NCBI RefSeq assembly: GCF_900199375.1
Contig: NZ_LT900217.1
Span: 2,418,001-2,482,000 of the forward strand
Source of the DNA: Gordonibacter urolithinfaciens
Lineage (GTDB): Bacteria; Actinomycetota; Coriobacteriia; Coriobacteriales; Eggerthellaceae
Direction of reading: 5' to 3'
Length of the DNA: 64,000 nt
The position numbers were made by a program, and so were the translations under genes. The notes under the pieces were generated by a model. That model made no database searches. It worked only from the letters and a program-made list of their open reading frames with translations, and was not told where the DNA came from. This document shows, piece by piece, positions 1 to 64,000 of the stretch (position 1 is the first letter of the stretch; the number at the start of each line of letters is the position of its first letter).

Positions 1-1
1 C

Positions 2-1387
2 GTGAACGTCGACCAGAGGCCCGATCTCGGCCTGCAACAGCACCTGCACCTCACCACCGAGCTCAAGCAGGGCATCGCCATCCTGCGCATGTCGGCGCAG
101 GAGCTCTCCGAGTACGCGCGGAAGTGCGTGGAGGAGAACCCGTTCTTCGACGATGACGACTGGGTCGAGCCGCGCCACCCCCTCGCGCCCGAGCGGTACT
201 CCCAGGACGTGAGCGCCGATGCGCTCTTCGAGAAGCGCGGCCACGGCAGCCCGGAGACGTTCGATGCCGAGCGCAGCGACCTGTCCCAGCGCTCGTTCTC
301 GTTCGACCGCTTCCTGGCCGAGGGCGACACGCTCGACGAGCACCTGCTGGAGCAGCTGCGCCTGCAGGCCGACGGCCCGCGCGCGAAGGCCATCGGGGAG
401 TATCTCATCGGCAACATCGACGGCAACGGCTACCTGCGCATCGCCGTGGACCAGGCGGCGGCCTCCCTCGGCGTTCCCGAGCAGGAGGTGTCCCAGGTCC
501 TCGCGCTCGTCCAGCAGTTCGAGCCCACGGGCGTGGGCGCGCGCAACCTGGCCGAGTGCCTGCTGCTGCAGCTGCGGAAGAGCGGCAAGCTCACCCCGCT
601 GCTCGAGCGGCTCATCAAGAGCCATCTCGTTGAGTTCGAGACGCGCACCCCCGCCGCCATCGCACGCGACATGGGCATCTCGCTCGCGCAGCTGGGCGAG
701 GCGCTCGACGTCATCCGCTCGTGCAACCCGCGTCCTGCGAGCCAGTTCGGCCGCCCGTCGCGCCCTATCTGGCCCGAGGTGGTGGTCACGTCGTGCGACG
801 ATGGGACGTACGAGGTCAGCCTCCAGGATTTCTATCTGCCGCACCTGAAGATCAACCCCACGTACCGGGCCATGGCGTCGCACGTGAAGGAGCACGAGAC
901 CGAGACGTACCTGAGCGAAAAGCTCAAGGAGGCCGAGAGCCTCATCGACGGCATCAATTTCCGCCATGCCACGCTCTACAAGGTGGCATGCTGCATGGTG
1001 CAGATGCAGGTGGAGTTCTTCGAGAAGGGCTACGACTGCCTGCGCCCCCTCACCATGGCCCAGGTGGCCGAGGCCACGGGCGTGTCCGAGTCGACGGTAA
1101 GCCGCATTTCGAACGGCAACTACATGCAGACGCCGCGCGGAGTGTTCGAGCTGCGGTTCTTCTTCCATTCTTCGGCCTACCAGGGTGCCGACCGCGTGGT
1201 GTCGTCCGTCAGCGTGAAACACCGCATAGGCGAGCTCGTGGATCGCGAGGACCCGTCGAACCCGTTAAGCGACCAGGCCATCTCCGAGGCGCTTGAGCGC
1301 GAGGGCGTGTCCGTGTCCCGTCGCACGGTGAACAAGTACCGCGAGGAGCTGGGCATCCCGGCCCGAGCCGCACGCCGCCGCAGCTAG
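2..1387 (+). CDS. rpoN: RNA polymerase sigma-54 factor RpoN
   Basis: Sigma-54 directs core RNA polymerase to -24/-12 promoters and needs an AAA+ activator to open them. The 461-residue product has the three family parts: a Gln/Leu-rich activator-interaction region at the N-terminus (LGLQQHLHLTTELKQGIAIL), a core-binding domain, and a C-terminal HTH (about 350-390, with STVSRISNGNYMQTPRG) followed by the RpoN box near residue 438 (SRRTVNKYREELG, close to the classical ARRTVAKYRE). Length is close to the usual 450-490. The GTG start at base 2 fits the family N-terminus, but its ribosome site lies outside the window, so a slightly longer protein cannot be excluded. Two strong -24/-12 sites and a sigma-54 activator follow within 11 kb, which makes this the likely local sigma factor. 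Sigma-54 is absent from most Actinomycetota, so its presence is notable. Confidence 0.95.
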   Translation: MNVDQRPDLGLQQHLHLTTELKQGIAILRMSAQELSEYARKCVEENPFFDDDDWVEPRHPLAPERYSQDVSADALFEKRGHGSPETFDAERSDLSQRSFSFDRFLAEGDTLDEHLLEQLRLQADGPRAKAIGEYLIGNIDGNGYLRIAVDQAAASLGVPEQEVSQVLALVQQFEPTGVGARNLAECLLLQLRKSGKLTPLLERLIKSHLVEFETRTPAAIARDMGISLAQLGEALDVIRSCNPRPASQFGRPSRPIWPEVVVTSCDDGTYEVSLQDFYLPHLKINPTYRAMASHVKEHETETYLSEKLKEAESLIDGINFRHATLYKVACCMVQMQVEFFEKGYDCLRPLTMAQVAEATGVSESTVSRISNGNYMQTPRGVFELRFFFHSSAYQGADRVVSSVSVKHRIGELVDREDPSNPLSDQAISEALEREGVSVSRRTVNKYREELGIPARAARRRS

Positions 1388-1444
1388 CCGCAGCGAAAGG
1401 GGCGCCCCCGCAAGCCAAGCCCCGCCACAGATCCGGTTCGGGGC

Positions 1445-1514
1445 GAGACAGGGGGACGGGGTCAATGTCTCATTTTTGATCCAAAATGAGACATTGACCC
1501 CGTCCCCCTGTCTC
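1445..1514. repeat. REP-like perfect palindrome (32-bp arms)
   Basis: The arms 1445-1476 and 1483-1514 are exact reverse complements around a 6-base loop (TGATCC). Each contains GACAGGGGGACGGGG, which also forms the core of the palindrome at 60025-60128. Such GC-rich palindromes with a GGGGACGGGG-like core resemble REP elements mobilised by RAYT (Y1) transposases; no transposase is in the window. It follows the rpoN stop and could also act as a terminator, though no T-tract is present. Confidence 0.75.
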
Positions 1515-1549
1515 CTGGCGTCCGCCAAAAGGACGCGGCAGAAGGGGCG

Positions 1550-1677
1550 GGACGAGATCGCAGGCTATGGCATGTTTTCGACGGCGAACCTTGTGGGCGG
1601 CTTTTCGCCATCGGGGGTTTCTCGGATTCATGCCGGCAGAAATTCGTTCAAGCATGCCATAGCCTCCGATTTCGTCC
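1550..1677. repeat. 128-bp inverted-repeat element (MITE-like)
   Basis: The 25-bp ends (1550-1574 and 1653-1677) are inverted copies with two mismatches, built round AGGCTATGGCATG / CATGCCATAGCCT. The 78-bp interior has no convincing gene. No clear target-site duplication is seen. It sits 35 bp after the palindrome at 1445-1514, so this intergenic region collects repeats. A small non-autonomous mobile element or a structured RNA are both possible. Confidence 0.55.
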
Positions 1678-1799
1678 ATGACTCTATCAGTCATGTTAAA
1701 AGGCCGTGTGCGAATGCCGCAAACCTGGTGCAATCAAGAAGAACATGGTTGCGTTAATCGGCGTTTCCCTAGGTGCGCCTCGTCTTATTTCTAAACAAA

Positions 1800-1820
1800 T
1801 TCTCATGCGTTCTCATATTG
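1800..1820 (+). promoter_or_regulatory. Putative activator sites (TTCTCA motif pair)
   Basis: Two copies of TTCTCA lie 10 bp apart (1800-1805 and 1810-1815). The second, TTCTCATATTG at 1810-1820, fits the consensus TTCTCAWWWTG that also occurs upstream of the second sigma-54 promoter and of the activator gene. They are 80-100 bp above the -24 element, a normal distance for sigma-54 enhancer sites. Assignment to the activator encoded at 9039-11228 is inference. Confidence 0.5.
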
Positions 1821-1899
1821 TGACGCCTGTTCCGTGCAACTTTCTGCGGCCTTTGCGCACGCGCAGCCTCGTGACCTGCCGGTATTTCCCGCAAGAAAG

Positions 1900-1915
1900 T
1901 GGCACGGTTCTTGCA
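1900..1915 (+). promoter_or_regulatory. Sigma-54 (-24/-12) promoter of the MFS pair
   Basis: TGGCACGGTTCTTGCA matches the sigma-54 consensus TGGCACG-N4-TTGCW exactly, with the GG and GC dinucleotides at the required spacing. Transcription would start near 1926, leaving a leader of about 170 bases before the MFS gene at 2096. Confidence 0.85.
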
Positions 1916-2095
1916 TCGATGATTACGAGGCGTCTTTGGTTTGGGCTGAAAAGGGATCGGCCAAGTGAACGGGTGTGCAGCTTATCGGGGGGAAAGGTCG
2001 ACGAGCTGTCATCCCTGCATCCGTTCGAATCCAAACGCGTTTCCGAGACCGGTTTCGTAAGTAAACGGGGACTGTCGGAATAAGGAGGAGTTGGA

Positions 2096-3361
2096 TTGAC
2101 TAAAAAGCAAAAGACTGCGGCGGCATGGACCGTCGTCATCATCGCCTTTTTCGGAGGCTTTGCTCTTGCCAACGTCCAAAACAAGGTACCGCCCTGCATT
2201 GACGTCGTGATGATGTACTTCAACATCGGCGAGACGGATGCCGGCTGGCTGACGTCGGTGTTCACCATCATGGGCATGATCACGGCCATCCCGGCTGCGG
2301 CGCTCATGCGCAAGATGGGCCCGAAGAAGATCGGCGTGATCTCGCTCGCCTGCGCCGCCGTGGGCGGCGTCATCGGCGCGTTCGCAACCGATCTGTGGGT
2401 GCTCATGGCCACCCGCGTGCTCGAGGGCGTGGGCGTGGGCATGATCGCGGTTGTCGGACCTGCGGTCATATCCATGTGGTTCCCCGCCGAGAAGCGCGGT
2501 CTTCCCATGGGTCTCTGGGGCTCGTGGATGATGTGCTCCCAGACGCTTCTGTTCTTCATCGCCGGCGGCCTGACCGTGTCGTTCGGATGGCAGGGCGTAT
2601 GGTGGTTCTGCGTGGCGTTCTGCGTGGTCGTGCTCGTCCTGTACATGTGGAAGGTCGACGCGCCTCCCGAGGGCACGCCGAACTACGCCGAGGGCGAGGA
2701 CGAGGAGGAGTTCAAGTTCGGCGACGGCTTCAAGTCTTCGGGCACGTGGATCCTTACCATCGCCGGCACCATCTTCACGTTCTGCTGCTTCGGCTTCGCC
2801 ACGTACATCTCGCTCTACTGGGCGCAGACGTTCTTCGGCGGCGACATGAACCAGTCCAACTGGTGGGTTTCCATCATGTACGCCATCGAGATCCCGGTGG
2901 TCATCTTCATCGGCTGGCTGCTGAACCACATCAAGCTCAAGAACCGCCGCTACGTTGGTGTTCTGGGCTTCTTGCTGTACACGTTCATCCTGTTCTTCTG
3001 CTTCCGGATGGAGGAGCCCGGCCTGCTGCTGCCCTTCATCCTCATCTATCCGTTCCTCGAGGGCGCCATTCCGACCGTGTACTGGACGCTGTGCCCCTCG
3101 ACCGCCAAGAGCCCGGAGTATTCGGGCACGGCTATCGGCATCCTCAACGTGGGCCTGAACATCGGCACGCTGCTCGGCCCTCCGGTGACCGGCTTCTTCA
3201 TCGAGAATTACGGATGGGGAGTTGCCACGATCCCGCTGGCAGTCGCCTCGGTGCTGGGTGCGATTGCGTTCTTCTTCGTGAAGACGCATGACCACGACTC
3301 CGACAAGGCCACGGCTCGCGCTGCGGAAATCGATAGCGACCTGACCCAAGCGGCTGTGTAG
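2096..3361 (+). CDS. MFS transporter
   Basis: A 421-residue inner-membrane carrier of the major facilitator superfamily with about 12 membrane segments. The loop after TM2 reads RKMGPKKIG, a version of the MFS motif A, and the TM4 region reads RVLEGVGVGMIAVVGP. It begins at a TTG codon eight bases after a strong AAGGAGG (2082-2088), the only good ribosome site. It is the first gene behind the consensus sigma-54 promoter at 1900 and is followed 40 bp on by a paralogue with the same layout (QNKV.PC near TM1, FGWQGVWWF near TM6). The substrate cannot be read from sequence. Linkage to a molybdopterin enzyme suggests uptake of its substrate or export of its product. Confidence 0.9.
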   Translation: MTKKQKTAAAWTVVIIAFFGGFALANVQNKVPPCIDVVMMYFNIGETDAGWLTSVFTIMGMITAIPAAALMRKMGPKKIGVISLACAAVGGVIGAFATDLWVLMATRVLEGVGVGMIAVVGPAVISMWFPAEKRGLPMGLWGSWMMCSQTLLFFIAGGLTVSFGWQGVWWFCVAFCVVVLVLYMWKVDAPPEGTPNYAEGEDEEEFKFGDGFKSSGTWILTIAGTIFTFCCFGFATYISLYWAQTFFGGDMNQSNWWVSIMYAIEIPVVIFIGWLLNHIKLKNRRYVGVLGFLLYTFILFFCFRMEEPGLLLPFILIYPFLEGAIPTVYWTLCPSTAKSPEYSGTAIGILNVGLNIGTLLGPPVTGFFIENYGWGVATIPLAVASVLGAIAFFFVKTHDHDSDKATARAAEIDSDLTQAAV

Positions 3362-3401
3362 GCAAGACCGAGCAGCCGTGTAACTGAAGGAGAGTAGTTT
3401 A

Positions 3402-4625
3402 ATGAAGACGAAACGAGCCTGGATCGTCGCGTTCGCGACCATCTTCGCCGGCATCTCGCTGGCGCTCGTGCAGAACAAAGTGGCACCCTGCATGACCACC
3501 CTCATGGGTGCGTTCAATATCGATATGGCGACAGCCGGTTGGCTGAGCTCCCTGTTCTCGCTGGTGGGTATCGTCATGGCCATCCCGGCCTCCATCGTGC
3601 TGAACAAGCTCGGACCGAAGAAGGGCGGCATCGTGGCCTTGGCATGCGCCATATTGGGCTCGCTCATCGGTGTGTTCACCGACAGCGTTCCCGTGCTCAT
3701 GGCGAGCCGTATCGTGGAGGGCGTGGGCGTGGGCCTGATGTCGGTCATCGGACCGTCGCTCATCGCCATGTGGTTCCCCGAGGCGAAGCGCGGCCTGCCC
3801 ATGAGCATCTGGGCCGCGTACCAGATGGGCGCCCAGGCTGTCATGTTCTTCTTGGGCGCCGTGCTCACCACCAGCTTCGGCTGGCAGGGCGTATGGTGGT
3901 TCGGGCTCGTTGCGTGCGTCGTCGCGTTCGTGCTCTACGTCCTCTGCGTGAAGAGCCCTCGTCCCGAGGACAGCTACGCGGATGTGGAGAGCGAGGACGT
4001 GTCCATCGTCGAGGGCATGAAGTCGCCTTCGGCCTGGGTGCTCTCGCTGGCGACGATGCTGTTCTGCATCGGCTGCTTCGGCTTTGTCAACTGGATCGCC
4101 ACGTGCTGGGCCCAAACGTTCTCTTGGGACGAGGGCCAGGCCAACATGTGGGTGGGGTACTTCTCCATCTTCGGCGTGATCGCCGCCGTGGTCATCGGCG
4201 CGCTGCTGAACCATGTCAAGAACCGCAAGCTGTTCGGCGTGGCGGCGCTCGTCGCCTACGGCGTGGCTTCGCTGGTGGGCATGTTCATGGACAACCCGTC
4301 GTTCCTCATCGGGTTCGTGATCGTCTACGGCTTCGTGGACGCGGGCTTCCCGTGCGTGCTGTGGACGATGGCCGCCCAGACGGTGAAGAAGCCCGAGCTT
4401 GCGGGCGTGGCGCTGGGCGTGGTGTCCATCGGCTTCAACGTGGGCATCCTTTTAGGGCCGCCGATCATCGGCGCCGTGGTGGAGGCCGCCGGCTGGCATG
4501 CCGGCGCCATCGCCATCTGCGGAGCCTGCGTCCTGGGCGCCGTGGCGCTGCTGTTCACGAAGCTCTACAGCGCGGACGACGTTCCGGTCCAGGAGGTGCC
4601 GGAGGCCGAGCCCACAGCCGCCTAG
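3402..4625 (+). CDS. MFS transporter, paralogue of the upstream gene
   Basis: A 407-residue, 12-segment MFS carrier closely related to the gene at 2096: shared ALVQNKVAPC in TM1, NKLGPKKGG after TM2, RIVEGVGVGLMSVIGPSLIAMWFP, and FGWQGVWWF. The ATG at 3402 follows GAAGGAGAG. It is probably co-transcribed from the sigma-54 promoter and ended by the hairpins at 4631-4743. Two related carriers in tandem suggest a recent duplication, perhaps one importer and one exporter for a substrate/product pair; that division of labour is a guess. Confidence 0.9.
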   Translation: MKTKRAWIVAFATIFAGISLALVQNKVAPCMTTLMGAFNIDMATAGWLSSLFSLVGIVMAIPASIVLNKLGPKKGGIVALACAILGSLIGVFTDSVPVLMASRIVEGVGVGLMSVIGPSLIAMWFPEAKRGLPMSIWAAYQMGAQAVMFFLGAVLTTSFGWQGVWWFGLVACVVAFVLYVLCVKSPRPEDSYADVESEDVSIVEGMKSPSAWVLSLATMLFCIGCFGFVNWIATCWAQTFSWDEGQANMWVGYFSIFGVIAAVVIGALLNHVKNRKLFGVAALVAYGVASLVGMFMDNPSFLIGFVIVYGFVDAGFPCVLWTMAAQTVKKPELAGVALGVVSIGFNVGILLGPPIIGAVVEAAGWHAGAIAICGACVLGAVALLFTKLYSADDVPVQEVPEAEPTAA

Positions 4626-4630
4626 AGGCT

Positions 4631-4658
4631 GGCCCGGACGCCCTCGGGCGTCCGGGCC
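4631..4658 (+). terminator. GC-rich hairpin after the MFS pair
   Basis: GGCCCGGACGCC and GGCGTCCGGGCC form a perfect 12-bp stem around CTCG, five bases after the MFS stop codon. It has no T-tract of its own but is followed by a full terminator at 4706. Confidence 0.6.
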
Positions 4659-4705
4659 CTTCCCGGAAAGGGAGGGCGCCGGCGATCCCGGCGCCGCGTG
4701 AAACG

Positions 4706-4743
4706 ATGCGGACGCTTCCGACGAGGCGTCCGCATTTGTTTTT
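4706..4743 (+). terminator. Rho-independent terminator
   Basis: The stem ATGCGGACGC / GCGTCCGCAT (4706-4715, 4726-4735) is followed by TTGTTTTT. It separates the MFS pair from the next sigma-54 operon. Confidence 0.8.
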
Positions 4744-4877
4744 CCCAGGGGGACGGGGCGTCGGCCCATGGTGCTTCCCCCACCCGATTCCCGGCATTGC
4801 GTCCGCCTGGGTTTGCGACGCCACCGTCCGGAGAACTTCCGCCGCCGGTTGGGATGCGCGGTCGCCGGACGCCGTGA

Positions 4878-4966
4878 TTCTCAAAAGTAACCCGAATGGC
4901 GGGCGAATCTCAATATGCGAGCGTCCTTCGCCGTCCGACACCCGCATTCGAGGAGCAAATTGAGAA
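4878..4966. promoter_or_regulatory. Putative enhancer sites for the sigma-54 activator
   Basis: Three variants of TTCTCAWWWTG occur here: TTCTCAAAAG at 4878-4887, ATCTCAATATG at 4907-4917, and TTCTCAATTTG on the minus strand at 4956-4966. They lie about 110-200 bp upstream of the -24/-12 site at 5075, the usual window for enhancer-bound activators. The remaining sequence between 4744 and 5199 shows no gene and turns AT-rich from about 5000. Confidence 0.5.
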
Positions 4967-5074
4967 ACCGGTTGGCGCGCCGGCGCGTCCATGGACGGCG
5001 AATTATTTCGCTCAAAATTTTTTTACGCTTATGAACTGGGTATATATCAATTTACCCACCGGGTTTCAACGGAT

Positions 5075-5090
5075 TGGCACGGACCATGCA
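5075..5090 (+). promoter_or_regulatory. Sigma-54 (-24/-12) promoter of the molybdoenzyme operon
   Basis: TGGCACGGACCATGCA matches TGGCACG-N4-TTGCW with one change (A for the first T of TTGC), keeping the GG and GC at exact spacing. Predicted start is near 5101, about 100 bases before the first gene. Confidence 0.8.
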
Positions 5091-5199
5091 ACTACTTATT
5101 ACGTAAGGCGCGAGCGGCAAGAGGGTTAGGCCGACCGCCCTTCGATCTACGTTGTAAGGCCATGCGAGAGCATGGCGTAGGTTTGTCGGAGAGGAGGAC

Positions 5200-5382
5200 A
5201 TGCAAATGGCAGAGGAGAAGAAGAGGCTGGATCTGGACAAGGAGTTCCAGGAGAAGCGCATCAAGGAGCACCTGGCCGACCCGAACAAGAACAAGGAAGC
5301 CTGGCAGCAGAAGGCGCAGGATGCTTCGGGTCGCGATTGGACGAAGCCTCGTCGTCCGACGTTGAAAGACGGGGAAGTCTAA
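5200..5382 (+). CDS. Small charged protein, first gene of the molybdoenzyme operon
   Basis: A 60-residue protein, very rich in Lys, Glu, Asp and Gln, with a predicted helical first half (KKRLDLDKEFQEKRIKEHL) and no Cys, signal or membrane segment. The ATG at 5200 follows GAGAGGAGGA; an ATG two codons later is also possible. It is 44 bp upstream of the catalytic subunit and downstream of the sigma-54 promoter. I recognise no family. Position suggests an accessory role for the oxidoreductase, such as a small subunit or maturation factor, but nothing in the sequence proves this. Confidence 0.7.
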   Translation: MQMAEEKKRLDLDKEFQEKRIKEHLADPNKNKEAWQQKAQDASGRDWTKPRRPTLKDGEV

Positions 5383-5426
5383 GTACTGCCCGAAAGAGGA
5401 GAATCGGAGAGAGAGGGATAGCAAGT

Positions 5427-7766
5427 ATGCTTACCAACGAACTCGAAGGCGTCAACAAAGACGTCTACAAAACAGATTGGCAGTGGCAGGAAGGCGAGTA
5501 CACGGTCACGCGTACGAACATGTGGACCGCCCCCGGCTGCCACAACGGCTGCTCTGTTCTGTACTACACCAAGGACGGCAAGGTCGAGAAGATCGAAGGC
5601 GACCCGCTGAGCCCCTACAACCAGGGCCGTCTTTGCATGCGCTGCCTGGACGTCGTCGAGACGTTCTATCATCCTGACCGCCTGAAGTACCCCCTGAAGC
5701 GCGTCGGCGAGCGCGGCGAGAACAAGTGGGAGCGCATCACGTGGGACGAGGCGTACGACGACATCGCCGAGCACGTGCGCGCCATCTGGGAAGAGTACGG
5801 CCCCGAGTCCATCGTGTCCATGCAGGGCACCGGCCGTAACATCTGCTGGCAGACCCCGTACCTGAGCTACGCCGCCTTCGGCAGCCCGAACTTCGTGCTC
5901 GGCTTCCTGTCCGGCGACGCCTGCTACCTGCCCCGTACGACCATCGGCCACTGCTTCATGGGCGACTTCTTCGTGGCCGACTGCTCGCAGCACCTCGAGA
6001 AGCGCTTCGCCGATCCGGAGTACGTGTTCCCGGACTACATGCTCATCTGCGGCAACAACGCTCTGATCTCCAACGGCGACGGCTTCTTCGGCCACTGGAT
6101 CGTCGACGTCATGAAGGAAGGCGGCACGAAGCTCATCGTGCTCGACCCCTCCTGCACGTGGCTGGCCTCCAAGGCCGAGCACTGGCTGCAGGTGCGCCCC
6201 GGCACCGACGCCGCGGTCGTCATCTCCATGCTGGGCGTCATCATCGAAGAGGATCTCTACGATCACGACTTCGTTGAGAACTGGTGCTACGGCTTCGACG
6301 AGCTGGCCGAGCGCTGCAAGGACTACCCGCCCGAGAAGGCCGCCGAGATCGCCGGCATCGACGCCGACGACATCCGCGCCGCCGCCCGTGCGTACGCTTC
6401 CGGCAACCCCTCCACGATCCAGTGGGGCCTCAAGGTCGACCAGACCGTCTGCGGCATCCCGCTGGCCCAGGCTCTGCTCTCCCTGGGTGCCATCTGCGGT
6501 GACATCGACGTGCCCGGCGGCATGATGATCCCGCGCTGCGCCTACGACATTCCCGACTCCTATGGCTGCGGCATGTGGAACCTCTCCGACGAGATGCTCG
6601 GCAAGATGCTCGGCGTGGACACCTCCCCGCTGCACGCCCTCGGCTTCGACCCGACGGCCAACGGCGACACGGTCCTCCTGGCCATCGAGACCGGCGAGCC
6701 GTACCCGATCCGCATGCTGTTCATCCAGTCCACGAACCCGATCGCCAACATGGCCGCCGACGCCCCGCGCGTGTACAACGCCATGCGCTCGGTGGACTAC
6801 AACGTCGTGGTCGACGTGTTCATGACCCCGACGGCGGTTGCCTGCGCCGACATCGTGCTGCCCTGCGGCATGAGCTGCGAGCGTAACTCCGCCCGCGTGT
6901 GGTGGTGGCCGCTGCGCTCCATCGTCAAGGTCGCCGACTACTACGAGGCCAAGTCCGACGAGCAGATCATCCTCGAGCTGGGCAAGCGCCTCAATCCCCG
7001 GCTGTTCCCGTGGGAGACGGACGTCGAGCTCATGACGTGGTGGATCCAGTCCGGCAACCGCTTCCATGCCGGTTGGCCGCACAAGACCGACCAGACGTTC
7101 CTCGACCTCACCGAGAAGGTCATCGACTGGCCGGACGACTGGGCGTACCGCAAGCACGAGCTCGGTTGGCTGCGCGACGACGGCCAGCCCGGCTTCAACA
7201 CGAACACGGGCAAGTGCGAGCTGTACAACACCCTGTTCGACGCATGGGGCTTCGATCCGCTGCCGTACTACGAGGAGCCGCCTGAGTCCCCGATCTCCAC
7301 GCCGGAGCTGTTCGAGGAGTATCCGTACGTCCTCACGACCGGTGCCCGCACGTGGGAGTACTTCCACTCGGAGGAGCGCCAGGTTCCGCGTCTGCGCGAG
7401 TCGCATCCCGATCCGCTGACCGATCTGCATCCCGACACCGCCGCGAAGATCGGCGTGTGCGAGGGCGACTGGATCTGGGTCGAGAACATGCGCGGCAAGT
7501 GCAAGCAGCGCGTGCGCATCAACGCGTCCCTCAAGCCCGACACCGTGCGCTCCGAGCACGGCTGGTGGTTCCCCGAGACCGACGGCGCCGAGCCCAACCT
7601 GTTCGGCGTGTTCGACTCGAACATCAACAACCTGACGGTTCAGGGTGTGACGGGCCCGACGCTCTACGGCGCCCCGTACGCGAACCAAATCTGCAAGATC
7701 TACCCGGTCACGAAGGAGAACGACTGCTCGCCCAGCGAGATCGTGACCCGCAAGGGAGGTTTCTAA
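5427..7766 (+). CDS. Molybdopterin oxidoreductase, DMSO reductase family
   Basis: A 779-residue catalytic subunit expected to bind bis-MGD. The N-terminal Fe-S region has Cys38-x3-Cys42-x27-Cys70 but lacks the first Cys of the usual C-x2-C-x3-C-x27-C, with Ala-Pro-Gly in its place. A GDACYLPR segment (Cys166) is shared, as GxACYxPR, with the enzyme at 36331 and may include the metal ligand. Family segments include RPGTDAAV and a C-terminal molydopterin-binding domain with GWWFPETDG. There is no Tat signal, so it is probably cytoplasmic. The ATG at 5427 follows purine-rich GGAGAGAGAGGG. With its small ferredoxin and MFS genes it resembles the catechol-dehydroxylase-type clusters of gut Eggerthellaceae; the actual substrate is unknown. 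Confidence 0.9.
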   Translation: MLTNELEGVNKDVYKTDWQWQEGEYTVTRTNMWTAPGCHNGCSVLYYTKDGKVEKIEGDPLSPYNQGRLCMRCLDVVETFYHPDRLKYPLKRVGERGENKWERITWDEAYDDIAEHVRAIWEEYGPESIVSMQGTGRNICWQTPYLSYAAFGSPNFVLGFLSGDACYLPRTTIGHCFMGDFFVADCSQHLEKRFADPEYVFPDYMLICGNNALISNGDGFFGHWIVDVMKEGGTKLIVLDPSCTWLASKAEHWLQVRPGTDAAVVISMLGVIIEEDLYDHDFVENWCYGFDELAERCKDYPPEKAAEIAGIDADDIRAAARAYASGNPSTIQWGLKVDQTVCGIPLAQALLSLGAICGDIDVPGGMMIPRCAYDIPDSYGCGMWNLSDEMLGKMLGVDTSPLHALGFDPTANGDTVLLAIETGEPYPIRMLFIQSTNPIANMAADAPRVYNAMRSVDYNVVVDVFMTPTAVACADIVLPCGMSCERNSARVWWWPLRSIVKVADYYEAKSDEQIILELGKRLNPRLFPWETDVELMTWWIQSGNRFHAGWPHKTDQTFLDLTEKVIDWPDDWAYRKHELGWLRDDGQPGFNTNTGKCELYNTLFDAWGFDPLPYYEEPPESPISTPELFEEYPYVLTTGARTWEYFHSEERQVPRLRESHPDPLTDLHPDTAAKIGVCEGDWIWVENMRGKCKQRVRINASLKPDTVRSEHGWWFPETDGAEPNLFGVFDSNINNLTVQGVTGPTLYGAPYANQICKIYPVTKENDCSPSEIVTRKGGF

Positions 7767-7767
7767 G

Positions 7768-8112
7768 ATGGCTGAGAAGTATGGACTTCTGATCGACTAC
7801 ACGTGGTGCACCGGCTGCCACTCCTGCGAGATGGCCTGCAAGGTGGAGCACGGCTGGCAGGCTGGCGAGGCGAACGGCATCCAGCTGTTCGAGGACGGCC
7901 CGCGCCTGATGCCCGACGGCAAGTACGAGTACAACTACCTGCCCGTCATGACGTCGCTCTGCGACCTGTGCGCCGACCGTACGGCCATGGGCAAGCTCCC
8001 GACCTGCGTGCATCACTGCCAGTCGGCTTGCATGAAGTACGGCACGGTGGACGAGCTGGCCGAGAAGGCCAAGGAAATGCCCCGTACCTGGATCTACGTA
8101 CCTGAGCAGTAA
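7768..8112 (+). CDS. Small 4Fe-4S electron-transfer protein
   Basis: A 114-residue ferredoxin-type protein with C14-x2-C17-x2-C20-x3-C24 and a second group C65-x2-C68, C80-x3-C84-x3-C88, enough for two [4Fe-4S] clusters. It looks like a shortened DmsB-type subunit. It starts one base after the stop of the molybdoenzyme gene, behind GGGAGG, so the two should be made together. It probably passes electrons to the catalytic subunit. The pair is repeated at 35996-38625 with the same Cys pattern. Confidence 0.9.
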   Translation: MAEKYGLLIDYTWCTGCHSCEMACKVEHGWQAGEANGIQLFEDGPRLMPDGKYEYNYLPVMTSLCDLCADRTAMGKLPTCVHHCQSACMKYGTVDELAEKAKEMPRTWIYVPEQ

Positions 8113-8128
8113 AGCCTCGTCTTCTCTG

Positions 8129-8159
8129 CTGGTGCCCCGGCTAAACGCCGGGGCACCAG
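8129..8159 (+). other. Intercistronic hairpin
   Basis: A perfect 13-bp stem (CTGGTGCCCCGGC / GCCGGGGCACCAG) with a 5-base loop lies between the ferredoxin and zinc-ribbon genes. There is no T-tract, so it may stabilise the upstream mRNA or reduce read-through. Confidence 0.6.
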
Positions 8160-8190
8160 CCCAGAGAGGGCGTCACGTAAGGAGAAAACT

Positions 8191-8454
8191 ATGTGTTACA
8201 GACCGGCCAATACCGTTACCATTGTGAAGTGCCTCGAGTGCGGCGCGTTCAACAAGCCCACGAACGAGACCTGCCAGAAGTGCGGCGCGGACCTGAACGA
8301 GTCCCGCAAGGCCGCTGACGAGGCCGCGGCCCCTTCTCCGGGCGCTCCCAAGGAGATCTCCCTCAAGCCTCAGGGCCTCGACGGTGCCCCCAAGGCCCCG
8401 GGCGCTCCTGCAGCCCCAAAAGCGCCGGGTGCCCCGAAGCCGCCGGCGAACTAA
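8191..8454 (+). CDS. Zinc-ribbon protein with Ala/Pro-rich tail
   Basis: An 87-residue protein: MCYRP start, one zinc ribbon (CLEC and CQKC, 12 residues apart), then a low-complexity tail rich in Ala, Pro, Gly and Lys (GAPKAPGAPAAPK). The ATG follows AAGGAGAA. A clear relative sits beside the transhydroxylase genes (42199-42423, MCFRP start, same ribbon, same kind of tail). The repeated link to molybdoenzyme operons suggests a role in assembling or regulating them, but no function is known to me. Confidence 0.8.
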   Translation: MCYRPANTVTIVKCLECGAFNKPTNETCQKCGADLNESRKAADEAAAPSPGAPKEISLKPQGLDGAPKAPGAPAAPKAPGAPKPPAN

Positions 8455-8508
8455 CCATGCCATGTCCGGCGGCATACAGCGCGTGTTTTAGGATGAGGCG
8501 AAGCGCCC

Positions 8509-8841
8509 ATGCCTAACTGTAGAACATGCAGCCCCTGGTGTCGTCGTTGCCATAAGAAGGCGGATTACAAGTTTCCCGTCGAGTGCCCCGAGTGCGGGTG
8601 GTACAACCCCTACGAGCGGGACACGTGCAAGAAGTGCGGTGCGCCGGTCGCCCATGACGAGGAGAAGGCGGTCACGCACCTGAACGCCGAGGTGAAGAAG
8701 GCCTGCTTCTTCTGCTCGCCGTTCGAGCGGCCGCTGTGCAACGAGTGCGTGGAGACGGGGCGTACGAAGATATGCCCGGAGTGCGGCAGCTACGTGTTGG
8801 GGACACGGACTGCCTGCAAGAAGTGCGGGCATGTTTTCTAG
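8509..8841 (+). CDS. Multi-zinc-ribbon protein
   Basis: A 110-residue cysteine-rich protein with successive CxxC knuckles: CRTC/CRRC at the N-terminus, then CPEC-CKKC, CFFC-CNEC and CPEC-CKKC. It could bind three or four metal ions. It is the last gene before a terminator and is probably co-transcribed with the oxidoreductase genes. No enzymatic motif is visible. A protein-interaction or metal-handling role is plausible; a rubredoxin-like redox role is less likely because the spacings are zinc-ribbon type. Confidence 0.75.
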   Translation: MPNCRTCSPWCRRCHKKADYKFPVECPECGWYNPYERDTCKKCGAPVAHDEEKAVTHLNAEVKKACFFCSPFERPLCNECVETGRTKICPECGSYVLGTRTACKKCGHVF

Positions 8842-8939
8842 GGCGTGCTGCGGGGCGACAGCCCGCGCGGTTGCCTTGAGCGCAGCCTGAGAGCGAGGGG
8901 GGCGAGGGCATGGCGGCTGCAAACCGTGCCTGTTATTGA

Positions 8940-8988
8940 TCGGGCTGGAGAAGGTGCTTAACGCTCATCTCCAGCCCGATTGGTTTTT
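8940..8988. terminator. Terminator between convergent genes
   Basis: TCGGGCTGGAGA (8940-8951) pairs with TCTCCAGCCCGA (8968-8979), followed by TTGGTTTTT. It ends the zinc-ribbon operon on the plus strand and lies just beyond the stop of the minus-strand activator gene. Confidence 0.8.
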
Positions 8989-9038
8989 CCGAGCCTGCGC
9001 TCCGGCTCGGGGCAGGGCCGCGGTTCGGCGCAGGAGGG

Positions 9039-11228
<2,190 letters not shown>

Positions 11229-11267
11229 GGCGCCCCCCTTGCGCTTACGGGTTAAGTGCATAACGAC

Positions 11268-11296
11268 ATTATAGGATTAAAAGGTGAAGCAAGTTA
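11268..11296 (-). promoter_or_regulatory. Sigma-70-type promoter of the activator gene
   Basis: On the minus strand a perfect TATAAT (11268-11273) lies 40 bp upstream of the activator start. The -35 at 17-bp spacing reads TAACTT (11291-11296), which is weak and fits a regulated promoter. Confidence 0.5.
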
Positions 11297-11307
11297 CGCA
11301 AGAAGAT

Positions 11308-11318
11308 CATTTTGAGAA
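11308..11318 (-). promoter_or_regulatory. Putative autoregulatory activator site
   Basis: TTCTCAAAATG on the minus strand is a full match to TTCTCAWWWTG, the motif found above both sigma-54 promoters. It lies just upstream of the -35 of the activator gene, so the regulator may control its own synthesis. Confidence 0.45.
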
Positions 11319-11409
11319 AAGCTCTGGAAACCGGGGCATCTCCTCGCATGCCGCACCCGAGGGCTTCAACGGCCGGAAGCCGTGGGGGCTCGATGCGAAG
11401 GGAGCCGAC

Positions 11410-13581
11410 ATGGGGGACGATCCGTGGGCGTTCGACCACGGCATTCGGCGCTCGCCTGCCGAGGGGCGGGATTTCGAGGGTGCCGCCGTGCGCCGCTCGC
11501 CGGCCGAGGAGCTGGTCTCGAAAGGATACTTCCTGCCCTACGCCAAGCGCACGTGCGGTGGCGAGGAGCTGCGCTGCGGCGAGTACCGCTACCGCCTGCG
11601 CGAGGACGGCACGGCGCGCCTCGTGTCCTACGGGGGCTCGGCGGAGCAGGTGGACATCCCGGCCGAGGTGGACGGCGCCCGCGTGGCCTCGCTGGCCACG
11701 AACCTGTTCCGCGGCCACGCCGAGCTGCGGCGCGTCTCGATGCCCGACACGGTGGAGTTCGCGGGCAACCACGTGTTCGACGGCTGCGTCAACCTGCGCA
11801 GCGTGCGGCTGTCGGCGGCGCTGGACCAGGTCGACCCCACCATGTTCCTGCAGTGCGGGGCGCTCGCGGAGGTGGAGCTCCCCATGCCCCTGGTGCGGCT
11901 GGAGGGAAACTCGTTCTCGGACGCGCCGGTGGCCCACGTGGCGTTCGGGCCGCTCGTCGAGGCGCTCGACGCGAAGCCCCTCGGGCTGCCGCACCTGGAG
12001 CGCGTGACCGTCGATCCCGCCAACGAGGCCTTCTCCACCGACGGCCGGGCGCTGCTGTCGAGGGACGGGCGGCACCTGTACCGCCTGGTGGTTCCCTGCC
12101 GCTCCTACGAGGTGCCCGCCGGGTGCACGGACGTGGACGAGCGGGCGTTCGACTCGCTGGACGACCTCCAGGAGGTGGCGCTGCCGGAGGGCGTTCGTCG
12201 TTTGGGCCGCATGGCGTTCGCGAAGACGGGGCTTTCCGCGGTGCGCCTGCCCGCCTCGGTGGAGGCGGTGGGCGAGAAGGCCTTTTACCATTGCGCGCGG
12301 CTCGTGCAGGCGCACCTGCCGGCCGGGTGCCGGGAGATCGGCGCGGAGGCGTTCGCGTTCACCGCCCTTGCGCGCGCGGAGCTGCCGGCGGGGCTCGAGC
12401 AGCTGGGCTTCCGCGCGTTCGACCACACGCCCGCGCAGGCGCGCATCGGCGAGGGGGCCCTGGGCGTGTCGCCGGCCAACCGCTGCCTCGACCTGGACGC
12501 CGAGGGCGGCCTGTACCGCCATGACGTGTTCCTGGAGCTGATAGGGCAGGTGGAGTCCTATCGGGTGCGTCCCGGCACCCATGCGGTGGCCGACGAGGCG
12601 TTCAAACGCCATGCGCACGTGCGCGCCGTGGAGCTGCCCGAGGGCGTGTTCTCGGTGGGGTGCGAGGCGTTCCGGGGGAACCGGCAGCTCGTGCGCGTCG
12701 ATTTGCCCGAGAGCCTCGAGCGCATCGGCGAGCGCGCGTTTTTGGACACGTCGCTCTCCACGCTGCGCCTCTCGGAGAACGTGCGGTCCATCGGCGAGGA
12801 CGCGCTGCTCGTGCAGGGCGACAACCAGCTCATGCCGCGCCGGCCCCTCCAGTCGATCTCGCTCGATGCGACCAACCCCGTGTTCTACCTGGAGAACGGG
12901 CTTCTGTGCCAGCGCGACGGCAGCAAGATGGGCGGCGACACGTGCCTTCTGTACGTGGGGCCCGACGACGTGGTGCGCATACCCCGCCAGGTGACGCACG
13001 TTGCGAGCCTGGCCTTCTGCGGCGCTTCCGGCGTGGCCGAGCTGCACCTGCACGGGCACCTGCACAGCATCTGCAACGGGGCGTTCTCCACGGCTCGCTC
13101 CATCCCGCTCGTCCACGTGGAGTTCCCCGAGCCCGTCGACGGTTACGAGGCGGGCGAGTTCCGGGTGCCCGGGCTCTCCTCGCGCTACCGTTCGCCGTCG
13201 TATTTGTTCGGCGCTGGGCCGGGGGGAACCGCCTTCGACTTCGAGTACTACGACTCGTGGGTGACGCACGCAGCGACCATGCGGGAGTTCGCGCCGGCGG
13301 CCCTGTACCGCCTGCAGCATCCTATGTGCCTGTCGGACCATACGCGCGGGCTGTACGAGAACATCTTCCAGCGCAAGGCGCGGCAGGCGTGCCGCTACTT
13401 CGCCGACCAGGGCGACTTGGACGCGCTCGCGTGGCTGGCGGGGCGGGGGCTTTTGGACGACGGGGCCATAGAAGCGGAACTGGGCACTGCGACGCGCGAG
13501 GGGAGGACGCAAGCCACCGCCTGCCTGCTCGAGCTGCAGCATCGTCTGATGCCGGCCGCGGGCGTGGACTTCAGCTTGTAA
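11410..13581 (+). CDS. Cytoplasmic BspA-type leucine-rich repeat protein
   Basis: About 723 residues made mostly of LRR_5 (BspA/TpLRR) units; typical ones read MAFAKTGLSAVRLPASVEAVG and AFRGNRQLVRVDLPESLERIG. The ATG at 11410 has AAGGGAG upstream; a GTG at 11284 would add 42 residues behind a weaker site. There is no signal peptide, LPXTG or membrane segment, unlike most BspA-family surface proteins, so it is likely cytosolic. The C-terminal 130 residues are not repeats (RKARQACRYFADQGDLDALAWLAGRG). It starts an operon with a VWA protein and a MoxR-like ATPase, pointing to a scaffold or client-recognition role. Confidence 0.85.
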   Translation: MGDDPWAFDHGIRRSPAEGRDFEGAAVRRSPAEELVSKGYFLPYAKRTCGGEELRCGEYRYRLREDGTARLVSYGGSAEQVDIPAEVDGARVASLATNLFRGHAELRRVSMPDTVEFAGNHVFDGCVNLRSVRLSAALDQVDPTMFLQCGALAEVELPMPLVRLEGNSFSDAPVAHVAFGPLVEALDAKPLGLPHLERVTVDPANEAFSTDGRALLSRDGRHLYRLVVPCRSYEVPAGCTDVDERAFDSLDDLQEVALPEGVRRLGRMAFAKTGLSAVRLPASVEAVGEKAFYHCARLVQAHLPAGCREIGAEAFAFTALARAELPAGLEQLGFRAFDHTPAQARIGEGALGVSPANRCLDLDAEGGLYRHDVFLELIGQVESYRVRPGTHAVADEAFKRHAHVRAVELPEGVFSVGCEAFRGNRQLVRVDLPESLERIGERAFLDTSLSTLRLSENVRSIGEDALLVQGDNQLMPRRPLQSISLDATNPVFYLENGLLCQRDGSKMGGDTCLLYVGPDDVVRIPRQVTHVASLAFCGASGVAELHLHGHLHSICNGAFSTARSIPLVHVEFPEPVDGYEAGEFRVPGLSSRYRSPSYLFGAGPGGTAFDFEYYDSWVTHAATMREFAPAALYRLQHPMCLSDHTRGLYENIFQRKARQACRYFADQGDLDALAWLAGRGLLDDGAIEAELGTATREGRTQATACLLELQHRLMPAAGVDFSL

Positions 13582-13587
13582 ACGCCT

Positions 13588-15243
13588 ATGAAAGACTTGA
13601 CGCCCATAGCAGAGGGGGACGTGGTCCTCAAAGAACGGGAGCGCCTGGGGGGCCAGGCCGCCGCGGCGCCCAAGGTGGGCCTGACCACCGAGGCGCGCCA
13701 GGCCGAGAAGCGCGAGCGCTACGAGCGGTGCCTGCCCGTGGCGGGCGACATATTGGAGGACGCCCGCACGTCGTTGGCCGTGCGGTTCCGCTTCCTCGAC
13801 CGGGCGCTGTGGCGCATGCCGCTCGTGCCGAGCTTCGACGTGTACGGCATAGCGAGCGACGGCGTCAAGCTGTACTACGACCCCGAGTACGTGGTGGCCC
13901 GCTTCAAGCTCTCTCCGAACGAGGTGGTGCGCGACGTCATCCACTGCCTGTTCCACTGCATATTCCGCCATCCGTTCATGCTGTACTCGGTGCTGCGCCA
14001 GCCGTGGGACGTGGCCTGCGACATCGCCATCGAGGCGCTGCTGCTGGAGCTGGTGGGCGAGGCTTTCCCCAGCAACTTCGACCGGCGTGCCCGCGAATCG
14101 CTCAAGGTCATCCGCGCGCAGGTGGGCGGCGTGGTGACGGCCGAGCGGCTCTACCACTTCTTCTCGGAGGAGGGAAGCCAGATCGACCTGCGCTCGCTGG
14201 CGCCGATGTTCTTCCGCGACACGCACGGGCTGTGGTACAACGACGGGGCCGAAGGCTCGGCCCGCGGCTCGATGAGCGCGGCGCGGCAGCAGTCGGAGGA
14301 CCGCGAGGGCGGCGAGCTGCCCACGTCGGAGGGGAGCGAGTCGCTCGACGACACGCGCGGCGCCTCCGAGATGCCCTCGCCGGGCGGGGGCGACGACGAC
14401 CGGGACCGGGAGCCGGCCGAGGACGGCGAGCGCGACGAGCCGGCCGACGAGGGCGGCCCCGACGACGACGCCTCGGGCGCGGCCGACGAGGAGCGCGCGC
14501 GGGAGGAGGAGCTCGCCGAGGCGTGGGAAGACGTGAGCCGGCACATCCAGATAGAGCTGGAGGCGCATATGCTGAGCCAGGGCGAGGGCGCGGGCAGCTT
14601 CGCCACGGCGCTTGCGGCCGTGAACCGCGAGAAGCACGACTACGCGGAGTTCCTCAAGCGCTTCGCCACGCTGCACGAGCGCATGCGCGTGAACCCCGAC
14701 GAGTTCGACTACATCTACTATACCTACGGGCTGGACCGGTACGGCAACATGCCGCTCATCGAGCCGCTGGAGTACCGGGAGGCGCGGGCGGTGCACGACT
14801 TCGCCATCGCCATCGACACGTCCGAGTCGGTGTCGGGCGATCTGGTGCAGGCGTTCATGCGCAAGACGTACAACATACTGAAACAGGCCGAGAGCTTCAC
14901 CGATCGCGTGAACATCCACGTCATCCAGTGCGATGCGCGCGTGCAGGAGGACACGAAGATCACCTCGCTCGACGAGCTCGACCTGTACCTGGAGGACATG
15001 GAGCTCAAGGGCTTCGGCGGCACGGACTTCCGCCCGGTGTTCGACTACGTGAACCTGCTGGTGGAAAAGGGGGAGTTCGCCGACTTGCGCGGGCTCGTGT
15101 ACTTCACGGACGGGCAGGGCACGTTCCCGCGCCGGCAGCCGGCCTACGACGCCGTGTTCGTGTTCCTGGACGATGGCTATTCCGACCCGGCGGTGCCCCC
15201 CTGGGCGCTCAAGGTCATTCTGGACGAGAGGGGATTGACGTGA
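13588..15243 (+). CDS. VWA-domain protein with metallopeptidase-like N-terminus (DUF2201 type)
   Basis: A 551-residue protein. The first half carries the HCLFHCIFRH segment typical of the DUF2201 metallopeptidase-like domain (His ligands for zinc). A long acidic, Asp/Glu/Arg/Ser-rich linker follows (about residues 225-315). The C-terminal half is a von Willebrand A domain with a MIDAS motif, DTSES, and GGTDFRP. The start lies six bases after the LRR stop with no obvious ribosome site, suggesting translational coupling. VWA proteins of this kind partner MoxR ATPases, and such an ATPase is the next gene. Confidence 0.85.
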   Translation: MKDLTPIAEGDVVLKERERLGGQAAAAPKVGLTTEARQAEKRERYERCLPVAGDILEDARTSLAVRFRFLDRALWRMPLVPSFDVYGIASDGVKLYYDPEYVVARFKLSPNEVVRDVIHCLFHCIFRHPFMLYSVLRQPWDVACDIAIEALLLELVGEAFPSNFDRRARESLKVIRAQVGGVVTAERLYHFFSEEGSQIDLRSLAPMFFRDTHGLWYNDGAEGSARGSMSAARQQSEDREGGELPTSEGSESLDDTRGASEMPSPGGGDDDRDREPAEDGERDEPADEGGPDDDASGAADEERAREEELAEAWEDVSRHIQIELEAHMLSQGEGAGSFATALAAVNREKHDYAEFLKRFATLHERMRVNPDEFDYIYYTYGLDRYGNMPLIEPLEYREARAVHDFAIAIDTSESVSGDLVQAFMRKTYNILKQAESFTDRVNIHVIQCDARVQEDTKITSLDELDLYLEDMELKGFGGTDFRPVFDYVNLLVEKGEFADLRGLVYFTDGQGTFPRRQPAYDAVFVFLDDGYSDPAVPPWALKVILDERGLT

Positions 15244-15304
15244 CGGACGAGGCGCGCGCGACGCGCGGCGACAGGCGGCAACAGGCGGACCCAAGGAGTG
15301 CAAC

Positions 15305-16804
15305 ATGAACATTGCGGAAGCAAAGCAGCAGGTGAAAGATACGATCGAGGCGTACCTCGCGGTGGACGACCAGGGGCGGCCCCTTCTGGACACCGCGCGC
15401 CAGCGCCCCGTGTTCTTGGTGGGTGCGCCCGGCATCGGCAAGACGGCCATCATGGCGCAGATCGCGCAGGAGCTGGGCATCGGCCTGGTGTCCTACTCCA
15501 TGACGCACCACACGCGCCAGAGCGCGCTCGGGCTGCCGTTCATCGTGCACGAGGAATTCGAGGGCCTGGAGTACGAGGCTTCCGAGTACACCATGAGCGA
15601 GATCATCGCCTCGGTGTACGCCTACATGAAGAAGAGCGGGGTGAGGCGCGGCATCCTGTTCCTCGACGAGATCAACTGCGTGTCCGAGACGCTCTACCCC
15701 TCCATGCTGCAGTTTCTACAGTTCAAGACGTTCGGACGCCATGCGGTGCCCGAGGGGTGGATCATCGCCTGCGCCGGCAACCCGCCGGAGTACAACAAGT
15801 CGGTGCACGAGTTCGACGTGGTCACGCTCGACCGTGTGAAGAAGATCAGCGTGGAGCCCGACTTCGGGGCGTGGAAGGCCTACGCCGTGTCCAAGGGCAC
15901 GCACCCGGCCATCCTCACGTTCCTGGAGATCAAGAAGAACCGCTTCTACTCCATCGAGGCGTCGCTCGACGGCAAGTCGTTCGTCACCGCGCGCGGCTGG
16001 GACGACCTGTCGGACATGATGGGCGTGTTCGAGCGGCTGGGCAAGGCGGTGGACTACGACCTGGTCGTGCAGTACGTGCAGAACGAGGCGATAGCGCGCG
16101 AGTTCGCGGCGTACTACGACCTGTTCAACAAATACCGCGACGACTACCGCATCGACGAGATCCTTGCCGGGGGCGACGTTGCCGGTATAATCGAGCGGGC
16201 GGCCGGGGCGGAGTTCGACGAGCGCCTGTCGCTCGTGGGGCTCCTGCTGGATGCCGTGTGCGGCGACATGGCCGACATCGTGGCCGAGACCGACGTGCTC
16301 GTGGCGCTGCGCGACGACCTGCGGGGCCTGAAGCCCGCCGCGGAGGAGGGGGGCGACGTGCGCGGCCTTCTGGACGAGCTGGAGCGGACCCGGACCTCGC
16401 AGCTGGAGCTGGGCGTGGCGGCGGGCAACCTGTCGAAGGGCCGCCGCGCGACGGCGGAGGCCGAGCTGGACGGGATCGCGGCGTTGCGGCAGGCGGTCGA
16501 CGGCGCCGCGCCCCAGGACGCCTTCGCGCTCGCGTCGCAGGCATTCGCCGCCCGGGCGGCGGCGCTGCAGGCGCGCGCAGCCGACGTGGAGCAGCGGCTC
16601 GCCCGCGCGTTCGCCTTCGTGGAGGCGGCGTTCGGGGATGCGCAGGAGATGGTGGTGTTCACGACCGAGCTCACGTCGCGCACCAGCTCGGCGCGCTACA
16701 TCGCCCAGTACGGCAGCGAGTCCTACTTCGCGCACAACCAGGACATGATCCTGTCGGACCGCCAGCGCGAACTGCGCCGGCGCGTGGAAGACCTCGACGT
16801 GTAG
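15305..16804 (+). CDS. MoxR-like AAA+ ATPase
   Basis: A 499-residue AAA+ protein with Walker A GAPGIGKT (about residues 39-46), Walker B GILFLDEIN, and a sensor-1-like ACAGNPPE. The C-terminal third is an Ala/Glu/Arg-rich helical region. ATG at 15305 follows AAGGAG. With the VWA/metallopeptidase-like partner it probably forms a chaperone machine that remodels or activates other proteins, as known for MoxR/VWA pairs. The client is not indicated. Confidence 0.88.
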   Translation: MNIAEAKQQVKDTIEAYLAVDDQGRPLLDTARQRPVFLVGAPGIGKTAIMAQIAQELGIGLVSYSMTHHTRQSALGLPFIVHEEFEGLEYEASEYTMSEIIASVYAYMKKSGVRRGILFLDEINCVSETLYPSMLQFLQFKTFGRHAVPEGWIIACAGNPPEYNKSVHEFDVVTLDRVKKISVEPDFGAWKAYAVSKGTHPAILTFLEIKKNRFYSIEASLDGKSFVTARGWDDLSDMMGVFERLGKAVDYDLVVQYVQNEAIAREFAAYYDLFNKYRDDYRIDEILAGGDVAGIIERAAGAEFDERLSLVGLLLDAVCGDMADIVAETDVLVALRDDLRGLKPAAEEGGDVRGLLDELERTRTSQLELGVAAGNLSKGRRATAEAELDGIAALRQAVDGAAPQDAFALASQAFAARAAALQARAADVEQRLARAFAFVEAAFGDAQEMVVFTTELTSRTSSARYIAQYGSESYFAHNQDMILSDRQRELRRRVEDLDV

Positions 16805-16845
16805 ATGCAAGCCAAGGAAAGCAAGCAACCTAAGGAGAAGAGAAC

Positions 16846-17685
16846 ATGAAGAAGTACACGCTCACCTCGTATGATCCGGTCGAGCTCGATCTGCCGAAGC
16901 CCCAGGTGCCCGCGAGCCTCGTGGACGCCCAGATCGAGAAGCTGCTCGAGCCCCTGGCCGAGTACCACGAGATAGCCGAGGAGCGCGGCGTGGCCATGGG
17001 CGACCACGTGGTGGTGACCACGGTGGACGCGCGCTTGGACGGCAACCCCGCCTCCAACTTCGTGCTGGAGCACTCGCTGTACCACGTGGGCGGCGGCGAG
17101 ATGCCCCGCACGTTCGACGAGGAGCTCGTGGGCATGGCGCCCGGCGAGACGAAGGACGCCGAGGCGAAGATCAAGCTGCCCCTGGCGAAGGACGGCGATG
17201 CCTCCCGCCTTACCATGCAGGTGACGGTGGAGAAGATCCTGAGCTGCCGCACGCCGGAGCTTACCGACGCGTTCGTGGCCGAGCACTTCGAGCCCGCCAC
17301 GACGGTGGCCGAGTTCCGCGAGGGCGTGGCCAAGCAGTTCGGCCTGCCCGACATGGCCAAGAACGACGCGCAGTTCCCCGACCTCGTGCTGGACGAGCTG
17401 GCGAAGCGCCTGGTGGAGGACCCCGACCCGGCCGACCTGCTGCCGGGCCAGCCTCTGGACGCGCTGCGCATCACCTGCGCCATCGACGCTTTGGCCGACC
17501 ATTTGGACATCGAGCTCTCAGACGCCGACATCACGGCGCAGATGCCGGGCAACGACGCCGAGCAGCGCGAGAAGATCCGTCAGCAGCTGGAGGACCAGGG
17601 GCTGGGCGACGAGGCCCGCGTGTTCGCGCGCCGCGAGGCCGCGCTCTCGTGGCTGGTGAACAACTCGCGCGTGTCGTACAGGTAG
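16846..17685 (+). CDS. Trigger-factor-like protein lacking the ribosome-binding domain
   Basis: A 279-residue protein that aligns by eye with the middle and C-terminal parts of trigger factor: an FKBP-like segment (about 45-130), then TPELTDAFVAEHF, the equivalent of the IPELDDEFAK box, then an all-helical chaperone region. The N-terminal ribosome-docking domain with its GFRxGKxP signature is missing, and length is well below the usual 430-450. It follows the AAA+ gene by 41 bp behind AAGGAGAAGAG. It may be a ribosome-independent chaperone serving the same clients as the ATPase. Confidence 0.75.
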   Translation: MKKYTLTSYDPVELDLPKPQVPASLVDAQIEKLLEPLAEYHEIAEERGVAMGDHVVVTTVDARLDGNPASNFVLEHSLYHVGGGEMPRTFDEELVGMAPGETKDAEAKIKLPLAKDGDASRLTMQVTVEKILSCRTPELTDAFVAEHFEPATTVAEFREGVAKQFGLPDMAKNDAQFPDLVLDELAKRLVEDPDPADLLPGQPLDALRITCAIDALADHLDIELSDADITAQMPGNDAEQREKIRQQLEDQGLGDEARVFARREAALSWLVNNSRVSYR

Positions 17686-17712
17686 CGGCTCGGGATGGAC
17701 GGAGGCGAGGGC

Positions 17713-18432
17713 ATGGATGCGGGCAGGCCCATCGACGCGGAGGCGCTGAGGGCGTACTACGAGCAGCTTCCCAACGAGTACGGGTTCGCGAGCCAGTGCA
17801 AGATGACGCTTCTGGGCGATCTCAAAGGGAAGCGCGTGCTGGACATCGACTGCCGCCGGGGCAAGGGCGTCATCAAGCTGTCGGACTACGTGGGCGCCCG
17901 CGGGCGCGTGGTGGGGGTGGACCCCACGCCCGAGTGGATCGAGATCGCCCGCTCCTACCAGGACGACGCGTGGCGCCGCAACGGGCTGCCCGAGAACAAC
18001 ATGGAGTACCTCGTTGCCTACCCGGAGGACCTCGCCGCGGCGGGGCTCGCTGACGGCACGTTCGACCTGGTGTTCGCCAACAGCAGCGTCACCGTGGACT
18101 TCTGCCCCGAGGCGGTGTTCCGCGAGGCGTTCCGCGTGCTGCGCCCCGGCGGGGTGCTGGTGTACGACGGCGTGGTGGCGGCCGGGGTACGCGATGCGGG
18201 CACGGTGGCCCGCGCACGCGAGCTCGGCAACGCCGTGCAAGCCGCGCCCGCCCGCGACGAGTTCGAGGCCATGATGGCGCGCATCGGGTTCGAGCGGCCC
18301 GAGTACTACGAGGAGTCGGACGTTTCCCCCGAGACGGGCTACGTGGGCGGCTTCGAGGTGCCGACGGCCGAGACGGACGAGGACGTGCGCTTCGTGAAGA
18401 CCACGGCGCGCATCTACAAGCCGCGCCGCTAG
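17713..18432 (+). CDS. Class I SAM-dependent methyltransferase
   Basis: A 239-residue protein with the Rossmann methyltransferase order: motif I in altered form (VLDIDCRRGKG, where VLDxGxGxG is usual), acidic loop VVGVDPT, motif II FDLVFANSSVTV, and FRVLRPGGVLVYDGVV. The last segments resemble the arsenite methyltransferase and UbiE group. Two ATGs compete; that at 17713 follows GGAGGCGAGG, that at 17695 has a poorer site. The substrate is unknown. The unusual Arg/Lys-rich motif I could change cofactor binding. Confidence 0.8.
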   Translation: MDAGRPIDAEALRAYYEQLPNEYGFASQCKMTLLGDLKGKRVLDIDCRRGKGVIKLSDYVGARGRVVGVDPTPEWIEIARSYQDDAWRRNGLPENNMEYLVAYPEDLAAAGLADGTFDLVFANSSVTVDFCPEAVFREAFRVLRPGGVLVYDGVVAAGVRDAGTVARARELGNAVQAAPARDEFEAMMARIGFERPEYYEESDVSPETGYVGGFEVPTAETDEDVRFVKTTARIYKPRR

Positions 18433-18444
18433 GCGCAGGCGGGG

Positions 18445-18469
18445 GCGCGGGCGCTCGGGGCGCCCGCGC
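18445..18469 (+). terminator. GC hairpin after the methyltransferase gene
   Basis: GCGCGGGCGC / GCGCCCGCGC forms a 10-bp stem thirteen bases after the stop codon; no T-tract follows. The rest of 18470-18659 shows no gene. Confidence 0.45.
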
Positions 18470-18659
18470 ACAGGGAAGGGCGGGGCTGTATCGAAGACCC
18501 GCCTGGCTATGGGTTGAGAACAGGACAAGGGCTCTGCCCTTGCCGCCGGTTGGGACAGCCTCCCAGGCGGCGGCAGGCGCAGGGTGCCTGCCCTGCGGAA
18601 CAACCTTATGGCGAAACATGGTTTCGGGGGCTTTTGGACAGCCCCTCTAAGGAGGAGCA

Positions 18660-19241
18660 ATGCAGTACGAGGAACTGAAAGCGCAGATAGAGGCGGTGCC
18701 TGCGGCGCAGGCGAAGGACTACCGGGAGCTTTTGGCCTTGGCCAGCATCGCGGGTGGCGTGTGGCCCCGGCTCAAGGGGCACCTGGAGGCGGCGGAGGAC
18801 TGCCGCGGTTTCTTCCAGGCGATCTACGACGACGATGCCTGCCGGTTCGAGAACGCCTGGGCGTACTGGGCGAAGATGAACAAGGAGCCCTGGGCCGACC
18901 GCTTCGAGGCCGAGAAGGCCGTGCGCGGCGTGCGCCTGGAGAACAAGGGCATCTTCATCGAGGGCAACGGCAACGAGCTGCTCGTGCCGCTGCAGGGCCG
19001 CGGGCACGCGGCCAACGTCTACCTGTTCGCCGAGAACAGCTTCAACGAGCACGCGGCCGAGCTCTACGGCGCCATCAACGGCTCGTTCACGTGCGTGGGG
19101 ATGGAGCTGGAGGGCGCCTTCGACATCTACCGCGCGCACCGCGCCCTCATCTTCGAGCGCTGGGACGTCGACAAGCTGCGCAGGCGTGCCAACGGCAAGG
19201 GCCAGGTCCGCACCGGCTGCGACTGCTCGGCCACCTGGTAG
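18660..19241 (+). CDS. Hypothetical protein
   Basis: A 193-residue soluble protein with no signal or membrane segment; ATG follows a strong AAGGAGGAG. Aromatic- and charge-rich throughout (for example FENAWAYWAKMNKEPWADRF), ending in CDCSATW. Not recognised. It stands alone between the chaperone-like operon and the HicAB genes, all reading away from or toward it without overlap. Confidence 0.75.
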   Translation: MQYEELKAQIEAVPAAQAKDYRELLALASIAGGVWPRLKGHLEAAEDCRGFFQAIYDDDACRFENAWAYWAKMNKEPWADRFEAEKAVRGVRLENKGIFIEGNGNELLVPLQGRGHAANVYLFAENSFNEHAAELYGAINGSFTCVGMELEGAFDIYRAHRALIFERWDVDKLRRRANGKGQVRTGCDCSATW

Positions 19242-19374
19242 GGGATTCGCCTCGGTGCCGTCCCCGCGGTCGGCGCCGCCATCTGCGAGGACGGGCTCGC
19301 GGTCGCGAGCGGTGGGTCCGAACCCATGAGAGCCGACGGAGGGGCGGACGCGAGTCCGTCTCTCCGTCCGGTCT

Positions 19375-19863
19375 CTAGCGGGCTTCCACTGGCTTCGCCG
19401 CCGCTTTTGGCCGAGGCTTTGTCGTCCCCTTCTTCGGCCGTCCCGCCTTGGGCTTCTCGCGCAGGCGAGCGTCTATGCTGTCTTTCGTGATGAAGGTGTC
19501 GCGGCCCTTGCGAAAGCCTTGAAGCAGACAGGCCTTGCGCATCTGGGACACGCGTGCCCGTGACACCCCTAAGATCTTTGCCGCCTCGGAAGCCGGTACG
19601 GCGGGAATACCGTCGAGGCTCGCCTCCACGGCTACGAGCAGAATGCGGCCGTTTTTGCGTGCAGGTTCGTGGCCGAGCGTCGCCTCGGGGATATCCCTGC
19701 TGTCCATAAGGCGGTATTCGATCTCCGTCCTGAGCCAGTCGGCGGCCATTTCCGAAGCCTCGGCCACGTCGGCTCCTTGGGTTGCGCCTTCGAAGTCGAA
19801 GGGCCGGGCGATGATCCATCCATCTTGCCCGGTAAAAAGCTCGAACTCGTATACATACAACAT
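19375..19863 (-). CDS. hicB: HicB-family antitoxin with C-terminal HTH
   Basis: A 162-residue protein. The N-terminal half has the HicB partial RNase-H-like fold (YEFELFTGQDGWIIARPFDFEGATQGADVAEASEMAADWL). The second half contains a helix-turn-helix (ASEAAKILGVSRARVSQM) and ends in a Lys/Pro/Arg-rich tail. It would neutralise HicA and repress the operon by binding DNA. It lies 28 bp after hicA, in the common toxin-first order. Confidence 0.85.
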   Translation of the reverse strand: MLYVYEFELFTGQDGWIIARPFDFEGATQGADVAEASEMAADWLRTEIEYRLMDSRDIPEATLGHEPARKNGRILLVAVEASLDGIPAVPASEAAKILGVSRARVSQMRKACLLQGFRKGRDTFITKDSIDARLREKPKAGRPKKGTTKPRPKAAAKPVEAR

Positions 19864-19891
19864 AGGCGGGTCCTCTCGTTCTCGAACTGGG

Positions 19892-20074
19892 TCAGCGCCG
19901 CTTCTCGATACCTGCTTGCTTTCTGATATCTCGGGCTGTGTCCTCGTCTATCTCCCGATGCCGGGGGATAGACGTCTGGAAGCCTGGCTTCTTAAAAGTC
20001 TCGTGGTTCGTGCCGCCGGTACTTCTCAACCCTTGGGCTTCGACCTCCTTGACAAGGTCGCGTCTCTTGACCAT
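19892..20074 (-). CDS. hicA: HicA-family mRNA interferase toxin
   Basis: A 60-residue protein with the HicA dsRBD-like fold signature: KRRDLVKEVEAQGL, then GGTNHETFKKPG with the catalytic His, then the classic IPRHREI and RDIRKQAGI. HicA cleaves mRNAs during stress. Start is behind AAGGACGAGC. Paired with hicB immediately downstream. Confidence 0.9.
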   Translation of the reverse strand: MVKRRDLVKEVEAQGLRSTGGTNHETFKKPGFQTSIPRHREIDEDTARDIRKQAGIEKRR

Positions 20075-20091
20075 GCTCGTCCTTCCTAAAA

Positions 20092-20120
20092 ATTATAAAC
20101 TATAATTAATAATTAATCAA
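20092..20120 (-). promoter_or_regulatory. hicAB promoter with overlapping operator
   Basis: Minus strand: TTGATT (20115-20120), 17-bp AT-only spacer, perfect TATAAT (20092-20097). ATTATA-AAC-TATAAT (20092-20106) is a palindrome covering the -10, a likely HicB binding site. The stretch is strikingly AT-rich in a GC-rich window. Confidence 0.7.
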
Positions 20121-20211
20121 GTGCGAAAGGGGAGGGAGGCGGGCGTTGCCACGTATCGGTTCCGCGGGGTCGCAGGCGTCCCCAGCGCCCGTCGGCATGC
20201 GCCGGGCGCGT

Positions 20212-22047
20212 CTATGGGCGTTGACGGCGCAGGGCGAACGCGGCGGCGAGCGTGGCGCTGATCACGGCGGCGAATGCGATGCAGCGGGGCGCGCGGGCGA
20301 GGGCATCGCCCGTCTCGGCGAGCGGGGCCGGGGGTTCTTCTTCGGCGGGCTCGTCGCCTGCTGGCGGCTCCTCGGGGGCGCTGACCAGCTCGTTCACCAC
20401 TTCGTAGCAGTAGGTGCGGGCGTTGCCCTCGACGGCGACGACGAAGGGCTCGGCGGTGCGGTAGCCCGGCGGGGTGGTGGCGGGGTCCTCGCGGACCTCG
20501 TAGAGGCCGTAGGGCAGCGCTCCGTCGAGGCCGGCGGGGCGGAGCCCCTCGGTGGAGGCCCGGCCGTCCTCGCCGGTGACAAGGCGGGCCGCCACCTCGC
20601 CTGTGGAGAGGCGCACGATGTCGAACGCCACGCCGCCCAGCGGGACCTTGGGCGTCGTGCCGCCCCCGTCTGCCGAAGCGCCGACTGCGCCGCCTTCGCC
20701 CGTGCTGTCCGCAGCGCCGCCTCCGTCCTTGCCTGCGCCGAGCTTGAGCAGCGCCACGTCGCCGCGTACCACCTGATCGGCCACGGTGGGGACGCGGTAC
20801 ACGGCCACGCCTGGCTCGTCGGGGGAGGGCTCGACCGCGCGCACGAGGGCGGGCGGGTCGGGCAGCAGGTAGCCGCGGGGCGCCTGCACCTCGCGCACGA
20901 CCACGGTGCCGAGCGGCAGGCCGGACCCGCCGCTTCCGTTGCCAGGCAGGTCGCCCGTGCCCACGCTCGCGCGTCCCTGCTCGTCGGTGACGACGTCCCA
21001 GGTGCGCGCGGGCTGCGCGCCCGCCGCGGCGATCTCGCCAAGCGAGGCGTAGCGTCCCGCGTAGTGCTCGACCGTGAACGTCGCGCCGGCGAGGCTCGCG
21101 TCGCCAAGCGGCAGGGGGACGCCCGTCTCGCGGTCCGCCTTCTGCACGAGGATGTCGACGGGTGCGACCAAGGGCGCATCCGCGACGCGCACGGCCGGCA
21201 CGGTGCCGGTGCGGCAGTCCTCCTGAGCGAGGTCGACCGGGTAGACGCCCGGGTCGGGCAAGTAGCCCTCCGGCGCCGCCTTCTCGCGCACCCAGTAGCG
21301 CCCCGGCGCGAGGACGCATTCCGACCGGGCGCGCCCCGCGGCGTCGGTGGTCAGCGCGAGCACCTGGCTCGTGCACGCCTCGTCGGCGTACACGCCGTAC
21401 ACCGCGCCGGCCAGCCGGTAGCACGCGTTGTTGTCCGTGACGTCGGGGGCGGCGGAGCGCTTGAGCACCTCCATGGCCCCGAAGGGGCGTATCTTGAACC
21501 CGCCGACGTTCTGCGCGCCGTAGGGCGAGTAATGGTTCTCGTACATGCCGGCGCCCCGGCAGTTCACGGTGATCTGGAAGCCGCCGTCACCCGCAGGCTC
21601 GCCGGAGAACGGGTAGGTACCCGGAAGCGGCGTGCCGTAGACGGAGCCCGAGATGCAGTAACCGGTGGCCGAGATTCCGTACTGGGGGAACGTCACCTCG
21701 AACACGTTGCCGCCGTCCGGCCCGTCGATATGCGCGTTCGTGCAGGCCACGTAACAGGTGCCCGAGATGCCCTCAAGGGCCTCGGCCGACCGGGGAGCTG
21801 CCAGCGCGAGCGCGAGCACGCACGCGGCGAGCATCGCCGCGCATGCCGCGGTGCGCACGCGGCGAGGACTGCGAGGGCCGCCGGGCCCTGGTCCTGCGGG
21901 CCCCGCTTCCGCAAGGGCCTTCGCCGCGCCGGCCGCAACGGGCTTGCGGCGCACGCAGCCGGAAGGCGAGAGGGGGCGCCGACGGGGCGCTGCCTCGACA
22001 GCACCGTTTTCCCTGCGAATGTGCGGCTGCGTGTGCGACGGATCCAC
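20212..22047 (-). CDS. Sortase-anchored surface protein with SpaA-type domains
   Basis: A 611-residue cell-wall protein. A hydrophobic signal segment follows RRVR at about residues 66-90, after an unusually long 60-residue leader; a later start is possible, though the GTG at 22047 has AAGGGGG behind it. A Cys-containing N-terminal domain is followed by three SpaA/prealbumin-like modules (near MEVLKRSAAP, VDILVQKADRETG and GDVALLKLG), each with the E-box style VREKAAPEGY, VREVQAPRGY or VREDPATTPPGY. The C-terminus has a sortase motif LAETG, a hydrophobic helix and RRQR. Such proteins are adhesins or pilus subunits; no pilin partner or sortase is nearby. Confidence 0.88.
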   Translation of the reverse strand: MDPSHTQPHIRRENGAVEAAPRRRPLSPSGCVRRKPVAAGAAKALAEAGPAGPGPGGPRSPRRVRTAACAAMLAACVLALALAAPRSAEALEGISGTCYVACTNAHIDGPDGGNVFEVTFPQYGISATGYCISGSVYGTPLPGTYPFSGEPAGDGGFQITVNCRGAGMYENHYSPYGAQNVGGFKIRPFGAMEVLKRSAAPDVTDNNACYRLAGAVYGVYADEACTSQVLALTTDAAGRARSECVLAPGRYWVREKAAPEGYLPDPGVYPVDLAQEDCRTGTVPAVRVADAPLVAPVDILVQKADRETGVPLPLGDASLAGATFTVEHYAGRYASLGEIAAAGAQPARTWDVVTDEQGRASVGTGDLPGNGSGGSGLPLGTVVVREVQAPRGYLLPDPPALVRAVEPSPDEPGVAVYRVPTVADQVVRGDVALLKLGAGKDGGGAADSTGEGGAVGASADGGGTTPKVPLGGVAFDIVRLSTGEVAARLVTGEDGRASTEGLRPAGLDGALPYGLYEVREDPATTPPGYRTAEPFVVAVEGNARTYCYEVVNELVSAPEEPPAGDEPAEEEPPAPLAETGDALARAPRCIAFAAVISATLAAAFALRRQRP

Positions 22048-22817
22048 GTCGGCCCCCTTCCTCGTCGGTCGCGCCGGGCCTGTCCCGACGCCTCCATCCT
22101 AGCGCCGCGACCTTGCACGCCGACCGTAATTCGACCGTCCGCGAGTCGCGCAGGCCTTGCGCGTTTCCGACGTGGGCGCCGTCCGAACCTTGCATGTTTC
22201 CGCCGTGCGAGCCGTTCGGTCCTTGCCCGCATCCAGCACCGATCCAGCTCGTTTTCGCTGGAAGCCCCCCAGGCGGCTTCCAGGCGCCGCTGCCGCGCAT
22301 CCTGCCGGTGCCCGCTCCCGCCCCTTTTGCGTGTTATTCGCCGCAAAAACACGCCGCTAGGGTGGCACATGCTATCCCGCATAGCTATAATCAAATAGCC
22401 GATTCTATCTACTACTGGTTGGCATCGAACAACGGTCCTGGCCGCAAGGTGCTCGATGGCGGCCAGCAGTCGATAGAAGCGGTCGGAGGAGCTGTCAACG
22501 TCATTTCGCGCAGGGGGTGCGAACGTTTCACGCCAAGGCTCGCTCAGGGGGTGGCGAACCGCCGAACGGCGGAATGCCCAGACGAGCGGTCGGGATGAAA
22601 ATCGCGGTCCGATCAATTAATACTATCGGGCTTACCCGCTCGCGGAATTTAGAACTTCCGGTGTGATGTGGATGGAACGGGCGTTTTATACACTGGCGTG
22701 CATGATCCGCGCGAGTGAGAGCGTTCGGGCCAAGCGGAACTTCCGCGCATAATCATGCGAACGGCACGACAGGGTTCAACGGTAAGGTAAACGGACGAGA
22801 AGAAGAGGGGAAGGTAG
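22048..22817. other. Gene-poor divergent intergenic region
   Basis: No convincing gene in 770 bases between the surface protein (minus) and the molybdoenzyme operon (plus). It holds a 33-bp degenerate direct repeat (22155-22220), a small hairpin CTGGCCGC / GCGGCCAG (22438-22466), and a GCATGAT / ATCATGC inverted repeat (near 22700-22760) just upstream of the operon. No -24/-12 site with correct spacing is present. Confidence 0.6.
22155..22220. repeat. Two degenerate 33-bp direct repeats
   Basis: Units 22155-22187 and 22188-22220 begin CCTTGC, share GTTTCCG, and agree at about 25 of 33 positions; a third CCTTGC starts the next period at 22221. Function unknown; could be a decayed coding repeat or a binding-site array. 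Confidence 0.45.
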
Positions 22818-25715
22818 ATGGAGATTTCCAAGACGTCGACCGGTCTCAAGGGCCTTGTGAGCCCGGATACCGTGTCGACCGAGGTCGACATCCATCAAGA
22901 CGGCGTCACGATGGTCAAGTCGCTCTGCTATTTCTGCCATGCTAACTGCGGCGTGCTCGCCTACGTTAAGGATGGCGACGTAATCAAGATCGAAGGCGAT
23001 CCCGATTACTCGAACCAAGGCGGACTGTGCTGCCGCGGCACGAGCGCGCTGCTGCACGTCAACCACCCCGCCCGCATCAACCACGCGTTGAAGCGCGTGG
23101 GTGCCAAGGGCGAGGGCAAGTGGGAGAAGATCCCGTACGACCAGGCGATCCAGGAGGTTGCCGACCGCCTCAACCAGATCAAGGACGAGAGCGGCGCCGA
23201 GGCCGTGGCTTCTGCGGGCGGCACGACGCGCACCGACGACTGGGCGCGCCGCCGCTTCCTGAACCAGTTCGGCACGCCGAACGGCTTCCACAACGCGCTT
23301 CTGTGCTGGATCCCCACGTTCATGGCCGAGACCTGCGTGGCCGGTTGGTCGCCGTTCGAGACGGACCTCGCCGGCGCCAAGTGCCTCATCCTCTGGGGCA
23401 TGAACCCCGGTGCCTCCACGCTGGGCGGCATGAACGGCTACACCGACCTGCAGAAGAACGGCCTGAAGATCGTGGTCGTGGACCCGCGCTACTCCGAGAC
23501 GGCTTCCAAGGCCGACCTGTGGCTGCCGCTGCGTCCCGGCTCCGACGCCGCGCTCGCGCTGGCCATGCTGCACACCATCATCTACGAGGGCCTGGTCAAC
23601 TGGGAGTTCGTGGGCGAGTGGTGCGACGGCTTCGAGGAGCTGCAGGAGCATGTGGCCGAGTACACGCCCGAGTGGGCTGCGCCCATCACGTGGCTCGAGC
23701 CCGACCAGATCCGTCAGGCCGCACGCCTGTACGCCATGAACACGCCCGGCTGCATCCAGTGGGGCTGCACGTGGGACCAGATCGGCCGTGCCTCCACCAC
23801 CGGCAGCCACGCCATCGCCCTCATGCGCGCCGTCTGCGGCAACCTCGACGTCCCCGGCGGCGACGGCATGCCGGGCCCCGCGCTCAACTACCTCACCGAC
23901 GAGGAGATGGAGCTCAACGAGTGCCTGCCCGAGGAGCAGAAGGCCAAGCAGATCGGGTCCAACAAGTTCAAGCTGACCTCCTGGCCCGGCTACCAGATGA
24001 TCTCCGACAACGCGAAGCGCACGTGGGGCAAGACGCTGCCCACCGAGTGGTTCTGCGAGGCCCACGGCCCGAGCGTGTTCAAGGCCATCATCACGGGCGA
24101 CCCGTACCAGGTGCGCGCGCTCATCGTGAACGCCACGAACCCCATCAACTCCTACGGCGACGCGAAGATGACGCTGCAGGCGCTCAAGCAGTGCGAGTTC
24201 CTGGTGGTCGTGGACTACTGGATGACCCCGACGGCCCTGTTCGCGGACTACGTGTTCCCGGCGGCCGGCGCGCTGGAGCGTCCCACCATCGTCACGCACT
24301 ACGGCGCCACCGACTCCATCATGGGCGGCCGCCGCGCCATCCAGCCCAAGTACGACCGCCACACGGACATGACGTTCTGGCGCAAGCTGGGCCTGGCCTG
24401 CGGCCAGGATCCCGCGAACTGGCCGTGGGAGACCGAGGAAGAGGCGTACTTCCACATCCTGGAGCCCCTGGGCCTGGGCGGCGTGGAGAGCTACAACGAC
24501 TTCGTCGACTACTACCGCATGTACTATCCGCCGCTGCACCAGAACAAGTTCAAGGCCAACGGCTTCTGGACCCCCTCGGGCAAGGTCGAGTGCAACTCCA
24601 CCATCCTGCGCGAGCTGGGCTACCCCGGCATGCCCACCTACATCGGCTGCATCGAGAACGAGATCGACACGCCGGAGATCGCGGAGGAGTACCCGATCGT
24701 GCTCACCACGGGCGGCGGCTTCATGCCGTACCACCACTCCGAGCACTTCCAGATGCAGGGCATCCGCTACCTGTATCCCGACCCGTACTTCTCCATCAAC
24801 CCGGAGCTGGCCGAGAAGCTGAACATCGCCTACGGCGACTGGTGCTGGATCGAGACGCGCCGCGGCCGCATCAAGATGCGTGCCAACGTGGAGCCCGAGG
24901 TGCATCCCAACGTGGTGTTCGCGCCGCGCGGCTGGTGGTTCCCCGAGCGCGACGGCTCGGCCGACCTGGACAACCCGTTCGGCTGCCTCGAGTCCAACGT
25001 CAACGTGCTGACCTCGGTCGATGACGAGCACTGCGACCCCATGGGCGGCTCGTGGGCCAACCGCGGCCTCATGTGCAAGGTGTACAAGTGCGGCGAGTAC
25101 GACAAGGAGTACAAGAAGGAGGACACCCAGTTCTCCATCCCGGGCTCCTCGTCCGAGCCGGGCGTGACGGTCATGCCGAGCGACCAGAAGCTCGCCCGCG
25201 AGCCCATCCCGTTCGAGAAGCCGCAGCCGGCCGAGGCCGTGCCCGAGGGCTACGAGTGGGTGTGGCAGAGCAACACGCTGTACCAGAAGGGCACGCACTT
25301 CCGCCTGGACGAGTCGGGCTGGCTCATCAACCCGCGCACGAAGGGCTACCACGACGCCCACACCGGCTGGCGCTACGATGCGGCCAACGAGTGCCTCGTG
25401 GACGACGAGACCGGCAAGATGTACACCATGGAGCGCGAGGAGATCGTGTTCGCGGCGGGCGTGCGCTGCTATCCCGGCCAGGCCGCTCCTTACGAGGTGC
25501 CCGAGAACCTGACCTGGAACCAGGAGAAGGGCTATGCCACGCTGGGCGACAAGCCCTACGTGTACGACCCGAACAGCGGCTGGATGCTGGACCCCGACAA
25601 CGGCGCCTTCCACGACGCCAACTACGGCTGGCTCTACGACGCCGCCACCGGCCATCTGGTCGACGAAGCCACGGGCAAGCACTACGACATGTCGTATGCT
25701 CCCGTCGAAGAATAG
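22818..25715 (+). CDS. Molybdopterin oxidoreductase catalytic subunit with repeat-bearing C-terminus
   Basis: A 965-residue DMSO-reductase-family subunit. Complete Fe-S motif C37-x2-C40-x3-C44 with C71/C72; typical RPGSDAALALAMLH and GWWFPERDG segments. There is no Tat signal. After the normal end (about residue 785) comes an extension of about 180 residues rich in Trp, Tyr and Asp that has two units of the form GWxxxPxxxxxHDAxxGWxYDAA...LVDxxTGKxY (about 833-871 and 919-957). I know no such tail in DmsA, PsrA or ArrA. It heads a catalytic/Fe-S/NrfD operon, so it probably feeds or draws electrons from the quinone pool. Substrate unknown. Confidence 0.9.
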   Translation: MEISKTSTGLKGLVSPDTVSTEVDIHQDGVTMVKSLCYFCHANCGVLAYVKDGDVIKIEGDPDYSNQGGLCCRGTSALLHVNHPARINHALKRVGAKGEGKWEKIPYDQAIQEVADRLNQIKDESGAEAVASAGGTTRTDDWARRRFLNQFGTPNGFHNALLCWIPTFMAETCVAGWSPFETDLAGAKCLILWGMNPGASTLGGMNGYTDLQKNGLKIVVVDPRYSETASKADLWLPLRPGSDAALALAMLHTIIYEGLVNWEFVGEWCDGFEELQEHVAEYTPEWAAPITWLEPDQIRQAARLYAMNTPGCIQWGCTWDQIGRASTTGSHAIALMRAVCGNLDVPGGDGMPGPALNYLTDEEMELNECLPEEQKAKQIGSNKFKLTSWPGYQMISDNAKRTWGKTLPTEWFCEAHGPSVFKAIITGDPYQVRALIVNATNPINSYGDAKMTLQALKQCEFLVVVDYWMTPTALFADYVFPAAGALERPTIVTHYGATDSIMGGRRAIQPKYDRHTDMTFWRKLGLACGQDPANWPWETEEEAYFHILEPLGLGGVESYNDFVDYYRMYYPPLHQNKFKANGFWTPSGKVECNSTILRELGYPGMPTYIGCIENEIDTPEIAEEYPIVLTTGGGFMPYHHSEHFQMQGIRYLYPDPYFSINPELAEKLNIAYGDWCWIETRRGRIKMRANVEPEVHPNVVFAPRGWWFPERDGSADLDNPFGCLESNVNVLTSVDDEHCDPMGGSWANRGLMCKVYKCGEYDKEYKKEDTQFSIPGSSSEPGVTVMPSDQKLAREPIPFEKPQPAEAVPEGYEWVWQSNTLYQKGTHFRLDESGWLINPRTKGYHDAHTGWRYDAANECLVDDETGKMYTMEREEIVFAAGVRCYPGQAAPYEVPENLTWNQEKGYATLGDKPYVYDPNSGWMLDPDNGAFHDANYGWLYDAATGHLVDEATGKHYDMSYAPVEE

Positions 25716-25743
25716 CCGCCGAGTAGGAAGAAAGGATAGATAA

Positions 25744-26322
25744 ATGACTCGTTACGTCATGGTCATCGACCAGCGTCGCTGCATCGGCTGTCACTCCTGC
25801 ACGGTTGCTTGTCGTACGTGGAACAAGCTTCCACTTGACATCGTCTACAACCCCGTGGTCACCGAGGGCGCCCAGGGCACGTGGCCGAACGTCCACAAGT
25901 CCTGGCAGCCGCTGCTGTGCATGCACTGCGAGAACCCCGAGTGCGTTCCCTGCTGCCCGTCCGGCGCGAGCCAGCAGGACGAGGACGGCACCGTGTGGGT
26001 CGACCCTAAGAAGTGCCTGTCCTGCAAGGTGTGCGTGAACGCCTGCCCGTACGGCATGCGCGACGCCTCGCACCTGGAGGACCGCATGCACCGCTACGTG
26101 CGCAAGTGCACGTTCTGCCGCGACAAGCGCCAGCTGGACCCCTCTGCCCAGCCGTACTGCGTGCTGACCTGCCATCAGAAGGCCCGTATCTTCGGCGATC
26201 TCGACGATCCGAACAGCGAGGTCTCCAAGCTCATCGGCTCCGTGAAGACCGAGCGCCTCTTCGAGGAGTTCGGCACCGAGCCGCAGATCTACTACATTCC
26301 TGACTTGGGAGGTAAGGCATAA
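25744..26322 (+). CDS. DmsB-type four-cluster ferredoxin subunit
   Basis: A 192-residue electron-transfer subunit with four Cys groups: C13/16/19/23, C59/62/67/71, C90/93/96/100 and C122/125/138/142, the usual set for four [4Fe-4S] clusters. It bridges the catalytic subunit and the NrfD anchor. ATG follows GAAAGGATAG; the stop overlaps the NrfD start (TAATG). Confidence 0.95.
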   Translation: MTRYVMVIDQRRCIGCHSCTVACRTWNKLPLDIVYNPVVTEGAQGTWPNVHKSWQPLLCMHCENPECVPCCPSGASQQDEDGTVWVDPKKCLSCKVCVNACPYGMRDASHLEDRMHRYVRKCTFCRDKRQLDPSAQPYCVLTCHQKARIFGDLDDPNSEVSKLIGSVKTERLFEEFGTEPQIYYIPDLGGKA

Positions 26323-27302
26323 TGAAACATCATTATTGGGAACCGCCTATCGCCCTGTACCTTTTCCTGGGCGGTCTGGCGGGCGGCATCCTGTTCCTGG
26401 CCGCCATCTTCAACAGCTTCGTGGTCCCCGGCTACGCCGAGGTGTTCGCGCTGCCCGTGCTCGTTTCGCTGGTGTGCGTGGCCATCGGCTGCGTGTTCCT
26501 GGTCGTCGACCTGGGGCAGCCGGGCGTGTTCTGGCGCGTGTGGACCACGTCGAAGTCCATCATCAAGTGGGGCGCCACGTTCCTCGTGATCGCCGCGGTG
26601 TTCGCGCTGCTGTTCCTGCTGGCGTTCATCGGCGATGCCTGGCCGATCTTCGCGGGGCTGTCCGGCCTGCTGAAGCCCGCTGCGGACTTCTTCCTGATCG
26701 TGGCCGGCTTCTTCGGCCTGTGCATCATGATGTACACCGGCATCATGCTGTCCACCCTGAAGGCGCATGCGTTCTGGGCCACCCCGGCGCTGCCCGTGCT
26801 GTTCACCATCTCGGCCATCTCCACGGGCTGCGCGGCCATCGTGCTGTCCATCGGCGGCTGGCCGGCGGCCATGACGCTGGAGAGCCTGTTCGTGTCCGAG
26901 ATCGTGCTGGAGATCCTGCACGTGGTGGACATCGTGCTGGTCATCGCCGAGCTCATCGTGCTGCTGACCATGGTGCTGTCCTTCGCGGGTGCCGGCAACG
27001 AGACCGCCAAGGCGGCGGCGCGCCGCTGGGTCAAGGGTTCCTACGCTGGCCTGTTCTGGGTCGGCATGGTGGGCCTGGGCCTCGTGGTGCCGCTGGTCAT
27101 GTACATCGGCGGCGGCCACTCTGCCGCGGCCACGCTCGTGGCGCCCATCCTGGTGCTGTGCGGCGGCTGCCTGCTGCGCTTCATGGTGGTCAACACCGAC
27201 GACCGCGCCGAGATCCCGGGCGAGAACCGCTACTACAACCGCCTCGCCAAGAACGATGCGGAGTTCATCACCAAGTGGACGTACGGCGACAACCAGTTCT
27301 AA
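26322..27302 (+). CDS. NrfD/PsrC-type membrane anchor
   Basis: A 326-residue integral membrane protein with eight to nine hydrophobic helices, opening PPIALYLFLGGLAGGILFLA as in NrfD/PsrC proteins. It should exchange electrons with menaquinone and pass them to or from the Fe-S subunit. Start overlaps the upstream stop by one base, so translation is coupled. Confidence 0.93.
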   Translation: MKHHYWEPPIALYLFLGGLAGGILFLAAIFNSFVVPGYAEVFALPVLVSLVCVAIGCVFLVVDLGQPGVFWRVWTTSKSIIKWGATFLVIAAVFALLFLLAFIGDAWPIFAGLSGLLKPAADFFLIVAGFFGLCIMMYTGIMLSTLKAHAFWATPALPVLFTISAISTGCAAIVLSIGGWPAAMTLESLFVSEIVLEILHVVDIVLVIAELIVLLTMVLSFAGAGNETAKAAARRWVKGSYAGLFWVGMVGLGLVVPLVMYIGGGHSAAATLVAPILVLCGGCLLRFMVVNTDDRAEIPGENRYYNRLAKNDAEFITKWTYGDNQF

Positions 27303-27354
27303 GGCGGCCGCGAGGCCGTGAGCGCGCAGGCTTCGCGCTGCGCGTACGCTGACG

Positions 27355-27382
27355 GGGGGCCCGGCTTATCGGTCGGGCCCCC
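27355..27382 (+). terminator. Hairpin after the NrfD gene
   Basis: GGGGGCCCG / CGGGCCCCC forms a 9-bp stem; a TTTT follows eleven bases later. Probably partial termination between the membrane complex genes and the next two. Confidence 0.6.
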
Positions 27383-27416
27383 GCCTGCCGTTTTAACCGA
27401 GTATCCAGGGGGGAAC

Positions 27417-28400
27417 ATGGAAGACTACGTATTCGAGGACGTGCTGGCCGGAAGCACCGTGACGTGCGGCTTCCCGGGCCTTGACACGCGGGTGGCGGCG
27501 GCCGACGGGCCGCGGCGCGCCCGCACCCTGTTCTTCCCCGGCTGCTCGCTTATCAACTACGCGCTGCCGCTCGTGAAGGCGGTCTACGACCTGCTGGCGC
27601 AGGCGGAGCGCGTCGAGGGTATCTCGCTTCTGTGCTGCGGGAAGATCTTGAGCTTTGAGCCGGACGGCAAGGCCGTGCGCGCGGCGTTCGAGGACGAGCT
27701 GTGCGCGCACGTGGCCGCGGCGGGGGTGGAGCGCATCGTGGCTGCCTGCCCGAACTGCGTCGCCGCCTTGCGCGGCGCCCTTGCCGAGGACGAGCGCACG
27801 GCCGGCGTGGAGGTGGTGCCGCTGCCCCTGGAGCTGGAGGCGCTGGGCTACCGGGTGGACGCCGAGGTGGCAAAGCGCCTGCTGGCCGCCGAGCTGGAGG
27901 CGGGGGCGGCCTTCTACGAGGTGTGCGCCGAGGGCGCCCGCCCGCCGCTGCGGTTCAGCGTGCACGACTCCTGCCCCGACCGGGCCACGGGCGAGTTCGC
28001 CGACGGCCTGCGGGCGCTCATGCCCGCCGAGCTGGCGGTGGAGCCTGCGCATGCGCGCCGGAGCTCCCAGTGCTGCGGCTCGCTCGTGCGGGCGGCGGGG
28101 CATGCGGACAAGGCGCTCGAGCAGTCGCAGGCGCGCGGGGCCGAGGCCGTGGCGGCCGGCGGCTCCGCCATCGTGGCGGCATGCGTGAGCTGCTCGTTTT
28201 TGCTCTCCGTGTCGCAGTGGCGCGTGCCGGTGTTCCACTACCTGGAGCTGCTGTTCGACTGGCGCATCGACTGGCGCGCCGCCGATGCCTACATGAAGCT
28301 GCGCTTCCTGTTCGACGAGCCGGCGGCGGACGGCGGCGAGGCGCGCCCGTTCAAGGGGCTCGCTCCCGAGCCTGGCGACGACCGGGAGGAGGCGCGATGA
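27417..28400 (+). CDS. CCG-domain (heterodisulfide reductase B-like) protein
   Basis: A 327-residue protein with two Cys-rich CCG-type repeats: FFPGCSL, LLCCGK and ACPNC in the first, HDSCP, QCCGS and ACVSCSF in the second. Such domains bind noncubane 4Fe-4S clusters in HdrB, GlpC and related proteins, usually at a thiol/disulfide or electron-transfer site. The ATG at 27417 follows CCAGGGGGG. Its last four bases overlap the next molybdoenzyme gene, indicating the two act together. Confidence 0.85.
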   Translation: MEDYVFEDVLAGSTVTCGFPGLDTRVAAADGPRRARTLFFPGCSLINYALPLVKAVYDLLAQAERVEGISLLCCGKILSFEPDGKAVRAAFEDELCAHVAAAGVERIVAACPNCVAALRGALAEDERTAGVEVVPLPLELEALGYRVDAEVAKRLLAAELEAGAAFYEVCAEGARPPLRFSVHDSCPDRATGEFADGLRALMPAELAVEPAHARRSSQCCGSLVRAAGHADKALEQSQARGAEAVAAGGSAIVAACVSCSFLLSVSQWRVPVFHYLELLFDWRIDWRAADAYMKLRFLFDEPAADGGEARPFKGLAPEPGDDREEAR

Positions 28401-30628
28401 CGGCCGAGGTCAAGCCCACGAACTGCCACTATTGCGGCTACTGCTGCGCGTTTCTGGCCACCGTGGAGGATGGCCGCGTGACGGATCTCGTGCCCGACCC
28501 GTCGCGCTACCCCTACGACGAGCGCATCCTGGCGGGCTGCCGCCGCTGGCGCATGAACCTGGATGCGCTGGACGGACCGGACCGCGTGAACTACCCGCTG
28601 CGCCGCGCAGGCGAGCGCGGCGGCAACGAGTGGGAGCGCGTGAGCTGGGACGAGGCGCTCGACGACATCGCGGCGCGCCTGCGGGCGCTGGCCGACGAGC
28701 ATGGCCCGGAGACGCTCGCGAGCGCCATCGGCGGCCCGCATGCCTCGTTCTGGCCGCTGCACCGCTTCATGAACCTGTTCGGCAGCCCCAACAACATGGG
28801 CATCGGGCAGATCTGCTGGAACCCGCGCATCTGGATGGACGCGCTCACGTTCGGCTGGACCGTGGAGGCCGACATCGTGCCGGGGGTGACGGAGTGCCTG
28901 TTCATATGGGGCACGAACCCGGCTCAGTCCGACAACTCGGCGTTCTGGCGCTCCATCCTGGCGTTCGCGCGCTCGGATGCGGCGCTCGTGGTCGTCGATC
29001 CGCGGCGCACGCAGGCGGCGGCCGTGGCAGACCTCTGGCTGCCCGTGCGGCCGGGAACCGACTGCACGCTGGCGCTGGGCCTTTTACACGTGATCATCGG
29101 GGAGGGCCTGGTTGACCGCGCGTTCGTGGACGCGTGGTGCCACGGGTTCGACGAGCTGGCCGAGCACGTGCGTCCCTACACGCCCGCGCACGTGGCCGCG
29201 GTGTGCGGCCTGCCGGAGGACGACATCGTGCGGGCGGCGCGCCTGTTCGGACGGGCGGGCGCTGCGGCGCTCGTGTCGGGCCGCGGCGTGGACCAGGTGG
29301 GTGCGAACGTGGCGCCCACGCACCGCGCCATCTGCTGTTTGCGCGCTGTGACGGGAAACGTGGACAAGCCCGGCTCGTGCGTGCTGGCCGAGGGGCCGGA
29401 CTTCGTGTCGGAGATGGAGCTGGAGATGTCCGATGCGCTGGCGCCCGAGAGGCGCGCGCGCTGCCTGAACACGCCCTTCACGCCGCTGCAGTGCTACGAC
29501 GGCTACGACCGCGCCCGCAAGCTCACCGAGAAGCTGGGCCGCACGCTGCCGGAGCGCTACCTGACCTCCGCGCTGCCGCACCTCGTGCTGCGCGCCATGG
29601 AGGAGGGCGAGCCGTATCCCGTGCGCGCGCTCATCGTGAACGCCACGAACCCGCTGCTCACCTATGCCGACACGCACCGCGTGTTCGACGCGCTCATGGG
29701 CCTGGACTTGCTGGTGGTGCTGGACTACTATATGACGCCCACGGCCATGATCGCCGACTACGTGCTGCCCGCGGCCGGCGCCGTCGAGCGCCCGGTGCTG
29801 CAGGTGCACGGCGGCGTGGCGAACATGGGCTACGGCGGCCCCGCCGCCGTGGAGCCGTACTACGAGCGGCGCACCGACTACGACGTGTTCCGCGGCTTGG
29901 GGCTGCGCCTGGGGCAGGAGGACGCGTGGCCGGAGGAGACGCTCGCCGACGCGTTCGCGGCGCAGCTCGCGCGCGCGGGCATGGACTGGGACGCGTTCTG
30001 CCAGCTGGGCATCTACTGGCAGCCGCCGGCGCACGCCAAGCACGAGCTGCCGGGCCCCGACGGCCGGCCGCAGGGCTTCGCCACCACCACGGGCAAGATA
30101 GAGCTGGCGAGCGAGTTCCTGCCGACGCTCGGCGGGCCGCGCCTGCCGGAGCCGGTCGCGCCGGCGGCGCCCCTGTGCTCGCCGGAGCTCGTGGAGGACG
30201 CCGAGCGCGCGGGCGGCGCTCACCTGCCGATGATCACCGGCTCGCGCAAGCAGCCCTACAACGCGTCGATGTACTTCAACAACCCGGCCTTCCGCCAGAA
30301 GTCGCCGCACCCGGTGGCGGAGGTGAGCGAGGCCACGGCCGGGCGGCTCGGCCTGAAACCGGGCGATCGCGTGGAGATCGCCACCGACAAGGGCTCGGCA
30401 CGCTTTATACTGGAGACCGCGCCCCTGCGCGACGACCTGGTGAACGTGGACTACGGCTGGTGGCATCCCGAGTGGGAGCCGGGCGGCCCCGACCTCGGCG
30501 GCATGTGGGAGTCGAACGTGAACTGCCTCACGTCGTGCGAGCCGGGCGAGCCGCTGATCGGCACGTGGTCGTACAACGCCATCGACTGCGTCATCCGGCG
30601 GGTTGACGAGCCTTTGAGCTGGGAATGA
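28397..30628 (+). CDS. Molybdopterin oxidoreductase
   Basis: A 743-residue DMSO-reductase-family enzyme with C10-x2-C13-x3-C17-x30-C48 for one [4Fe-4S] cluster, RPGTDCTLALGLLH, VNATNPLLTYAD, and GWWHPEWEPGG in the C-terminal pterin-binding domain. No Tat signal. ATG overlaps the CCG-protein stop (ATGA). It is related to the enzyme at 22818 (both share ALIVNATNP and DYYMTPTAM/DYWMTPTAL) but lacks that protein's C-terminal tail. With the CCG protein as electron partner it would be a soluble reductase or oxidase; substrate unknown. Confidence 0.9.
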   Translation: MTAEVKPTNCHYCGYCCAFLATVEDGRVTDLVPDPSRYPYDERILAGCRRWRMNLDALDGPDRVNYPLRRAGERGGNEWERVSWDEALDDIAARLRALADEHGPETLASAIGGPHASFWPLHRFMNLFGSPNNMGIGQICWNPRIWMDALTFGWTVEADIVPGVTECLFIWGTNPAQSDNSAFWRSILAFARSDAALVVVDPRRTQAAAVADLWLPVRPGTDCTLALGLLHVIIGEGLVDRAFVDAWCHGFDELAEHVRPYTPAHVAAVCGLPEDDIVRAARLFGRAGAAALVSGRGVDQVGANVAPTHRAICCLRAVTGNVDKPGSCVLAEGPDFVSEMELEMSDALAPERRARCLNTPFTPLQCYDGYDRARKLTEKLGRTLPERYLTSALPHLVLRAMEEGEPYPVRALIVNATNPLLTYADTHRVFDALMGLDLLVVLDYYMTPTAMIADYVLPAAGAVERPVLQVHGGVANMGYGGPAAVEPYYERRTDYDVFRGLGLRLGQEDAWPEETLADAFAAQLARAGMDWDAFCQLGIYWQPPAHAKHELPGPDGRPQGFATTTGKIELASEFLPTLGGPRLPEPVAPAAPLCSPELVEDAERAGGAHLPMITGSRKQPYNASMYFNNPAFRQKSPHPVAEVSEATAGRLGLKPGDRVEIATDKGSARFILETAPLRDDLVNVDYGWWHPEWEPGGPDLGGMWESNVNCLTSCEPGEPLIGTWSYNAIDCVIRRVDEPLSWE

Positions 30629-30639
30629 ACCTGCGGGAC

Positions 30640-30728
30640 GGGCGGAGCGGAAGAGGGGGCCATGCAGCACTCCTCGCACACTTCGCGAAAGCTCGTCGCA
30701 CTGCATGGCCCCCTCTTCCGCTCCGCCC
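30640..30728. repeat. Long perfect inverted repeat (28-bp arms)
   Basis: 30640-30667 and 30701-30728 are exact reverse complements (arms start GGGCGGAGCGGAAGAGGGGG) around a 33-base loop. It begins 12 bases after the molybdoenzyme stop and would fold into a very stable RNA stem. No T-tract follows. It may end or stabilise the transcript, or be a mobile repeat; it is unlike the other palindromes here. Confidence 0.75.
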
Positions 30729-30912
30729 TCGCGGTTGCTGCGAAGGGCGGTGGGCCGGGGGCGGGACGCAGTTGCGTGATCGGTTGAGGTTGGAGGGGGT
30801 GCAACCTGCGGGGCCTTCCGTGGTGCGGGGAGGGGCGACGAAGAAGAACTGCCGTGCGCGAATGCACGAACGAGAGACAACGGATAAGAACGACGAGAAG
30901 GAGAATGTTCCT

Positions 30913-31779
30913 ATGGCCGAGAAGAAGCAAGCGCTGCTGCTGTTCAGCAAGCCCCCGGTGCCGGGAATGGTGAAGACGCGCCTGACGACCGAGCACGACG
31001 GTTTCCTGAGCCCGGCGCAGGCGGCCGAGTTCTTCAAGCGCAGCTTGTACGACGTGAGCGAGCTTGCCATGCACGCGCTCATGGAGCTGCAGATGGAGAA
31101 CGATGCGGCCGTGGCGGCCGACCCGAGCGTCGACAAGGTCACGTACGACTTCTTCGTGTCCACGACGCCCGCCGAGAACGTGGAGCTGATGAAGGAGACC
31201 TACGACGCCATCGGCCCCTGGCCCATGGAGATCCACTATATGACGGACAAGGGCGCCACGTTCGACGACCACTTCGACTACGCGTTCAAGGAGATCTTCG
31301 CGCAGGGCTACGAGCACATCGTGTCCGTGGGCGGCGACATCCCCACCATGCCGAAGTCGCACATCGTGCAGGCGTTCCAGTGGCTCGACTACTTCCAGAG
31401 CATCGGCAAGCCCGGCTTCGTGCAGGCGCCGTGCCAGGAATGCGGCACGTCGCTCGTGGGCTTCAGCCACAACACGCCGATGGACCACCAGGGCGTCTAC
31501 TACAACCTGGACGGTCGCCCGGCGCTCGACGGCTACATGGAGAAGCTGGAGGAGCGCGACGTGCCCTCCGCGTTCCTGTCGCCCGTGGCCGACATCGACG
31601 AGAAGACCGACCTCGCGCACGCCATCTCGTGCATGCGCGCCATCAAGCAGGCGGCCGCGTTCCAGACCGACCTGTTCGTGCCCCAGCGCGTGCTGGACTG
31701 GGTGGATTACATGGGCATCCAGGTGATCACCCCGCCGAACGACGAGCACGATCCGCGCCAGTACATCGACCAGGAATAG
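30913..31779 (+). CDS. GT-A fold glycosyltransferase (DUF2064/TIGR04282 family)
   Basis: A 288-residue protein starting at 30913 after GAAGGAGAA. The N-terminus ALLLFSKPPVPGMVKTRL is the nucleotide-binding signature of the TIGR04282/DUF2064 group, and VSVGGDIPTMPK fits the metal/nucleotide-binding region. Some members are linked to arsenosugar formation in other bacteria. The protein is longer than the usual 200-220 residues, with an added C-terminal part containing CQECGTS. It leads a compact set with a radical SAM and a DUF169 gene. Confidence 0.75.
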   Translation: MAEKKQALLLFSKPPVPGMVKTRLTTEHDGFLSPAQAAEFFKRSLYDVSELAMHALMELQMENDAAVAADPSVDKVTYDFFVSTTPAENVELMKETYDAIGPWPMEIHYMTDKGATFDDHFDYAFKEIFAQGYEHIVSVGGDIPTMPKSHIVQAFQWLDYFQSIGKPGFVQAPCQECGTSLVGFSHNTPMDHQGVYYNLDGRPALDGYMEKLEERDVPSAFLSPVADIDEKTDLAHAISCMRAIKQAAAFQTDLFVPQRVLDWVDYMGIQVITPPNDEHDPRQYIDQE

Positions 31780-31792
31780 CAGGAGCGCCGCC

Positions 31793-33151
31793 ATGGGAGC
31801 GAACGAGAACACGGCGGCCGATCCGGCCGCGCAGCGCACGCCGCTGCACAAGACCACGGCGCTCTGCCCGGACTGCTTGGACGAGCTGCCGGCCGAGGTG
31901 TACGCCGACGCCGAGGGCGTCGTGTGGATGGAGCGCACCTGCCCCGACCACGGAAGGCTGGCCACGCGCATGTGGCCCGATGCCGAGCACTACCAGTGGC
32001 TGCGCTCGCTCGCGTTCCCGATGACGGCGCCGCAGAACACGCTGCCCGCCTCGGCGCCGTGCCCGCACGGGTGCGGCACGTGCAGCCGCCACCAGCGGCG
32101 CGGCACGCTGCTGGAGATCGAGGTCACGCGCAACTGCAACCTGCACTGCCCCGTGTGCTTCATGAGCGCCGAGACGGGCGAGGGCGACCCCACGCTGGCC
32201 GAGATCTCCGACATGTACGACGTCATTGCGAACGCGGTGGGCACCGACGGCGCCGTGCAGATCACGGGCGGCGAGCCCACGTGCCGCAAGGACCTGCCCG
32301 AGATCATCCGCATGGGCCGCGAGAAGGGCTTCTGGGGCATCGAGGTGAACACGAACGGCCTGGTCATCGCCGCGCGCGACGGGTATCTGGAGGAGCTTGT
32401 GTGGGCGGGGCTCACCGGCGTGTACCTGTCGTTCGACGGGCTCACGGGCGAGGTGTACGAGGGCACGTGCGGGCGTGACATCCTGGACGTGAAGATGCGC
32501 GTCATCGAGCGCTGCCGCGAGGTGGGCATCCAGGTGGTGCTGTCCGTGGCCGTGGTGGCGGGCCTGAACGACGGGCAGCTGGGCGACCTTCTGCGCTTCT
32601 GCCTGGACAACGCCGACGTGGTGGCGGGGCTCGCCCTGCAGCCGGCGTTCACGTCGGGCCGCTTCGACGCCGAGCGCGCCCTGCCCATGAGCTCGGGCGA
32701 CGTGATCTTCCAGCTGGCCGCGCAGTCAGACGGGCTCATCGAGCCGCGCGACGTGTGGCCGCTCGGGTGCTCGAACCCGCTGTGCGACACGGGCGTGTTC
32801 TTCGTGAAGGGCGAGCCTCCCGCGGGCGTGCCGGCGCATCCGTCCGGGTTCTACCCGGCCACGCGCGCCATGACGATGGAGGAGTACCACGCGGGGTACT
32901 CGCCCGACAGCCCGCAGGGCTCGGTGTTCCTGGACATCCTGGACAAGAAGGGCGTCGAGGTGGCGAGCGGGCTCTCCGTGGTCATCATGAACTACATGGA
33001 CGCGGTGTCCATGGACACGCAGCGCCTGCGCGAGTGCTCCATGATGGTGACGGTGCCCGATGGACGCGCCATCCCGTTCTGCTCGTACCATCTGACCGAT
33101 TCCGCCGGGCGGCGCGTGTACCCGCCGTGGTGCAAGGAGGAGCTGCGCTGA
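31793..33151 (+). CDS. Radical SAM protein, MJ0619/Tes-like
   Basis: A 452-residue radical SAM enzyme. N-terminal zinc-type Cys pairs (CPDC at 25-28, CPDHG at 50-54), the family signature CPHGCGTC at 90-97, then the [4Fe-4S]-SAM motif C115-x3-C119-x2-C122 (CNLHCPVC) and ITGGEPT. This order is that of the MJ0619 pterin methylase and archaeal tetraether lipid synthase group, which do difficult C-C bond chemistry. The C-terminus has more Cys (CSNPLCDTG) for possible extra clusters. TGA overlaps the next ATG. The reaction is unknown. Confidence 0.82.
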   Translation: MGANENTAADPAAQRTPLHKTTALCPDCLDELPAEVYADAEGVVWMERTCPDHGRLATRMWPDAEHYQWLRSLAFPMTAPQNTLPASAPCPHGCGTCSRHQRRGTLLEIEVTRNCNLHCPVCFMSAETGEGDPTLAEISDMYDVIANAVGTDGAVQITGGEPTCRKDLPEIIRMGREKGFWGIEVNTNGLVIAARDGYLEELVWAGLTGVYLSFDGLTGEVYEGTCGRDILDVKMRVIERCREVGIQVVLSVAVVAGLNDGQLGDLLRFCLDNADVVAGLALQPAFTSGRFDAERALPMSSGDVIFQLAAQSDGLIEPRDVWPLGCSNPLCDTGVFFVKGEPPAGVPAHPSGFYPATRAMTMEEYHAGYSPDSPQGSVFLDILDKKGVEVASGLSVVIMNYMDAVSMDTQRLRECSMMVTVPDGRAIPFCSYHLTDSAGRRVYPPWCKEELR

Positions 33152-34125
33152 TGGCCGACTACCGAATTGTGAACGACCCGAACCGGTGCGTGAAGTGCGG
33201 GCTGTGCATCGCGTTCTGCCCGTGCGAGGTGCTGGAGGCCGACGAGGAGGGGCATCCCTTCGCGGCGCGCATCGAGGACTGCGTGGGATGCACCACGTGC
33301 GCTGGCAACTGCCCGCAGCGCGCGCTCTCCGTAGAGGCCACGGGCGACGCGGTGTACGATCCCTTTGCCGACGAGCCGCGGGCCGAGCCCATCTCGCGCG
33401 AGCTGCGCGAGCAGTACGCGGAATGGCAGCGCGTGATCATGGAGAAGCTGGGCCTGCGCTGGCAGCCGGTGGCCGTGAGCCTGATCGACAAGGACGAGCC
33501 GCTGCCCGACGTGCCCCTGCCGCCCGAGAACCAGCGGTTCTGCCAGGCCATGATGGCCGCGCGCCGCGGTGCGAGCATCCTCATGCCGCCGCATAGGCAC
33601 TCGTGCCCGGACGGCACGTCCATCTTCGGCATGACCGGCGTGCCCGAGAAGCTGGCCACCGGCGAGATATACGTGCTGTTCCACAAGGTGGTGAACGCCG
33701 AGGCCGCCGCCCGGATGGTGGCCGAGCGCCCCACGCTGCCGCCGAAGAGCCGCCGCGCCACCTACGTGGCACCCCTGGCGAAGACGGTGCGCAAGCCCGA
33801 GGTGGTGGTGGTGACGGGCACGCCCGAGCAGATGATGTGGCTGTGCATGTCCATGAGCTACTACTCGGGCCACCGCTTCGACTTCCACGCGAGCGGGTTC
33901 AACTCCATGTGCGTGGAGGCGGTGCTGTACCCCCTGACGGAGCAGGAGCCCAACATCACGTTCGGCTGCTACGGCTGCCGTGCGGCCACCGACGTGGCCG
34001 AGGACATGATGTTCATGGGCCTGCCCGTGGACAAGCTGCCCATCGTGGCGCAGGGCCTGACGGAGCTGGCGAAGAAGGCCATCCCGGATTCGCGCATGAA
34101 GATCTACGTTCCGCCTATCATGTAG
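33151..34125 (+). CDS. Two-cluster ferredoxin fused to a DUF169 domain
   Basis: A 324-residue protein. Residues 1-60 form a 2[4Fe-4S] ferredoxin (C13/16/19/23 and C44/47/50/54). The rest matches DUF169, with SCPDGTSIFGM and FGCYGCRAATDVAEDMM. DUF169 proteins often occur beside redox enzymes and have no settled function. Overlap with the radical SAM stop codon suggests it delivers electrons to that enzyme; the fusion makes the idea attractive but unproven. Confidence 0.8.
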   Translation: MADYRIVNDPNRCVKCGLCIAFCPCEVLEADEEGHPFAARIEDCVGCTTCAGNCPQRALSVEATGDAVYDPFADEPRAEPISRELREQYAEWQRVIMEKLGLRWQPVAVSLIDKDEPLPDVPLPPENQRFCQAMMAARRGASILMPPHRHSCPDGTSIFGMTGVPEKLATGEIYVLFHKVVNAEAAARMVAERPTLPPKSRRATYVAPLAKTVRKPEVVVVTGTPEQMMWLCMSMSYYSGHRFDFHASGFNSMCVEAVLYPLTEQEPNITFGCYGCRAATDVAEDMMFMGLPVDKLPIVAQGLTELAKKAIPDSRMKIYVPPIM

Positions 34126-34138
34126 GGAAGGAGCTCCC

Positions 34139-34576
34139 ATGACGAACGAGCTGTTCACCATACGCGATGCGCGGCCGGACGACAAGGCCGTGCTCGACGG
34201 GTACGCCAACCTGGAGGGCATGGACGCCATCCCCTCCATCGAGGGCGTGCGCGTGGCCGTGAACGAGGACGACGAGGTGGTGGGGTTCGTCCGCATCGCG
34301 CTCGCCGACGACGGCACGGCGTTCGTGAACCCCGTCATCACCCACGAGACGTGGCGCGGGTTCGGTGTGGGCCGCGCGCTCATGGAGGAGGCCCTCGAGC
34401 GCCACGGCGAGCTGCGCCTCGTGTCGCGCGGCGGGAGCCTGCCGTTCTACGAGGCCCTGGGCTACGAGCGTATCGGCTGGGACCTCATCGAGATGTCCCT
34501 CGTGGACGACTGCGACCACTGCGAGATGCGCGAGGAATGCGGCCCGGTGCCCGTGCGGAAGGTGCGGGAAGGGTAG
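34139..34576 (+). CDS. GNAT-family acetyltransferase
   Basis: A 145-residue GNAT protein: acetyl-CoA loop WRGFGVGRALMEEAL (V-x-x-x-x-R/Q-G-x-G/A type), and LPFYEALGYER. A short tail with CDHCEMREEC may bind metal. Starts behind AAGGAG thirteen bases after the DUF169 gene, so probably the last gene of that operon. Substrate unknown. Confidence 0.85.
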   Translation: MTNELFTIRDARPDDKAVLDGYANLEGMDAIPSIEGVRVAVNEDDEVVGFVRIALADDGTAFVNPVITHETWRGFGVGRALMEEALERHGELRLVSRGGSLPFYEALGYERIGWDLIEMSLVDDCDHCEMREECGPVPVRKVREG

Positions 34577-34654
34577 GCCCTCCCTGCGCGGCGGCCCTTC
34601 CCGACGGGGCCGTGTTCCGGGCTTCGGGCGCAGCGGCGCCGGTTCCCGAAAAGC

Positions 34655-34684
34655 AAACGGCGCTCACGTCGGTGGGCGCCGTTT
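34655..34684. terminator. Bidirectional terminator
   Basis: AAACGGCGC (34655-34663) pairs with GCGCCGTTT (34676-34684), with A and T runs on either side, between convergent GNAT and PadR genes. Confidence 0.65.
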
Positions 34685-34712
34685 ACGTTAGTGCAGCAGG
34701 GGCGGGGCGTTG

Positions 34713-35144
34713 CTAATGCGAGCACAGGGGAGCGTCGGGGAGGTCGATGCCCAGGGCGCCGGCGGCGAGGCCGCGGAGCTCTTCGAGGGTGAGCTCGTAG
34801 CAGGCCAGGGCGTCGATCCAGCGGCGCAGGCAGCGGCGGCCCTTGTCGGTGAGCGAGAACAGGCGCTTGGCCGAGCCCTCCTCCGGCGTGTCCCATACGG
34901 AGGTGACGAGCTCGGCCTCCTCCATGCGCTTGAGGGCGCGGTAGATGCCGGTGGCGTCGGGCTTCTTGCCGCCGAACATGGGGGACTCCGCCGCCTGCTG
35001 CACGATGACGTAGCCGTGCAGGGGCTTGTCGGAGCAGGCGAGCAGCGTGAGGATGGTGGGCTGAGACAGGCGGTTGAGCGACTTGCCGAGCTCGGCGCAC
35101 TCCTTCATATCCTCGTCGGACTTGGGATGGCAGCTGCTCCACAT
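34713..35144 (-). CDS. PadR-family transcriptional regulator
   Basis: A 143-residue winged-helix repressor: LTLLACSDKPLHGYVIVQQ, then ATGIYRALKRMEEAELVTSVWDTP and KRLFSLTDKGRRCLRRWID, a typical PadR fold with a short C-terminal dimer helix. The ATG at 35144 is preferred; the open frame extends 58 codons upstream but that part (MSAVRPLPAKTPRK) does not look like PadR. The family often responds to phenolic acids, which is suggestive given the aromatic-type enzymes next door. Confidence 0.88.
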   Translation of the reverse strand: MWSSCHPKSDEDMKECAELGKSLNRLSQPTILTLLACSDKPLHGYVIVQQAAESPMFGGKKPDATGIYRALKRMEEAELVTSVWDTPEEGSAKRLFSLTDKGRRCLRRWIDALACYELTLEELRGLAAGALGIDLPDAPLCSH

Positions 35145-35232
35145 GGGCGGGACCTCTTTCTCGCGAGAATGGACTTCGCCCCTGTGCTCCGGCATCGGCT
35201 GCGCGGAGGGTGGACGCGTCTCCTTAGGTAGA

Positions 35233-35267
35233 ATTGCAAACACTATCATCTCATAACTAGTTGCAAT
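35233..35267. promoter_or_regulatory. Candidate PadR operator
   Basis: ATTGCAA (35233-35239) and TTGCAAT (35261-35267) are inverted copies 21 bp apart in an AT-rich stretch about 90-120 bp upstream of padR. They may be the regulator's own binding site. The rest of 35145-35682 shows no gene. Confidence 0.45.
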
Positions 35268-35444
35268 ATGCCAATATTTTCTTGGCGTTTTGGCGGGGAG
35301 AGGGCGAACGGCGCTCAATCTCCTCGTGCGGAGGCGGGGCGGCTGGGAGTGCGAGCGGCGCCCCGATCAGCCGTGAGGAAGCGGGCGGCGGAGCGGTCGG
35401 GGCGCTCGCGCTCGCGGCCGCCCCGACCGCCAAACGGTTGCCCC

Positions 35445-35472
35445 TTGACGGCTGTCGGGTGCTCGACATAAT
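35445..35472 (+). promoter_or_regulatory. Candidate sigma-70 promoter
   Basis: TTGACG (35445-35450), 16-bp spacer, CATAAT (35467-35472). It faces the small gene at 35683, about 210 bases downstream. Confidence 0.4.
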
Positions 35473-35682
35473 CATTGACCTGCGCAAACTAAAAAACCTC
35501 GCACCGTTCGCCGCTTTGATCGCACCGTTAGGGAGACCGGTAGGCCAGTCGCCAAGAACACGTTGCCCAGCTACCGAGTTCATCCTTGGGAGGGGATGCC
35601 GCCTTTCTATCATGGATGCATGGACCGGGGCGACCGCGGTAGCGGTGCGCCGAGGCGCGAGAGCGACAAGGGAGGCGATTGC

Positions 35683-35943
35683 ATGCACGAGGACGTTCAC
35701 AGCCATGCGCGCAGGCTCGACAATGCAGAGGCCCGCGTCGTGGAGCGCTCTGTTTTCGGTAAGGGTCCCACCCGTCGAGCCAAGGCGGCTGCCTTCGAGC
35801 GCAAGCCGGTTCTGGGCACGAAGCGGGACCAATCGGTTATCGATGCTTTCTTCGCCGCGCAGGACACCAGCCCTTCGCCCGATGCGGGGAAGGAGGGCGG
35901 CCTCCCGGCCCCCGACGACCTCGAGGACCCGCCCTCGACCTGA
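35683..35943 (+). CDS. Small hypothetical protein
   Basis: An 86-residue basic, soluble protein (RRLDNAEARVVERSVFGKGPTRRAKAAAFERKP) with a disordered Pro/Asp-rich tail. The ATG at 35683 has a strong AAGGGAGG eight bases upstream, which decides the start over ATGs further up. Not recognised. It is convergent with the ferredoxin gene at 35996. Confidence 0.6.
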   Translation: MHEDVHSHARRLDNAEARVVERSVFGKGPTRRAKAAAFERKPVLGTKRDQSVIDAFFAAQDTSPSPDAGKEGGLPAPDDLEDPPST

Positions 35944-35995
35944 AGGGGCTTTGCAGCACCGCCCCTTCAGGCATGCGAGCCGGGCAGAAAAGGCG

Positions 35996-36325
35996 CTAGC
36001 TGAACAGGGCGAGCTTCTTCTTGCCGAGGTCGATCTTCTCGGCAAGCTCCTCGAGCGTGCCGTAGTACAGGCAACCCGCCTGGCAGTGCTGCACGCAGGT
36101 CGGCGCCTTGCCGGCCGCCTGCCGGCGTGCGCAGCGGTCGCAGCGGTCGGTGGGGACGGGCACGAACTCGTACTGCCAGCGGCGCTCGTCCAGCTGGTCG
36201 GGGCCTATCTGGGTCAGCTTGATGCCGAACCGGTCGGGCGCCAGGCCGTGCTCCTGCTGGCAGGCTATCTCGCAGGTGTGGCACCCCGTGCAGAACTCGT
36301 AGTCTACTGCAAGCATTTGCCTCAT
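35996..36325 (-). CDS. Small 4Fe-4S electron-transfer protein
   Basis: A 109-residue ferredoxin-type protein with C12/15/18/22 and C62/65/77/81/85, the same pattern and similar sequence as the protein at 7768 (GKAPTCVQHCQAGCLYYGT versus GKLPTCVHHCQSACMKYGT). The ATG at 36325 follows AGAGGAG. It lies five bases after the molybdoenzyme gene at 36331, its likely electron acceptor or donor. Confidence 0.9.
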   Translation of the reverse strand: MRQMLAVDYEFCTGCHTCEIACQQEHGLAPDRFGIKLTQIGPDQLDERRWQYEFVPVPTDRCDRCARRQAAGKAPTCVQHCQAGCLYYGTLEELAEKIDLGKKKLALFS

Positions 36326-36330
36326 GCCGA

Positions 36331-38625
36331 TCACTCCTCTACCTTGCCGATGGTGCACAGCTGCGACTTGTACGACGCTCCCAAGCCCACCTTGCCGGGA
36401 CGCATGGGGACGAGCTTGTTGATATTGGACTCCATCACGCCGAACAGCGTGCCGTCCTCGGGCCCGCGCTCGGGGAACCACCAGGCGTGGTCGGCCGAGA
36501 CGGTGTCCTTGCGGATGCGGGTGGTGAGCTCCGCCTTCTGGCGGCACGAGCCGAAGTTGTTCTCGATGGTCACCCAGTCGCCGTCGGCTATGCCGTAGGC
36601 GGCCGCCGTCTCGGGGTGGATGAGCACGGTTGGGTCGGGATGCAGGCGGCGCATGGACGGGCTCTGGCGGTGCTCCGAATGGAAGAAGCCCCAAGGACGT
36701 GCGCCGGTGGTGAGCACGAGCGGGTACTTCTCGGCGAGCTCGGGCGCCGACACCGGGCTCTCGGGCGGCTCCTCGTAATCGGCTAGGGGCGACAGGCCGA
36801 AGTGCAGCATCTCCGGGCAGTAGAAGTTGTAGCGGCCGGTGGACGTGGCGAAGCCCACCGTGCCGTCGCGGCGCAGCAACCCTTTCTCGTGCTTGTTGTA
36901 CTCGAACTCGGGGTAGGCCCAGGTGCGCTCGCGCAGCGTCTCGTAGGTATAGCCGGTCTTGCGCAGCAGGTAGTCGTAGAAGCCCTGCTCGTCATCCCAC
37001 TTCTTGTGAGCCTCGTCGGTGAAGCGGCTGCCCGTCTCGTAGATGATGCGCTGGTCCGACTTGCACTCGCCCAAGGGCTCCACGGCCTGCGCGATGGCGC
37101 CGAGCGCGTAGGGCTGGTGCCCGGTGATGCCGATGCGCTCCGCGAAGCACGCGGCGGGCAGCAGCACGTCGGCGCAGGCGAGCGCCGTGGGGGTGAGGAA
37201 CAGGTCCACCACCACGTTGAACTCCATCTTCTGCAGCGCGGGCAGGATGCGCTGGGGCTGGGCGCCCATGCAGGCGATGGCGTTGTTCTGCATCATGAAC
37301 ATGGCCTTGATGGGGTAGGGCTCGCCTGTCTCCATGGCCTCGAGCAGCATGTCGGGGCTGATGGCGGCCATGGCCTTGAGCGCAGGGTACTTGAAGTTCA
37401 TGGTGCGTCCCTGGTCCTTGACCGGCTCTGAGCACCCTTCCCATACCTTCTCGCGCGGCATCCATGTCACGCTCATATCCCATACGGGGTTCGCGGCCAC
37501 CATGGTGCCGGGCTTCTCGAAGTTGCCGGTGAGCGCCATGAGGTCGAAGCACGCCATGCCGGTGATGAAGCCCTCGGAGGTGTGGTCCATCGCCACGCCC
37601 CATTGCAGGCAGCACGACTTCGCGCGGCCGATCTTGCGGGCCGCCTCCACGATGAGGTCCTCGGGCACGCCGCAGGTCTCGGCGGCGAAGGCGGGCGTGT
37701 ACTTCTTCACGTGCTCGGCGAACTCGTCGAAGCCGTAGCACCAGCAGCTCACGAACTCCTTGTCTTCCAGGCCCTCCTCGATGATGACGTTGCAGAGCGC
37801 GAGCGCGAGCGCCGCGTCGGTGCCGGGGCGCACCTGGAACCACACGTCGGCCTTGCCGGCCACCCAGGTGAGCTTCGGGTCCATGACCATGAGCTTGCTG
37901 CCGCGCTTCATGCTCTCCACGATCCAGTGGCCGAGCGTGCCGTCGGAGTTGGCCACCACCGGGTTGTTGCCCCATACGAGGATGTACTCGGGCGCCTCCC
38001 AGCGAGGGTCGTCGTAGCGGTCGGGGAAGAACTGCGCGTAGTCGCACACGAACAGCCCGCCCGCCTTGAGCGCGGTTGAGAAGATGCGCGGCGCGTAACA
38101 CGCCTGGCCCGACAGGAACCCGGTGCCGTAGTTGGGCGTGCCCAGGTACTGGGCCATGAGCGGCCCGTAGCCGTTGATGTCGCGGCCGGTGCCCTGCGTG
38201 ACCCAGATGGCCTCGTTGCCGTACTGCTCGATGACGGCCTTCATCTCCCGCTCGATGATGTCGTAGGCCTCGTCCCACGTTATGCGTTCGAAGGCGTTCT
38301 TGCCGCGGTCCTCCTTGGCGCGCTTCATGGGGTATTTCAGGCGGTCCTCATGGTAGAGCATCTCCTTGAACGCCAGGCACCGCGGGCAGAGGCGCCCCTG
38401 GTTGTAGGGGTTCTCCGGGTCGCCCTCTATCTTCTCCAGCACCCCGTCCCTCACGTACATGAGCACGCCGCAGTTGTCGTGGCATCCCGGGCCCGACCGC
38501 GCGTTGGAGCGGATGACCGTGCAGCCGTCCTCCTCCCACGTCCACTTGCGTCCGCTCGGGTCGTCCTGCGTGGGCGGCGTCGGCACGCCCTGGGCGGGGT
38601 TCCCGCCTGTTAACATCTCTGACAT
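36331..38625 (-). CDS. Molybdopterin oxidoreductase, paralogue of the sigma-54-controlled enzyme
   Basis: A 764-residue DMSO-reductase-family enzyme. C48-x3-C52-x27-C80 with the first cluster Cys missing (Gly45 instead), exactly as in the enzyme at 5427. The GxACYxPR segment (Cys176), RPGTDAALALALCN and HAWWFPERGP are present. No Tat signal; ATG follows AGGAGGAGCC. It sits between its small ferredoxin and the transhydroxylase genes, all on the minus strand. The neighbours suggest an aromatic or polyphenolic substrate, such as ring dehydroxylation, but this is inference. Confidence 0.9.
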   Translation of the reverse strand: MSEMLTGGNPAQGVPTPPTQDDPSGRKWTWEEDGCTVIRSNARSGPGCHDNCGVLMYVRDGVLEKIEGDPENPYNQGRLCPRCLAFKEMLYHEDRLKYPMKRAKEDRGKNAFERITWDEAYDIIEREMKAVIEQYGNEAIWVTQGTGRDINGYGPLMAQYLGTPNYGTGFLSGQACYAPRIFSTALKAGGLFVCDYAQFFPDRYDDPRWEAPEYILVWGNNPVVANSDGTLGHWIVESMKRGSKLMVMDPKLTWVAGKADVWFQVRPGTDAALALALCNVIIEEGLEDKEFVSCWCYGFDEFAEHVKKYTPAFAAETCGVPEDLIVEAARKIGRAKSCCLQWGVAMDHTSEGFITGMACFDLMALTGNFEKPGTMVAANPVWDMSVTWMPREKVWEGCSEPVKDQGRTMNFKYPALKAMAAISPDMLLEAMETGEPYPIKAMFMMQNNAIACMGAQPQRILPALQKMEFNVVVDLFLTPTALACADVLLPAACFAERIGITGHQPYALGAIAQAVEPLGECKSDQRIIYETGSRFTDEAHKKWDDEQGFYDYLLRKTGYTYETLRERTWAYPEFEYNKHEKGLLRRDGTVGFATSTGRYNFYCPEMLHFGLSPLADYEEPPESPVSAPELAEKYPLVLTTGARPWGFFHSEHRQSPSMRRLHPDPTVLIHPETAAAYGIADGDWVTIENNFGSCRQKAELTTRIRKDTVSADHAWWFPERGPEDGTLFGVMESNINKLVPMRPGKVGLGASYKSQLCTIGKVEE

Positions 38626-38651
38626 GGCTCCTCCTCACCTGGTTCGTCTGA

Positions 38652-38690
38652 GCGTCGAGGGCCGCGGCCGTGCGGCGCGGCCCTCGACGC
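38652..38690 (-). other. Intercistronic hairpin
   Basis: A perfect 15-bp stem (GCGTCGAGGGCCGCG / CGCGGCCCTCGACGC) fills the 70-base gap between the transhydroxylase small-subunit gene and the next molybdoenzyme gene. No T-tract; it could set relative expression. Confidence 0.65.
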
Positions 38691-38695
38691 GGGGT

Positions 38696-39520
38696 TTACG
38701 CTTCGGCCCGGTACAGCTCGATCGGGCCCATGTTGCGGTCCTCGTCCACGGTCGAGGCCTCCAGCACGCGCGTGAGGTAGCCCTCGGCCTCCGCGTACAC
38801 GCGCCAGCCGGCTGCGCCCACCTGGTGGAACCAGAAGTCGCCGAACTCGTCGGCCTCGGTCGCCAGCACCTCGCCCGTGGCCAGGTTCTCGGCCGTCACC
38901 CTGGCGCCGGGGACCACCTCGTCGGCCTCCGGGTCCACCACGACGCCGGCCAGGAAGCGCCTCGGCAGGTTGAGGTAGAACACCCGGGGCCTGTCCGCCC
39001 CCGCGCGCCCGGGAACGAGCGCCTCGGAAGCCGCGATCTCGGCGGCGAGGTCCTCCTCGTCGCCGAAGCGCAGGGCTCCGTGCGGGCACACGTCCACGCA
39101 GTGCGGCGCCTCGCCGGCGTCCACGAGGTGGGCGCAGCCGGTGCACTTCTGGGGTATGGCCAGCTCTTCGTTCCAGAAGATCGCGCCGTAGGGGCACGCC
39201 TCCACGAGCTCGCGCCTCCCGGCCGCCTTCTCCGGGTCCACGATCACCAGCCCGTCCTCGCGGCGGTAGACCGCCTCGGGCGCCGCGGCCATGCAGGGCG
39301 CGTTCTCGCAGTGCTGGCAGCGGTGCATGACGTAGGACACCCTCACCTTCGGCACCTGGCCGCGCACGCGCTCCTCGATGCGGCACCAGAAGTGGCCCGT
39401 GTCGGGCTGGGGCCTCGACCAGGGGCTCCAGTCGTTGTCCACGTGCTCGTCCTTGCAGGCTATCTGGCAGTTGCGGCAGCCGTTGCACTTGGCCGCGTCG
39501 AACACGAACACCTTGCCCAT
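38696..39520 (-). CDS. athS: Pyrogallol hydroxytransferase small subunit
   Basis: A 274-residue Fe-S subunit with twelve cluster cysteines (12/15/18/22; 68/71/76/109; 126/129/141/145), enough for three [4Fe-4S] clusters, followed by a C-terminal beta-barrel/Cna-B-like domain (about 188-270, LAGVVVDPEADEVVPGARVTA). This odd domain pair and the length match the small subunit of Pelobacter acidigallici transhydroxylase (about 275 residues). It begins five bases after the large-subunit gene. The Fe-S chain keeps the Mo site at the right oxidation level; no net electron transfer is needed for the known reaction. Confidence 0.85.
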   Translation of the reverse strand: MGKVFVFDAAKCNGCRNCQIACKDEHVDNDWSPWSRPQPDTGHFWCRIEERVRGQVPKVRVSYVMHRCQHCENAPCMAAAPEAVYRREDGLVIVDPEKAAGRRELVEACPYGAIFWNEELAIPQKCTGCAHLVDAGEAPHCVDVCPHGALRFGDEEDLAAEIAASEALVPGRAGADRPRVFYLNLPRRFLAGVVVDPEADEVVPGARVTAENLATGEVLATEADEFGDFWFHQVGAAGWRVYAEAEGYLTRVLEASTVDEDRNMGPIELYRAEA

Positions 39521-39524
39521 ATCC

Positions 39525-42146
39525 CTACTCCCCTTCCTTGCCGTCGACCACGCGGGCGGTTGCCACCAGGCCGCACTCGGGCTCGTAGTCGCGCCCGAAC
39601 GCCTCCGGGTACTGCTCGGCCAGCGCGAACACGTCGACCTTCTCGATGTTCACCAGGAAACCGCTCGTCACCTCGCCGTGCGCGTTCTTGGACGTGGTGG
39701 CCGTGGGGGCGATGAGGTTGTTCGCCCCGCCGCGGTCCAGGCCGCCCTCGCCCAGCACGATGGTGTCGCAGCGTGCGCCGTGGTCCTGGTACACGGCCCC
39801 GGGCATGATACGCTCCGTGACGATGACGCCGCCGAGCACCGCACCGCGCTCGTTGTACACCTTCACGACGTCGCCCGTCGAAAGTCCCAGCTTGCCCGCG
39901 TCCACGGGGTTCACCCATACCGGCTCGTACTTGTAGCCGTCGGGGCCCGTCACCTTGCAGGTCTCGATCTCGCGGAACCAGGTGACGTCGTCATGCTGCG
40001 CGTGCACGCGGAAGTGCGGGTGGTTCGAGACGAGCAGGAAGGGGTACTTCCGCCCGCGCTCCAGGTACTGGCGCTCCTGGTGGCCGGCGCCCTCGTCGAT
40101 CCAGTGCGGGATGGGCCCGCGCTCGCGGTCGTCGGGGAAGTAGTGCGAGAGCGTGGTTGAGTAGTACTCCAGCTTGCCCGACGGCGTGCGCAGCGGGTGC
40201 CCCTCGGGGTCGTCGTGGAACTGGCGGATGCCGGCGGGGATGTCCTTCCAGTCCTCGCGCGTGGGGAAGGCGTAGTACTGCCTCTCCTTGAACTCCTCGA
40301 ACGTGAGGTCCTCGGGAACACCGCTCGTCTCGAAGCCTACCTTGATCCACTCGTCGTCGGTCTTGCCGCCCAGGTACTTGTCCAGCATGCCCTCGTAGAC
40401 GCCGCCGTACTGCTCGAGCGCGCGGGCAACCTCGGCGACGACCTCCTTGTCGGACTTCGACTCGCCGATGGGCTGGATGGCTTGGCGCTCGTAGAACACG
40501 ACGTTCCACTGGCCGGAATCGCAGTCGGTGCCGATGTCCTCCGTCTCGAACTTCGTGTTGGAGGGCAGGATGATATCGGCGAACAGGGTGTCGTTCTCCA
40601 TCCAGGGATGCTGCACGACCACGCACTCGATGGACTCGTGGCGCAGGGCGTCCTGCATCTTGAAGCCGCCGTTCCAGCAGGTCTCCCAGCAGGGGGAGTC
40701 CGACCACACCATATGGATGCGGCTGCCGCCCTCGGGCGGGAACGTGTAGGGCCCGTCGAACTGGTCCTCGCGCGGGAAGCCGGCCGCGATATGCCCGTAC
40801 CACTGCACGGGCGGGTTCATGATGGCCTCGGGAATCATGGTCTTGGGGATGAAGCTGGCCTTCGTGCCGGTCACGTAGCCGCGGTAGGCGGCGCCGAGGC
40901 TGGGTATGTGCACCGAGGGCGGCAGCGGATCGAGCGTGGGGATGCCGAACAGCGTCCACTCCATGAACTTGAACTGGTTCGCGCCGGGCTTGCCGACGCC
41001 CTGCATGCCGAGCAGCGCCACCTCGAGGCGCGCGGGCTCGTGCGCGAAGCAGGAGCGGATAAACGATCCGCCGTTGCAGTGCGCGATGGACACGGCGTGC
41101 GCGGCCCAGTAGCGGGCGAGGGCCTTGATGGTGTAGGAGGGCACGCCGCAAATGCGCTCGGCCCACTTCGGGGTCTTCGGCACGCCGTCCTCGCCGCCCA
41201 GCACGTAGTGCCTGAAGTTCTCGAAGCCCACGGCATGCGTGTCGAGGTAGGCCTGGTCGTAGGTGCCCTCCTTGATCCACGTGTAGGCGATGGCCAGCTG
41301 CAGCGCGGCGTCGGTGTTGGGCAGCACGGGAATCCACTTGTCGGCGTGCACGGCGTTGGTGTAGTTCACGTCGGGCGAGATGTGTATCTGCTTGATGCCG
41401 AGCTCGGTGAACCAGTAGCACAGGCGGCTCGCCATGTAGCCGCCCCAGCCGAGTGGCGTGGTCTCGGGGTCGCAGCCCCAGAAGAGCACCGCGTCGCCGT
41501 GCTCCGAGATATCCTTGATGACGTTGTTCTGCTGGTTCTGCTGGCCGAGCGGGTCCATGCCCCAGACGTGCTTGGCGCCCCAGTACCAGCCCTCCCAGCT
41601 GTCGGGCTGGCGGGCCTGCAGGGTGAAGCCGCCGCAGAGGTCGAGGAGCTGGGTGATGCAGCCGTGCGCTGCGTGGACGACCTTCGTCTCGCCGTGGCCG
41701 TCGATCTCGCACAGGATGGCCTCGGGGCTGTACTCGTCGTGCATGCGCTTGATCTCGCCAGCCACGATCTGCGCGGCCTCGTCCCAGCTGATGCGCTCGT
41801 AACCGCTCGTGCCGCGCGTCTCGGGGTGCCGCTCGCCGTTCGGGTCCCAGTCCACGCGCTTCATCGGATAGGGAATGCGGTTCTTCGAGTACACGCGCTT
41901 CTTGTAGCACAGCGACAGCGGCGAGATGAGCGTCTTGAAGCCCGGCTCGAAGGTCTTGCCGCGCGCCTCGAGCTTCCAGGCGTTCAGCTCCTCGGGCGTC
42001 TGGTGCTCGTCGAAGTGGAACGGGCGGATGCGCAGGATCTTGTCCTGCTCCTCGTCGATGTCGACCGTGCACGCGTTCGCGCCGAGCCCGAAGCTGTCGA
42101 AGCCCAGGCCCTTCACGATGGGCGTGCCCTTCACGTTGGTGGTCAT
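39525..42146 (-). CDS. athL: Pyrogallol hydroxytransferase large subunit
   Basis: An 873-residue bis-MGD subunit without the N-terminal Fe-S cysteines, as in the transhydroxylase of Pelobacter acidigallici (about 875 residues). Asp182-Ser183-Trp184 (PDSWEG) corresponds to the known Asp-Ser-Trp at the Mo site, Ser being the Mo ligand, and His151 (DGHGE) fits the catalytic His. The enzyme converts pyrogallol to phloroglucinol using tetrahydroxybenzene as cosubstrate, the key step in anaerobic gallate and polyphenol breakdown. ATG follows AGGAGAGG. A closely related catechol- or resorcinol-type activity cannot be excluded. Phloroglucinol reductase is not in the window. Confidence 0.85.
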   Translation of the reverse strand: MTTNVKGTPIVKGLGFDSFGLGANACTVDIDEEQDKILRIRPFHFDEHQTPEELNAWKLEARGKTFEPGFKTLISPLSLCYKKRVYSKNRIPYPMKRVDWDPNGERHPETRGTSGYERISWDEAAQIVAGEIKRMHDEYSPEAILCEIDGHGETKVVHAAHGCITQLLDLCGGFTLQARQPDSWEGWYWGAKHVWGMDPLGQQNQQNNVIKDISEHGDAVLFWGCDPETTPLGWGGYMASRLCYWFTELGIKQIHISPDVNYTNAVHADKWIPVLPNTDAALQLAIAYTWIKEGTYDQAYLDTHAVGFENFRHYVLGGEDGVPKTPKWAERICGVPSYTIKALARYWAAHAVSIAHCNGGSFIRSCFAHEPARLEVALLGMQGVGKPGANQFKFMEWTLFGIPTLDPLPPSVHIPSLGAAYRGYVTGTKASFIPKTMIPEAIMNPPVQWYGHIAAGFPREDQFDGPYTFPPEGGSRIHMVWSDSPCWETCWNGGFKMQDALRHESIECVVVQHPWMENDTLFADIILPSNTKFETEDIGTDCDSGQWNVVFYERQAIQPIGESKSDKEVVAEVARALEQYGGVYEGMLDKYLGGKTDDEWIKVGFETSGVPEDLTFEEFKERQYYAFPTREDWKDIPAGIRQFHDDPEGHPLRTPSGKLEYYSTTLSHYFPDDRERGPIPHWIDEGAGHQERQYLERGRKYPFLLVSNHPHFRVHAQHDDVTWFREIETCKVTGPDGYKYEPVWVNPVDAGKLGLSTGDVVKVYNERGAVLGGVIVTERIMPGAVYQDHGARCDTIVLGEGGLDRGGANNLIAPTATTSKNAHGEVTSGFLVNIEKVDVFALAEQYPEAFGRDYEPECGLVATARVVDGKEGE

Positions 42147-42198
42147 GCGTTGCTCTCCTCTCCTCTTGGCTTCCCTTCGAAACCTTCCCGCTCTCCCC

Positions 42199-42423
42199 TT
42201 ACGCGGTGGGCGCGGGCGGCTTGGGCACGCTCGGCGCCTTCGGCGCCCCGGGCACGCCGGGGACCGGCGGCGGGGTGGGAGCGCCCGGGGGCGTGGGGAT
42301 CCCGGGCATCGGCGCCGCCTTGGCGCCGCAGCTCGGGCAGGCGTCGGCCTTCGGGTCGACCTCGGCGCCGCACTTGGGGCACTTCACGGGTCCGTTGTCG
42401 ACGGTGGGTGGTCTGAAGCACAT
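42199..42423 (-). CDS. Zinc-ribbon protein with Pro-rich tail
   Basis: A 74-residue protein: MCFRP start, one zinc ribbon (CPKC-x11-CPSC), then a Pro/Gly/Ala tail (PGIPTPPGAPTPPPVPG). The ATG at 42423 follows AGAGAGGACG. It is first in the transhydroxylase operon and is clearly related to the protein at 8191, which sits in the other molybdoenzyme operon. Role unknown. Confidence 0.8.
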   Translation of the reverse strand: MCFRPPTVDNGPVKCPKCGAEVDPKADACPSCGAKAAPMPGIPTPPGAPTPPPVPGVPGAPKAPSVPKPPAPTA

Positions 42424-42557
42424 GGTTCGTCCTCTCTGCGTGCAGGGCCGCGTGGTCGTGGTGCGGCGGTTGCCGGATGCCCCCTGCAAAGCGACCGGCC
42501 AGTGTGGAGCGGCGATCGAGGCGGGCGGTTGTGCGCTTAGCGCGGGAACGCTAAAAT

Positions 42558-42600
42558 GCCCGCATGCGGGAAGGGCAATCGCCTCCTCCCGTATGCGGGC
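42558..42600. promoter_or_regulatory. Inverted repeat in the divergent promoter region
   Basis: GCCCGCATGCGGGA (42558-42571) and TCCCGTATGCGGGC (42587-42600) form a 14-bp inverted repeat with one mismatch. It lies between the transhydroxylase operon and the luxR-type gene and is a candidate binding site for that regulator. No gene is seen in 42424-42696. Confidence 0.5.
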
Positions 42601-42696
42601 AGTATTCTTCGTTGGGGGAAAATTATCTACCGCTGCTAAGGTTGAATTGCGGGAATAGGCCGGAACATTATCATACTCTGATGTTGAGGAGCGGGG

Positions 42697-44196
42697 ATGA
42701 CACCTTATTCACCTGCGGAAACAGCTTCAACCGAGACAAGGACGCCCGATGATCTGCGCCTGACCTACGTCCTTGCCACCATCGGCTTCGCGTTCCTCAT
42801 CGGGTGGGAGCTGTCGGCCACCTTCAGTCCCTCCCTCGCCCTCCTCGGGTTCTGCGATGTGCGGGAGGCCACGGCCCTGCGCATCGTGTCGGTGCTGACG
42901 CTGGCGGCCACGTTCGCGTTCTGCGCATGGAAGGCCGATTGGGCTTTCGAGAACCGCAACCGCCTGTTTGCCATCGGCTCGCTGCTCGCGCTCGCGGCGG
43001 TGGCGAACGCGTTCGTGAACACGGCGTTCGCGGGCATCCCGCTTGCCGTCTCGGTGGTCTCCTGGGCCCTGTTCGGCGTTGCCCAGGGAAGCATCATGAT
43101 GTACTGGTGCGTGTTCTTCAGCCTGATTCCCACCCGGCGTACCGCGGTGGCCATCGGGCTGGGCTCCATCGGGGGCACGCTGCTGTTCGTCTTTGCCAAC
43201 GCCTCGGACACCCAGTGGCTCAACCTGTCGGAGATCACGCTGTTCATCGTGGGGTCGGTGGGGTTGGCGGCCTACCTTTCCACGCGCATCCCCGCCGAGC
43301 GCATCCTGCCCGTGGGGGCATTTCGCCGCACGAAGGTGCTGACGGTGCCGGCCGCGCTGTCGGTTGCCAGCCAGGGGGCGGTGTACGGGTTCATGGCCAT
43401 CGAGCTGTGCTCCATGGGCCAGGAGGTGGCCGTCATCGGGGGCGCGAGCGGGCTGGTGGGCACGCTGGTGGCGCTTCTGTGGGCGGTGCTCGGGTCCAAG
43501 GTGGACGTGGACATGGCGGTCGTCCAGCGCATCTCGCTGCCCGTCCTCATGGCCGGCATGCTGCTGTTTCCGTTCTTCGACGGGCCGGGGCGGGTGGTGT
43601 GCGGCGGCATGATCATCGCCGCGCTCGCGCATTCGACCATCGTGGGATGGTGCACCACGAGCATCGACAACTACGAGTTCCGGCTGCATCCGGTGGATCG
43701 GTTCGCCCTGCGCCAGACCCCCAGCTACCTGGGTTTCCTGGCCGGGTCGGCGGTGGCCTACCTCGCGGTGTTCGCGTATCCGCTTGCGGGGACGCAACTC
43801 GACCTGCTGATGGTGGCGTTCGCCTTGGTGCTGGTCGTGGCGTTCTGCGTGTACGGGGGCGACGACGCCCAGGTGCGGAAGCGGTTGAACGAGCTGCTGG
43901 CGCCTCCTGCCGCGGAACGGGCTCTCGAAGCCGCAGGGGATGCCGGTGCCGACCAGTCGGGGCCTGGCTTCTTCAGGAAACGCTGCGAGCTCGTGGCCCA
44001 GCGCTACGGCCTTACGCCGCGCGAGGAGGAGGTGTTCCTGCTGCTGGCCAAGGGGCGCAACGCCGAGCACATCGCCGAGCAGCTGGTGGTGAGCCCGGCC
44101 ACGGCCAAGTCCCACATCTACCACATCTACCGCAAGCTTGATATCAGCTCGCAGCAGCATCTCATGAACATCGTGGAGGACTACGACGGGGAATAG
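42697..44196 (+). CDS. LuxR-family regulator with multi-pass membrane N-terminus
   Basis: A 499-residue protein: about 12 hydrophobic helices arranged like an MFS carrier (residues 20-390), a short linker, and a C-terminal LuxR/GerE HTH (LTPREEEVFLLLAKGRNAEHIAEQLVVSPATAKSH). This architecture is abundant in Eggerthellaceae, where members beside catechol-dehydroxylase genes sense their substrates. It is divergent from the transhydroxylase operon and probably controls it, with the membrane half as the sensor. The start follows GGAGCGGGG. Confidence 0.92.
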   Translation: MTPYSPAETASTETRTPDDLRLTYVLATIGFAFLIGWELSATFSPSLALLGFCDVREATALRIVSVLTLAATFAFCAWKADWAFENRNRLFAIGSLLALAAVANAFVNTAFAGIPLAVSVVSWALFGVAQGSIMMYWCVFFSLIPTRRTAVAIGLGSIGGTLLFVFANASDTQWLNLSEITLFIVGSVGLAAYLSTRIPAERILPVGAFRRTKVLTVPAALSVASQGAVYGFMAIELCSMGQEVAVIGGASGLVGTLVALLWAVLGSKVDVDMAVVQRISLPVLMAGMLLFPFFDGPGRVVCGGMIIAALAHSTIVGWCTTSIDNYEFRLHPVDRFALRQTPSYLGFLAGSAVAYLAVFAYPLAGTQLDLLMVAFALVLVVAFCVYGGDDAQVRKRLNELLAPPAAERALEAAGDAGADQSGPGFFRKRCELVAQRYGLTPREEEVFLLLAKGRNAEHIAEQLVVSPATAKSHIYHIYRKLDISSQQHLMNIVEDYDGE

Positions 44197-44300
44197 GGGC
44201 GCGGTACCCTGGCTGGTCGAAGCGTGCTGTACGGGCGGTGCGCCTCGGCCGGCCGACGACCCCTGCCTCGCAGAGATGCGGCCTGATGGGAGGCGGTGTG

Positions 44301-44338
44301 CGTCGAAAAAGCCTTGGAACCGCTTGCGGTTCCAAGGC
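44301..44338 (-). terminator. Rho-independent terminator of the DASS gene
   Basis: On the minus strand, a 13-bp stem (GCCTTGGAACCGC / GCGGTTCCAAGGC, loop of two) is followed by TTTTTCG. It lies 33 bases after the transporter stop codon. Confidence 0.85.
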
Positions 44339-44371
44339 CTTCGTGTGCGGAGCGCAGGTGGGGAAGGGGGC

Positions 44372-45784
44372 TTACAGGCCCATGACCCCCACGATGAACG
44401 GCATCCAGGCGGCCATGATGAGCACGAGGGCCACCGAGGGCACGATGCCGGTCTTGAACATGTCGCCGAAGGTGTAGTAACCCTCGCCGTAGGTCAGCAT
44501 GACCGTGGGGTTCACGGGCATGAGGTAGTTGCCCGCAACGACCACGGCCAGCGCGATGGTGGGCACGGCCGGCGACACGCCGAAGCCGGCGCACAGCGCG
44601 ATCATGATGGGCAGGAAGATGCCCAGGATGGCCACGCCGATGGGGCACACGGTGTGCAGCAGGTAGATGAGCGCGAGCAGGAGCGCGAAGGCTGCGAAGA
44701 AGCCCAGGTCCATGACGCCGCTGCCCGAGATGGCTCCGGCGAGGAACGCCGCGCCGCCCGTGGCCTCCACCACGCCGCCCATGGACATGATGGTGCCGCA
44801 CATGATGACGATGCCCCACGGCACGGAGCCCTGGAACTCCTTCCAGGTGAGCAGGTCCATGCCCGGCAGGAACATGACGGTCAGGCCGATGAGGGCGACC
44901 ACCGTGGCGTTGAGGACGGGAACCCAGTTGCCCACGATCCACAGCACCAGCATGGCGCCGATCACGAGGATGGCCTTCACCTCGTAGGCCTCGATCTTCT
45001 TGGCGCCGGCGGCCTGGTCGCGGATGCCCTGCAGGCAGGAGTCGGCGATGGGCTCGGGCTTGAGGATGGCCGTGATGAAGAACCAGCAGATGGGCGTCAT
45101 GATGATGACGACGGGCAGGGCGACGAGCACCCAGTCGAGGAACGAGATGGAAGTGCCGGTGGCCTGCTGCAAAATGTTCATGGCCACGACGTTGAACGAG
45201 CTGCCGGCAGGCGTGGCCATGCCGCCGGTGACGGCGGCGATGGGGATGCCGATCATGAGGCAGCGGCCCAGGTTCGACTGCAGCGGCTTGGCATCGGCGG
45301 CCTTGAGGATGGTGAGCGCGAAGCCCAGGAACAGCACCGTGCAGGGCACGTCGGACATGACCGTGGACACGAGCGTGGTGGCGCACATGAAGCCCAGCAC
45401 GAGCTTGCGCGAGTTGGCGCCGGTCCAGCCTATGAGCGCGTTGATGAGGCGCACGCCCCAGTTCGTCTTGAGCATGATGACGGGCATCGAGAACACCGCG
45501 ATGATGAAGAGCAGCGCGGGGCTGGCGAAGCCGCCGATGGCCTTGCCCAGGTTGTCGACCACGCCGAGCACCGGGCACAGCACGACGACGAGCAGGGCGG
45601 TGGCGCCCAGGGGCAGGGCCGAGGTGACCCACAGCGCCACGAGCGCGCCCAGGATGCCGAGCGCGGTGGCTCCTTGGTGCGAGAGGGCCTCGGAGCCCGG
45701 AACCAGGAAGCCGATGGCGAGGCAGACAATCGCCAATCCTATCCCGATCAGGCGTTTTGCCATTGGAACGTTGGTGTTTTCCAT
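44372..45784 (-). CDS. DASS/SLC13-type anion transporter
   Basis: A 470-residue membrane protein of the divalent anion:Na+ symporter family, with about 11-12 helices, an N-terminal GATALGILGALVALWVTSALPLGATALLV region, the first substrate/Na+ loop ATPAGSSFN and the second MPVNPTVML. Members carry dicarboxylates, tricarboxylates or sulfate. Start follows AAGGAGGTACAACGC. It is divergent from an MFS gene, and the shared region contains the 17-bp motif also found in front of the acyl-CoA operon, so it may import that pathway's acid. Confidence 0.9.
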   Translation of the reverse strand: MENTNVPMAKRLIGIGLAIVCLAIGFLVPGSEALSHQGATALGILGALVALWVTSALPLGATALLVVVLCPVLGVVDNLGKAIGGFASPALLFIIAVFSMPVIMLKTNWGVRLINALIGWTGANSRKLVLGFMCATTLVSTVMSDVPCTVLFLGFALTILKAADAKPLQSNLGRCLMIGIPIAAVTGGMATPAGSSFNVVAMNILQQATGTSISFLDWVLVALPVVIIMTPICWFFITAILKPEPIADSCLQGIRDQAAGAKKIEAYEVKAILVIGAMLVLWIVGNWVPVLNATVVALIGLTVMFLPGMDLLTWKEFQGSVPWGIVIMCGTIMSMGGVVEATGGAAFLAGAISGSGVMDLGFFAAFALLLALIYLLHTVCPIGVAILGIFLPIMIALCAGFGVSPAVPTIALAVVVAGNYLMPVNPTVMLTYGEGYYTFGDMFKTGIVPSVALVLIMAAWMPFIVGVMGL

Positions 45785-45924
45785 GCGTTGTACCTCCTTG
45801 TTGAGAGAGTGCGGTGCATTTTTCCGCCGGTGCGGAGCCGGGTTCCCAGTCCGGTGCAGAGCTCTCGATCGCCGCGGCCCCCTGCCGCGTGCCCCGCATT
45901 ATAGAGACCGCCTTCGACAAGGGG

Positions 45925-45941
45925 CAAATACGTATGTTGCA
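45925..45941. promoter_or_regulatory. Shared 17-bp motif, copy 1
   Basis: CAAATACGTATGTTGCA, with an ATACGTAT palindrome at its core, lies between the divergent DASS and MFS genes. An exact inverted copy occurs at 48699-48715 between lysR and the acyl-CoA operon. A binding site for the LysR protein at 47624 is the likeliest reading. The remaining 45785-46180 shows no gene, only looser echoes such as CTTCAACATCTGCATAC. Confidence 0.6.
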
Positions 45942-46180
45942 AGAAGCGGTGCCTGCTGCCGTAGGGCTGCAATGCGAGAATCGAAACCCTTCGCTTCAAC
46001 ATCTGCATACTGTGGAGCGCCCACCCTCCCGACGGCGGGCAGGAGGCGGCGCTTCAGTATCTGGGTATGAGGGCTGCGGGGCAGAAACGCAGATTTCAAC
46101 ATCGGCTGCGGAAGATTTTCCAATCCATCCGGGCGATGCTGGACGAAGGAGGACAAGACTGCAATCGATAGGGAGGCGGC

Positions 46181-47536
46181 ATGGACTACGAGGCGCGACA
46201 AGGGGAGGCGGGCGCGGCACCCGCTGCGGCGGCGCGGGGCGCGAGGCCGAAGAAGCTGTTCTATGGCTATATCTTGATCCCCGTGCTGGGGTTCATGTAC
46301 TTCTGCTCTTCGGGCATCGTTTTGCCCACGGCCACCATCGTCAACCCGCTCATGCTCCAAGATGCGTCGCTTGGCATGAACGCCACCATGCTGGGAACGG
46401 GTTTTTCGCTGTTCGTGCTGGTGCAGGGGCTCTCGGCACCGCTCGTGGGGGCGCTCATCGCGAAGAAGGGCGCCCGGTTCAGCATGGCGCTCGGTGCAGC
46501 GGTCATGCTGCTGGCCATGCTCGCGCTGATATTCCTCGTGTCCTCGCCGGTGGCGTACTTCCTGGTGTTCGGCATCGTGACGAGCGCCGCCACCATGATG
46601 GTGGGCCAGCTGGCCGTGCAGAGCACGATCGGCGACTGGTTCGTGGCGCGCCGCGGCGTCGCCATGACCGCCATGATGGTTCTGGGAGCGAGCGCGTCGT
46701 TCGTGGGGCCGCCCGTCGTGAACGCCATCGTGGGCGCAACGGGCGGTACGTGGCGCAGCGGCTGGTACCTGCTGGTGGGCCTGAGCGCGGCGCTCATCCC
46801 CGTGGCGCTTCTGCTTGTGAAGAACAAGCCTGCCGACCTGGGGCAGCATCCCGACGGCGTCGCCGACCCGAGTGTGCTCGGCGGTAGCGGCAAGGGCTTC
46901 AAGGTGTACAAGAACACCGACGCCGTGCCGTTCAAGCGCGTGGCGAGGACACCGGCCTTCTGGCTCATCTCGCTGGCGGCCACGGGCGGGTTCGCGTCGT
47001 ATACGCTGGCCACCTCGCAAAGCGCCCTGCACTTCTCCTCGCTCGGCTTCGACAGCGGGCTTGTGGTGGCGGGCGTGGCCGTCATGGGCGGTGTCAGCCT
47101 GCTGGGCAAGCTCCTTCTGGGCATGGTGTCCGACCGCATCGAGCCCATCAGGCTCATCGTGGCGTCCACGGTGATCTTGGTCGTGGGCATCCTGGCCGGC
47201 GCGGCGGCGCAGAACGAGGCGATGCTCTTCGCGTTCTACGTATGCGTGGGCTTCGGGTTCGGCGGCGTCAATGCCGTGTTTCCCACGGCCATGGCCAACT
47301 ACTTCGGGGCCTCGTCGTTCTCCAAGAACCTGGGCACGGGCATCATGATCACCACGGTGGTGGCCTCTGCGCTGCCCATTGCGAGCGGAGCCGTGTTCGA
47401 TGCGACGGGGACCTGCACGATCGCGTTCTACCTCACGGCGGGCATCGTCGCCGCGTGCGCGGCGTGCGGGCTCTTCGTGCGGATTCCGCGCTGCGATACG
47501 GAGACGGAGGCGGCGGTGGAAGCGGTTGCGCAGTAA
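46181..47536 (+). CDS. MFS transporter
   Basis: A 451-residue, 12-helix major facilitator protein with a basic N-terminus (GARPKKLFYGYILIP) and DRIEPIRLI in the loop after TM8. It is akin to the OFA (oxalate/formate antiporter-like) branch by overall look. ATG follows AGGGAGGCGGC. Divergent from the DASS carrier and followed by the convergent lysR gene. It may import or export an organic acid of the neighbouring CoA pathway. Confidence 0.88.
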   Translation: MDYEARQGEAGAAPAAAARGARPKKLFYGYILIPVLGFMYFCSSGIVLPTATIVNPLMLQDASLGMNATMLGTGFSLFVLVQGLSAPLVGALIAKKGARFSMALGAAVMLLAMLALIFLVSSPVAYFLVFGIVTSAATMMVGQLAVQSTIGDWFVARRGVAMTAMMVLGASASFVGPPVVNAIVGATGGTWRSGWYLLVGLSAALIPVALLLVKNKPADLGQHPDGVADPSVLGGSGKGFKVYKNTDAVPFKRVARTPAFWLISLAATGGFASYTLATSQSALHFSSLGFDSGLVVAGVAVMGGVSLLGKLLLGMVSDRIEPIRLIVASTVILVVGILAGAAAQNEAMLFAFYVCVGFGFGGVNAVFPTAMANYFGASSFSKNLGTGIMITTVVASALPIASGAVFDATGTCTIAFYLTAGIVAACAACGLFVRIPRCDTETEAAVEAVAQ

Positions 47537-47623
47537 GGGACCCCGCGCATCCCCGGTCATGGCCGTGCGAGGGCGGGAGCGCCGACATGCTGGCGGGAGC
47601 CGCGCACAGCGCCGTTCGATCGA

Positions 47624-48598
47624 TCAGGCGTCGGCGGGGGCATCCGCCGAGCGGAACCGCTCGGCGTGCTCCCGTAGAAGCTCGGCAAAGTACTCGAGGT
47701 CGGGGCGTCCGGGGTCGCTGTCCATGAGCGCGAAGGCGTCCACGTAGCGCTTCTTATCCGCGAAGGGAAGGATGACCACATGCTGCTTGAGCATGTCGGA
47801 CATGAGGGGCTTGTACTTCCGGTCCACCTTGGTGAGCAGGTGGATGCCGTCGCCTGGGTCGGTGGCGTAGAATTCCAACGGGTTGTCGGTGGGAACGAGC
47901 GTGATGTTGGGATAGAAGCCCACCTCGCGGCACAGCGCGATGAAGTCCTCGCGGAACCGCTCGCTGTAGCGGTTTGCCTGCAGGATGAAGCGGGATTGCG
48001 CAAGGTCGGCAAGCGAGAGCTGCCCCTTGGCCGCCAGCGGCGAGGTGCGCGAGACGCCGGCCACGAGCTCGCCGTGGAACTCGGGAATCCAGATGGCCTC
48101 CACCGAGTCGGACACATGGAGCTCCGTGGGCGGGTTCTCGGAGATGATGGTCTCGAAGGCGACGTCCACCTTGCCGGCATCCACCATCTGCTGCCCGCCC
48201 AGCCCGGAGTTGTCCATGTTGACGAACTCCACGCGCAGCCCGGCGAAGCGCTCCTTGGCGCGGGCGACGACCTCGTTGATGCCCACGTAGAGCGCGTTGG
48301 TGTGCAGCAGGTCGAGGATGAGGATGCGATCGCTGCCGCCCGCAGGAAGCGCGCGCAGCTCGGCGAGCATGTTCGCCTGGTCGCCGATGATCTTGCCCGC
48401 ATGCTTGAGCACCACCTCGCCGGCTGCCGTGAGGCTCAAAGGACGGGTGTCGTAGAAGAGCCGGCATCCCAGGTCGTTGGAGAGGGCGTTCATGTGCCGG
48501 CTCAGCGAGGGCTGCGACATGTTCAGGTCGCGGGCGGCCGACACGAAGCTCTTGTGGGCGGCGAGCGCCATGAATTCCCGGTACACCTCGATGTCCAT
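47624..48598 (-). CDS. LysR-family transcriptional regulator
   Basis: A 324-residue LysR-type regulator: N-terminal winged HTH (FMALAAHKSFVSAARDLNMSQPSLSRHMNALSNDLGCRLF) and a C-terminal substrate-binding fold. ATG at 48598 is chosen because the family begins MDIEVYREFM; the frame runs further upstream without similarity. It is divergent from the acyl-CoA operon and probably activates it in response to a pathway acid or CoA ester. The 17-bp motif lies 100 bp upstream. Confidence 0.92.
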   Translation of the reverse strand: MDIEVYREFMALAAHKSFVSAARDLNMSQPSLSRHMNALSNDLGCRLFYDTRPLSLTAAGEVVLKHAGKIIGDQANMLAELRALPAGGSDRILILDLLHTNALYVGINEVVARAKERFAGLRVEFVNMDNSGLGGQQMVDAGKVDVAFETIISENPPTELHVSDSVEAIWIPEFHGELVAGVSRTSPLAAKGQLSLADLAQSRFILQANRYSERFREDFIALCREVGFYPNITLVPTDNPLEFYATDPGDGIHLLTKVDRKYKPLMSDMLKQHVVILPFADKKRYVDAFALMDSDPGRPDLEYFAELLREHAERFRSADAPADA

Positions 48599-48698
48599 GA
48601 AAGACCCACCGTCCTCGCGTCGACTCGGTTTATGCAGAATGTGAAAAGTAGGATACCAGAAGATGAATGGGCATGCATTCGGGCATGGGAAGGGCTGC

Positions 48699-48715
48699 TG
48701 CAACATACGTATTTG
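48699..48715. promoter_or_regulatory. Shared 17-bp motif, copy 2
   Basis: TGCAACATACGTATTTG is the exact reverse complement of the motif at 45925-45941. It lies between lysR and the acyl-CoA dehydrogenase gene, 148 bp before the latter. Apart from this the region 48599-48862 shows no other clear feature. Confidence 0.6.
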
Positions 48716-48862
48716 GGCCATGCCGGCGCGGCTTCCTATAATGGCGGCGGCCGGCAGGGACTAAGCGCGCCCCATCCGGTTTCCGTCCGGTGGGGCCGCC
48801 TCGCACCGACCCCCCTTCCCAGCAGGCAGACCGCCGATTCCTTCGAACGATAGGAGCAACCC

Positions 48863-50008
48863 ATGGACTTCAAGAAGACCGAGGAGCAGGAGCTTCTGCT
48901 CGACAGCCTGAAAACCGTCATGGAGCGGGGCAACTTCGAGGACTACTTCAAGGAGTGCGACCGCAACCACGAATACCCCCAGAAGGCCGTGGACGCCCTT
49001 GTGGAGGCCGGCTTTACCACCCTCGGCATTCCCGAGGAGTTCGGCGGCACGCCCACCGACACGCTCACCCAGGTCATGGTGGCCGAGGAGGCGCACGCGC
49101 TGGGCTACCCGTCGCTGTGCTGGATCAACTTCGCCACCGAGGTTGACGACATCCTCACGTTCGGCAGCAAGGAGCAGCAGGAGAAGATCTTGGGGTATGC
49201 GCTGGAGGGCAGGAAGCCCTTCACGCTCGGCTTCACCGAGTCGCAGGCGGGCTCTGACAGCGCCGCCATGGCCACCACGGCCACGAAGCGCGACGGCAAG
49301 GTGTACATAAACGGCAACAAGACGTTCAACACGAGCGCCGACCGCGCACCCTACATGCTGTGCGTGTGCCGCAGCGGCGTGAACGAGAGCCCCTACAAGG
49401 ACTTCAGCATGTACCTGTTCCCGATGGACCGCCCGGGCGTGGCCATCGAGAAGCTGGATAAGATCGGCAACAACATGTGCGGCACCTACGAGGTGCACCT
49501 CGATGACGTGGAGTGCGAGGAGGCCGACCTGGTGGGCGAGGAGTGCAAGGGCTTCTACCAGCTCATGAAGAACTTCGAGGTGGAGCGGCTGACCATCTGC
49601 GCCGCCAACGTGGGCATGGCCCGCTGCGCGTACGACGAGGCCCTGCGCTACGCCGCCCAGCGCATGCAGTTCGGCAAGACCATCGGCAGCTTCCAGCTTG
49701 TCCAGGAGAAGCTCGTGGACATGCGCATAAAGATAGAGAACATGCAGAACCTGCTGTACAAGACCGCGTGGAAGAAGGACAACGGCGAGTCCATCATGAT
49801 CGACTCGTCGCTCGTGAAACGCTACACCGGGCAGGCCGCCTTCGAGGTCATCGACGACGCCCTGCAGATCATGGGCGGCATCGGCTACACGCACGACTGC
49901 CGCATCTCGCGTTTGTGGCGAGACCAGCGCGTCTACCGCATCATGGCGGGCACCGAGGAGATCATGGTGCACACCGCCGGCCGCGCGCTCATCAAGGAAG
50001 TGCAGTAG
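48863..50008 (+). CDS. Acyl-CoA dehydrogenase, CaiA-like enoyl-CoA reductase
   Basis: A 381-residue FAD enzyme of the acyl-CoA dehydrogenase family. FTESQAGSDSAAM is the flavin/substrate loop; MQFGKTIGSFQLVQEKLVDM and MGGIGYTHDCRISRLWRD are family blocks. It most resembles CaiA (crotonobetainyl-CoA reductase): same length, KADNG-type insert (KKDNGES), and the same C-terminal pattern ending in GRALIK, where the usual catalytic Glu site reads MAGTEE. With FixABCX encoded in the same operon it likely runs as a reductase of a 2-enoyl-CoA, using the acid as electron acceptor. Crotonobetaine, cinnamate-type or other acids are possible. Confidence 0.88.
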   Translation: MDFKKTEEQELLLDSLKTVMERGNFEDYFKECDRNHEYPQKAVDALVEAGFTTLGIPEEFGGTPTDTLTQVMVAEEAHALGYPSLCWINFATEVDDILTFGSKEQQEKILGYALEGRKPFTLGFTESQAGSDSAAMATTATKRDGKVYINGNKTFNTSADRAPYMLCVCRSGVNESPYKDFSMYLFPMDRPGVAIEKLDKIGNNMCGTYEVHLDDVECEEADLVGEECKGFYQLMKNFEVERLTICAANVGMARCAYDEALRYAAQRMQFGKTIGSFQLVQEKLVDMRIKIENMQNLLYKTAWKKDNGESIMIDSSLVKRYTGQAAFEVIDDALQIMGGIGYTHDCRISRLWRDQRVYRIMAGTEEIMVHTAGRALIKEVQ

Positions 50009-50041
50009 AACGCCCCATCGACGAGAAGGGATTCGCGAACC

Positions 50042-50803
50042 ATGAACATCGTGGCATGCTACAAGATAGTCCCCGATGCCCAGGACATCGAGGCCGGCGC
50101 CGACGGGGCCCTGCGCCTCGACCGCGCGCAGTGGGTGCTCGGCGAGTACGACCTGGTGGCCATCGAGGCGGCGGCGCAGCTGGCCGCCGCCACCGACGGG
50201 AGCGCCGTGCTGCTCTCCGCCGGGGGCGAGAAGCTGAACGACACGAAGCTCGTGAAGGCCGCCTTGTCGCGCGGGGCCGACGAGCTGTACCGCGTGGTGG
50301 ACCCGGCGCTCGAGGACGCCGATGCGTTCCAGACGGCCTCGGTGCTGGCCGCGGCGCTGCGCAAGATCGATTTCGACCTCGTGGTCTGCGGCGAGGGATC
50401 GGCTGACCGGTACTCCCAGCAGGTGGGCCTGCTCGTGGGCGCGCTGCTGGGCCTGCCCGTGGTGAACGCAGCGGGCAGCGTGCGCGCCGAGGGCGGCGCG
50501 CTTTCGGTGGAGCGCGTGCTGGAGAACGAGGTGGAGGTGCTCGAGATCGCGCCGCCGGCCGTGGTGTCCATGACCTCCGATGCCGCGCTTCCGCGCATCC
50601 CGCAGCTCAAGGACATCCTCGCCGCGGGCAAGAAGCCCGTGACCACGTGGAGCCTCGACGAGGTGGGGGGCATGCCCGAAAGCCCGGTGGAGACGGTTTC
50701 CGTGAAGGCGCCCGCGAGCATCGCGCGCAAGGGAATCGTGCTCGAAGGGGCGACGGACGAGAATATCGGCGAGCTGGTGTCCGGCATCCGGGCATCGCGG
50801 TAA
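50042..50803 (+). CDS. fixA: Electron transfer flavoprotein beta subunit, FixA
   Basis: A 253-residue ETF beta-type protein (NIVACYKIVPDAQDIE; DLVVCGEGSADRYSQQVG; LPRIPQLKDILAAGKKPV). It pairs with FixB and, through FixC and FixX in the same operon, passes electrons to the acyl-CoA reductase. FixABCX complexes can bifurcate electrons. ATG lies 33 bases after the upstream gene. Confidence 0.92.
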   Translation: MNIVACYKIVPDAQDIEAGADGALRLDRAQWVLGEYDLVAIEAAAQLAAATDGSAVLLSAGGEKLNDTKLVKAALSRGADELYRVVDPALEDADAFQTASVLAAALRKIDFDLVVCGEGSADRYSQQVGLLVGALLGLPVVNAAGSVRAEGGALSVERVLENEVEVLEIAPPAVVSMTSDAALPRIPQLKDILAAGKKPVTTWSLDEVGGMPESPVETVSVKAPASIARKGIVLEGATDENIGELVSGIRASR

Positions 50804-50817
50804 GGCAGGGGGAGAGC

Positions 50818-51762
50818 ATGAGTGCATTGAGCAAGGTATGGGTGGTGAGCGAGGCTCCCGAGCGCTTCGCCGCGCTCGGCGCCGTGGGCCGTCGGCTGGG
50901 CGAGCGGGTCGAGGCCGTGGCCGTGGGCGAGGGCGCGGCGCAGGCGGCCGCAAGCTGCGGGGCCGAGGCCGTCTATACGGTCGCGGTTCCCGAGGGCGGC
51001 CTGGTGGAGGACTGCGCGGCGGCGATTGCCGGCGCGGCGGGGGAGCACGCTCCGCGCGCCGTGCTGTTCGCCGCGGGCAAGCGCACGCGGCTCATGGCGG
51101 CGCGCGTGGCTGCGGAGCTGGGCACGCGGGTGCTGAACGACGTGGGGCGCATCTGGGTGGACGATGACGGCGCCCTGCTGGCCGAGCACATGGTGTACGG
51201 CGGCAAGGCGTTCGCCGTCGAGCGGGTGCGGGAGGGCTGCGCGGTGGCCCTGCTCGCCGAGGGCCTGCTGGTTTCCGAGCCGGTCGTCGAAGGCGCCGCG
51301 CAGGAAGCGGCGGTTTCGGAGCTGCCGGCCGCGTCCGCTGCGGCATCGGCGAGGCTCGTCGAGCGCAGGCCGCGCACGGTGGAGCCCGTGAACCTCGCGG
51401 CCGCACGGCGCGTGGTGAGCGTGGGGCGCGGCGTGGCTGCGCAGGAGGACCTTGCGCTCGTGGACGAGCTGGCCGCCGCGCTCGAGGCCGAGGTGGGCTG
51501 CACGCGCCCCGTGGCCGAGGGGTCGGGCTGGATGGCGCGCGAACGCTACATCGGCGTGTCGGGCGCCCTGCTCAAGCCCGACCTGTTCGTGGCCGTGGGC
51601 CTGTCGGGCCAGATCCAGCATATGGTGGGCGCTAACAGCGCCAAGACCATCGTGGCCGTCAACAAGGACAAGAACGCCCCGGTGTTCAAGCAGTGCGACT
51701 ACGGTATCGTGGCCGACCTGTACGAGGTGCTGCCCAAGCTCTCGGCCGCGCTCGGGGTGTAA
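50818..51762 (+). CDS. fixB: Electron transfer flavoprotein alpha subunit, FixB
   Basis: A 314-residue ETF alpha-type protein. The C-terminal FAD domain is clear (GRGVAAQEDLALVDELA, ERYIGVSGALLKPDLFVAVGLSGQIQHMVGANSAKTIVAVNKDKNAPVFKQCDYGIV), while the N-terminal domain is more divergent and Ala-rich. ATG at 50818 follows GGGGGAGAGC, fifteen bases after fixA. Forms the FixAB heterodimer. Confidence 0.92.
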   Translation: MSALSKVWVVSEAPERFAALGAVGRRLGERVEAVAVGEGAAQAAASCGAEAVYTVAVPEGGLVEDCAAAIAGAAGEHAPRAVLFAAGKRTRLMAARVAAELGTRVLNDVGRIWVDDDGALLAEHMVYGGKAFAVERVREGCAVALLAEGLLVSEPVVEGAAQEAAVSELPAASAAASARLVERRPRTVEPVNLAAARRVVSVGRGVAAQEDLALVDELAAALEAEVGCTRPVAEGSGWMARERYIGVSGALLKPDLFVAVGLSGQIQHMVGANSAKTIVAVNKDKNAPVFKQCDYGIVADLYEVLPKLSAALGV

Positions 51763-51785
51763 GGCGCCGCACCGCGGCAAACCGC

Positions 51786-51810
51786 GCCGGGCGGCAGCGA
51801 GCCGCCCGGC
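51786..51810 (+). other. Intercistronic hairpin
   Basis: GCCGGGCGGC / GCCGCCCGGC with a 5-base loop lies between fixB and the hotdog gene. No T-tract; may protect the upstream mRNA. Confidence 0.5.
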
Positions 51811-51841
51811 CATTCCGACCGATAGCAAGGAGGATCAAACC

Positions 51842-52300
51842 ATGGACCAGGAGTTTTTCGCGGGTTTGGCCAAGAACGTGAGCGATGGGCCCACCCCCTT
51901 CGTCAACATGGCCCAGCTGCAGGCGGAGGCCGTGGAGGAGCGCCACGTGAGGCTGCGCCTCCCCGTGGCCGAACGCCACTTGAACCACGTGGGCATCGCC
52001 TACGCCGGCAGCGAGTTCGTGCTGGCCGAGATAGCAGGCGGCACGCTGTTCATGGCCACCTACGGCACCGACGAGTTCGTGCCCATCTTGAAGGGGGTGG
52101 AGCTCAGGTTCCTGAAGCCCGGCACGAAGGACCTCGTGGTCGATCTGTCGCTCACCGAGGAGGAGGCCGAGCAGAAGATCGCCCCCGTGCGCGAGCGCGG
52201 TCGCGGCGACTACTTCCTGGAGATACCGGTGTTCGACGTGGACGGCGAGCAGGTGGCGCAGATGGACTTCAACTACTACGCGCTTCCCGCCAAGAAATAA
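51842..52300 (+). CDS. Hotdog-fold protein, DUF4442/YiiD-like thioesterase
   Basis: A 152-residue protein with the hotdog pattern of DUF4442/YiiD C-terminal domains: HLNHVGIAYAGSEFVLAEIAGG and a strand-rich remainder. It probably hydrolyses or binds acyl-CoA. The AAGGAGG before the ATG at 51842 is strong. In this operon it could release the reduced acid from CoA. It has no counterpart in the classical cai or fix operons. Confidence 0.75.
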   Translation: MDQEFFAGLAKNVSDGPTPFVNMAQLQAEAVEERHVRLRLPVAERHLNHVGIAYAGSEFVLAEIAGGTLFMATYGTDEFVPILKGVELRFLKPGTKDLVVDLSLTEEEAEQKIAPVRERGRGDYFLEIPVFDVDGEQVAQMDFNYYALPAKK

Positions 52301-52321
52301 CCTGCGGCCGCAGTGGGCCAT

Positions 52322-52339
52322 GCGCGCCCGCGGGCGCGC
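52322..52339 (+). other. Intercistronic palindrome
   Basis: GCGCGCCCGCGGGCGCGC, a perfect 18-base palindrome, lies 16 bases before the next gene's ATG and close to its ribosome site. Confidence 0.4.
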
Positions 52340-52354
52340 CGAGAAGGAGGAGGC

Positions 52355-53728
52355 ATGTGTATGAAGCGCTATGATGCAATCGTGATAGGGGCGGGCATCG
52401 GCGGCCTCGCGGCCGCGCTGCTGCTCGCCGAGAGCGGCAGGAGCGTTGTGCTCTTGGAGAAGCGCAACCAGCCGGGCGGGCGCATAGGCTCGTCGAGGCG
52501 CGATGGCTTCACGGTGGATTTCGGCGTCCACCTGATCTCGCGCGGCGAGAAGGGCCCGCTCGTCCAGCTTCTGGAGCGCTGCGGTGTTGAGCACGGCATC
52601 GAGTTCACCAAGGTACGTCCCATCCAGACCACGGGCGGGGAGAGCTTCAAGTTCCCGCACGACCTCAAGGGGCGCGTGCCCGACGCCGACTTCGAGGCCG
52701 TCATCAAGATGGTCGCCGATGTCAAGGGCATGAGCGACGAGGAGACGCATGCGCTCGACGGGCAGACGCTCGAGGAGTTCCTGAGCACCTATACCACCGA
52801 CCCGTTCGTGCATGCCTGCGTGAGCCAGGTGGGCTTCATCTACTGCTGCATCCCCGAGTACCGCCTGTCGGCCGGCGAGTTCGCCCGCTGCCTCAAGTGG
52901 GAGGCCGAGGCGCGCTCTTCGGGATACCCGACAGGCGGGTGCGTGTCCATCATGGAAGCGTATCTGGCGGGACTCGGGCGCTATGGCGTGGACGTGCGCT
53001 TCGGCGTGCCGGTGGACAAGGTGCTGGTGGAGGACGGCCGGGCCGTGGGCGTGGTGGCGGGCGGCGAGGAGCTCCGCGCCGATATGGTCGTGTCGAACGC
53101 AGGTATCAAGGAGACGGTGCGCGACCTCGTGGGCGAGAACGCCTTCGACGCCGAGTACGTGCGCTACGTGGAGGGCTTGGAGATATCGTTCGTGTCGATC
53201 ATCGCGCGCTTCGCGCTCGACACGGTCATCAGCCCCGATATCAAGATGCTCTCGGGCTTCTCGTCGGTGCCCGTGAAGGAGTACAACGACCGTCTGATGA
53301 GGGGCGAGGTGCCCGAGGAGCTGAACTCGTTCATCGTGGTTCCCTCGAGCTTCGACCCGTCGGTGGCTCCCGCGGGCAAGCAGCTCGTCATGATGACCAC
53401 GGCGGTGCCGGCCGGCATCAAAGACGAGTACTGCCCGGCTATCCTCGACGCGCTCGTGGCGTTGGCCGAGGAGCATTTCCCCGGCCTGCAGGAGCATGCG
53501 CTGTTCGTGGAGCGGGTGTACCCCTCCGACGCCGCGCGCATCATGGGCGAGGACGGCGCGGGCATCGGCATCGCCCAGCAGGCAGGGCAGGCCGGCGTCG
53601 ACAGGCCTCCCATCAAGACGCCCCTCGAAGGGCTCTACATCGTGGGTGCCGAGGCGGGCGGCTCGGGGGTGGGCACGGAGCTTGCCGTGAACAGCGCCAT
53701 CGAGTTCTTCGACACCTACGTGGCGTAA
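52355..53728 (+). CDS. FAD-dependent oxidoreductase, CrtI/phytoene desaturase-like
   Basis: A 457-residue flavoprotein. Dinucleotide fold at the N-terminus (IVIGAGIGGLAAALLLAESG) followed by LEKRNQPGGRIGS, and a C-terminal FAD motif (GLYIVGAEAGGSGVGTELAVNSA). The overall plan is that of CrtI-type desaturases and related isomerases. ATG at 52355 follows GAAGGAGGAGGC. It is an unexpected member of a cai/fix-like operon and may act on the substrate carbon skeleton before or after reduction, or as an extra redox link. Confidence 0.82.
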   Translation: MCMKRYDAIVIGAGIGGLAAALLLAESGRSVVLLEKRNQPGGRIGSSRRDGFTVDFGVHLISRGEKGPLVQLLERCGVEHGIEFTKVRPIQTTGGESFKFPHDLKGRVPDADFEAVIKMVADVKGMSDEETHALDGQTLEEFLSTYTTDPFVHACVSQVGFIYCCIPEYRLSAGEFARCLKWEAEARSSGYPTGGCVSIMEAYLAGLGRYGVDVRFGVPVDKVLVEDGRAVGVVAGGEELRADMVVSNAGIKETVRDLVGENAFDAEYVRYVEGLEISFVSIIARFALDTVISPDIKMLSGFSSVPVKEYNDRLMRGEVPEELNSFIVVPSSFDPSVAPAGKQLVMMTTAVPAGIKDEYCPAILDALVALAEEHFPGLQEHALFVERVYPSDAARIMGEDGAGIGIAQQAGQAGVDRPPIKTPLEGLYIVGAEAGGSGVGTELAVNSAIEFFDTYVA

Positions 53729-53768
53729 GGGAAATCGTCCGTCCAGGATTCGCAAAGGAGATGGTTCC

Positions 53769-55010
53769 ATGGCAAAGCATGCCGACATACCGGAGTTCGG
53801 GAACCTGCAGGGCGTGAAGGTGGTGGTGTCGGCCGTCTCGACGGCCGGCCCCTTCGCCGGGGAGCTGTTCGCCGAGAACGGCGCCGACGTCATCTGGCTC
53901 GAGCCGCCCCGCGGTATCGACCCCTACCGTTGGACGCAGGACGGCTGGGGCGTGCAGAACGAGCGCCGGAACATGCGCAACCTCATGCTCGACGTCGTCT
54001 CGCCGGAGGGTCATGACGTGTTCCTGAAGCTCGTCGAGACCGCCGACATCTTCATCGAGGCTTCGCGCGGCGGGCAGTGGGAGAAGTGGGGCTATACCGA
54101 CGAGCTTCTGTGGGAGCATAACCCGAAGCTGGTCGTCGGCCACATGTCGGGCTACGGCCTCACGGGCGACCCCGCCTACGTGAGCCTTCCCGGCTACGAC
54201 TTTACCGTGAACGCGTTCTCGGGCCTCATGTACCTGAACGGGTACAAGGACGGGGCGCCCTACATGATCCAGAAGTTCGTGACCGACTACTACGCCGGCC
54301 TGTTCGCCTACGGCTCGGCGCTCGCGGCCTACGTGGGAGCGTTGCGCACGGGCAGGGGCGAGAGCTTCGATTTGGCCCAGTACGAGGCGGCCGTGCGCTG
54401 TCAGGCGGGCCTGTTCTGCAAGTGGTTCGACAAGCAGGTGCAGGAGGAGCGCGGCGCCGGGGCCCCGCGCGACAACATCTCCGCGGGCGCGGGCTACTAC
54501 GAGTGCGCCGACGGCGAGGGCGTGTACCTGTTCACGGCCGGCCAGTCCACCACGAAGAAGGCTGTCGAGTTCTTCGGGCTGGAGTACGGAAGCGAGCTCT
54601 TCCCCGAGGGCATACCGTCGGTGGGCATCGACTCGCCGGGCGCGCCCGTGTTCGACGGTGCCATCGAGCAGTACTGCGCCGAGCACACGGCTGCCGAGTT
54701 CGCCGAGGCCATGGCCGGCATCGGTATACCGTGCTCCGTGGTCATGAACTACGAGATGATGGAGAGCCACCCGCACTACCTGGCGCGCGGCACGTGGACC
54801 GAGTGGGACACGGTGGACGGTCGCACGGTGAAGGGCGTGGCGTCGGTGCCGCGCTTCAAGAACAACCCGTCGCAGATCTGGCGCGGCTGCCCCTCGCAGG
54901 GCATGGACAACGACGACGTGCTGGCGGAAATCGGCTTCGACAAGGGGGAGATTGCGGCGTTCTACGAGAAGGGCATCCTGCGCAAGACCGATTACGTGGG
55001 CGGGCTGTGA
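53769..55010 (+). CDS. Class III CoA-transferase, CaiB-like
   Basis: A 413-residue member of the CaiB/BaiF family. Asp173 (VTDYYAGLFA) aligns with the catalytic Asp169 of formyl-CoA transferase, and SGYGLTGDPAY plus LRTGRGE are conserved. Length is near that of CaiB (405). It should move CoA from a product acyl-CoA to the incoming acid, avoiding ATP cost per turnover. ATG follows AAAGGAG; TGA overlaps the start of the ligase gene. Confidence 0.9.
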   Translation: MAKHADIPEFGNLQGVKVVVSAVSTAGPFAGELFAENGADVIWLEPPRGIDPYRWTQDGWGVQNERRNMRNLMLDVVSPEGHDVFLKLVETADIFIEASRGGQWEKWGYTDELLWEHNPKLVVGHMSGYGLTGDPAYVSLPGYDFTVNAFSGLMYLNGYKDGAPYMIQKFVTDYYAGLFAYGSALAAYVGALRTGRGESFDLAQYEAAVRCQAGLFCKWFDKQVQEERGAGAPRDNISAGAGYYECADGEGVYLFTAGQSTTKKAVEFFGLEYGSELFPEGIPSVGIDSPGAPVFDGAIEQYCAEHTAAEFAEAMAGIGIPCSVVMNYEMMESHPHYLARGTWTEWDTVDGRTVKGVASVPRFKNNPSQIWRGCPSQGMDNDDVLAEIGFDKGEIAAFYEKGILRKTDYVGGL

Positions 55011-56566
55011 TGGCGTCGCTCGTCTCGCTGCTGGACGAATCGGCGCGGGCCTATCCCGATCAGGTGGCCCTGTGCTTCCGCGGCCGGGAGTTCACGTACC
55101 GGGAGATGCGCCGGCGCGTCGATGCGCTTGCCGGCGCCCTTGCGGGGCTCGGGGTGGGCAAAGGGGGCTTCGCCGCCGTCGTCTCGGCCAACTCGAACGT
55201 GACGGTGGAGGTGCTGTTCGCCTGCGCCCGTTTGGGGGCGGTGTGCGAGCGCTACAACGTGAGGCTCTCGCCGCGGGTCATAGCCCGGCTGCTTGCCCGG
55301 TCCGAGGCGCGCGTGGCGTTCGTCTCGGCCGCCCTGCGCCCGGCTTTGGCCGAGGCGCTGGGCGAGGTCGGCCGACCGCTCACGATCGTGGACATCGACG
55401 GCGGGGAGGGCGCCGCAGCCGTCGGCGGCGCGGGCACGGAGCACGGCGGCGTGCTGCGCTACGAGGAGCTGCTCGCTTCCGCCGGCCCGGTGCCGAGCGT
55501 ATGCGACGTGGACGACGGCGATCCGGCCATGCTGCTGTACACGAGCGGCACGACGGGGCTGCCGCGCGGCGTGCTGCTTTCACATGGCGCGCTGACCAGG
55601 CGCGTCGCTATCGATATTGCAGGCATGCGCTTCTCGCACGACGATATCCTGCTATGCGAGCTGCCGCTGTTCCACGTCACGTTCGTCTCGACGCTCGCCA
55701 CGCTGGCGCTGGGTGCGCGCCTGGTGATAGCCGATTCGCACAAGCCGGCCGACATCGCCGCGGACATCGTGCGCACGGGTGCCACGCGCACGGCTCTCGT
55801 GCCGTGCCTCATGCGCGGGCTCGCCGACTACGTGGCGCAGGAGGGCATCGAGCTGGCCACGCTCGAGCTCATCATCTACGGTGGCGAGCCGGTGGAGCCG
55901 GAGCTCCTGGAGCACTGCCGCCGTCTTCTGCCCTGCGGGTTTCTCCAAGGCTACGGCATGACGGAAACGACGGCGGCCATAACCATGCTGCTTCCCGAGC
56001 ACCACGAGCATGCGCGGCTTCTGCCCACGGTGGGAAAGGCGGTGCCGGGCATGGAGATACGGATCGCCGACGACGAGGGGCGCGCCTGTGCCGCGGGGGT
56101 TCCCGGCGAGGTGCTCGTGCGAACCGACACGCTGATGCTCGGCTATTACCGCGACCCCGTGCGCACGGCCGAGGCGGTGCGGGACGGGTGGTATCGCACG
56201 GGCGATATCGGCGTGTTGGACGCGGAGGGCTTCCTCACGTTGGTGGATCGCAAGAACAACCTGGTCATATCGGGGGGCGAGAACGTGTATCCCCTCGAGG
56301 TGAGCCGGTGCATCAAGGCGCTTGCCGGGGTGGCCGACGCTGTGGTCGCGGGAGTGCCCGACAAGCAGTGGGGCGAGTCGCTGGCTGCGTTCGTGGTGCG
56401 TGCCGAAGGGTCGCGCATCTCGGAGGCCGACATCGTGGCGCACTGCGCGCGCGAGCTGGGCGGCTACAAGAAGCCGCAGGCCGTGCGCTTCGTGGACGAT
56501 CTCGGGCGCAGTGCCTCGGGCAAGGTGCCGCGCGAGCGGCTGGAGGAGCTCAAGAGGCTGCTGTAA
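55010..56566 (+). CDS. Acyl-CoA ligase, CaiC-like (AMP-forming)
   Basis: A 518-residue ANL-family ligase with the P-loop LLYTSGTTGLPRG, GYGMTETT, GWYRTGDIG and the catalytic Lys of SGKVPRERL at the end. It makes the first acyl-CoA to prime the CoA-transferase cycle, as CaiC does. ATG overlaps the caiB-like stop (TGATG), so the two are translationally coupled. Confidence 0.88.
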   Translation: MASLVSLLDESARAYPDQVALCFRGREFTYREMRRRVDALAGALAGLGVGKGGFAAVVSANSNVTVEVLFACARLGAVCERYNVRLSPRVIARLLARSEARVAFVSAALRPALAEALGEVGRPLTIVDIDGGEGAAAVGGAGTEHGGVLRYEELLASAGPVPSVCDVDDGDPAMLLYTSGTTGLPRGVLLSHGALTRRVAIDIAGMRFSHDDILLCELPLFHVTFVSTLATLALGARLVIADSHKPADIAADIVRTGATRTALVPCLMRGLADYVAQEGIELATLELIIYGGEPVEPELLEHCRRLLPCGFLQGYGMTETTAAITMLLPEHHEHARLLPTVGKAVPGMEIRIADDEGRACAAGVPGEVLVRTDTLMLGYYRDPVRTAEAVRDGWYRTGDIGVLDAEGFLTLVDRKNNLVISGGENVYPLEVSRCIKALAGVADAVVAGVPDKQWGESLAAFVVRAEGSRISEADIVAHCARELGGYKKPQAVRFVDDLGRSASGKVPRERLEELKRLL

Positions 56567-56660
56567 CGCGCGGTTGGACGCGTGCGGCGCCTGGGCGGAC
56601 GCGCGCGACGCGACCGCGCCGTGCAATGCGAAGGCAACGATGAGAGGAGAGGATGCAGGC

Positions 56661-57947
56661 ATGGCGGATTTCGATGCCGTGGTCGTGGGGGCCGGTTGCG
56701 CCGGCTCCGTTGCGGCCTGCGTGCTTGCCCGCGAGGGCAAGAGCGTGCTCATGATAGAACGCGGCTCCGATGCCGGGGCGAAGAACATGACCGGCGGGCG
56801 CTTGTACGCCCATGCGCTAAGGACGGTGTTTCCCGATTTCGAGAGCGAGGCGCCCCTCGAGCGCAAGATCGTGCGGGAGCGGGTTTCCCTCATGACCGAG
56901 GACGAGAACACGACGGTGGAGTTCGCTTCGCCGCGCCTGGGGGCGGATGAGCTGGTCTCGTACTCGGTGCTGCGCGGGCCGTTCGACCGCTGGCTCGCTT
57001 CGAAGGCCGAAGGGGCCGGCGCGGAGTGCATCTACGGGATAGCCGTGGATGACCTCGTGTGGGAGGGCGAGCGCATCGTGGGCGTGCGCGCGGGCGATGA
57101 CGAGCTCACGGCCGACGTGACCATCCTGGCCGACGGCGCGAACTCGCTGCTGTCCGAGAAGGCGAGGCTCGCCAAGCGCCCGTCGCCGCACCAGCTGGCC
57201 GTGAGCGCCAAGGAGGTCGTGGAGCTACCCGAGCAGACCGTGACCGACCGCTTCCAGGCGAACCCCGGGGAGGGGGCGGCCTGGCTCTTCGCGGGGGCTG
57301 CGACGCATGGGCACGTGGGCGGCGGCTTCCTGTACACGAACCGCGCGTCCGTGTCCATCGGGGTCGTGGCCACTCTGTCCGACCTCTGCACGTCGTCGAC
57401 TCCGGTGTACCAGATGCTGGAGGACTTCAAGAACCATCCGGCCGTGGCGCCGGTGCTGGCCGGCGGGCGCACGGTGGAGTACTCGGGGCATCTCATCCCC
57501 GAGGGCGGTTTCAACATGGTGCCGGAGCTGTACCGCGACGGCTGCCTGCTTACGGGCGATGCCGCCATGCTCTGCATCAACCTGGGATACCAGGTGCGCG
57601 GCATGGACTACGCCATCGCGGCGGGCAGGATGGCGGCGGAGGCGGCCCTCGAGGCGCTGGACGCGGGCGACGTCTCGGCTGCGAGGCTCGCGGCGTACCG
57701 CGCCAAGCTGGAGGACAGCTTCGTCCTCAAGGACCTCGCGGCCTATCGCGGCTTCCCGGCGTTCATGGAGGGCACCCCGAGGATATTCGACGGGTACCCG
57801 CAGATGGCGGCCGACATCATGCGCGGCCTGTTCGCGGTGGACGGCTCGCCGGTGCAACCGCTTAAAGGAAAGGTCATGGGGCCGGTCAAGGGCGTGGGCG
57901 TGCTCAACCTGCTCAAGGATGTGCGAAAGGGGATGAGGGTCCTATGA
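56661..57947 (+). CDS. fixC: FixC-type electron-transfer flavoprotein dehydrogenase
   Basis: A 428-residue FAD protein of the ETF-quinone oxidoreductase/FixC group: AVVVGAGCAGSVAACVLAREGKSVLMIERG, KNMTGGRLYAHAL, and GCLLTGDAAMLCINLG. E. coli FixC is 428 residues. ATG at 56661 follows GGAGAGG; another at 56640 is less well placed. It takes electrons from quinol or acts in bifurcation with FixABX. Confidence 0.92.
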   Translation: MADFDAVVVGAGCAGSVAACVLAREGKSVLMIERGSDAGAKNMTGGRLYAHALRTVFPDFESEAPLERKIVRERVSLMTEDENTTVEFASPRLGADELVSYSVLRGPFDRWLASKAEGAGAECIYGIAVDDLVWEGERIVGVRAGDDELTADVTILADGANSLLSEKARLAKRPSPHQLAVSAKEVVELPEQTVTDRFQANPGEGAAWLFAGAATHGHVGGGFLYTNRASVSIGVVATLSDLCTSSTPVYQMLEDFKNHPAVAPVLAGGRTVEYSGHLIPEGGFNMVPELYRDGCLLTGDAAMLCINLGYQVRGMDYAIAAGRMAAEAALEALDAGDVSAARLAAYRAKLEDSFVLKDLAAYRGFPAFMEGTPRIFDGYPQMAADIMRGLFAVDGSPVQPLKGKVMGPVKGVGVLNLLKDVRKGMRVL

Positions 57948-58234
57948 TAGAGGTCTCGGTCAACGTCGACGAGAAGCTCGCTGTTGACAAGTTCGAGGTG
58001 GACGAGGGGAACCCGCACATCGTATTGCGCGAAGAGCCCGACCCGGCCGCGTTCGACAAGCTGGTGCTGTGCTGCCCGGCAGGGCTCTATCGGCGAGACG
58101 AGGAGGGCAGCCCGAGCTTCGACTGCGCGGGCTGCCTGGAATGCGGGACCTGCCGCATGCTCTGCGGCGACACCCTTCTCGAGAAGTGGGAGTTTCCCCA
58201 GGGGGGCATGGGCGTTTCGTACCGTTACGGGTGA
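57944..58234 (+). CDS. fixX: Ferredoxin-like FixX
   Basis: A 96-residue ferredoxin-like protein with C61-x2-C64-x2-C67-x2-C70-x3-C74 and the typical FixX tail (WEFPQGGMGVSYRYG). The ATG overlaps the fixC stop. It completes the FixABCX set. Confidence 0.92.
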   Translation: MIEVSVNVDEKLAVDKFEVDEGNPHIVLREEPDPAAFDKLVLCCPAGLYRRDEEGSPSFDCAGCLECGTCRMLCGDTLLEKWEFPQGGMGVSYRYG

Positions 58235-58264
58235 TGCTTGAGCGCGGGCTCCGCGACGTCCGGG

Positions 58265-58300
58265 AAAAATGCGCCCGCAGCGCCTAGCGCAGCGGGCGCA
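58265..58300 (-). terminator. Terminator of the ABC operon
   Basis: On the minus strand TGCGCCCGC / GCGGGCGCA (58270-58300) forms a stem with a nested GCGC pair, followed by a T-run (AAAAA on the plus strand at 58265-58269). It also follows fixX on the other strand, where it lacks a T-tract. Confidence 0.75.
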
Positions 58301-58304
58301 GCCT

Positions 58305-59039
58305 CTAGTTGTCGCGCGCCAGGCGTCGGTAGAGCAGGGCGAAGGCCACGGCGGCCACGGCCACCCAGGCGAGCGTGGTGGCTACGGGCACGATGGCGTC
58401 GGACGAGAGCAGCTCGCCCCGCGCCAGAAGCAGCCCCAGCTCGTTCATGCCGCCGGTGGGCAGGTAGGGGGCGATGTCCGAGAGGCCGTCGACCATCTGG
58501 GCGAACATGGGGGCGATTCCCGCGATGAGGATGGGCATGCTCAGCACGCCGGCAGACATCTGGTCGCGCGCCACCAGCCCCAGCAAGAGCGACAGCAGCA
58601 CGATGGGCACCGATCCCGCCATGCCGATCGCGAGGAACGCCGGCAGGCCGGCCGGCGGCTGCCCGATCACCAGGTAGCATGCCGCATCGACCACGCCGAT
58701 GGCGAGCAGCGTGACCAGGCCCCGCGAGGCCAGCATCTGCTCGGCGCTCACGTTCGCCAGCATGAGCGTGCGCAGCGTGTGTTTCTCCTTCTCCTCGGCG
58801 ATGGCGTTCAGCGTGGCCATGGAGGCCACCATGGTGGCGGTGAACAGCAGCGACCACGACACGAGCATCGAGGAGAACGCCTCGGCCTGCTCGCCTTCCA
58901 TGCCGCCGCCCACCGCATTCTTGTAGAAGAGCATGAACCCTACGGGCAAGAGGCAGCATACGAGCATGGTGGGGTTCTTCACCACGTCCTTGAGGTCCTT
59001 GCCGAGCAGCGCCCCGGTCTTGCGCAACGTGGCTTCCAT
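58305..59039 (-). CDS. ABC-2-type permease
   Basis: A 244-residue membrane protein with six helices, of the short ABC-2 exporter class (EEKEKHTLRTLMLANVSAEQMLASRGLV is the usual loop). It abuts the ATPase gene and has a paralogue at 60143, so a heterodimeric permease is likely. Substrate unknown; drugs, peptides or lipids are typical. Confidence 0.85.
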   Translation of the reverse strand: MEATLRKTGALLGKDLKDVVKNPTMLVCCLLPVGFMLFYKNAVGGGMEGEQAEAFSSMLVSWSLLFTATMVASMATLNAIAEEKEKHTLRTLMLANVSAEQMLASRGLVTLLAIGVVDAACYLVIGQPPAGLPAFLAIGMAGSVPIVLLSLLLGLVARDQMSAGVLSMPILIAGIAPMFAQMVDGLSDIAPYLPTGGMNELGLLLARGELLSSDAIVPVATTLAWVAVAAVAFALLYRRLARDN

Positions 59040-59882
59040 TTAAAACTCCCTTCCCGTGAGCTCCAAGAACACTTCCTCCAGATCGGGCTCCACCGAATGG
59101 ATGGACAGGCACGCCCCCGAGGCCAGCGCCTCTGCCACGGCCGGCGCGCCGGCCGCGTCCTTCGACGTGCGCACCGCGCGGCCGTCCGCAAGGCGCATGA
59201 TCACCTCGTTCCTCGCGAATCGCAGGCGCAGCGCGTCGGGAGCGTCGCAGGCGACGAGGGCGCCCTCGTTCAAGATGCCCACGCGGCGGCACAGGCTCTC
59301 GGCCTCGGCCATGTCGTGCGTGGTGAGGAACACGGTGGTGCCGTGGTCGTTCAGCTCGTGCAGCATCTTGTGCACCTCGGCGCGCGCGGCGGGGTCGAGG
59401 CCGCTCGTGGGCTCGTCCAGGAACAGCAGCTCCGGCCCGTGCACGAGCGCCGCCAGCAGGGCCGCGCGCTGGCGCATGCCCTTCGAGCAGTTCTTGATAA
59501 GGGTCTTGCGGTCGTCCGCGAGGTTCATGCGCTCGAGCAAGGTGGGGATGTTGTTGCCCGTCACGCCGCGGACCTTCGCGTAGAAGCGCAGGTTCTCCTC
59601 TATGGTCATGCGCTCGTAGAGGGCGCTCGTATCCGAGAGGATGCCGATGCGCTCGTAGTCGCTGTTCGTGGCGTGCTCGATGGCGCGCCCGAACAGCATG
59701 ATGCGCCCGGAATCCTTGACGAGCTGGCGCGTGAGCAGCTTGATGGTGGTGGTCTTGCCCGCGCCCGAGGGGCCCAGGAAGCCGAAGCACTCGCCGCGCT
59801 CCACCTCGAAGGAGAGGTGGCAGAGCACGCGCTTCGCCTTGAAGCTCAAGGACACGTCGTCCATGGACAGCAGGGGATTCAT
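59040..59882 (-). CDS. ABC transporter ATP-binding protein
   Basis: A 280-residue ATPase: Walker A GPSGAGKTTT, signature CSKGMRQRAALLAALV (variant of LSGGQ), Walker B LLFLDEPTSGLD, and H-loop TTHDMAEAESL. ATG at 59882 follows AAGGAGC; the open frame upstream is not homologous. It energises the permeases at 58305 and 60143. Confidence 0.93.
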   Translation of the reverse strand: MNPLLSMDDVSLSFKAKRVLCHLSFEVERGECFGFLGPSGAGKTTTIKLLTRQLVKDSGRIMLFGRAIEHATNSDYERIGILSDTSALYERMTIEENLRFYAKVRGVTGNNIPTLLERMNLADDRKTLIKNCSKGMRQRAALLAALVHGPELLFLDEPTSGLDPAARAEVHKMLHELNDHGTTVFLTTHDMAEAESLCRRVGILNEGALVACDAPDALRLRFARNEVIMRLADGRAVRTSKDAAGAPAVAEALASGACLSIHSVEPDLEEVFLELTGREF

Positions 59883-60024
59883 GGGTGATTGCTCCTTTCG
59901 TTTCGGACGGTGAGCAGTTTCCCGTGAGACGAAGCGCTGATCAAGGGAAACGCGACGCCGGGAGCGCGCCGCGCGACGAGAGGAGCAGGGGGAGGGACGA
60001 AAGGAGCACTCAGGCAGGGGGGAC

Positions 60025-60128
60025 GGGGCGTGACAGGGGGACGGGGATGATGTCACGCTCCCGGGATCTTTTCGAGCCCTTTTCGCGTCGAGGAGCGTGA
60101 CATCATCCCCGTCCCCCTGTCACGCCCC
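60025..60128. repeat. REP-like palindrome (37-bp arms)
   Basis: 60025-60061 and 60092-60128 are exact reverse complements around a 30-base loop. The arms contain GACAGGGGGACGGGG, identical to the core of the palindrome at 1445-1514, so these are copies of one repeat family with different inner parts. It lies between two genes of the ABC operon, just after the stop at 60143 on the minus strand, and may act as a terminator there. Confidence 0.75.
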
Positions 60129-60142
60129 TGCCGCGCCTTCCC

Positions 60143-60886
60143 CTACTCGTCGCGGGGGATGCGCGGCGCGACCGCGACGAGCGCGACGACGCTCGCGACG
60201 ATCCATGCGAGCTGGCCGACTGCCGGCAGGATGGAACCGGGGGCGAGCAGCGTCCCCTCCGCCAGCGCGTAGACGAGCGCGAACCCGCCGCCGGTGGGCA
60301 GGAGGGGGAGGGCCTGGAACGTGGACTCGGCATACATGAAGAACAGGGGCACGATGCCGGTGGTTATGACGGGCAGGCTGGAGAAGCTCGCCGCCATCTG
60401 GTTGCGCGAGGCGAGGCCCAGCGCAAGCGACAACGCGGTGAGGGGAATGCTGGACGCCAGGGTGACCAACATGAAGGGGAGCATGCAATCGAAGGGGGCT
60501 CCCGACACCAGGAAGCACGCCGCCGCCACGAGCGCGGTCCACAGCGTGCTGACGATGCCGTGCGCGGCGAGCATCTGGGCGCGGCCGACGCCGGCCAGCT
60601 CCATCGTGCGCAGCGTGCGCTTCTCGCGCGCCTCGGCCATGGGGTAGACGGTCGTCGTGCCGGGCACCATGCTGGTGGAGAACAGCATGCCGGTCACGAG
60701 CAGGAACATGCGCGCGTCGTCGTGGGCGATGGGCTCGATGACGACGAAGCGGAACACGAGAAGGAACAGAGCGGGGAACAAACAACATGCGAGCAGCCCG
60801 GGGCTCTTCACCACGTTCATGAAGAATTTTCGCACGAGCGTACCTAAGATGCCCGGGCGGGCGGCGACCTGCTTCGCGTTCACCAT
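60143..60886 (-). CDS. ABC-2-type permease, second copy
   Basis: A 247-residue, six-helix permease related to the one at 58305 (AEAREKRTLRTMELAGVGRAQMLAAHGIV loop). It overlaps the LytTR regulator gene by seven bases. The REP-like element separates it from the ATPase gene. Confidence 0.85.
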   Translation of the reverse strand: MVNAKQVAARPGILGTLVRKFFMNVVKSPGLLACCLFPALFLLVFRFVVIEPIAHDDARMFLLVTGMLFSTSMVPGTTTVYPMAEAREKRTLRTMELAGVGRAQMLAAHGIVSTLWTALVAAACFLVSGAPFDCMLPFMLVTLASSIPLTALSLALGLASRNQMAASFSSLPVITTGIVPLFFMYAESTFQALPLLPTGGGFALVYALAEGTLLAPGSILPAVGQLAWIVASVVALVAVAPRIPRDE

Positions 60887-61800
60887 CGGTAACGCTCCCT
60901 CATCTCCTCGGCACGCCCTTTCGCCAGAGGGATGGACGAGTGCGCGGCGTCGCTCAGCGTGAGGTTGAAGCTGTTGCGCGTGTAGCGCTCCACCTTCGCC
61001 ACCTTCTGCACGTTCACGAGGAACGATCGGTGGCAGCGGAAGAACCCGGCGCGCGACAGCTCGCGCTCCAGCTCGTCCATCGTGCGCGGCGTTTGGTAGC
61101 GCTCGCCGCGCACCGAGAGGTACGTGGCCTTGTTCATGCTCTCGGCGAAGTCGATATCGCGGGGGTCGAACAGCAGCGTGGCCGTCTCGGTGTGCGCGGG
61201 GATCTTGAGCACGTGCACCTCGTCGCCCTCGTACGCGGGCTTCTCGCCGTCGGCCTCATCGCTGTCTTCGTCCTGGTCCACCGCGATGAAGCGGCCCTCT
61301 TCGTGCCAGCAGGCCACGCCGGGCATGAGCAGCGCCTCGCGCAGCGGCTCGACCGTGGTGACGAAGCGGCAGCCCTGCTCCATGCGCTCGGCGATCCAGG
61401 TGAGCGCAACGGCGCGCCCTTCGGCGTCGAGGTCGGACAGCGGGCGTTCGAGGAAGCACATCTCCGGCTCGAAGAGGCTCGCGCGCGCCAGGTTCACGAG
61501 TGCGAGCGCCGAGGGGGCGAGGCCGCCCATCTTGCGTTTCGCGACGCCGCGCAGGTTGAAGTGCGAGATGGCGTCCTCGTAATGCACCGAGCTGCGCGCG
61601 ATGCTGCCGTAGAAGCGCAGGTGCGAGGCCACGGAGTCGCGCTCGAAGCCGCGGTCGGTTTCCAGGACGAACGCGCAGCGCTGCGTGCGGTAGCGGGCGC
61701 GCACGGCCGCCAGCAGGGCGGCGGACGTCTCGCGGCTGCATTCGATGTGCACGCTGCGGCCGTCGGCCACCAGCTCGTCGATGGAGGCGAATTCGGTCAC
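60880..61800 (-). CDS. LytTR regulator with ABC-ATPase-like N-terminus
   Basis: A 306-residue protein. Residues about 200-306 are a LytTR DNA-binding domain (ATYLSVRGERYQTPRTMDELERELSRAGFFRCHRSFLVNV). Residues about 90-150 read like the helical and Walker B part of an ABC ATPase (LAPSALALVNLARASLFEPEMCFLERPLSDLD), but Asp-Glu is replaced by Glu-Arg and no Walker A is present, so it cannot hydrolyse ATP in the normal way. It overlaps the permease gene and likely controls the exporter, perhaps by sensing its state. Confidence 0.85.
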   Translation of the reverse strand: MTEFASIDELVADGRSVHIECSRETSAALLAAVRARYRTQRCAFVLETDRGFERDSVASHLRFYGSIARSSVHYEDAISHFNLRGVAKRKMGGLAPSALALVNLARASLFEPEMCFLERPLSDLDAEGRAVALTWIAERMEQGCRFVTTVEPLREALLMPGVACWHEEGRFIAVDQDEDSDEADGEKPAYEGDEVHVLKIPAHTETATLLFDPRDIDFAESMNKATYLSVRGERYQTPRTMDELERELSRAGFFRCHRSFLVNVQKVAKVERYTRNSFNLTLSDAAHSSIPLAKGRAEEMRERYRW

Positions 61801-61806
61801 CGGACG

Positions 61807-62184
61807 TTACTCCGCGCGCATCGCCGGGAGGATCTCGAGCCAGCAGCCGTCGGGGTCCTCGATGAAGTAGATGCCCATGCGCTCGTTCACGAAGCACACG
61901 CAGCCCATCTCCTCGTGCAGGGCGCGCGCGGCGTCGAGGTCGTCCACCTCGAAGGCCAGGTGCGTGTCGCGGCCGCCGTTGACGTAGGGCTCGGTGCGCC
62001 CGCGGTTCCAGGTGAGCTCCACCTGGAAGTCGGTCTCGTCGTTGCCGATGAACACGTTCTCCCACGACCCGTCCTCGGGCCCCATGCGCCGCTGCACCAC
62101 GAGGCCCAGCGCGCGCTCGTAGAACGCGAGCGATGCGTTCAGGTCGAGGACGTGGATGCAACGGTGGATCATCTTCGCTTTCAT
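61807..62184 (-). CDS. VOC/glyoxalase-family protein
   Basis: A 125-residue vicinal-oxygen-chelate protein, lactoylglutathione-lyase-like: HRCIHVLDLNASLAFYERALGL, then HLAFEVDDLDAARALHEEMG and YFIEDPDGCWLEI with His and Glu metal ligands. Methylglyoxal detoxification is possible but many relatives have other substrates. ATG follows GGAAGGAGC. Confidence 0.85.
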   Translation of the reverse strand: MKAKMIHRCIHVLDLNASLAFYERALGLVVQRRMGPEDGSWENVFIGNDETDFQVELTWNRGRTEPYVNGGRDTHLAFEVDDLDAARALHEEMGCVCFVNERMGIYFIEDPDGCWLEILPAMRAE

Positions 62185-62409
62185 GGCGGCTCCTTCCTCG
62201 GTGCGCCGTCGGGCAACGGGCGCGGTGCGTCTCGGCGACGGCTCCGTTGCGCGTCGGTTTCGGTTCGGCGACGGCGCTTCCATCGGAAGTATAAAGCAAC
62301 GAGCGAGGTCGTTCGCGGCCAGCATGCGTTTCCATGCCGTCTCCGAACGTCGGGCGAAGGGGAATTCCCGCCGCCGACGCGGGGCAGCTGAAGAGAAGGA
62401 CGTGGCAGG

Positions 62410-63150
62410 ATGCAGGATGTGCAGGAGAACCCGGCGGCGGGCCCCACGGGGACGTGCCCGATGGGGCCCGTCGACGCGAGCGGGCTGGGGGAGCGGGAGG
62501 AAGCTCCGGAAGCCCCCTACTTGAGCGCGCGGGACCTCGAGCTCGAGACCTACGCCGGCTTCGTCTACCGCAACGTGGACCTCGACGTGTTCAAGGGCCG
62601 GGTCACGGCCGTGCGCGGGCGCAACGGCAGCGGCAAGTCGGCGCTTCTGCTCACGCTGGCGGGACGCATGAAGCCCACGGGCGGCACGCTCTCCGTCGGC
62701 GGCCTCGAACTCCCGCGCGAGCGCGCCAAGGCCGAGCGGCACGTGGGCCTGGGCCTGTTCAAGGGCCTGAACGACCTGCCGGAGAACCTGAGCGCCCGCT
62801 CCGCGGCCAAGGCCGAGTTCGACCTGCACGGCCTCTCCGCGCGCGACGGGGCCGTGGAGGAGCATCTGTGCTGGTGGGGCCTCGGCGACGTGGCGCGCGT
62901 GCGGGTGCGCGACCTCACGGCCGAGAAGCTCGCGCGCCTCGGCATCGCGCTCGCCTTCGTGGGGGACCCGGACGCGGCGGTGGTGGACGACGTCGAGGAC
63001 CAGCTCACCCTGTCGCAGTCGCGCGGGCTCATGGAGCTGCTCGCGCGGGCGGCCCGCGAGCGCCATGCGGCCGTGGCGGTGGCGGTGGTGGAGCGCGACC
63101 TGGCCCGCATGGCCGATTCGTGCGCGTACCTGGCGAAGGAAGGGGAGTGA
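62410..63150 (+). CDS. ABC-type ATPase-like protein with degenerate signature
   Basis: A 246-residue protein. Walker A is intact (GRNGSGKSAL), but the signature reads LTAEKLARLG instead of LSGGQxxR and Walker B reads AAVVDDVED. It stops two bases before the YhgE/Pip gene and is probably its partner. Such reduced ATPases accompany YhgE-type membrane proteins in Coriobacteriia-like gene sets, though I cannot show activity. The start follows GGCAGG. Confidence 0.75.
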   Translation: MQDVQENPAAGPTGTCPMGPVDASGLGEREEAPEAPYLSARDLELETYAGFVYRNVDLDVFKGRVTAVRGRNGSGKSALLLTLAGRMKPTGGTLSVGGLELPRERAKAERHVGLGLFKGLNDLPENLSARSAAKAEFDLHGLSARDGAVEEHLCWWGLGDVARVRVRDLTAEKLARLGIALAFVGDPDAAVVDDVEDQLTLSQSRGLMELLARAARERHAAVAVAVVERDLARMADSCAYLAKEGE

Positions 63151-63151
63151 C

Positions 63152-64000
63152 ATGGCGTTCGAAGGCGTGCGCTTCGCGAGCCTGGAATGGCGAAACCTCG
63201 CGGCCTCGAAGGTGATGTGGGTGGTGATCGCGGCCATCGCGGTGATCCCGCTCCTCTACGGCGGGCTGTACCTGGCCGCGTTCCAGGACCCCTACGGACG
63301 CCTGTCCTCGCTGCCCGTGGCGGTGGCGAACGAGGACGCGGGGGCCGTGATCGCGGCCGAGCAGCGCAACCTCGGCGACGAGGTGGTCGACGAGCTCAAG
63401 CGCACCGACAACGGCCTGGGCTGGCACTTCGTGTCAGCCGACGAGGCCCGGGCGGGCCTTGCGGACGGCACCTACTTCATGGCGTGCATCATCCCCTCGG
63501 ACTTCTCCGCCTCCGTGGCCTCGGTGGACGGCGACGCGCCGCGCCGGGCCCAGCTGAAGGTGGAGTACAACGAGAGCGAGAACATGCTGGCGTCCCAGAT
63601 AGGCCAGACGGTGTGGCGGCAGGTGCGCACGCGCGTGAGCGACATGGTGGCCGAGCAGTACTGGACGACGGTGCTCGGCCGCGTGGCCGATTCGGGCAGG
63701 CAGATCGGCGCTGCCGCGGCGGGAGCGCGCGACCTGGAGGGCGGCCTGTCCGCCGCGCAGGACGGCACCCGCTCGATCGCGACGAACCTGGGCACGCTCA
63801 AGAACGGTGCCGTCGAGCTCGACGCGGGGCTCGGTACCCTGGCAGGCGGCGCGGTCGCGCTCGACGCGGGGCTCGGCACGTTGGTGGGAGGCACAGGCGC
63901 GCTCGAGGCAGGGGCGGGCTCGCTCGCGTCGGGCGCGAGCCGGGTGTCGGACGGCGCGTCGGAGCTGCGGGACGAGGGAGGCGCGCCGCTGGCCGCCGGC
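63152..64000 (+). CDS. YhgE/Pip-type membrane protein (3' end cut by window)
   Basis: At least 283 residues, open to the last base. One N-terminal helix (VMWVVIAAIAVIPLLYGGLYL) is followed by the YhgE/Pip extracellular domain (LPVAVANEDAGAVI, ADGTYFMACIIPSDFSASVASV, YNESENMLASQIGQ) and the start of a Gly/Ala repeat region (LDAGLGTLAGG, LDAGLGTLVGG). Full-length members end in an ABC-2-type six-helix domain. They are linked to phage infection or type VII-like secretion in some Gram-positives. ATG follows GGAGTGAC. Confidence 0.85.
   Translation, partial: MAFEGVRFASLEWRNLAASKVMWVVIAAIAVIPLLYGGLYLAAFQDPYGRLSSLPVAVANEDAGAVIAAEQRNLGDEVVDELKRTDNGLGWHFVSADEARAGLADGTYFMACIIPSDFSASVASVDGDAPRRAQLKVEYNESENMLASQIGQTVWRQVRTRVSDMVAEQYWTTVLGRVADSGRQIGAAAAGARDLEGGLSAAQDGTRSIATNLGTLKNGAVELDAGLGTLAGGAVALDAGLGTLVGGTGALEAGAGSLASGASRVSDGASELRDEGGAPLAAG

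Follow-up and report, generated by a model that had tools for sequence, protein, structure and literature searches.

Gene content and integrity of the operon

A nine-gene operon in Gordonibacter urolithinfaciens combines parts of the carnitine system of E. coli with two added genes, and raises the question of which acid it acts on and in which direction. The 64,000-nucleotide stretch analysed here is called the window, and positions are counted from its first letter. An earlier note on this DNA described a cai/fix-like operon at 48863-58234. The operon is real and intact at these coordinates, with all nine reading frames open and in order on the + strand:

48863..50008, + strand: acyl-CoA dehydrogenase (ACD), candidate enoyl-CoA reductase (NCBIfam PRK12341, residues)
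50042..50803, + strand: FixA, ETF beta (ETF domain)
50818..51762, + strand: FixB, ETF alpha (ETF domain)
51842..52300, + strand: DUF4442 hotdog protein, thioesterase-like (PF14539; nearest solved structure 1sh8)
52355..53728, + strand: CrtI-like FAD protein (PF01593, predicted fold)
53769..55010, + strand: CaiB-like family III CoA-transferase with Asp173 (PF02515)
55010..56566, + strand: AMP-forming acyl-CoA ligase (PF00501, motifs)
56661..57947, + strand: FixC, ETF:quinone oxidoreductase-like (PRK10015)
57944..58234, + strand: FixX, ferredoxin-like (family score, four Cys)

The operon is carried by 9 of the 138 genomes of the family and is complete in seven. Its order, ACD-FixA-FixB-hotdog-CrtI-like-CaiB-like-ligase-FixC-FixX, is not a matter of chance, since it was found again in other genera; in a Gracilibacteraceae MAG the same order encloses a DASS gene and a PF03060 (FabK-like) gene. 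In the literature searched, where most subscription papers were outside reach, we found neither a description of the operon nor a paper that treats an Eggerthella or Gordonibacter ACD together with FixABCX/ETF, and the accessible part of PMC8364193 does not mention it.

The family scores bear out the claim of a CoA-linked, cai/ydi-like reductase operon with FixABCX and two inserted genes. The ACD scores 546.7 bits against the YdiO equivalog PRK12341 (cut-off 537) and FixC 517.5 bits against PRK10015 (cut-off 466), while the transferase reaches 275 bits with PF02515 and the ligase, which has the ligase motifs, 267.5 bits with PF00501; in the profile queries the hotdog protein started one codon, and FixC two codons, too early. 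FixX, at 127 bits, lies under its cut-off of 166, and four Cys are common to it, YdiT and the E. coli FixX. Asp173 of the transferase is in place. The ACD has Glu241, which we take to be the position of the catalytic Glu of isovaleryl-CoA dehydrogenase, and Ala362 at the usual site.

As to the two inserted genes, the hotdog protein scores 53.6 bits with PF14539 (Pfam gathering cut-off 25); its nearest solved structure, 1sh8, is titled merely a probable thioesterase, and the MadB decarboxylase is also among the matches listed. The CrtI-like protein reaches 82.6 bits with PF01593 (cut-off 19.8) and 122 bits with the phytoene desaturase family model TIGR02734, under its cut-off of 238. Its predicted structure (pLDDT 90.9) has the FAD amine-oxidase/CrtI fold, with GAGIGG (GxGxxG) at 12, and aligns with 3ka7 (Z 38.6, rmsd 2.6 over 405) and 4rep (Z 35.1, rmsd 3.1 over 440). 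The roles suggested below for both proteins follow from family resemblance.

Relation to known systems

Because a CaiB-type transferase, a ligase and FixABCX occur together, the operon follows the logic of E. coli caiTABCDE-fixABCX, to which identities are 41% for the ACD, 41% for the family III CoA-transferase, 28% for the AMP ligase and 39-57% for FixABCX. However, the E. coli genes form two operons, whereas here there is a single one with a LysR gene and a DASS gene, and homologues of CaiD, CaiE and CaiT are missing from it, as the earlier note had said. E. coli ydiO-ydiQRST-fadK is the other close relative (ACD 47%, FixA/B 45%, FixC 51%, FixX 60%), and it is with its models that the ACD and FixC pass the cut-offs. 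Yet FixA and FixB fall short of the YdiQ and YdiR equivalog cut-offs (290 vs 338 and 296 vs 528 bits), the transferase is of type III with no YdiF match, the ligase is only 25% identical to FadK, and the window has extra genes. YdiQR are given as of unknown function in the accessible part of PMC9329746. In the ACD tree YdiO is closer to CaiA (support 0.92) than to the window ACD, which lies outside both branches.

The window ACD instead joins, with support 1.0, Eggerthella-type sister ACDs (65-69% identical), which sit in 2-hydroxyacyl-CoA dehydratase (Had-like) operons of Eggerthella relatives; a Gracilibacteraceae ACD falls next to the window clade and not the sister clade, with a support of only 0.12. 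2-Hydroxyacyl-CoA dehydratases make 2-enoyl-CoAs, and the sister ACDs link the operon to the phenyllactate and 2-hydroxyisocaproate dehydratase (Fld/Had) pathways, from which it differs in having no dehydratase and another transferase type. The loop of ligase, CoA-transferase, ACD and ETF is shared with the caffeyl-CoA reductase-Etf system of Acetobacterium (CarABCDE), a soluble bifurcating complex. That system lacks FixCX. Among solved structures CarC (6fah) ranks second as a match to the window ACD; its catalytic Glu is at the other site, as read from the alignment.

A promoter element common to the operon and a carrier gene

Upstream of the operon lie two carrier genes and a divergent regulator:

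44372..45784, - strand: DASS-family anion carrier
45926..45941, - strand: promoter element TGCAACATACGTATTT ahead of the DASS gene, with TATAAT after 22 nt
46181..47536, + strand: MFS carrier (Pfam MFS_1; scores under cut-off with the lactate and oxalate/formate models of NCBIfam)
47624..48598, - strand: LysR regulator, start taken at an internal ATG (MDIEVYREF), longest frame to 48721
48699..48714, + strand: the same element ahead of the operon, with TATAAT after 22 nt

A simple scan of the intergenic DNA for LysR palindromes was uninformative, and it was the intergenic alignment that led to the element, which consists of TGCAACATACGTATTT followed exactly 22 nt further by TATAAT or TATACT. 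Across loci it precedes the operon and DASS or MFS carrier genes; in the window it stands only before the DASS gene and the operon, with none before the MFS gene or the molybdoenzyme genes. A search of 15 genomes gave 15 sites with no more than one mismatch. Every one of them lay at the operon locus, in the nine operon genomes, and the six genomes without the operon had none; in the two Adlercreutzia genomes the operon site was the only one found. The 22-nt spacing holds in 16/16 sites measured, these being 16 of the 17 distinct sites with at most three mismatches in the scanned loci (L024:7688, with three mismatches, was left out). The loci L017 and L108 (G067) were outside the locus scan, and the two exact sites of G067 come from the 15-genome search. 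At three mismatches the element was not found in L036 and L077, both with related operons. The earlier note had proposed uptake by a DASS or MFS carrier, and the common element now ties the DASS carrier of the window to the operon. The LysR protein would be the candidate binder of the element.

Molybdoenzymes beside the operon

Further upstream are two molybdoenzyme genes:

36331..38625, - strand: acetylene-hydratase-type molybdoenzyme (catechol-dehydroxylase class)
39525..42146, - strand: pyrogallol-hydroxytransferase-like molybdoenzyme, related at 86% over 869 aa to the enzyme of locus L101, for which 4v4c is the closest solved structure

The surroundings of the operon, with molybdoenzymes, a 12-TM LuxR, LysR and transporters, resemble the Gordonibacter/Eggerthella catechol dehydroxylase clusters; the operon itself differs in that it works on CoA esters, and the accessible parts of the papers on those clusters (PMC7028382, PMC9734109, PMC11585353, PMC12771579, PMC11887054) do not describe it. 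Catechol dehydroxylases are nearest to acetylene hydratase, as the accessible part of PMC7028382 has it. In two genera (G089 and G054) the element, with three mismatches, precedes a molybdoenzyme of the catechol-dehydroxylase kind, that of G054 being nearest to acetylene hydratase and that of G089 29-32% identical to the acetylene-hydratase-type enzyme of the window. The 764-aa molybdoenzyme of the window has a second copy (85%) at 16 kb of the genome; its 90% relatives in G085 and G086 lie well away from the CrtI operon of those genomes. Gp Hcdh and Gs Vadh were considered as possible identities of the 764-aa enzyme; Gp Hcdh has 770 aa and two subunits according to the accessible part of PMC11585353. 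As proof of a phenolic substrate, proximity to molybdoenzymes is weak alone, because the genome has 69 PF00384 matches (some being pieces of one gene), and by our estimate a molybdoenzyme would lie within 12 kb by chance about 4 times in 10.

A proposed pathway

The best explanation, to which we give a probability of about 0.58, is that the operon encodes an enoate reductase for CoA thioesters, which FixABCX supplies with electrons from the quinol pool; the operon would form one LysR regulon with a carrier and act on an aryl-alkenoic (hydroxycinnamate-type) acid. The gene content, integrity and conservation of the operon, like the common element and the absence of a PF00108 thiolase, are read directly from the sequence; we are fairly sure of the mechanism class, and infer the reaction direction and the substrate. 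An anionic unsaturated acid would enter through the co-regulated DASS carrier (the MFS carrier in other genera). The ligase would form its CoA ester for priming, after which the CaiB-like transferase could move CoA from the reduced product onto fresh substrate, so that ATP would be spent for priming alone. The cytoplasmic ACD would reduce the alpha,beta double bond, drawing on electrons that pass from the quinone pool through FixCX and FixAB, and the hotdog protein may release trapped CoA. A further double bond would most likely be the target of the CrtI-like flavoprotein, which would shift, isomerise or remove it to make the acid suitable for the ACD. LysR would sense the acid and turn on operon and carrier, both from the one kind of promoter. 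As substrate a phenolic acid is most likely, whose ring the co-located molybdoenzymes could dehydroxylate afterwards; among the substrates named in the earlier note, a cinnamate-like acid would best fit this neighbourhood. This gut Gordonibacter probably respires anaerobically on an unsaturated, perhaps plant-phenolic, acid. More tentatively, and with some doubt on our part, the locus may stand for an undescribed respiratory pathway of gut Coriobacteriia, in which a LysR regulon would bring together uptake of the anion, CoA-linked reduction of the side chain by way of a CrtI-like double-bond isomerase/reductase, and removal of a ring hydroxyl by a molybdoenzyme. One plant phenolic acid would then serve as electron acceptor twice.

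The side-chain reduction of dietary phenolic acids is only partly known in its agents and mechanism. The function of the E. coli ydi operon is unproven, and the window holds an intact relative with a candidate regulator, promoter element and carrier. The operon is also a tractable case for the role of a CrtI-like flavoprotein in acyl-CoA metabolism. Used as a reporter, the promoter could lead straight to the inducer and in this way probably to the substrate; the accessible parts of the respective papers describe Gordonibacter shuttle plasmids (PMC9734109), heterologous expression in G. urolithinfaciens (PMC11887054) and a Gordonibacter gene knock-out (PMC11585353).

Alternative substrates and directions

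It is rather unlikely, if worth serious thought, that the same enoyl-CoA reductase machine takes an aliphatic unsaturated di- or tricarboxylate of the glutaconate, itaconate/mesaconate or aconitate type, with DASS exchanging it against the saturated product. A DASS carrier belongs to the regulon, one of another subfamily lies inside the related operons L036 and L077, and the DASS relatives of solved structure are by name citrate, dicarboxylate or phosphate carriers, not carriers of phenolic acids. An itaconate reductase, IrdA, is named in PMC12290011 (accessible part). The argument from DASS is weakened, however, because each of the six DASS matches of the genome (E at most 1e-60) has a PF00384 match within 10 kb, and at least four of the six have a listed acetylene-hydratase-type gene at that distance. 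As judged by eye, the ACD seems to lack the Arg with which glutaryl-CoA dehydrogenase binds the carboxylate, and the sister ACDs accompany Had-type dehydratases.

An improbable alternative is that the operon strips the side-chain hydroxyl from catechin-derived aryl-hydroxyvaleric acids, by CoA activation, CrtI-assisted dehydration or isomerisation and reduction by the ACD. The G089 and G054 loci, of similar make-up beside the operon, would suit it, but the operon has no member of a dehydratase family and the LysR of that dehydroxylase need not be the window LysR.

Oxidative use, in which the ACD would dehydrogenate an acyl-CoA and FixABCX pass the electrons to menaquinone, we consider very improbable, although ACD/ETF chemistry is reversible in principle and a distant CrtI homologue stands with beta-oxidation-like genes (some named by eye) in Dethiosulfatibacter. 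Hydratase and 3-hydroxyacyl dehydrogenase are absent from the operon, and the thioesterase-like protein and CoA-transferase would give back free acid. Since no PF00108 thiolase was found in the genome, and only two acyl-CoA dehydrogenases with no third, there is no evident route for acyl-chain breakdown; a fatty-acid oxidation route, which the earlier note had set against its own reading, thus looks unlikely.

It is scarcely credible that the operon serves crotonobetaine/carnitine reduction in the manner of E. coli cai: it has FixABCX, as the carnitine system does, and E. coli CaiB is the solved structure closest to its transferase, but its ACD (382 bits; CaiA cut-off 540) and transferase (373.8 bits; CaiB cut-off 413) score too low, no CaiD hydratase gene was found within 48863-58234, and the genome has no PF02028 match for a BCCT (CaiT-type) carrier. 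Crotonobetaine, another substrate that had been suggested, is most likely not the one, because separate homologues of CaiA, CaiB, CaiC, CaiD and FixABCX lie near 264-278 kb of the genome. Of the complete carnitine set elsewhere that the earlier note had also set against its reading, these homologues are present, and no CaiE or CaiT homologue was seen in the set. Its CaiD homologue is at about 268.4-269.2 kb, and its CaiA and CaiB homologues, at 711.6 and 697.8 bits, lie far above the same two cut-offs.

Architecture of the operon and its proposed regulon

The nine-gene cai/fix-like operon described by the earlier note stands, with nine open, intact and tightly spaced frames. Family models assign its products to an acyl-CoA dehydrogenase (ACD) exceeding the cut-off of the PRK12341 (YdiO) model, FixA, FixB, a DUF4442 hotdog protein, a CrtI-like FAD protein, a family III CoA-transferase, an AMP ligase, FixC and FixX. 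No published account of the operon or of the regulon was found in the literature searched. It is likely that its general role is the anaerobic reduction of an unsaturated acid. The features considered here are as follows.

48863-58234, plus strand: the nine-gene operon
48699, plus strand: exact TGCAACATACGTATTT element before the operon
Likely start 48598, upstream of the operon and divergent: LysR regulator
45926, minus strand: exact TGCAACATACGTATTT element before the DASS carrier gene
42697-44196, divergent from the molybdoenzyme genes: LuxR regulator, of the kind reported as 12-TM
36331-42146, minus strand: acetylene-hydratase-type and pyrogallol-hydroxytransferase-like molybdoenzymes with Fe-S subunits

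Position 48598 is taken as the LysR start because the longest frame covers conserved promoter DNA and a relative begins at the matching Met. When the intergenic DNA of the nine loci was aligned, most shared one element, which occurs twice in the window, both times without a mismatch, against 0.01 sites expected at three mismatches. With up to two mismatches allowed, a search of 15 genomes returned 23 sites, compared with 4 for the reversed control pattern. All 15 sites with no or one mismatch lie at the operon locus, in the nine genomes that carry the operon, and none was found in the six without it; the DASS gene is present in four of these six (in one case with a stop codon). The other eight sites have two mismatches: one is at the locus, before the MFS carrier gene of Gordonibacter sp. 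An230 (G089), and seven are elsewhere, among them one in the own genome, at 83 kb. TATAAT or TATACT follows the element after exactly 22 nt at 16 of 16 measured sites in eight genomes, and these sites stand before the operon, before MFS or DASS genes and, in two genomes, before a molybdoenzyme gene; in the two genomes of Adlercreutzia (G028, G029), the site before the operon is the only one. From its position, we infer that the LysR protein binds the element.

Carriers, molybdoenzymes and the possible substrate

Every one of the nine loci has a DASS gene of at least 65% identity nearby (split in genome G086), and seven also have the MFS gene close by. The same DASS, with an MFS gene, also occurs beside molybdoenzymes in four other genomes, there with neither operon nor element. 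A molybdoenzyme of the acetylene-hydratase or the pyrogallol-hydroxytransferase kind is near 9/9 loci. The pair in the window resembles that of locus L101, where one enzyme is closest to pyrogallol hydroxytransferase (421 bits) and the other to acetylene hydratase (302 bits). Published work places the catechol dehydroxylases closest to acetylene hydratase (PMC7028382), ascribes to them a role in respiration (PMC7028382, PMC11585353) and reports LuxR regulators and MFS carriers on their flanks (PMC12771579). Proximity to a molybdoenzyme is nevertheless a weak argument, because the 69 PF00384 hits of the own genome make it common by chance; we estimate that roughly 4 in 10 places in this genome would have one within 12 kb. 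All six DASS hits of the own genome lie within 10 kb of a PF00384 molybdoenzyme, a hint that DASS carriers serve the substrates of those enzymes. Further DASS genes adjoin such enzymes at ~16-24 kb, 2044-2052 kb and 2654-2660 kb.

More weight attaches to the shared element, which extends to a molybdoenzyme in just two genomes, G089 and Eggerthella sinensis (G054), with three mismatches in each. The G054 enzyme is closest to acetylene hydratase (258 bits), and that of G089, compared with the window's acetylene-hydratase-type enzyme only, is 29-32% identical to it. Sister ACDs (65-69%, YdiO-like) stand beside 2-hydroxyacyl-CoA dehydratase genes at three loci of Eggerthella-like genomes. The dehydratases were called by family models at L078 and L079, where the subunits reach 442 and 453 bits on the HadB model, below its cut-off of 750, and by gene size and order only at L080; L079 also has an activator. 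By analogy, such neighbours would fit routes to aryl- or branched 2-enoyl-CoAs. Taking the element, the molybdoenzyme neighbours and these sister ACDs together, we therefore tentatively prefer an aryl-alkenoic acid as the substrate (probability about 0.4), and favour an aliphatic dicarboxylate less.

The earlier note had also counted crotonobetaine among the candidates, and this carnitine reading is most likely wrong, since the own genome has a separate carnitine-type set at ~264.3-277.8 kb (L027, L028) with CaiA, CaiB, CaiC, CaiD and FixABCX homologues. Its CaiA homologue is 61% identical to that of E. coli (711.6 bits, cut-off 540) and its CaiB homologue scores 697.8 bits (cut-off 413); the CaiC and CaiD homologues are at 46% and 40%, the latter on the opposite strand. 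A MaoC-like protein and an MFS carrier accompany the set, CaiE and CaiT had no match there, and a whole-genome search found no BCCT carrier. The window ACD reaches 382 bits on the CaiA model and is 47% identical to E. coli YdiO as against 41% to CaiA; the window FixB gives 45% and 39% in the corresponding E. coli comparisons. In a tree of 17 ACDs, the window ACD groups with Eggerthella-like relatives and a Gracilibacteraceae MAG (support 1.0), the MAG's position within the group being supported at 0.12 only, and CaiA, YdiO and L095 form a separate cluster (0.92). PF00441 finds just two acyl-CoA dehydrogenases in the own genome, and PF00108 finds no thiolase there, with matches in all 14 control genomes.

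The inserted proteins and their conservation

The predicted structure of the CrtI-like protein (pLDDT 90.9) is closest in fold to 3ka7 (Z 38.6, rmsd 2.6 over 405) and to 4rep, a gamma-carotenoid desaturase (Z 35.1, rmsd 3.1 over 440); the matches listed, many of them amine oxidases, also include 2b9w, which isomerises polyunsaturated fatty acids (Z 26.9, rmsd 3.5 over 398). Resemblance in fold does not settle the function; we prefer two readings, an isomerase or a second enoate reductase. The hotdog protein (pLDDT 74.2) matches 1sh8, a probable thioesterase, by both model and profile, and its model more weakly resembles malonyl-ACP decarboxylase.

At E <= 1e-40, 11 of the 138 family genomes gave a match to the CrtI-like protein, at 74% identity or more in nine and 47-49% in two, and hotdog proteins of at least 75% are confined to the same nine. 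The full gene order is kept at seven of the nine loci (the window, L017, L018 and L021 to L024), L017 having a run of N inside FixB; at L020 the contig ends within FixC, and L019 has a break within the transferase gene. At this last locus (L019/L030, Raoultibacter timonensis), the transferase match stops at 161 aa, after which come a fragment of DASS and a pyrogallol-hydroxytransferase-like gene that is split, reflecting either a rearrangement or an assembly fault. Identities to other genera are high for the ACD (87-91%), transferase (86-89%), CrtI-like protein (74-84%) and hotdog protein (75-83%), and low for the ligase (49-66%) and FixB (53-69%); therefore, judged by sequence, the ligase and ETF seem to be under weaker constraint than the enzymes that handle the acid.

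Genome contigs of the Gracilibacteraceae MAG hold the gene set again (ACD 73%, hotdog 53%, CrtI-like 51%), the operon there also enclosing a FabK-like gene (PF03060) and a DASS gene, and those of a Coriobacteriales MAG hold it in part. A sister operon in genome G063 comprises ACD (70%), hotdog (57%), transferase, ligase, FixABCX and a DASS of the Gracilibacteraceae MAG's subfamily (46%), with no CrtI-like match. CoA-transferases and ligases adjoin the distant CrtI homologues (47-49%; L037, L038, L040), and no Fix genes were matched beside them within the DNA examined. At L037 (Dethiosulfatibacter aminovorans, 47%), the neighbours include a pair of CaiB-like transferases, an HMG-CoA-synthase-like protein that bears an OB domain and, judged by eye, putative thiolase and crotonase-dehydrogenase genes; no ACD was matched near the CrtI homologue. 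L038/L025 has an ACD and a ligase, and after them CrtI-like and CaiB-like genes in alternation, two of each.

A large cluster of another kind, with CaiB-like, MFS and CaiD-like genes, is found at L087, in what we take to be E. lenta DSM 2243, and at relatives among L081-L092, its families having been tested in L087 only. It includes a fusion of a ligase with a metallo-beta-lactamase domain, an ACD at ~54-57%, a flavoprotein of the old-yellow-enzyme type, FixAB, and both sigma-54 and a sigma-54 activator.
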